Positions 1 to 22,699 are shown, counted from the first letter of the stretch. The stretch is DNA of 22,699 nucleotides from a virus (IMGVR_UViG_3300009431_000803:1-22699), one strand, 5' to 3'. Notes: a model not told the origin generated them from the letters alone. Made by a program: numbers and translations.

Positions 1-129
1 CTGGATTTCACAATGGGCAGTGGCACCACCGGTGTTGCTTGCGCGAACCTGAACCGCGACTTCATAGGCATTGAACTTGACCTTGAATATTTCAAGATAG
101 CAGAGAAACGGATAAATGAAAATATTTAA
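1..129 (+). CDS. DNA methyltransferase, C-terminal end (partial)
   Basis: The reading frame is open from base 1 and stops at 127-129, giving the last 42 residues of a protein that begins outside the window. The segment has the SAM-binding motif of N4/N6-amino DNA methyltransferases ([10 protein letters not shown], residues 2-11 of the fragment). It is followed by the FIGIELD...YFKIAEKRI ending typical of this family, in which the methylase modifies adenine or N4-cytosine in a short DNA site. With motif I near the C-terminus, the gene probably has the permuted order (catalytic DPPY-type motif first), but that part is not visible. The C-terminus looks natural rather than cut by an insertion. 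It overlaps the next gene by 14 bases. In a phage the usual role is protection from host restriction; specificity cannot be inferred here. Confidence 0.85.
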
Positions 130-733
130 GATAACAGAAGCAAGCGATTATTTAGGGGTGTCAATAAATACACTCAAGACGCTTGCCAACAACGGAGAGA
201 TAAACTCTTTCAAGACTTCTGGCGGTCATAGGCGTTTCAGGCAAGATGATTTAGACGTTTATATGGGAGTTGAGAAAGAAAAGCAAGAAAAGCTAACGGT
301 TATCTATGCCAGATGTAGCACAGCAAAACAAAAAGAAAACCTTGAACGTCAGAAAGACAGACTGAGAAAACACGCCGAAAGCAAAGGTTATAAGTTTATT
401 CTGATTGACGAAATTGCAAGCGGGATAAATGAGAAGCGAAAAGGACTACACAAGCTAATCAAATTGTGCTTTGAAGGTAAAGTTGAACGAATATTGATTG
501 AGTATAAAGACAGACTTGCTCGTTTTGGTTATGAATATCTTGATGCTATTTTTAAGAACTTGGAAATAACAGTCGAAGTAGTTGAGAAGAAAGAAAAGAA
601 ATATGAAGAAGAATTAGCAGAGGATATTATGAAAATTCTGACTTGTTATTCAGCGAGATACTACGGTGCGAGAGGTGGCAGAAAAAAGAAAAATAAAGCT
701 GAAAATGAGCCAGACGAATCTAATGGAATTTAA
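116..733 (+). CDS. tnpA: IS607-type serine recombinase / transposase TnpA
   Basis: The 205-aa protein has the two-part IS607 layout. An N-terminal MerR-like helix-turn-helix (residues 1-50, ending [12 protein letters not shown]) is followed by a resolvase-type serine recombinase domain. The catalytic site is YARCSTAKQ with Ser68 preceded by Arg66, and the conserved YKDRLARFG block (129-138) carries the catalytic arginines. The C-terminal SARYYGARG tail is also typical, so the protein looks full length. In this family a 5'-phosphoserine intermediate moves the element without target duplication. The gene starts inside the methyltransferase gene (14-base overlap), and no tnpB follows. GC is about 36% over 121-600 by hand count, against about 60% in later genes, which argues for a separate origin. 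It could be a domesticated or orphan recombinase. Mobility is not shown. Confidence 0.88.
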
Positions 734-760
734 AAAGGAGGTAGGAAACCCCAATTCAAG
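732..760 (+). other. Orphan Shine-Dalgarno and possible IS right-end remnant
   Basis: Directly after the recombinase stop lies a near-perfect ribosome site (AAAAAGGAGGT, 732-742) with no ATG, GTG or TTG at a usable distance. The next gene has its own site (AAAGGAG before 775). The following GGAAACCCCAATTCAAG (744-760) loosely resembles the GAA-CCCC...TTCAAG ends I recall from TnpB-carrying elements. I infer a possible deletion scar where tnpB once began. The resemblance is from memory and weak. Confidence 0.25.
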
Positions 761-774
761 AAAGGAGAGAAGTC

Positions 775-990
775 ATGCCTATCAACGAGAACGACTTTGC
801 CCAGGCCGTTTCCGACCGGGAAGGGAAGAAGGAAGAGGTCAACATCGCACAGATCAAGGAGGTCTTGAAAGTGGCGCTGGATATCCTTTGCCGGCTTCCG
901 ATCTTGGAAGTCGTAGACCTCCTCGAGAAACACTGGGAGGACCTGGAGAAGGAAGCCCAGAAAGCCCTGGATGAGGAGGAGGGAGGATGA
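775..990 (+). CDS. Small hypothetical phage protein (71 aa)
   Basis: A 71-aa acidic, soluble protein with a good ribosome site (AAAGGAGAGAAG) a few bases before the ATG at 775. The N-terminus (MPINENDFAQAVSDREG) leads into a largely helical stretch, IAQIKEVLKVALDIL, and a charged C-terminal helix. Such short helical proteins are common next to terminase genes, but I do not recognise a family. No catalytic motif, cysteine pair or membrane segment is visible apart from a single Cys. Its stop overlaps the next start (ATGA at 987-990), so the two are probably translated together. This is also where the composition returns from AT-rich to the phage-like GC level. Function unknown. Confidence 0.7.
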   Translation: MPINENDFAQAVSDREGKKEEVNIAQIKEVLKVALDILCRLPILEVVDLLEKHWEDLEKEAQKALDEEEGG

Positions 991-1334
991 AACGAGCCCT
1001 ATTGTTAGCAGCCTTGGCCGGCGCCCTGCTGGCTCTACCGGTACAGGCCGAGGAAGAGGGGAGGATCATCCGGGTCTCGATGTTCGAGGTAGACGACCGG
1101 GTGGACTTGTTGAACCTGCTCATCCGGATGAATCCCTCCCGGGAGCCTATCGACCTGGTGATGAGGGACTGCTTGGGGCTGGAGTATCGTTACCAGTTGA
1201 ACCGGTTGGAAGACGCTCCCAGTCGATCCGTCCCCTGCCCTCACCCGTATATGGTATGCGCAGGAAGATCGGATCTGCCAGGGGTGACCTTCCTGGAGCA
1301 GGTGGACGAGTGTTGGTTTGTGAAGTTCCGATAG
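987..1334 (+). CDS. Secreted small Cys-containing protein
   Basis: The 115-aa product begins with a clear Sec signal peptide: positive MKR, a hydrophobic core (ALLLAALAGALLALPV), then QAEEEG. The likely signal peptidase I cut is after VQA, near residue 21. The mature part of about 94 residues has four cysteines (DCLGL, VPCPHPYMVC and DECW), which could form two disulfides outside the cytoplasm. The start overlaps the previous stop by ATGA. I do not recognise a family. A periplasmic or extracellular phage protein could be a superinfection-exclusion factor, a lysis-associated protein or an inhibitor. None of these is supported by a specific motif, and no lipobox is present. Confidence 0.75.
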   Translation: MKRALLLAALAGALLALPVQAEEEGRIIRVSMFEVDDRVDLLNLLIRMNPSREPIDLVMRDCLGLEYRYQLNRLEDAPSRSVPCPHPYMVCAGRSDLPGVTFLEQVDECWFVKFR

Positions 1335-1350
1335 GAGAGGAGGAGAGAGG

Positions 1351-1872
1351 ATGGAACGACCCAAAGGCATTGAGAAGTTTTTCATCATGAAGGGATTCAA
1401 GGACTTGTCCTCCGGGGATTATGTCGAGGCTATGGGAGGGAAGGAGGAGGACGACACTCAGGGATTTCCCTTCTGCTCTTTCGGTTGTCCTCACCTGGAG
1501 ACCGGTCCGGGGAATCATCTCCAACCGAGCGGATTGAAGATGGCTGGCTGTAGTAGGTATGGAGTGCCTGGGGAGGAGCTCGTCCATCAGTATTATAGCC
1601 CAAGTGCTTTTTCTCCCTATCCAGGAACGGGGAAATTCAAATTCAGTTTGTTTCTCCGGAGCCTTTCTTGTCGGACAGCCAATTCAGAACCTCCCCGGTA
1701 TAAGGGAGACAGGATCGGGTGGCTCGGGAAGTTGCCCCAAGCCGTCCTCCGGGCCTTCGATGAGGAGATAGACCGATTGGAAGAGCAGTGGGCCGTCCAA
1801 CTCCGCCACACTCGGCAGAAGCTGAAGAACCGGCTGGGGGAGATCCTCCGGAAAGGGGAGGGAGAGAGATGA
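1351..1872 (+). CDS. Hypothetical protein with cysteine-bearing N-terminal half (173 aa)
   Basis: The ATG at 1351 follows a purine-rich ribosome site (GGAGAGGAGGAGAGAGG). The N-terminal half has FPFCSFGCPHLETGP (about residues 40-54) and AGCSRYG (about residues 65-71), cysteines that could bind a metal or cluster. The C-terminal 50 residues form a charged helix or coiled coil (DEEIDRLEEQWAVQLRHTRQKLK). The middle part is low in recognisable structure. The frame ends with ATGA, overlapping the next gene, as in neighbouring pairs, which supports this being the real frame. I cannot assign a family; the cysteine pattern (Cx3C, then a third Cys about 20 residues on) does not match a motif I can name. 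Confidence 0.6.
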   Translation: MERPKGIEKFFIMKGFKDLSSGDYVEAMGGKEEDDTQGFPFCSFGCPHLETGPGNHLQPSGLKMAGCSRYGVPGEELVHQYYSPSAFSPYPGTGKFKFSLFLRSLSCRTANSEPPRYKGDRIGWLGKLPQAVLRAFDEEIDRLEEQWAVQLRHTRQKLKNRLGEILRKGEGER

Positions 1873-2861
1873 CGAAGACGGAAGAGGCTGTGGAATTGGT
1901 TCGGCAGGGATATGATGCTCGGATCAATCAACTCCGAGCCCAGGCCACTGAGTTGGGATTGGAGAAGGATCGAGCCATCCGTATCATCCAGGAAGTGGGA
2001 AGGAAAATAGAGAAGGAAGAGGAGGAGGGTCCGTCTCCGGTTGTCCCGGTCCGTTCAGCTCAGAAGAGAAGGGAAAGGAAGAAAAAGTCCGAGGTTCCTT
2101 CGGCTGCGTCGTCGGACAGGCCCAGGCCCACTATGGAGCGTCGGATTCGGTCAGCCTTGAAAGAGATAAAAGATAGGAAAATGCACTTCACTCGGGATTG
2201 GCTCTGTACGCAGATAGAGAAGGACGGATATGGGTTGGTGAGCCGAGCCAATTTTGATATCAACTTTGCGAAGATGATGAAGACGGGAGAGGTGGAGACC
2301 GTGCGCCCACCCAAGGGGAAGTCTCCCGGAGTGTATAGGAAGATGTTTGTTCAAGAGGAGGGGGAGGAGGGAGGTCTTTCCCCTGCGGAGGCCGTGTCTG
2401 CGGTGTTCAATGGAAAGGGGGACGAAGACGGACAAATAAAGATTTTACTTTACTTCCCAGCTTCAATCGTTTACTCTTGGGCTCGAACCCACCCCACGAC
2501 AACCCGAGAAAGAGGAGAGATCAATGAATCCTCGAGACCCCACGAAGCGAAACCACTACGAGTACACGGACGACGACCGGGAGACCTTCCTCTTGCTACT
2601 CGACGAAAACAACGGAAACATTTCCAAAACCTGCCGCCAGATGAACCCACCGATAGCTGGCCTCCACGACACAGTGAACGGATGGAGGGACCGGATACCC
2701 TGGTTCAACGCGGCAATGAATCGAGTAGTGAAAACGATTTTCGACGATATCGAAGGCAACACCTTCTCCCGAGCCCGCACAGGAGATCACTTCCCCTCCG
2801 AACGATTCCTCCTCCTCAACCACCCGGAAGGAAGGAAACGAGGCTACATCAAAAGGTCTGA
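1869..2861 (+). CDS. Winged-helix-like hypothetical protein; 3' end doubtful
   Basis: The ATG at 1869 overlaps the preceding stop (ATGA). Residues 1-45 are a charged helix, 45-85 a basic, low-complexity linker, and about 80-160 a compact domain (MERRIRSALKEIKDRKMHFT...GKSPGVYRKMF) that looks like a winged helix. As written, the frame stays open to 2861, overlapping the small terminase by 338 bases. The tail after about residue 185 is rich in P, R and H and looks like an out-of-frame shadow. If one G of the five-G run at 2417-2421 is extra, the protein would end ...FNGKGTKTDK at 2437-2439, just before AT-rich intergenic DNA. I think the true end is near 2439. DNA binding is inferred only. Confidence 0.5.
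   Translation: MTKTEEAVELVRQGYDARINQLRAQATELGLEKDRAIRIIQEVGRKIEKEEEEGPSPVVPVRSAQKRRERKKKSEVPSAASSDRPRPTMERRIRSALKEIKDRKMHFTRDWLCTQIEKDGYGLVSRANFDINFAKMMKTGEVETVRPPKGKSPGVYRKMFVQEEGEEGGLSPAEAVSAVFNGKGDEDGQIKILLYFPASIVYSWARTHPTTTRERGEINESSRPHEAKPLRVHGRRPGDLPLATRRKQRKHFQNLPPDEPTDSWPPRHSERMEGPDTLVQRGNESSSENDFRRYRRQHLLPSPHRRSLPLRTIPPPQPPGRKETRLHQKV
2440..2523 (+). promoter_or_regulatory. AT-rich leader before small terminase, possible weak promoter
   Basis: After 2439 the sequence becomes AT-rich for about 40 bases and then pyrimidine-rich, unlike flanking coding DNA. TTTACT (2449-2454) and TACTCT (2472-2477), 17 bases apart, match a sigma70-type -35 and -10 at four and three of six positions, which is weak. 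A good ribosome site (AGAGGAGAG) precedes the ATG at 2524. I infer a possible promoter for the late operon. Confidence 0.2.
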
Positions 2862-2964
2862 ACTCACCGGCGCCGACGGCAATCCCCTGTTCGGGTCCTT
2901 TGCTGACTTGATGAACCAAACCCAGGACTCCCCGTCCATTGACCCAGATCAACAGGAAGGATAG
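2524..2964 (+). CDS. terS: Probable terminase small subunit
   Basis: The 146-aa protein has an N-terminal homeodomain-like helix-turn-helix (about residues 17-58: ETFLLLLDENNGNISKTCRQ, then the W-containing helix VNGWRDRIPWFNAAMN). This is the layout of small terminase subunits, which bind the packaging site and load DNA onto the large subunit. The next block (DIEGNTFSRARTGDHFPSER and LLNHPEGRKRGY) also resembles the oligomerisation region of such proteins. The position, directly before the large terminase with only a repeat-rich spacer between, fits. A clear ribosome site (GAGGAGAG) precedes the ATG. Codon use differs from neighbours: CGA encodes 6 of 13 arginines by my count, whereas CGG and AGG prevail nearby. 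A transcription regulator with the same fold is the alternative. Confidence 0.65.
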   Translation: MNPRDPTKRNHYEYTDDDRETFLLLLDENNGNISKTCRQMNPPIAGLHDTVNGWRDRIPWFNAAMNRVVKTIFDDIEGNTFSRARTGDHFPSERFLLLNHPEGRKRGYIKRSELTGADGNPLFGSFADLMNQTQDSPSIDPDQQEG

Positions 2965-3065
2965 GAGAGAGAACGATATCCCTACGGTAAAGCCCTGGGG
3001 ACTACCGAAGAAGACGGAAACCAAGGGAATGACCTAATAGACCTACCGGGACGGAAGACGAGATA

Positions 3066-3593
3066 ATGGGAGGAAATCCGAAATTGAATAGGCTGCTAGA
3101 GAGAGGGGAGAAGGGGACTGAAGAGGGGAGAGGTTGGGGTGACGAGTGTCTTTTGCTGGCTCCTGGCCCTCTGCCCGTGGGGTTTTCTCTCCCTCTCACC
3201 CGTTCAATCAACACCCATTCAATGGCCACCGGGGAGCCCGCGGACCCTCCTCCCTCCCCGTCCCCGGGAGGATTCGACCCCATTGAACTTCAACAGTTGA
3301 ACTCCATTGAACTTGATCTTTCCCCGTCCATTGAACTCCCGGTCCCGTCCCCATTGAACTTGTCCATTGAACGGGGACCCGGGTCAATGGGGGGAGGGTG
3401 GTCAAGAAATCGCAGGACCGGGGCGGGGAGCCTCCCTCCGTCCCGTCACCGACACGGGCAATATTTTCACCAGGCCGAGTCCAACCCATCAACAGGTCAC
3501 CCGGGGGGAGGCCGTCTTTCTTCCCCGGGAAAGTTCAATGGACCACCGGAGTCCCGTGGGTTCAATTTACCGGAAAGGTTTTCACTGCGATGA
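3066..3593 (+). CDS. Doubtful ORF across the repeat region
   Basis: An open frame of 175 codons spans most of the space before the large terminase, and its stop overlaps the terminase ATG (ATGA at 3590-3593), the pattern seen at real gene junctions here. Against it, the product is rich in P, S, G and R with no recognisable fold. The CCATTGAAC repeats give short PIEL/SIEL runs only while their 24-base spacing keeps frame, and the later copies break the frame. The ribosome site is poor. I regard it as more likely non-coding. Confidence 0.22.
   Translation: MGGNPKLNRLLERGEKGTEEGRGWGDECLLLAPGPLPVGFSLPLTRSINTHSMATGEPADPPPSPSPGGFDPIELQQLNSIELDLSPSIELPVPSPLNLSIERGPGSMGGGWSRNRRTGAGSLPPSRHRHGQYFHQAESNPSTGHPGGGRLSSPGKFNGPPESRGFNLPERFSLR
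3202..3567. repeat. Cluster of CCATTGAAC / GTTCAATGG repeats before terL
   Basis: Exact CCATTGAAC lies at 3280, 3304, 3328, 3351 and 3364 (start-to-start 24, 24, 23, 13). Its exact reverse complement lies at 3533. Partial copies sit at 3202 (GTTCAAT), 3215 (CCATTCAATGG, nearly palindromic), 3296 (GTTGAAC), 3384 (TCAATGG) and 3560 (GTTCAAT). Further copies outside the cluster are an exact one at 2405 and a CCCCGTCCATTGA match at 2930. The cluster lies in a stretch with no convincing gene and ends 23 bases before the TerL start. It could be the site bound by TerS for packaging, iterons, or operators; the sequence alone does not decide. Confidence 0.8.
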
Positions 3594-5266
3594 CGGACGT
3601 CATTGATATACGCACCGGGGAGCCGATCCCCGATCAACTCCGACCTCCCCTGGTCAAGTCCAGGAGGATGGCTCCGGTGCCTCTGCCTCCGAGCCAGTTC
3701 CAGGACCTCCGGGAACGAGCCGAGACTCCCCAGGCCGACCCGATGGAGAAGGCCAGGGTCCTCGTGGAGCAGATGCGGAGGGACCCGCTGGTGTTCGCCC
3801 GGGAGTGGCTGTTCCTGAAGACGGAGCCGTGGGTGGACGACCGGCCGGAGAGCCTCCTGGCCCTCGAGCAGCCGGGGTTGATCCGGCCGTTATGGTCCAA
3901 GCAGGTAGAGATCCTCCGGGCAGTAGTAGAGCACAAGAAGGTCGCAGTCAAGTCGGGGCACGGGGTGGGCAAGACGTTCATCGCAGCGCTGGCCGCATTG
4001 ACTATGCTATACGTCTTCCGTGCCATCGTCATAACCACGGCTCCTACGTTTCGGCAAGTCAGGAGGTTACTGTGGGGGGAGATCCACTCGATATGGCACC
4101 GGGCTGCGTACCGTCTCCGGCAGAAGGGGATGCCGGCTTTGGGTGGGGACTTGCATCAAGTTGAGTTGAATATTACTCCCAAGTGGTACATGCTCGGGTT
4201 TTCTACGGACGACCCGGAGAACGCATTCCAGGGGTTTCACGAAGAGAGGATTGTATTGATAGGGGATGAGGCCTGTGGGCTGGACAACCGGTTGTACGAG
4301 AGCGCGGAAGGCATCCTGACCTCCGAGCATTCGTATGTCCTACTGATCGGCAACCCCACGGACCCAACCTCGGAGTTTGCTGAGAAGTTTGAACCAGGTT
4401 CCGGGTATCACCCAATAACGATTTCCTGCCTGGACTCCCCGAACGTCCGACACGGCGTCAACGTCTACCCGAAGCTAGTGGCTCACGACTGGCCGAGCCG
4501 GATGAAACGAAAATGGGGAGAAGATTCCCCGATGTACCGGAGCCGGGTCCTGGCTGAATTTCCTTCCGAACGGGAAGACACTCTCATCCCATACAAGTAC
4601 CTGCAGGCAGCACTGGACCGTGAGCTCCCGGAAGATTCTCCTCTGACTTCCTTCGGAGCAGACATTGCCCGGTTCGGAGACGACCGGACGGTTGTGGGGT
4701 CTCGCCAAAGCAATGGCCGTTTCCGCATCCTCGAAGCCGTCCAAGGGAAGCCTACCACAGCCGTGGCCGGTCGCATCATCCGTATGTGGAAGGATTTGGT
4801 CTCCGGTCCCTGGGGTCGGGAACGGGACGAAGGAGCCCGGGACGAGGAAGAAGCTCCTCCCCAGGTCCCCATCAACGTCGACGACATCGGTCTGGGTGGG
4901 GGAGTCACGGATATTATCCAGGAGGAGGAGCTCCCGTGCAACGGGATCAACGTCTCGGAGTCCCCGGACTGGGACGTGTCGGAGGAAGAAGAGGATTACG
5001 ACAAGTTTTTGAACCTCCGGGCTCAACTGTTCTGGAGGCTCCGGATGGCTTTCGTGCGAGGGGTGGTGGATATCGACGATGAGGAGCTGGCCCGGGAGCT
5101 GGTAAAACTCCGATATGAGTACACGTCGAAGGGCAAAATCAAAATCATTTCCAAGAAAGAGTTCAAAAAACTGTACAAATTTTCCCCGGACCGAGCGGAT
5201 TGTATGATGTTAGCTTGGGCAAAGACGGAAGCAGACAACACCCGGGATATGGCTCGTTGGCTTTGA
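3590..5266 (+). CDS. terL: Terminase large subunit (ATPase and nuclease)
   Basis: The 558-aa motor protein packages DNA into proheads. The Walker A motif is SGHGVGKT at residues 122-129 (Lys128). Walker B is VLIGDE with Asp226-Glu227, and LLIGNPTD follows as the coupling region. The C-terminal RNase H-like nuclease has Asp358 (GADIARFGDD, with Asp364-365), VDDIG (Asp431-432) and a late acidic motif DRADCMMLAW (Asp534, Asp537). The length is normal for the family. I choose the ATG at 3590 (GGAAAGG upstream, MTDVIDIRTGEPI). The frame is open back to a GTG at 3398, but that extension is low complexity and lies in the repeat region. The cos, pac or headful mechanism cannot be read from the protein. 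Confidence 0.95.
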   Translation: MTDVIDIRTGEPIPDQLRPPLVKSRRMAPVPLPPSQFQDLRERAETPQADPMEKARVLVEQMRRDPLVFAREWLFLKTEPWVDDRPESLLALEQPGLIRPLWSKQVEILRAVVEHKKVAVKSGHGVGKTFIAALAALTMLYVFRAIVITTAPTFRQVRRLLWGEIHSIWHRAAYRLRQKGMPALGGDLHQVELNITPKWYMLGFSTDDPENAFQGFHEERIVLIGDEACGLDNRLYESAEGILTSEHSYVLLIGNPTDPTSEFAEKFEPGSGYHPITISCLDSPNVRHGVNVYPKLVAHDWPSRMKRKWGEDSPMYRSRVLAEFPSEREDTLIPYKYLQAALDRELPEDSPLTSFGADIARFGDDRTVVGSRQSNGRFRILEAVQGKPTTAVAGRIIRMWKDLVSGPWGRERDEGARDEEEAPPQVPINVDDIGLGGGVTDIIQEEELPCNGINVSESPDWDVSEEEEDYDKFLNLRAQLFWRLRMAFVRGVVDIDDEELARELVKLRYEYTSKGKIKIISKKEFKKLYKFSPDRADCMMLAWAKTEADNTRDMARWL

Positions 5267-5280
5267 GGAGGGACAACGAC

Positions 5281-5712
5281 ATGGAAGGTATGAAACAGAA
5301 GGCAAGAGTCCTGACCGGCCGGGAGGGTCCCGGGCAGGTCACCGGGATTGAGATGGTCCAGGAGCTATCCTTCGTGGCTCTGGGCCGGAACGAAGTCCTG
5401 GAGCTCACCCGGGTCTCGAGTCCGTACCTACTGGACGAGCTCGAGAGCCGAGGATACGAGATCGACGGCCGAGCAGTCCGGCGTCCGGGCATCCGGGAGA
5501 CGGTCGAAGGTCTGGTAGAGCTGATGGAGGGAGAAGGGGTGGCTCTGGGCCAGCTGATGGAGATGATCCTCCGGGTGGCCCTGGACAAGAGCAACGGGAT
5601 TCAGAAGGACGCTGCTCGGATGATCGGGGTGAGTCCCCGGATGATGTGCTACCACGTGAAGAACCTGAAACGGGGAGTCCAGACCCTCCCGGAGATCCGG
5701 AGGACGGCGTGA
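5281..5712 (+). CDS. Fis-type helix-turn-helix protein
   Basis: A 143-aa protein whose ATG at 5281 follows GAGGAGGGACAAC. The N-terminal half (residues 1-70) is of unknown fold with many charged residues. The C-terminal part has a helix ending in KSNGIQKDAARMIGVSPRMM (about 102-121), followed by a recognition helix CYHVKNLKRG. That is the pattern of the Fis/NtrC C-terminal DNA-binding domain (family example: GNKTKAARLLGISRRTLYYK). I infer a DNA-binding protein, possibly a late-gene regulator or a packaging accessory. The context between terminase and portal is unusual for a regulator. An earlier start at 5200 would lie inside terL and is unlikely. The stop overlaps the next GTG start (GTGA at 5709-5712). 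Confidence 0.75.
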   Translation: MEGMKQKARVLTGREGPGQVTGIEMVQELSFVALGRNEVLELTRVSSPYLLDELESRGYEIDGRAVRRPGIRETVEGLVELMEGEGVALGQLMEMILRVALDKSNGIQKDAARMIGVSPRMMCYHVKNLKRGVQTLPEIRRTA

Positions 5713-5993
5713 ACGAGTGGGTGGTGGTAGGGGGAGCTGTGGCCGTCGTCGTCTCGTATTGGACCGGCCGGATACTGTGGGCCCGGATGATGTTGAATTT
5801 TGCTTCCCGGGCGATTCAGACCCTGGAGAAAGTCGCATTGATTCATACGGGGATGACCCGCAAGTGGAGGATCCGGCAGATCGAGTCCGTCGGAAAGACG
5901 ATCCAATCATCCCTGGTGGGGATCTTCGACGAGATCCTGGTGGAGGACGTAGACAAAGAAGGTCCGAAAAAAGGGGAAGGGGAGAAATCCTGA
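5709..5993 (+). CDS. Small single-helix membrane protein (94 aa)
   Basis: Starting at the GTG (5709) that overlaps the preceding stop, the product is 94 residues. One hydrophobic segment near the N-terminus (about residues 5-24, VVVGGAVAVVVSYWTGRILW) should cross the membrane. The rest is an amphipathic, basic then acidic helix region (MTRKWRIRQIESVGKTIQSS) and a charged tail (EGPKKGEGEKS) in the cytoplasm if the short N-terminus faces out. There is no signal peptidase site. It could be a holin-like or membrane-tethered assembly factor, but its place between terminase and portal does not point to lysis. An ATG at 5646 in the same frame lies inside the previous gene and has no better ribosome site. 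No family recognised. Confidence 0.65.
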   Translation: MNEWVVVGGAVAVVVSYWTGRILWARMMLNFASRAIQTLEKVALIHTGMTRKWRIRQIESVGKTIQSSLVGIFDEILVEDVDKEGPKKGEGEKS

Positions 5994-6045
5994 GCTCGGC
6001 CGGCTCTGGCTGGCCACGACCTCGTGGGATAGGAGGAGATAAAAG

Positions 6046-8205
6046 GTGGGAACGAGAATTGAGAAGCTGATGGAGAACCTGACGGTGGCCAAGTCCTCCT
6101 GGGACTCCCTCTTCCTCCGGAATATGGAGGACAAGATCACCAAGGACGATGTGGGCAAAGATCCATATGCCAAGTCGGATATCGTCTACGTTTGCGTTTC
6201 CACGACGGCTCGGGCCATTGCTCAGGTCCCTCTCGTGGTAATGGAGAACGGCGCCGGGGACAAGAAGACTCCCGTCCGGTGGGACGACCCGTGGCAAACC
6301 CTCCTCCGCAAGCCCAACCCGGTCCAGGATCCGTACCGGTTCATGGAGTCGATTATCTCCCACTATATGCTCGACGGCAACGTGTGGATATATCCCTATC
6401 CGGAGGACGCAGAGGTCCCGTGGGCTCTGTACGTCGTTCCCAAGAAGAATATGGAGCCGATAAAGGACGACCGCGGTCACCTGGTGGCGTGGAAGTATAC
6501 TCCGGGCACCGGGGGAGCCTCCTCTTCCTCGGCATCCTTCGTCCTGAAGGCCGAGAGGACGATTCACCTGGCCACGTTCAACCCCAACGATCCTATCCTG
6601 GGCCAGCCTCCCCTGGAGGCCGGCGGGGTCTTCGTCCGGACGGACTACAAGGCTGCAACCTACAATGAAAAGTTCTTCGACAACGCAGCAGTCCCGGCCG
6701 GCGTCATCTCGGCTCCCGAGAAAGTCGCACTATCGGATCCGCAGTTCAATAAACTCCGGGAGAGGATCGAGTCCGTCCACCGCGGTTACAAGAAGTCTCA
6801 CCGCATGCTCTACCTCGAACGGGGTCTCCAGTACACCCAGCTGGGCCTGAGCCAGAAGGATATGGACTACCCGGGGCTGAGGAAGATGAGCCGGCTGAGT
6901 ATCAAGCAGTGCTTCGGGATGAAGGATGCGGTTATCTCGGAGACGGACGATGTGAACTACTCGACCAACCGGGAGCAGAGGAAGGAATGGTGGGACTCGA
7001 CGAACATCCCGATGATGACGATGTTCACCTGGGGACTGAATCACCGTCTCCTCTCGGACCCGGCCGTCCAGAAAGCCGGGATCAAATACGTGGCTTTCGA
7101 TATCTCCAAGGTCTCGGCTCTGAAGGAGGACCTCTCCTCAAAGGTCGAGACCGGATCGAAGCTGTGGACGATGGGATTCACCGCAAACGAGATCAACGAA
7201 AAGCTCGAGCTCGGGTTCCAGGAGAAGGACTGGCGTGATCGGTGGTGGCCTCAGATGAACCTTTACCCGGTGGGGGATAATACTCCCCTGGACGACGAGG
7301 TTCCCGAGGAGGAGCCGGAGCAGACTCCGGCGCCGGTGCCCGCAGAGCCGGCCGAGGGGGAGGGAGAGGAAGAGGTCGTGGAGGAGACCTTCCGGGCCGG
7401 GAAGGAGTTGAGCTCTGCTCCTTGGTATAAGATCGGAGAAGCCAACTGGAAGTCCTTCGTGGCCAAGACCCGGCCGATAGAGATGAAGTTCCGGGGGAAG
7501 GTCTCCCGGGCTTTCTACAATATGCGACGGAAAGCCATGGGACTTCTCCGGGAGGACAACGACGTGGACGGTCTCCTGAAGGAGGAGTTCACCGAGGAGA
7601 TCGAGGATCTGGTCCGGTGGTTGACTCCTCTCTACCGGTCCGCGGTCGAGGTCGGACTCCGGTCCGGGGCTGATAGCACGGGGATGGACGCGAAGAGGTC
7701 GGACGAGTCCATGGTCATTGACGTCGACTTCCTCCTGGACGCAGATCCTGTGGTGGTGGCTCATATCGACAAGAAGAAAAGCCTGATTGCGGGACTCCGG
7801 AAGAAGGTCAAAGACGATATTCACAAGACTCTCTCCGTCGGGACTGCGGCCGGAGAGTCTATCAACCAGCTGGCCGACCGGGTGGGAGAGGTATTCAAGA
7901 TGGCCTCCACCCGGGCCAAAACCATAGCCCGGACCGAAGTCGTGGGTTCCTCGAATATGGGGAGGAACGTCGTCTTGAATCAGTCCGGGTTTCAGAAAAA
8001 GAGATGGTTCACTGCGTTGGACGAGAACGTCCGGGACTCCCACGATGAGATGGGAGGGCACGATCCTATCCCGATGGCGGACTCCTGGGAGCTCCCCTCC
8101 GGCGCGGTTTTACAATATCCCGGGGATTATGGAGCTGGCTTCCCGGAGGAAACAATCAATTGTAGGTGTATCGAGATGCCCGACCTCGAAAGTCGGGAGG
8201 AGTAA
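6046..8205 (+). CDS. Portal protein fused to a MuF-like head domain
   Basis: A GTG at 6046, a few bases after AGGAGGAGAT, opens a 719-aa protein. Residues about 1-410 are an HK97-type portal: IVYVCVSTTARAIAQVPLVV near the start, the YRFMESIISHYMLDGNVWIY block, and the long stem/wing region with NREQRKEWW. An acidic, proline-rich linker follows (about 415-450, EEEPEQTPAPVPAEP). The C-terminal quarter (about 615-715) is a phage Mu protein F-like domain with IARTEV, WFTALDENVRDSHDEMGG and the NCRC ending. The portal ring forms the DNA channel; MuF-type proteins are minor head components, usually encoded separately. Here the two are one polypeptide. No frame break or stop separates them. The protein is likely placed in the prohead before capsid assembly. 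Confidence 0.92.
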   Translation: MGTRIEKLMENLTVAKSSWDSLFLRNMEDKITKDDVGKDPYAKSDIVYVCVSTTARAIAQVPLVVMENGAGDKKTPVRWDDPWQTLLRKPNPVQDPYRFMESIISHYMLDGNVWIYPYPEDAEVPWALYVVPKKNMEPIKDDRGHLVAWKYTPGTGGASSSSASFVLKAERTIHLATFNPNDPILGQPPLEAGGVFVRTDYKAATYNEKFFDNAAVPAGVISAPEKVALSDPQFNKLRERIESVHRGYKKSHRMLYLERGLQYTQLGLSQKDMDYPGLRKMSRLSIKQCFGMKDAVISETDDVNYSTNREQRKEWWDSTNIPMMTMFTWGLNHRLLSDPAVQKAGIKYVAFDISKVSALKEDLSSKVETGSKLWTMGFTANEINEKLELGFQEKDWRDRWWPQMNLYPVGDNTPLDDEVPEEEPEQTPAPVPAEPAEGEGEEEVVEETFRAGKELSSAPWYKIGEANWKSFVAKTRPIEMKFRGKVSRAFYNMRRKAMGLLREDNDVDGLLKEEFTEEIEDLVRWLTPLYRSAVEVGLRSGADSTGMDAKRSDESMVIDVDFLLDADPVVVAHIDKKKSLIAGLRKKVKDDIHKTLSVGTAAGESINQLADRVGEVFKMASTRAKTIARTEVVGSSNMGRNVVLNQSGFQKKRWFTALDENVRDSHDEMGGHDPIPMADSWELPSGAVLQYPGDYGAGFPEETINCRCIEMPDLESREE

Positions 8206-8226
8206 AAGGGAGAGGGAGGAAGGACA

Positions 8227-9525
8227 ATGGCGCAAAAACTTTTGGGAGTCGACGGCAATCCGATTCTTCGGAACGGAAAGGAAGTGTGGACCTCGGCTCA
8301 GTCGTCCGTATTGAAGGCAGTGGACCTCGGAAAACGGGAGCTCTCTATCACCGGGACGACGGAAGCCCGGGACAGGGACCGGGACCGGATCAAGGTCTCC
8401 GGGTGGGAGCTGGAAAACTTTCTGAAGAATCCCGTCTTTCTCTGGGGCCACGACTATTCGAGTGTGCCTCTGGCTGCGGCTCGGAAGGTCGTGAAGAGGA
8501 GAGCTCCCCTCCGGCTGGATTTCGTTTTCCGGTTCCCCACGGAGATCGGTCTCTATCCTTTCGCAGATATGATCCTGGGGCTGTACGACGACGGGATCAT
8601 CAATGCCTCCTCCGTCGGGTTTATCCCGATTGAGTCCGAGCCCCTGCCTCCCGAGAAGGGGAAGGAGGACGAACCGGAGTGGACCCGGGGAAGGCTCTAC
8701 ACGAAGCAAGAGCTCCTCGAGCTCTCCGGCGTCGCAGTGCCCTCCAACCCGGAGGCTCTCCAGAACAGCCTCCAGGAGGTAGATGCTTTCCGGAGCCTGG
8801 ACGGAGAAGCCCAGAAGCACTTCATCTCTCTCATGTGTAAGGGATCCCCGGTGGAGCCGGAATCGAAAGGGGACCTGGCCTCCTGGATCGAGGATCAGAA
8901 GAAGGAGGTCCAATTCATCGACGAGACCGTCTCTCAGCACTTCGTCCCCGGGGATATCTCCGAAAAAGGTGACGAGCCCACGGAGGATCCCCAGGAGACA
9001 GAGGGAGCCCCTCCAGCTGGAGAAGGGATCCTGAAGGATTCCGAACACCCAGAGCATGGTTTCTGCTTCCTCGAGAATCATGTCCTGGTTACGGACAGCA
9101 AGCTCTTTTTTGAGAAGTTACAGGAAGAGGATAATCCGTTCTATGCCCTGACAGGTCTTCCCATCCCGGAGAAGCCGGAGGATTTGCCCCCGACCGGTGA
9201 CGAAGGGGAGAAGACTTTGAAGGCCGGAGCGGTTCTCAGTGCTCGGAACAAAACCAAGCTCCAGAGAGCGCTCGAGTATATCCAGGAGGTTTTGGCCTCC
9301 GCAGAAGCCCAGGAAGAAGAGGAAGTTGAGAGCCGCCATTTGGATGCTCTCTTGTCTCCTCCGAAAGGTCCGGGGTCCGTTCCTCCCGAGGGGAACAAGG
9401 ACAAGAAACCGGCTCCTCCGGGAGACGTTCACTCCTTCCTTCGGTTGAGTCCGGATCAGGTCGATGGCCTGAAACGGGAAACGAAGAATATCAGAGATTC
9501 ATTTCCTGACCTGTTTCCTCAATAG
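8227..9525 (+). CDS. HK97-type prohead protease with scaffold-like C-terminal region
   Basis: The 432-aa protein starts with a peptidase S78-like domain (residues about 15-180). It has RDRDRDRIKVSGWELENFLK and FLWGHD with His75 as the likely general base, then INASSVGF with Ser129 as the likely nucleophile, and LSGVAVPSNPEAL at the end of the domain. The prohead protease cuts the capsid delta domain or scaffold during maturation. The remaining 250 residues are acidic, proline-rich and partly coiled coil (NKTKLQRALEYIQEVLASAE), which suggests that scaffold function is fused to the protease. Such proteases are often much shorter. A ribosome site (GGGAGGAAGG) lies before the ATG. The capsid gene follows after a 37-base gap. 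Confidence 0.9.
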   Translation: MAQKLLGVDGNPILRNGKEVWTSAQSSVLKAVDLGKRELSITGTTEARDRDRDRIKVSGWELENFLKNPVFLWGHDYSSVPLAAARKVVKRRAPLRLDFVFRFPTEIGLYPFADMILGLYDDGIINASSVGFIPIESEPLPPEKGKEDEPEWTRGRLYTKQELLELSGVAVPSNPEALQNSLQEVDAFRSLDGEAQKHFISLMCKGSPVEPESKGDLASWIEDQKKEVQFIDETVSQHFVPGDISEKGDEPTEDPQETEGAPPAGEGILKDSEHPEHGFCFLENHVLVTDSKLFFEKLQEEDNPFYALTGLPIPEKPEDLPPTGDEGEKTLKAGAVLSARNKTKLQRALEYIQEVLASAEAQEEEEVESRHLDALLSPPKGPGSVPPEGNKDKKPAPPGDVHSFLRLSPDQVDGLKRETKNIRDSFPDLFPQ

Positions 9526-9562
9526 GGGAAGAGGGGGATGGAGACGAAAGGAGGAACCACAA

Positions 9563-10969
9563 ATGAAGCGCTATTTCGAGAAGCTGGAAGATGGGCGATT
9601 GGTCCTGGTGGCCGAGCCGGTCGAGGGTCAGAAGTATTTCCTGGAGGACGGAACCGAGGTGACGTATGCGAAGGAGCCCACGCCGGCTCCGGCAATCCGG
9701 ATTCCGGAAGCCGATCCCATCGGTGAACTCACCGGACTGATGAGGGACATTGCCTCTGCCCAGTCCAAGTCCAGCAACGTCATGAACGACATCAAGGAAA
9801 AGGTCGACTTGAACGAAGCGGCAATCCGGACCTTCCAGGAGCAAGCTGCGAAGGGATTCCCGATTCCCGGTCAGGGAGCTGCGGCTCCCAACGGCTCGGA
9901 AGAGGACATGAGTGTCTATGCTCCCTACGATCTGGCCAAGCAGGGCAAGGGTCTGGTGAATCGTTTCGGTGGTGGCTACAGCATCACCGAAGAGAAGAGG
10001 GTCGAGATGGCCAAGTATTTCGTCCTCTTCCTGAAGGCCGGTCTGGGCCAGGACCCGGCTGCGCGGCAGCTTTTGCGTGAACGGTATGCCCCGGTGGGCA
10101 AGACGGATATCGGGGACAGCGGCAACGTGTTCCCCGTTCCGGACATCGTGGACAGTGAAATCTTTGCCTTCGCAAGGGAGCAGTCTGCTCTTCTTCAGTA
10201 TGCGCGTCTGTGGGAGATGACCTCTGAGAAGATGTCTTTCCCGAGCGAGACCGCACAGAGCACTCCCACGTGGGGGAACACCACGCCCAATTCCGATCCG
10301 ACCATTGCCGAGGTCGAGCTGACGGCAGAGGAACTCAGTGCGTACACCACGGTCAAGAACATGACCCTGGCGGATGCCCGTTCCGATATCGTCACCTGGC
10401 TCACCCAGATGATGGCAGAAGCCGCTGCCCTGGAGCTGGACAACTCGGGATTCAACGGAGACGGCACCAGCACCTACGGGTCCTGCTCCGGCGTTCTGTC
10501 TGCGGCCGCGGGCTATTCCGTCGTCATGGCTTCCGGCTCCACCAACTTCTCTGCGATCACAGCCGACCATCTCTCCGAGATGATCAGCAAGCTCGACGGA
10601 CTGAAGAAGGTGGGGGCGCGGTTCTTCATGCACGGTTCCATTCTGCACTATGTGCGCGGTCTGAAGGACACCAATGATCGTCCGATCTTCCTCGAGACGG
10701 TCGGGGCTCCCATGTCGGGGCAGATTTGGGGCTACCCCTACACCGAAGTGATCAAGGCTGTTAGCACCTCCGCGGTGTCCACCGGCTTCGTCGTCTTCGG
10801 CAACCTCAGATACTTCGCCGTGGGGAGGCGGCTCGATGCAACTGCTCTCCAGGTCGATCCGTATGGCGACTGGACCACGAACCGCACGCGGTTCAAACTC
10901 TATCAGCGGTGGGGGATCGACATTGCCCTTGCCAACGGGTTTGCGCGGCTCGTGACTGCGGCTTCTTAA
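9563..10969 (+). CDS. Major capsid protein, HK97 fold
   Basis: The 468-aa protein has the family layout. An N-terminal region of about 110 residues is predicted helical (GELTGLMRDIASAQSKSSNV, then NEAAIRTFQEQA) and matches a delta domain removed by the protease. Then come the N-arm and the core. Core marks include FPVPDIVDSEIFAFAREQSA, ELTAEELSAYTTVKNMTLAD, the ALELDNSGFNGDGT segment and the late VDPYGDWTTNRTRFKLYQRW strand region. A strong ribosome site (AAAGGAGGAACCACAA) fits high expression. Codon use is more C-ending and less CGG/GGG-rich than in neighbours, as expected of an abundant protein. The exact cut site is not predicted here. The gene is followed by a G-rich structured segment. 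Confidence 0.94.
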   Translation: MKRYFEKLEDGRLVLVAEPVEGQKYFLEDGTEVTYAKEPTPAPAIRIPEADPIGELTGLMRDIASAQSKSSNVMNDIKEKVDLNEAAIRTFQEQAAKGFPIPGQGAAAPNGSEEDMSVYAPYDLAKQGKGLVNRFGGGYSITEEKRVEMAKYFVLFLKAGLGQDPAARQLLRERYAPVGKTDIGDSGNVFPVPDIVDSEIFAFAREQSALLQYARLWEMTSEKMSFPSETAQSTPTWGNTTPNSDPTIAEVELTAEELSAYTTVKNMTLADARSDIVTWLTQMMAEAAALELDNSGFNGDGTSTYGSCSGVLSAAAGYSVVMASGSTNFSAITADHLSEMISKLDGLKKVGARFFMHGSILHYVRGLKDTNDRPIFLETVGAPMSGQIWGYPYTEVIKAVSTSAVSTGFVVFGNLRYFAVGRRLDATALQVDPYGDWTTNRTRFKLYQRWGIDIALANGFARLVTAAS

Positions 10970-10983
10970 ACCTTTGACTTGCT

Positions 10984-11016
10984 GGGGGCCTGGGGGCCAG
11001 GTCGGGGACCTTGGGG
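10984..11016 (+). other. Potential G-quadruplex after the capsid gene
   Basis: Four G-runs lie within 33 bases on the coding strand: 10984-10988 (5 G), 10992-10996 (5 G), 11004-11007 (4 G) and 11013-11016 (4 G), with loops of 3, 7 and 5 bases. This meets the usual G4 rule with runs of four. The first two runs are in a tandem CTGGGGGC repeat (10982-10997). It would form in mRNA or the coding strand and competes with the hairpin at 11003-11056. Confidence 0.5.
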
Positions 11017-11056
11017 TTCTCCTCCTCGGCCCCAAGGTCTTGCTCTCGGGTCCCCG
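11003..11056 (+). terminator. Nested inverted repeats after the capsid gene
   Basis: GACCTTGGGG (11007-11016) pairs perfectly with CCCCAAGGTC (11030-11039) around a 13-base loop. Alternatively CGGGGACC (11003-11010) pairs with GGTCCCCG (11049-11056) as an outer stem over the inner TTGGGG/CCCCAA. No long T-run follows, so a classical intrinsic terminator is not clear. It may be a leaky terminator or a structure that protects the capsid mRNA end. Confidence 0.5.
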
Positions 11057-11081
11057 GCAATCTTCGTTGGAGTACCAGGAG

Positions 11082-11273
11082 ATGATAAGTCAACCGGAAG
11101 AGAATAGGATGATGACCAACCGGCCGAAGGTCGTCCACGTGTACTACCGGTGCGCCAGGTGCGGGAAAGAGTTCCGCTCCGGGAGGGAGACCAAGGGGCT
11201 CCGGTGCGACAAATGCGATGGGAAGGTTTTTGCCCACCGAGACGAGAGAGGGGGAATCATATGCAAGAAGTAG
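11082..11273 (+). CDS. Small zinc-ribbon protein, RpoP-like
   Basis: From the ATG at 11082 (GGAG 9 bases upstream) the protein has 63 residues; ATGs at 11109 and 11112 are alternatives. It has one clear domain, YYRCARCGKEF...GLRCDKCDGKVF, two CxxC knuckles 14 residues apart that should bind one zinc. The pattern, with aromatic residues before the first knuckle and a basic ending, recalls archaeal RpoP/Rpb12 and other short rubredoxin-like ribbons. A role in RNA polymerase is not shown, and similar ribbons occur as loose adaptor proteins in phages. The last 13 bases overlap the epimerase-like gene, so it seems to be the first gene of the block between capsid and connector. Confidence 0.65.
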   Translation: MISQPEENRMMTNRPKVVHVYYRCARCGKEFRSGRETKGLRCDKCDGKVFAHRDERGGIICKK

Positions 11274-12058
11274 AGAAGAAGAAACCGACCAAGTCAGTCT
11301 CTTTGCGGAGGAAGCCGGCCGTGAAGAAGAAGGAACCGGATCCGATTGAGAAGAAGGCCGAGGAGGAAGGGAAGGTCCTCGTCATCGGGTCCTCTGGGTT
11401 CTTCGGTTCCTGGCTCTGCCCGGGGTTGGAGAAGCTCAGTCACGAAATCGTCCCGTATGATATCGAGGAAGGGAACGACCTCCACGATACGGACAAGCTC
11501 CTGTCTGCGGCTTCGGGGTGCTCCTCCGTCGTCATGCTGGCTGCTATTCCGCACTACTCTGAGAAGATAATCCCTCCCCTGTTTATTCGGTTGAATACCC
11601 TCGGGACGACCGGCGCCATCAAGGCCCTGGCCGGTGCCGGGATCCGCCGGTTTGTTTTTACCTCCACCGGCGCCATCTACGGGTTCGGTCCGGGAAGAGA
11701 CGAGGGATGGGTCCGACCTCCTATCACTGAGGACGTCTCCGGGATGGACTGGAACGTGATGGATATCTATGGGGTGAGTAAAGTCCTGGCTGAGAACGAG
11801 CTCCGGTCTTGGGCGGAAAGGGAAAAGACTTTCCTCTCCGTCGTTTCCCTCCGGGTCAACTGTATCGAGCCTCATCACGGGGGAGCTCGGGAGCACGGGG
11901 CTCATCACGGCTGGTGGTGTTCGCAGGAGTTGGCCGTCCGAGCCTACGATGCTGCCATCCGGAGGATTACTCCCGGGTTCACTGAGGTCAACGTGGGAGA
12001 GGAGAATCCGAAACTGAAGTTGACGAGGCTGGAAGTTCTTCTCGGTGATTTGCTGTAG
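11261..12058 (+). CDS. NAD-dependent epimerase/dehydratase-like SDR protein
   Basis: The 265-aa product has a basic N-terminal extension (about 36 residues, KKKPTKSVSLRRKPAVKKK) before an extended short-chain dehydrogenase domain. The NAD(P)-binding loop is GSSGFFG (43-49), the serine/threonine strand is VFTSTGAIYG, and the catalytic pair is Tyr170 and Lys174 in YGVSK. The family acts on nucleotide sugars by epimerisation, dehydration or reduction through a 4-keto intermediate. At 265 residues it is shorter than most sugar epimerases (about 310-340), so the C-terminal substrate domain is small. The start is the ATG at 11261 behind GAGAGGGGGAATCAT. With the radical SAM and glycosyltransferase genes after it, making or altering an activated sugar is the best inference; the substrate is unknown. 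Confidence 0.88.
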   Translation: MQEVEKKKPTKSVSLRRKPAVKKKEPDPIEKKAEEEGKVLVIGSSGFFGSWLCPGLEKLSHEIVPYDIEEGNDLHDTDKLLSAASGCSSVVMLAAIPHYSEKIIPPLFIRLNTLGTTGAIKALAGAGIRRFVFTSTGAIYGFGPGRDEGWVRPPITEDVSGMDWNVMDIYGVSKVLAENELRSWAEREKTFLSVVSLRVNCIEPHHGGAREHGAHHGWWCSQELAVRAYDAAIRRITPGFTEVNVGEENPKLKLTRLEVLLGDLL

Positions 12059-12084
12059 CCCTGACCAGAGGAGGAGGGAGACAG

Positions 12085-13359
12085 ATGGGAAACAAAAGAG
12101 GAGGGACAAAGGACGTCGTTTTCATAAACCCACCGGTGTGGCTGTATGCCGGGACGCAGTTGAACTTCAACCCGAACCTGGGGACCCTATACCTCGCAGC
12201 CTCCGTCCGGAAGAACTACCGGGTCCGGGTATTCGATTGCGAGGCACTCCGGTGGGGATATAAGGACATGATGAATATGCTGAAGCAGATCGGTCCTTCC
12301 GCGGTTGGGATAACCGCAACCACCCTCGGGTTCCCGAGCCTGAAACGGATGGTCAAGGAGATCCGTCGGGAGTTCCCTCGGACCTACATCATGATTGGGG
12401 GACCTCACGTGACGGCCCACCAGGACGTGGCCCTGGCCGAGTCCGGCGCCGACGTGGCCGTGGTCGGGGAAGGAGAACCGGTGATCGGCCGGCTTCTGGA
12501 GGAGAAGACCAGAGGGGTCGTCTGGAACAAGGAGCCGATGGATCTCGGATCCCTCCCTCGGCCGGCCTGGGACCTCCTCCGGCCGAAGATCAACGAAGGA
12601 TACCGGGGCAATGCTCCCACCTACGACCTCCCGGAGACGGCCGTCCAGTGGCAGCGGGGATGCCCCCACGGGTGTTCCTTTTGTAGCCATGCCGTCTTCG
12701 GGAACCGTCCGACGAAGTTCCGACCTCCGAGGGCTATCGTGGACGAGCTCCTCCACCTGCGGGATGAGTGGGGGATCCGGACCGTCTTCGTCTACGACGA
12801 CGAGATGTTCGGACTGTCTACGAGGCAAGACGAGTGGCTGAACGATGTCCTGGATATCGTGATAAAGGAGAGGGTGGGGCTGACTCTGAAGACCCAAGGA
12901 AGGTGCAACGAAAAACTGGTTAAACGAAGAACCGTGGAAAAGATGGCAGAGGCCGGCTTCCGGAGCATCATGCTTGGGTGCGAGAGTGGGAGCCCGAAGG
13001 TCCTGAAGGCCAACCGGAAGGGGACGACGGTCGAAGATATCCGTCACACCGTGAAGATGGTAGCAGAGGCCGGGATCGACCCGTGGACTTTCTGGATGGT
13101 AGGGAACCTGGAGGAGACTCCGGAGGAAGCCTCCCGGACGGAGGTCCTCATCAAGGAGCTGAAGACCTGGATCCGATTCCGGCAGGTGACGATCTGTACG
13201 CCGTGGTCCGGTTCGGAGACCTACCAGCTCGCAAAGGAAGGCGGGTGGATATTCAGTGAGGATGTCCGGGACTTCCTGGCAGACCGTCCGGTGATGAACA
13301 CTCCGTGGATGTCAGCCGGGGAGATGACGGAGTGGAGAGGTCGACTGCTTGGTGCGTGA
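12085..13359 (+). CDS. B12-binding-type radical SAM enzyme
   Basis: The 424-aa protein starts with a Rossmann-like cobalamin-binding-type domain (residues about 10-140: FINPPVWLYAG, PNLGTLYLAASVRK, then YIMIGGPHVTA and AVVGEGE). The radical SAM barrel begins at about 185, with the 4Fe-4S motif Cys193, Cys197 and Cys200 (GCPHGCSFCS, the canonical Cx3Cx2C). Later marks include VYDDEMFG, the CESGSPKVL segment and FWMVGNLEETPEE, all usual in this class. Members catalyse methylations or rearrangements at unactivated carbons, including sugar and antibiotic tailoring. Whether cobalamin is really bound is not certain, because the DxHxxG motif is not visible. A strong ribosome site (GAGGAGGGAGACAG) precedes the ATG. 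The next gene starts 8 bases downstream. Confidence 0.92.
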   Translation: MGNKRGGTKDVVFINPPVWLYAGTQLNFNPNLGTLYLAASVRKNYRVRVFDCEALRWGYKDMMNMLKQIGPSAVGITATTLGFPSLKRMVKEIRREFPRTYIMIGGPHVTAHQDVALAESGADVAVVGEGEPVIGRLLEEKTRGVVWNKEPMDLGSLPRPAWDLLRPKINEGYRGNAPTYDLPETAVQWQRGCPHGCSFCSHAVFGNRPTKFRPPRAIVDELLHLRDEWGIRTVFVYDDEMFGLSTRQDEWLNDVLDIVIKERVGLTLKTQGRCNEKLVKRRTVEKMAEAGFRSIMLGCESGSPKVLKANRKGTTVEDIRHTVKMVAEAGIDPWTFWMVGNLEETPEEASRTEVLIKELKTWIRFRQVTICTPWSGSETYQLAKEGGWIFSEDVRDFLADRPVMNTPWMSAGEMTEWRGRLLGA

Positions 13360-13367
13360 GGTGCTGA

Positions 13368-14132
13368 ATGAGAACGCTAGTGAATATCTCCTGGGAATGT
13401 TCCCTCGACAACTGTGCATATTGCTGGATAACTGGCCGGGACGGGGTGGGGAAGAAGCTCCGCGGGCCAGAGTTGTCGAAGGACCAGTGGATCCGAGCCC
13501 TGGCCAAACTCCCTCCGGGGATCGTCGACTTCTGCGGAGGGGAGCCCACCCACGTCTTCGGGTTTGCTGATATCGTCAATTCTCTGGATAAGAATTTTCA
13601 TGCCTTCGGGATGACGACAAACCTCTCCCACGATTCCAACGTGGAGACTCTTCGGGGGATTGAGGACTTCCGTCGGTGTGCGGCCGTCAACTGCTCCTTT
13701 CATCACGAGAATAACATCAACTCCTTTATCCGGAGATTCTACCAGGTCCAGGAGATATATCCTCCGGCAAGTATTACGGTGGTGGAGAATCCGTATGTGG
13801 ATTACTCGGACGAGATCGTGGAGATGAAGAGTTTGGGGCTCCCGGTCAACGTCGTCCCCTATCAGAATCCGCAAGATTCCAACCTTCCTCACCCGAAGGG
13901 GAGGATCAAGTTTTGCTCCGGGGGGAGTACCCACGTCACCGTGAATCCGGACGGGAACGTCTACCGGTGTTTGACCTCCGTCCGGAGCAACCGGATGGAC
14001 GAGTTTTTTCTGGGGAATCTATTGACGGACGAGATCGTGTATGAGGGATATGAAGGGTGTGACTTGAATTGCGATCCCGAGGAACGGAAGTGTTGGGGCA
14101 TAAATGCCTGGACCGAGGAGGGTCCGTTATGA
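13368..14132 (+). CDS. Radical SAM protein with SPASM-like C-terminus
   Basis: The 254-aa protein opens with NISWECSLDNCAYCW, cysteines at 11, 16 and 19. That is Cx4Cx2C, one residue wider than the usual Cx3Cx2C. The next family mark, FCGGEPTHV (about 55-63), is the GGEP SAM-amino-group motif, which supports the assignment despite the spacing. The C-terminal region has cysteines in KFCSGG, YRCLTS, GCDLNCDPEERKCWG, a pattern like an auxiliary SPASM or twitch cluster. VTVNPDGNVYRC is the typical strand entering such a domain. SPASM enzymes often modify peptides, but some act on sugars. The short length leaves a partial barrel. The stop overlaps the following glycosyltransferase start (ATGA). 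Confidence 0.85.
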   Translation: MRTLVNISWECSLDNCAYCWITGRDGVGKKLRGPELSKDQWIRALAKLPPGIVDFCGGEPTHVFGFADIVNSLDKNFHAFGMTTNLSHDSNVETLRGIEDFRRCAAVNCSFHHENNINSFIRRFYQVQEIYPPASITVVENPYVDYSDEIVEMKSLGLPVNVVPYQNPQDSNLPHPKGRIKFCSGGSTHVTVNPDGNVYRCLTSVRSNRMDEFFLGNLLTDEIVYEGYEGCDLNCDPEERKCWGINAWTEEGPL

Positions 14133-15136
14133 AGATAATGATGCTAAACGATTTCTGGAAGTTCTCAGGAGGTGAGCAGATTTTTTGTTGGTTGATCGAG
14201 GAGCTCCGAGTCCTGGGCCACGATGTTCTCGGACTTACTCACGACGAGTTGAAAAAGAAGGGGCTCGATCAGTATCTGGGAGAGTTCAACCCGGATATTA
14301 TCCACCAGCATAATTTTGCCCACATCGGACCGGTTGCCCTCCGGCATATGAAGAAACGGCCGAGCGTACAGACCGTTCACGACTACTGGCCTATATGTCC
14401 CGACCGGCACCACTACCGGTTCGATCTCGACCAGATCTGCGACACGCCGGCCGATTGTATCAAGTGTCCGTGCTACCTCGGCCGCATCCCATATCCTTCC
14501 TCTTCCCTGAACGATATGGAAGGGATCAAGATGGTGGGGGTGAGTCAGTATGTGGCCGAGAGGATCTCGGAGTTTGGATATGAGGGGGTGGAATTTATCC
14601 GGAACGGGATCCGGCTCCACCCGGATATCGAGGACTCCTCGGACGAGGAGTTCATCCTCGGGATGGGGTCTCTCCCGGATCAGGTCAAGGGGCTGAAGGA
14701 GTTCGGTCGGATTGCTGACCGTCTTCCCCAGTACAAGTTCGTTCTGGTGGGAGGGACCGGGAAGACTACGATCCCCGGGGTCCTTTGTACCGGCCGGATC
14801 CCCTATGACCAGGCACTGAACTACTACCGGACCTGCTCGGTGATGGTTATCCCGAGCGTGTGGGAGGAGCCGAACGGTCTCGGGATCCAGGAGGCCGGGC
14901 AATTCGGGAAGCCTCTCGTTGCCTTCGACGTGGGAGGGATCTCGGAATATGTCGAGCACGACGTGATTCCTCTCCGGGATATCGACGCAGCCGCAGAGCT
15001 CCTCGATCTCCTGATGGGGGATCCGGAGGAGAGGAAGAAGAGAGGCGCCCGGAACAAGGAGCGTGTCCTCCGGGAGTTCACCGCAACTCATATGGCGAAG
15101 CGATACGAGGCGCTGTATGAAAGGATAGCACGATGA
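14129..15136 (+). CDS. Glycosyltransferase, GT4-like (first)
   Basis: From the ATG at 14129 (overlapping the previous stop; GAGGAGGG upstream) the protein has 335 residues. The N-terminal domain has the GT-B acceptor fold marks FSGGEQIFCWLIEELRVLGH and DIIHQHNFAH. The C-terminal nucleotide-sugar domain has FIRNGI, FVLVGG, and VWEEPNGLGIQEAGQFGKPL (about 245-264), the E-x7-E retaining motif of GT4. This is a retaining enzyme that moves a sugar from a nucleotide donor to an acceptor in the cytoplasm. A Cys-rich insert (CPDRHHYRF...CDTPADCIKCPC, about 92-115) looks like a metal-binding or disulfide insert and is known from some GT4 enzymes. The donor and acceptor are unknown; the neighbours suggest virion or surface glycosylation. 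Confidence 0.9.
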   Translation: MKIMMLNDFWKFSGGEQIFCWLIEELRVLGHDVLGLTHDELKKKGLDQYLGEFNPDIIHQHNFAHIGPVALRHMKKRPSVQTVHDYWPICPDRHHYRFDLDQICDTPADCIKCPCYLGRIPYPSSSLNDMEGIKMVGVSQYVAERISEFGYEGVEFIRNGIRLHPDIEDSSDEEFILGMGSLPDQVKGLKEFGRIADRLPQYKFVLVGGTGKTTIPGVLCTGRIPYDQALNYYRTCSVMVIPSVWEEPNGLGIQEAGQFGKPLVAFDVGGISEYVEHDVIPLRDIDAAAELLDLLMGDPEERKKRGARNKERVLREFTATHMAKRYEALYERIAR

Positions 15137-16173
15137 CCCTCGAAGAGTTCCGGATCGACTGGTGTCATGAGGCAATGGGGGACGGGACCGGTAACAACTA
15201 CGGGTACACGGTCCATAACAAGACGCTGAAACGGTATTGCGAGAACCTCATCCAGATGGACCCGGCCGCGGAGGACTCCCTCGTCATCCTCCCTCCCGAG
15301 GGATACCAGGCCAAGCCCGGGAAGGTGAATTGGCTCTTCACGATGTTCGAGGGGGAGGACATTCCGGAACCGTACAGCCGATATCTCGTCAACGCAGACT
15401 ACATCCTGACGCCTTCGACCTGGGTCCGGAACCTCTTCTCCCGGGTCTACCCACGGGATCGGATCTTTGTCGTCAACCACGGGGTGGAGCCCTTCTTCAC
15501 CTACAAAGCCCGGAAATGGCCTTTGCCCAAGAAACCTTTCCGGTTTCTCTGGGTGGGAGCTCCCAACCCGAGGAAGGGGTGGCAGGAGCTCGTCTATATG
15601 TGGAAGAACGCAGGGCTGGAAAACTTTCCGCAGCTCGAGCTCTACCTGAAAACGACGAACCTCCCGAAGCCTCCCGGGGGGAAGGAATACCACGTCAACA
15701 AGAACGTCATCGTGGACGGTCGGAACCTCCCGAGGAAGGACCTCCTGAAACTGTACCATGACTCTCATGCTTTCCTCTTCCCGACCCGGGGGGAGGGGTT
15801 CGGTCTGACCCTGGCCGAGGCTATGAGGACCGGGCTCCCGTGTATCTCCCCGAGCTATTCCGGGGTGGCTGATTTCTTCGATGAGGATGTGGGTTACGAG
15901 GTCAGTTATACGATCCAGCAGTCCACGGTCAGTTTCGTGGGCCGGCCGGACCTCGGAGATCATGCCACCCGGGTGGCCTTCCCGAATATGGAGGAGATAG
16001 TCGAGAGGATTCACGAGATCTGCAACTCCCGGGGAGCCTACAAGAAGGCCCTGGTGAAGGGGAGGAGAGCCTACAACCGGATGCTCGGGTTCACATGGGA
16101 CCGTTCTGCGGAGACGATGGTCGGGATAATGTTCGACGAGTTCAAGAAGAGGAGGGCTCGGGATGCGGCTTGA
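15133..16173 (+). CDS. Glycosyltransferase, GT4-like (second, tandem paralog A)
   Basis: The 346-aa protein starts at an ATG that overlaps the preceding stop by four bases. It has GT-B features: WLFTMFEGEDIPEPY (about 71-85), NADYILTPSTWV, VVNHGVEP, RFLWVGAPNPRKGWQEL, and the retaining motif FPTRGEGFGLTLAEAMRTGL (about 216-235) with two glutamates seven apart. The late SYSGVADFF is the usual donor-binding loop. It is clearly a paralog of the next gene, sharing the same blocks in order. Such glycosyltransferase family 1/4 proteins are found in phage genomes with various acceptors. Because it is short and lacks membrane segments, it should act in the cytoplasm, on a protein or a soluble intermediate. 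The substrate is not known. Confidence 0.9.
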   Translation: MTLEEFRIDWCHEAMGDGTGNNYGYTVHNKTLKRYCENLIQMDPAAEDSLVILPPEGYQAKPGKVNWLFTMFEGEDIPEPYSRYLVNADYILTPSTWVRNLFSRVYPRDRIFVVNHGVEPFFTYKARKWPLPKKPFRFLWVGAPNPRKGWQELVYMWKNAGLENFPQLELYLKTTNLPKPPGGKEYHVNKNVIVDGRNLPRKDLLKLYHDSHAFLFPTRGEGFGLTLAEAMRTGLPCISPSYSGVADFFDEDVGYEVSYTIQQSTVSFVGRPDLGDHATRVAFPNMEEIVERIHEICNSRGAYKKALVKGRRAYNRMLGFTWDRSAETMVGIMFDEFKKRRARDAA

Positions 16174-17167
16174 TTGGTTGACGCACGGGGCTTTGGTCGA
16201 GACCGGTCATGCGATGGCCTTCGGGTATTACACCCACAACTTGAATCTGAGGAAAGCCGTCGAGAAGGTCGTGGAGATAACGGAGGATGCGGACGAAGCC
16301 CTCCAGATCGTGAGTGCGGAATCCTTCCGGCCGGTCGAGGGGAAACACAACTGGCTCTTCACGATGTTCGAAGGGGAGGACCTCCCGGATTTCTACCTGG
16401 AGAATATCAACAAGGCCGATTCCGTCCTGGTTCCATCCTTCTGGGTCAAGAGCGTGTTTATCAAGAACGGGGTGACGAGACCGATCTATGTCGTCCCGCA
16501 CGGGGTCGATCCCGTCTATGAGTACCGGGAGAGGAAGCTCCCTCCGAAGGGGGGCAGGTTCCGATACCTCTGGGTGGGGGCGCCGAACAACAGGAAGGGA
16601 TACGAGGAGATAACCTATGCCTGGGAGCAGCTCGGGTTTGGGGAGAACGATTCCGTGGAGCTCTATTTGAAGAGCACCGGATTGAAGCTGGACCGGGATG
16701 TCGTTGAGGTAGGGAATGCGACGATAGATAACCGGATGCTGGAGGTGGAGGAGCTCGTCGAGCTGTATCACTCGGCTCACTGCTTCGTTTTGCCTACGAG
16801 AGGCGAGGGGTTTGGTCTTACGCTGGCTGAAGCTATGCGCACTGGACTACCCTCCATCTGTACTCTGTACAGTGGCGTAACAGAGTTTTTTGACCCTTCG
16901 GTCGGGTTTGCCCTGGACTATATCTCCGTCAATGCGGAGTTCTCCTTCCCGGGGATCCCGGGGAAGAATAAGATTTGGACCCGGCTGGGAATCCCGGATA
17001 TGAAGGCCCTGTGCGATGCTCTGCTGTACGTCCCGACGCACTGGGATGAAGCCGTCGAGACGGCCAAGGCCGGGAGCGAACGGATAGCAAATAAATTCAC
17101 GTGGGAACGATCAGCAGAGTTGCTGGTTGCCGCGATGAAAAAAGAGAAGAGGAAAAGGGAGGGATGA
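16163..17167 (+). CDS. Glycosyltransferase, GT4-like (third, tandem paralog B)
   Basis: The 334-aa protein is the tandem paralog of the preceding gene. It shares WLFTMFEGEDLPDFY, NKADSVLVPSFWV, VVPHGVDPVYEY, RFRYLWVGAPNNRKGYEE and the retaining motif LPTRGEGFGLTLAEAMRTGL, followed by LYSGVTEFF. The ATG at 16163 lies inside the end of the previous gene (11-base overlap) and has GAGGAGGG upstream, so the pair is translated together. The N-terminus (MRLDWLTHGALVETGHAMAF) is different from that of the paralog, which suggests a changed acceptor. The C-terminus is basic (KKEKRKREG). Two divergent copies may build a disaccharide or act on two sites; this is inference. The connector gene starts one base after the stop. 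Confidence 0.9.
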   Translation: MRLDWLTHGALVETGHAMAFGYYTHNLNLRKAVEKVVEITEDADEALQIVSAESFRPVEGKHNWLFTMFEGEDLPDFYLENINKADSVLVPSFWVKSVFIKNGVTRPIYVVPHGVDPVYEYRERKLPPKGGRFRYLWVGAPNNRKGYEEITYAWEQLGFGENDSVELYLKSTGLKLDRDVVEVGNATIDNRMLEVEELVELYHSAHCFVLPTRGEGFGLTLAEAMRTGLPSICTLYSGVTEFFDPSVGFALDYISVNAEFSFPGIPGKNKIWTRLGIPDMKALCDALLYVPTHWDEAVETAKAGSERIANKFTWERSAELLVAAMKKEKRKREG

Positions 17168-17168
17168 G

Positions 17169-17747
17169 ATGGCTCTGATAACCTTGGAGGACCTCCGGTT
17201 GGAGGTCGAGGAAAAAACTCCGGCCAACGACGAGCTCCTCCGAGCAATGGCCTCCGGGATCGAAAGCCTGTGGGAGACCCTGACGAATCGGACCCTGGAG
17301 TCGACGGCCCACACGGAATACCACAACATTCAGGAATACGGGGACACGATTTTTCTGAAAAACTGGCCGGTGGTTTCCGATCCCGCAGTCCAGCTCTGGG
17401 AGGATCCGGACTGGGAGTGGGGAAGCGATACCCTTATTGCCGCCACGGATTATCGGGTGGATTACGTCAACGGGGTTATCTACTACAACTCTTATTTTCT
17501 CGAGGGAAAGCAGACCGTCAAGGTCTCCTACACGGCCGGGTATTCCGTCTCCACCCTCCCGGATGGGTGGAAGAGGATCCTGGTCCGGCAAGGGGTTCAC
17601 TGGTTCCACCAGGCCAAGCATAGCAAGTGGGACGTAGCAAGCGTGGCCGAGCCGGCCGGCGCCGGGACGACCTCCTACAAGAATCTGGTGAGCAACCTCC
17701 TCCCGGACTTTGCTCTCCTGGTGGAGAAGGAAAGGATGAAGTGGTGA
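17169..17747 (+). CDS. Head-tail connector protein, gp6-like
   Basis: The 192-aa protein opens with ALITLEDLRLEVEEKTPAND and a helical bundle (residues about 5-45), then a beta-rich part (TEYHNIQEYGDTIFLKNWPV, TDYRVDYVNGVIYY, QTVKVSYTAGY). This is the pattern of the phage gp6-like connector family (DNA packaging/head completion). Those proteins form a ring under the portal that closes the packaged head. GAGGG precedes the ATG at 17169. The gene resumes the standard head-tail order after the accessory block. The stop overlaps the GTG start of the next gene (17744-17747). Confidence 0.85.
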   Translation: MALITLEDLRLEVEEKTPANDELLRAMASGIESLWETLTNRTLESTAHTEYHNIQEYGDTIFLKNWPVVSDPAVQLWEDPDWEWGSDTLIAATDYRVDYVNGVIYYNSYFLEGKQTVKVSYTAGYSVSTLPDGWKRILVRQGVHWFHQAKHSKWDVASVAEPAGAGTTSYKNLVSNLLPDFALLVEKERMKW

Positions 17748-18289
17748 GTGGATCGGAGATTAAAACCGGAGAGCTGAATGCCTTCGTCCAGAAGTTTCAT
17801 CGGGACGTCCGAGACCGGTCCCGTGTGGTAGAGTCTGCGGTGGCGGACTCGGCCGAAGTCGTCCTGGCGAAGGCAAAACAAAAGCTCACCGGAGGGAATC
17901 CTCTTCACGTCCGGACGGGACGGCTCCGGTCCTCCGTCCGACGGGGAAACGTCCAGAGGTCCGGGAAAGCCTACCGGGTGGAGATGGGGACAAACGTCTT
18001 TTACGGGAGGGTTCATGAGTATGGAGCCCAGAATCCCAATCATATAGTTCGGCCAACGAGATCGAAGTGGTTGGTGTTTAACAGCTCCTGGACGGGCGGG
18101 GCCGGCGGAGATCGGATCCGTGCTGTTGGAGCTCACGGGGAGTCCCAAGGGGGAAAGGTTTTTCGGAAGAGCGTAAAGATCAAACCGAAGCCGTGGCTTG
18201 AACCGAGTTTTGAGGAGAGCAGACCTCTCGTTGTTCGCATCCTCGAGAAAGCCGGAGTCAAGATCCCGGCAGTAGGGAAGGGGGCATAG
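17744..18289 (+). CDS. HK97 gp10-like head-tail joining protein
   Basis: I choose the GTG at 17744, which overlaps the preceding stop (GTGA); the product has 181 residues. An upstream ATG in the same frame lies deep in the connector gene. The sequence has LHVRTGRLRSSVRR, YRVEMGTNVFYGRVHEYGAQ and KPKPWLEPSFEESRP in the right order for the HK97 gp10-like family. That family joins the head to the tail and helps in tail completion. The middle insert (WTGGAGGDRIRAVGAHGESQ) is of low complexity and may be flexible. The next gene starts immediately after the stop. Confidence 0.85.
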   Translation: MSGSEIKTGELNAFVQKFHRDVRDRSRVVESAVADSAEVVLAKAKQKLTGGNPLHVRTGRLRSSVRRGNVQRSGKAYRVEMGTNVFYGRVHEYGAQNPNHIVRPTRSKWLVFNSSWTGGAGGDRIRAVGAHGESQGGKVFRKSVKIKPKPWLEPSFEESRPLVVRILEKAGVKIPAVGKGA

Positions 18290-18730
18290 GTGAACGAAGC
18301 ATACAACATTTTTACCGGTCTACGGGACCAGCTCCGGAATCAGATCGTGGGGACTTCCGCGTCCTATAACTTCCGGCTGAAACGGGATCAGGTAAAGGAG
18401 GGATGGATCAACCCGGAACAAACCAAGTATTTTCCGGTGATCACGATTGGAGCTATGTCGGTGAATCTGACGCAGATGACAATCGGAGGTCCTTCCTTTT
18501 GGGTCCCTTTATCGGTCGAGGTTAATGGGTACGTGAAGGACCCGGACGATGCCTTCGGAGAGGCTCTCAAATTACTTTCGGATATCGAGACAGCTCTGAG
18601 AGAGGACCTCACCCTGGGGGGACTCGTCTACGATCTGGCAATGGTAAGCGACGCTACCTCGATGGACCAGTTGGGTGTTGTAAGTTTCTCCCTGACGATG
18701 AAGTATAATATTGAGCAGTCTTCCTCGTAG
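18290..18730 (+). CDS. Probable tail terminator / tail completion protein
   Basis: A GTG start at 18290, directly after the previous TAG, gives 146 residues. The protein begins with a helix (NIFTGLRDQLRNQIVG), has beta strands in the middle (YFPVITIGAMSVNLTQM, FWVPLSVEVNGYVKD), a helix (AFGEALKLLSDIETALRED) and a last strand (VVSFSLTMKYNIE). This alpha/beta order and the position before the tail tube gene match tail terminator proteins of siphoviruses. They cap the tube and join it to the head. The sequence itself has no unique motif, so the assignment depends partly on synteny. Confidence 0.7.
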   Translation: MNEAYNIFTGLRDQLRNQIVGTSASYNFRLKRDQVKEGWINPEQTKYFPVITIGAMSVNLTQMTIGGPSFWVPLSVEVNGYVKDPDDAFGEALKLLSDIETALREDLTLGGLVYDLAMVSDATSMDQLGVVSFSLTMKYNIEQSSS

Positions 18731-18757
18731 GAGGGAGGCGAAAAGGAGGAAACCAAA

Positions 18758-19174
18758 ATGGCTTTTTTCCGAGGCAAGGATGGGGTCGTGAACGTCGGAG
18801 CCAATGCGGTTGCTCAGCTGACGGACTGGACTCTGAACATCGAAGGCACCGCAATCGACACCACGGTGATCGGGAACGACTGGAAACAGACGGTCCAGGG
18901 ATCCCGCGGGTGGAACGCGACGGTGAACGGGTTCATCGACATGGGCGATACCAACGGGCAGCGGGCAATCATCGACGAGGTTTTTGCCGCGTCCACCGAT
19001 GGGTATCTGGCGGATGTGACCTTCGAGGCAGAAGAGGGAACCGCAGACGGATACTTCTACGGCTCTGCGGTGATCACTGCGATCTCCGTCAACAACCCGG
19101 GCAACGACGACGTGGTGAGGGTGGCTATGACCTTGACCGGTCATGACCAGCTGTACTATACGGACGCAACCTAA
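18758..19174 (+). CDS. Major tail (tube) protein
   Basis: The 138-aa protein has a strong ribosome site (AAAAGGAGGAAACCAAA) and C-ending codons, like the capsid gene, both signs of high expression. It is beta-rich with DGVVNVGANAVAQLTDWTLN near the N-terminus, the DTTVIGNDWKQTVQGSRGWN loop and VNGFIDMGDTNGQ. The last strands carry FYGSAVITAISVN and VRVAMTLTGHDQ. These are the marks of tail tube proteins of siphoviruses, which polymerise as hexamer rings around the tape measure. The short length fits the simplest type without an extra Ig-like domain. It is followed by a strong hairpin. Confidence 0.88.
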   Translation: MAFFRGKDGVVNVGANAVAQLTDWTLNIEGTAIDTTVIGNDWKQTVQGSRGWNATVNGFIDMGDTNGQRAIIDEVFAASTDGYLADVTFEAEEGTADGYFYGSAVITAISVNNPGNDDVVRVAMTLTGHDQLYYTDAT

Positions 19175-19185
19175 AACCAAAAACC

Positions 19186-19215
19186 GGGGACCTCCTCCTC
19201 CGGGAGGGGGTCCCC
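19186..19215 (+). terminator. Strong hairpin after the tail tube gene
   Basis: GGGGACCTCCTCC (19186-19198) pairs with GGAGGGGGTCCCC (19203-19215) over a four-base TCCG loop: 13 pairs, one of them G-T. No T-run follows; the ribosome site of the next gene begins close behind. It shares the GGGGACC/GGTCCCC arms with the structure after the capsid gene. It is probably a partial terminator or mRNA stabiliser that raises tube protein output over downstream genes. Confidence 0.6.
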
Positions 19216-19240
19216 ACCACCGAGGAGGAGGAAGGAACCG

Positions 19241-19588
19241 ATGAGAATAAACAAAAGGATCGAAAGAAGGGAAGTGAAGATTGGGGATGCGATGTTCTTC
19301 GTTGTCCCGTTTCCGTATGACGAAGTTCGGGCAGATGCGGCTATGGCTGCGACGCCGGACTTCCAGAAGCAAGTTTTCATGCACGGCCTGGTCGGTTGGG
19401 AGGGGCTCGTCGACGACGACGAGAAACCTCTCGAGTTCAACGACGAAAACAAGCTCCACCTGTTCCGGTATGAGCACGGACTCCGGAAGGAGATCGTCCG
19501 GCAGATAAACCTCTTCATGGTGGAGAAGGCGGAACTGGTAAAAAACTTGTTGACGTCGCAGAGTGGGAAGGAGACCGAAGCAAGCTGA
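19241..19588 (+). CDS. Tail assembly chaperone, short (zero-frame) form
   Basis: The 115-aa protein follows GAGGAGGAGGAAGG and an ATG at 19241. It starts with a beta-rich part (EVKIGDAMFFVVPFPYDEV) and has the motif VGWEGLVDDDEKPLEFNDEN (about 66-85), typical of small chaperones between tube and tape measure genes in siphoviruses, where lambda has gpG. The helical C-terminus (LRKEIVRQINLFMVEKAELV) ends at TGA 19586-19588. A slippery heptamer near its end allows a longer product. The role is to bind tape measure protein and let the tube polymerise. The gene order is the main support. Confidence 0.78.
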   Translation: MRINKRIERREVKIGDAMFFVVPFPYDEVRADAAMAATPDFQKQVFMHGLVGWEGLVDDDEKPLEFNDENKLHLFRYEHGLRKEIVRQINLFMVEKAELVKNLLTSQSGKETEAS

Positions 19589-19935
19589 AGTGCTCGGATT
19601 GCTATCGGATCTTCACGAAGAAGGGGAAGGATGCCCCCTGCGACAAGTGTAAAAAACCCAAGACCCTTCCGCAAAATATTGAGGTGTACGGGATATGTCG
19701 AAAAGCCATGTACGGGGCATACCGGGACGGGGGAGGGCTCGACTATACAGCCATCTTATTGACGCTGGAAAATTGTGGTGTTATGAGAGCCTCCTCTGTT
19801 TTTTCGACTTACTTCGACATGGTGGTCTATTTCTTGGTGGCCTTCCGGAATGCTCGGGAGAAGGATCGACAAGGCGGGTCCCCGTTACGGAAGGGAACGA
19901 AAAAACCTATTGGTGGAAAAGGTAGGAAGTCATGA
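19241..19935 (+). CDS. Tail assembly chaperone, -1 frameshift product
   Basis: A shift into the -1 frame at 19540-19546 joins residues 1-102 of the short form to 129 more codons (19546-19935), about 231 aa. The added part is read in frame and begins LVDVAEWEGDRSKLKCSDC. It has a CxxC-12-CxxC zinc ribbon (Cys codons at 19591, 19600, 19639 and 19648), then a hydrophobic helix region (DYTAILLTLENCGVM, DMVVYFLVAF) and a basic tail. No good start codon and ribosome site serves this frame alone. Synthesis of a G/GT-like pair by frameshift is known in lambda and many siphoviruses. The long form should bridge the tape measure and tube proteins. The stop overlaps the next ATG (ATGA at 19932-19935). 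Confidence 0.72.
19540..19546 (+). promoter_or_regulatory. Slippery site A_AAA_AAC for -1 frameshift
   Basis: In the zero frame of the chaperone gene the codons are gtA AAA AAC ttg, an exact X_XXY_YYZ heptamer. The -1 frame is open at this point and continues to 19935. I see no clear hairpin or pseudoknot just after it by eye, so the stimulator, if any, is not identified. Confidence 0.75.
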
Positions 19936-20360
19936 TCGAGATTCCTCTGTCTCTGGACCCTTTATGGATTCCCCTCTCTCACCGGTTATTCGATCAGAGC
20001 GAGTTCTCTGAGATTCCGAAGGAAGAGAGGGAAAAGGTCTTTTTCCGGATCTGTCCTTTCACGACCTCCCTGGCGGACCGGGTCAATCAGCGGGTGGCCG
20101 TCTCCGATATTCTACAGGCCTGTAAAGACCTGGCCGATCCGGAACAGGATCCTATCGTGACGGAGCAGTGCTGGGCAACCCTCCTGGAAGTGGTTCTCGA
20201 CTGGAGGGGGATCGTCGACGAGACGGAGGAGCAGATTTCCTACGAGGAGGAAAACCTGAAGAGGATTGCTTTGAATTATCCGAGGCTGGCGGACGGGTGG
20301 CTGGCGGTATCTCTCGACATGGTACCGAATTACAAGAAGTATCGAAAGGCCCACGGGTAG
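19932..20360 (+). CDS. Second tail-chaperone-like protein
   Basis: The 142-aa protein starts at an ATG that overlaps the preceding stop (ATGA). Its second half has LDWRGIVDETEEQISYEEEN (about 95-114), which lines up with GWEGLVDDDEKPLEFNDEN of the first chaperone: W, G, V, D, E, E and N are shared, with conservative changes between. The C-terminus is helical and ends in YKKYRKAHG. The first half (SLDPLWIPLSHRLFDQSEF, KVFFRICPFTTSLADRV) has a different content. Its location before the tape measure gene suits a chaperone role. It could be a diverged duplicate or a second partner for the tape measure. No cysteine cluster or frameshift site is visible. Confidence 0.65.
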   Translation: MIEIPLSLDPLWIPLSHRLFDQSEFSEIPKEEREKVFFRICPFTTSLADRVNQRVAVSDILQACKDLADPEQDPIVTEQCWATLLEVVLDWRGIVDETEEQISYEEENLKRIALNYPRLADGWLAVSLDMVPNYKKYRKAHG

Positions 20361-20375
20361 GAGGGGAGCTCCCAG

Positions 20376-22699
20376 ATGGCGAAGGAACTGAAGGTCCGTT
20401 TTATCATTAAGGATGACGGCTCCGTCTCTCTGGCGAAGATCGACAAGGGGTTCGACAACGTCAAGAAGAGTTCCAAGGCCGCAAACAAGGCCGTCTCGAA
20501 TTGGTCTGGAGTCCTGAAGAAGGCCATCGGACCTCTGGTGGCTTTCGGCGCCGGCGCGGTGGGAGTCTCCGCGGTCAAAGATTCCTTCACGGACTTCCTG
20601 GACGAGGGAGACCGTCTCCAGAAGACCGGGATCCGGCTCGGGGAGACGACCAACTTCCTGAGTGAGATGGCCTTTGTGGCCGACCGGAGTGGGGTCTCTG
20701 CCCAGCGGTTGTACCTGGGGATCGAGAAGTTGAAGGTGAACCTTGGGGACTTTGTCCAATTCGGGATCGGAACAGCCAAGGACGGATTTGAGGCTCTCGG
20801 GTTCTCCCAGGAGGACCTCACCGGGAAGTTTGAGACGGCCGAGAAGCTCATGCCGGTTCTGGTAGAGCGGTTGATGGGCATAAAGGACGAGACGAACCGG
20901 GTGAATATCGCATACAAGATTTTCGGCCGGTCCGGGGTCGAGCTCCTCCAGGTCTTCAAAGAGGGAGCCGACGGGATCGAGGAGCTCCGGAAGAAGGCTC
21001 GGGATCTCGGATATTCAATGGATCAGGATATGGCGGACAAGGCTGCGGACGCAAAGGACGCCATGACCAACTTGAACTTTGCTATAAAGGGAGCTCGGAA
21101 CCTTCTGTCTGCGGAGTTTGCTCCCTACCTGACGAACGCAATCGAGGACCTCGTGGATGAGATCGTCCGGCTCCGGAAAGAGGGGACGATTGACGATTGG
21201 GCAGACAAAGCCTCCATCTTTTTCGGGGAGGTCCGAGATGCAGCCAAGGAGACCTATGAGACGATAGAGGACCTGGTCAGTTTTCTCGGGACGATAGACG
21301 ATGCTCTGACTTTCGAAATCGGGGATTTTGAGTTCGGAGGAATCGGGGGAGCCACCGGAGTTGCGAAGGAGACGGTGAAGGAAGGACTCTCCCTGGGAGC
21401 TAAAGTTGCTGATGCGATAGCCACAGCCTTCAAGGAGCGGTGGGAGAAGACCAAGGCCGGGATAGCCAAGGAGTTTGGATGGAAGTTTCTCGAGGACAAG
21501 ACGGATGAGGCTGAGCAACTGGCCCGGGACGTGGTAGAGAGGATCCAAAACGTCTTTGCCTCGGCTACTATCGAGCACGGGGTCATGGTCTCGATAATGA
21601 CGGAGACGGACCTGGGGACGGTCGGGGAGATAGAGAAGCCGGAGCCTCCTCCAGCTCCCAAAATGGACGAGGCAGACGTCTCGGCCTTCAAGAAGTCTCA
21701 GGAGGAGATCCGGGACCTCTTCCGGTCGGATCTCGCACAGAAGCTGGCCGACATCGAGGAGTGGCGGGAAGAGACCCTGGCAATTTACAAGAAGGGGGGA
21801 GGGGACCTGACGGAGGTCGAGACCGGCTACACTGAGATGAGACGGTTGGCCTTTCAGGAGGAGATCGACGGGAAGAAGGATGCCCTGGAAGATTTTGCTG
21901 ACTTCCAGAAGGAGATTGCGGAAGGAATGGCCGAGCTCGGAGGCGCCGGGGTGCCGGTCGGGGAGGATCTCGGGACCACTGCCACTTCCCTATTTTCTGG
22001 GGAAGACGGGGGAGCTCTCTTCTCCCAGGATTTCGAGGCTGAGAAGATAAAGATCGAAGACCTTCACAAGACCAGGCTCGATGCTATGGAAGCCCACCGG
22101 GAAGCCGTGATGAAGAACCTGGAGGAGATCCAGGAGGCAAAAGAGACGGCCACCGAAGCAGAACAAGCCCTCCTGGAGTCCCGGGAGGAGCAACTCCAGA
22201 CGGCTCTCGACAATATGAAAGAGAGTGAAGTCTCCCTGGAGGAGTTCCGGGCAGAGCAGTTGGCTACGGCTCTGGAGCAAGAGATTGAACATAACCTCGG
22301 GAAGAAGGAGATCAACGAGGAGTATTTCCAGTGGTATCTGGAACGACTGAAGGAGCAGGGAGCCTCCTCCGAAGAGATCCAGGCTGCGACCCTGGCGAAT
22401 ATGGAAGGAAAACAAGCCGGGTTCTTCAGCAGTATAGGCCAACAGCTCCAGAAGTCGCACGGGGATTGGGACTCTTTCGTACAAGGAGCTGGGTCCAAGG
22501 TCGACGGTCTCGTGAGCTCGATGTCCTCCGGGTTTGGGTCTGCCTTTTCCGATATCATTATGGGAACGAAGGACGTTGATCAGGCTTTTGCGGAGATGGG
22601 CCAGAAGGTAATCAAGATGATTATGGATATCATCATGCAACTCCTGATCGAATATATGGTGATGAAGATGATCAAAGGAATCGGATCGGCTCTCGGGTC
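20376..22699 (+). CDS. Tail tape measure protein (partial, runs off the window)
   Basis: The ATG at 20376 follows GAGGGGAG, and the frame is open to the end (774 codons). The N-terminus (KELKVRFIIKDDGSVSLAKI) and a hydrophobic, Gly/Ala-rich part (IGPLVAFGAGAVGVS, about 51-65) are followed by helical repeats. A long charged coiled coil follows (about 560-690, with HREAVMKNLEEIQEAKETAT). The last visible part is hydrophobic (KVIKMIMDIIMQLLIEYMVM), as in the membrane-active segment of tape measure proteins. The protein sets tail length, fills the tube and may form a channel in the host membrane. The position and length are fully typical. The family marker GDEGDRLQKTGIRLGET-like start (DEGDRLQKTGIRLGETT) also fits tape measure proteins. 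The C-terminus is not in the window. Confidence 0.9.
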   Translation, partial: MAKELKVRFIIKDDGSVSLAKIDKGFDNVKKSSKAANKAVSNWSGVLKKAIGPLVAFGAGAVGVSAVKDSFTDFLDEGDRLQKTGIRLGETTNFLSEMAFVADRSGVSAQRLYLGIEKLKVNLGDFVQFGIGTAKDGFEALGFSQEDLTGKFETAEKLMPVLVERLMGIKDETNRVNIAYKIFGRSGVELLQVFKEGADGIEELRKKARDLGYSMDQDMADKAADAKDAMTNLNFAIKGARNLLSAEFAPYLTNAIEDLVDEIVRLRKEGTIDDWADKASIFFGEVRDAAKETYETIEDLVSFLGTIDDALTFEIGDFEFGGIGGATGVAKETVKEGLSLGAKVADAIATAFKERWEKTKAGIAKEFGWKFLEDKTDEAEQLARDVVERIQNVFASATIEHGVMVSIMTETDLGTVGEIEKPEPPPAPKMDEADVSAFKKSQEEIRDLFRSDLAQKLADIEEWREETLAIYKKGGGDLTEVETGYTEMRRLAFQEEIDGKKDALEDFADFQKEIAEGMAELGGAGVPVGEDLGTTATSLFSGEDGGALFSQDFEAEKIKIEDLHKTRLDAMEAHREAVMKNLEEIQEAKETATEAEQALLESREEQLQTALDNMKESEVSLEEFRAEQLATALEQEIEHNLGKKEINEEYFQWYLERLKEQGASSEEIQAATLANMEGKQAGFFSSIGQQLQKSHGDWDSFVQGAGSKVDGLVSSMSSGFGSAFSDIIMGTKDVDQAFAEMGQKVIKMIMDIIMQLLIEYMVMKMIKGIGSALG

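Follow-up and report, generated by a model that had tools for sequence, protein, structure and literature searches.

A conserved slot behind the phage capsid gene holds a putative virion glycan cassette

Many uncultivated phages keep a zinc-ribbon protein and a glycosyltransferase directly after their capsid gene, with an exchangeable set of predicted sugar-modifying enzymes in the same gap, which suggests that these viruses build their own variable sugar coats on the virus particle. The example from which this analysis started is a block of seven tightly coupled genes in a 22.7 kb virus record from IMG/VR, hereafter called the window, i.e., the whole stretch of DNA that was analysed (22,699 nucleotides). 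The block lies between the gene of the HK97-type major capsid protein and that of a gp6-like head-tail adaptor, and the order recurs in independent viral contigs. Phage virion glycosylation itself is already known, as described for mycobacteriophage Che8. In contrast, the fixed address between capsid and gp6 genes, the zinc-ribbon partner and its fusions, the tailoring by B12-type and twitch-type radical SAM enzymes and the spread across many uncultivated lineages were not found in the literature searched, although this absence is no proof, as most of the subscription literature, including the key papers, lay outside the search. The protein that carries the glycan and the nature of the sugar are inferred from sequence comparison alone.

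The gene block between capsid and connector

The genes of the block and its borders are listed in Table 1. The first-pass annotation had described seven coupled genes at this place, encoding a zinc ribbon, an SDR epimerase-like protein, a B12-type radical SAM protein, a second radical SAM protein with SPASM-like cysteines and three GT4-like enzymes, and this observation is confirmed: all seven are present, in that order. Five of the six junctions inside the block overlap or lie within 10 bases. Zinc ribbon/SDR, second radical SAM/GT1, GT1/GT2 and GT2/GT3 overlap, the SDR and B12 radical SAM genes are 26 bases apart, and GT3 ends one base before the gp6-like gene. Codon usage of the block correlates with that of the structural genes at r=0.88-0.93, apart from the 63-aa zinc ribbon. 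An assembly error, which had been named beforehand as a possible refutation, is excluded. An independent 5,495-base IMG/VR contig equals window 7773-13267 at 99.96%, across the junction between capsid gene and block, and the same order occurs in other viral loci.

Table 1. Genes of the block and its borders in the window, with the evidence for their assignment
Position	Strand	Predicted product	Evidence
9563-10969	+	HK97-type major capsid protein, 468 aa; left border of the slot and likeliest substrate (inferred)	PF05065 E=5.5e-39; phrog_10
11082-11273	+	Zinc-ribbon protein, 63 aa (CARC-x14-CDKC)	Sequence; weak zinc-ribbon family hits; zinc ribbon at this place in related loci
11261-12058	+	Short extended-SDR nucleotide-sugar epimerase/dehydratase-like protein, about 265 aa (GSSGFFG, YGVSK)	PF01370 E=1.3e-16; phrog_540 nucleotide-sugar epimerase; homologues in loci L005, L096, L098
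12085-13359	+	B12-binding plus radical SAM protein, 424 aa (CPHGCSFC)	PF02310 E=4e-19; PF04055 E=5e-23; nearest NCBIfam models TIGR04072, BchE, HpnJ; nearest PDB sequence AprD4 6fd2
13368-14132	+	Twitch-type radical SAM protein, 254 aa (CX4CX2C, GGEP, C183-x12-G196-x4-C201, C231-x3-C235)	SPASM PF13186 E=1e-4; invariant cysteines in 10 homologues; model pLDDT 87.7 matching radical SAM/SPASM/twitch structures
14129-15136	+	GT1, GT4-type glycosyltransferase, 335 aa	PF00534 E=1e-16; full-length homologues only in the four viruses with the same block
15133-16173	+	GT2, GT4-type glycosyltransferase, 346 aa (EGFGLTLAE)	PF00534; phrog_2170; paralogue of GT3
16163-17167	+	GT3, slot-conserved glycosyltransferase, 334 aa; last gene before gp6	phrog_2170 E=1e-36; position and co-inheritance in relatives
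17169-17747	+	gp6-like head-tail adaptor; right border of the slot	phrog_442 E=2.8e-10

The SDR protein keeps the GxxGxxG and YxxxK motifs and hits nucleotide-sugar epimerase families. The B12 radical SAM protein has both a cobalamin-binding domain and a CxxxCxxC radical SAM core, of which the cysteines are conserved. However, its nearest solved sequence is distant, and its best NCBIfam scores are about 100 bits against cut-offs of 360 and above, so that it is not assignable to a named functional family and no named function is claimed. The second radical SAM protein has an intact GGEP motif and cluster cysteines, with a one-residue insertion (CX4CX2C) that is shared with L005 and L052. Its four-cysteine C terminus fits the pattern of a twitch domain with one auxiliary cluster, C-x(9-15)-G-x4-C plus further cysteines, rather than a full SPASM domain, and the five residues of this pattern (C183, G196, C201, C231 and C235) are invariant in 10 homologues. 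GT2 and GT3 are paralogues that are 41-42% identical, and the catalytic EX7E motif (EGFGLTLAE) is conserved in GT2/GT3 homologues. A scan with the single GT3 sequence returned no relatives, whereas an alignment of the two paralogues did. The best solved-structure match of the GT2/GT3 profile is chlorovirus B736L, a glycosyltransferase of viruses that glycosylate their own capsid protein (PMC4691112).

No evidence was found that the host is actinobacterial, the virus record carries no host information, and no isolate of this lineage is known. No relative of the capsid protein and no prophage of this capsid lineage was found in about 85,000 genomes, the B12 radical SAM gave only a 24% match, and no tRNA was found in the window or in the three long relatives.

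A conserved frame with exchangeable contents

The five-gene core of the block, i.e., B12 radical SAM, second radical SAM, GT1 and the two GT2/GT3 copies, stands in the same order in several of the viral loci found by profile searches (numbered L005 and so on). These are L005/L010/L012 (58 kb contig G001, with identities of 76, 68, 64, 79 and 66%), L011 (57, 32, 45, 49 and 51%) and L052. G001 additionally has the SDR (52%) and a small zinc ribbon, while L011 and L052 have two zinc ribbons.

The slot is more general than this core. A search with a capsid-protein alignment found 41 viral loci. In those with enough downstream sequence, the first genes are zinc ribbons, followed by variable enzymes. 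The contents include GT2-, GT4- and GT9-family, LicD-like, B12 radical SAM and methyltransferase domains, giant enzymes with N-terminal zinc ribbons, and further methyltransferases and radical SAM proteins. Weak sulfotransferase hits, just below the Pfam cut-offs, were obtained in L014 and L093. Moreover, L013, L015, L049 and L064 encode GPESSGT proteins of roughly 180-220 aa that have no PHROG family hit (those of L013 and L015 were also scanned against Pfam, with none), and that are called sulfotransferase-like only from their P-loop motif.

To test the slot without bias toward the capsid, a search was conducted with a glycosyltransferase alignment alone. This gave 134 loci, of which the best 80 were kept, leaving 64 contigs after near-duplicates were removed by hand. 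Of these, 55 hold the capsid or gp6 gene and 48 have the enzyme in the slot; of the 27 contigs holding both genes, 25 have it between them. Most exceptions place it beside a tail-tube-like gene: in L078, L081 and L104 it lies after the tail terminator and before a tail-tube-like gene, while L102 and L105 also place it after gp6, near a tail gene. Across 36 loci, the last glycosyltransferase diverges in step with the capsid protein (Mantel r=0.744), down to about 25-30% capsid identity. For comparison, the values are 0.794 for capsid and portal and 0.663 for capsid and gp6, with 0 of 2000 permutations in each of the three cases. This shows shared descent, not function.

The zinc ribbon is also tied to this place. 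A CxxC...CxxC protein starts within 700 bases after the capsid gene in 39 of 53 non-redundant loci, against 1 of 303 equal windows upstream and 1 of 22 far downstream. In several viruses (L014, L018, L024, L025, L028, L040 and L041) the zinc ribbon is fused to the N terminus of quite different enzymes, with GT2-, GT4-, GT9-family, B12 radical SAM and methyltransferase domains. A shared docking module is the simplest reading of these fusions, although this is an inference.

In contrast to the frame, the inner genes are exchanged. L013 and L015 have capsid proteins that are closer to that of the window (65 and 62%) than those of L011 and L052 (51-52%), yet L011 and L052 share the inner cassette of the window and L013 and L015 do not. 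A conserved frame thus holds a variable filling. The claim of the first-pass annotation that the block is not a recent insertion is right for the zinc ribbon plus the last glycosyltransferase, and a recent cargo insertion is rejected by the conservation of the frame, but the genes between them are exchanged among relatives.

Inferred function and alternative readings

The explanation that is favoured, with moderate confidence, is that the block is a virion glycan cassette. Position, co-inheritance and the glycan-type enzymes among the other slot contents point to decoration of a virion protein. In this view, the enzymes are made together with the late structural proteins, the SDR and the two radical SAM enzymes build or tailor a sugar, and the three GT4 enzymes attach sugars in sequence to a virion protein, most likely the major capsid protein encoded next door, a tail protein being the next candidate. 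The zinc ribbon would probably be a docking module that brings the enzymes to their substrate. The outer frame of capsid gene, zinc ribbon, last glycosyltransferase and gp6 is inherited as a unit while the inner enzymes are swapped, so that each virus would carry a different coat. The gene identities, the conserved slot, the co-inheritance, the swapping of inner genes and the fusion of zinc ribbons to enzymes were established by the comparisons above, whereas the substrate protein, the covalent attachment of a glycan to it, the sugar chemistry, the docking role and the benefit, i.e., altered recognition or stability of the particle, are inferred. The interpretation in the first-pass annotation, a virus-encoded pathway that makes an unusual sugar and attaches it to the capsid or another late protein, is partly supported. 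Comparative evidence supports a virus-encoded sugar pathway tied to the capsid slot. However, the location of the glycan on the capsid rather than on a tail protein or the cell surface is inferred from position and co-inheritance, and the unusual nature of the sugar rests on enzyme families of which the substrates cannot be read from sequence. Moreover, no sugar-activating enzyme (nucleotidyltransferase or sugar kinase) is present in the block, so it would draw on host nucleotide sugars.

Glycosylation of a tail or connector protein instead of the capsid shell is considered less likely but is not without support. Besides the homologues beside a tail-tube-like gene, the cultured Arthrobacter phage DanielleIgnace has a homologue, glycosyltransferase gene 21, among its head-tail genes, and two relatives, G001 and G005, carry further glycosyltransferases near the tail-tip genes. 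Tail-tube C termini are also reportedly glycosylated in mycobacteriophages (PMC12619734). On the other hand, in most contigs the zinc ribbon and first cassette genes directly follow the capsid gene. The predicted structure of the capsid protein was too poor (pLDDT 39.9) to propose an exposed site.

The substrate of the second radical SAM protein can be read in two ways. Its predicted structure matches the peptide epimerase EpeE and the peptide-modifying SuiB and SkfB, but also the sugar-acting BtrN, DesII, BlsE and SpeY, at TM-scores of about 0.4-0.6. EpeE, SuiB and SkfB rank above BtrN (4m7t), with TM-scores of only about 0.5, and the nearest PDB sequence is 5wgg, the SCIFF-type maturase CteB. 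Possibly the enzyme modifies the capsid peptide itself, by epimerisation, thioether formation or oxidation, with glycosylation as a separate activity. This reading is considered unlikely, and the four-cysteine twitch pattern and the length of 254 aa suit BtrN, although the fold matches mix both kinds of enzyme.

Outside the virion, the main alternative is that the enzymes remodel the surface polysaccharide (O chain or capsule) of the infected host, for example to exclude other phages or to help release, and sit in the late operon only for convenience. Cassettes with glycosyltransferases and radical SAM proteins in pelagimyophages (PMC7029224) and polymorphic cassettes in jumbo cyanophages (PMC7824862) are interpreted in this way, and sets of SDR, methyltransferase and GT4 enzymes resemble O-antigen loci. 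However, the last glycosyltransferase and the zinc ribbon are tied to the capsid gene over large divergence, which surface remodelling does not require. In addition, no flippase, polymerase or GtrA-type membrane protein, and no GtrB partner as in serotype-conversion (gtr) cassettes, was found by Pfam among the seven proteins, late expression would leave little time to change the surface, and no prophage of this lineage was found in about 85,000 genomes. This reading is therefore regarded as unlikely.

Lastly, hypermodification of viral DNA, for example by glycosylation of an altered base, is very unlikely. Phage glycosyltransferases can glycosylate DNA (PMC12619734), and relative G001 encodes a radical SAM protein that resembles QueE of the 7-deazaguanine pathway (L123:16294-17007). 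However, G005 carries the glycosyltransferase pair in front of gp6 but has no homologue of that gene in its 54 kb record, so that the link is not consistent across relatives. No base-modifying enzyme was recognised in the window, and DNA-modifying genes have no reason to track the capsid gene.

Relation to known systems and implications

In mycobacteriophages such as Che8 and Rita, phage-encoded glycosyltransferases are present and covalent glycans are reported on the C termini of capsid and tail-tube proteins (Freeman et al., 2023, as cited in PMC11256854 and PMC12619734). In the Che8-like phage Maravista, however, the glycosyltransferases lie near the 3′ genome end and not in the capsid-connector slot, and a tblastn search of GT2 in 50,697 phage records gave matches in 8 organism groups, none of which is Mycobacterium. 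No description of a radical SAM protein or zinc ribbon was found in the accounts consulted for this system. Chloroviruses encode sugar-making and glycosyltransferase genes that decorate their own major capsid protein (PBCV-1 Vp54, NY2A B736L; PMC4691112). These are eukaryotic algal viruses with another capsid fold and N-linked glycans, and the match between B736L and GT2/GT3 covers only part of the enzyme. The hypervariable regions of pelagimyophages and cyanophages share exchangeable glycosyltransferase cassettes with the present locus, and radical SAM genes are also reported in those of pelagimyophages, which are placed with tail-fibre genes and not between capsid and gp6. Finally, GT4 glycosyltransferases of Streptomyces, Rhodococcus and Arthrobacter phages (phrog_2170) belong to the same enzyme family and are 22-30% identical. 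In Moab, Daubenski and Grayson the gene sits near ribonucleotide reductase and lysin genes; of the four phages examined, only DanielleIgnace has it among head-tail genes. The literature searched contained no description of the arrangement of capsid, glycosyltransferase and radical SAM genes.

A more far-reaching reading, which is possible but remains tentative, is that of an ancient and widespread capsid serotype locus in uncultivated tailed phages, in which the fixed frame holds an exchangeable glycan-tailoring cassette, the B12 and twitch radical SAM enzymes make sugars not known from any virus, and zinc ribbons serve as a general docking tag that brings enzymes to the capsid. If the proposed function is true, self-made and rapidly changing sugar coats are a built-in feature of a broad group of phages and not a curiosity of a few mycobacteriophages, with a fixed genomic address by which they can be found. 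It would offer new glycan-tailoring enzymes, including radical SAM enzymes acting on virion sugars or on capsid peptide, provide a testable case in a cultured phage, and give phages an analogue of bacterial O-antigen variation.

Borders of the window and of the capsid protein

The left end of the window has a low GC content (42% against about 58% elsewhere) and contains, upstream of the terminase, an IS607-type serine recombinase/transposase-like gene (phrog_6620, E=1e-53). Possibly this is a mobile element or a contig-edge feature. The capsid protein itself has a small N-terminal extension, predicted to be beta-rich, that is present in the window and in the viral loci L005 and L011, but not in L006, L008 and L009. 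This extension is the only confident part of the structural model of the capsid protein, which otherwise failed.

Coordinates of additional features in the window and in two relatives, G001 (58 kb) and G005
Sequence	Position	Strand	Feature
Window	116-733	+	IS607-type serine recombinase/transposase-like gene
Window	9563-9670		N-terminal extension of the capsid protein (residues 1-36)
L123 (G001)	173-1096		Protein resembling a DpdA-like enzyme
L123 (G001)	16294-17007		Protein resembling a QueE-like enzyme
L125 (G001)	10853-14578		Second glycosyltransferase cassette
L127 (G005)	3594-13623	minus	Second glycosyltransferase cassette

Slot proteins and their homologs at other positions

In ten viral loci (L014, L018, L024, L025, L028, L029, L034, L035, L040 and L041), the slot behind the capsid gene encodes large proteins of 529-1354 aa with N-terminal zinc ribbons. 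Some of these are fused to GT2/GT4/GT9, B12 radical SAM or methyltransferase domains, while several have long stretches without any family hit. There are also loci in which the slot glycosyltransferase family does not follow the capsid gene. In L078, L081, L083, L084 and L104, it is located between the tail terminator and a tail-tube-like gene. In addition, the cultured Arthrobacter phage DanielleIgnace (L134) has a distant homolog of the slot glycosyltransferase, gene 21, among its head-tail genes, which makes this phage a practical test system.

Possible additional modification genes in relatives

Two proteins of G001 resemble a DpdA-like and a QueE-like enzyme, suggesting 7-deazaguanine DNA modification in this relative, although Pfam supports only ‘radical SAM’ for the second protein and nothing for the first. 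Moreover, G001 and G005 both have a second glycosyltransferase cassette near the tail-tip genes, which in G005 includes a probable radical SAM. One large GT9-GT4 protein, 52% identical between the two, has a CxxC motif near its N terminus, so these viruses may carry two decoration loci.
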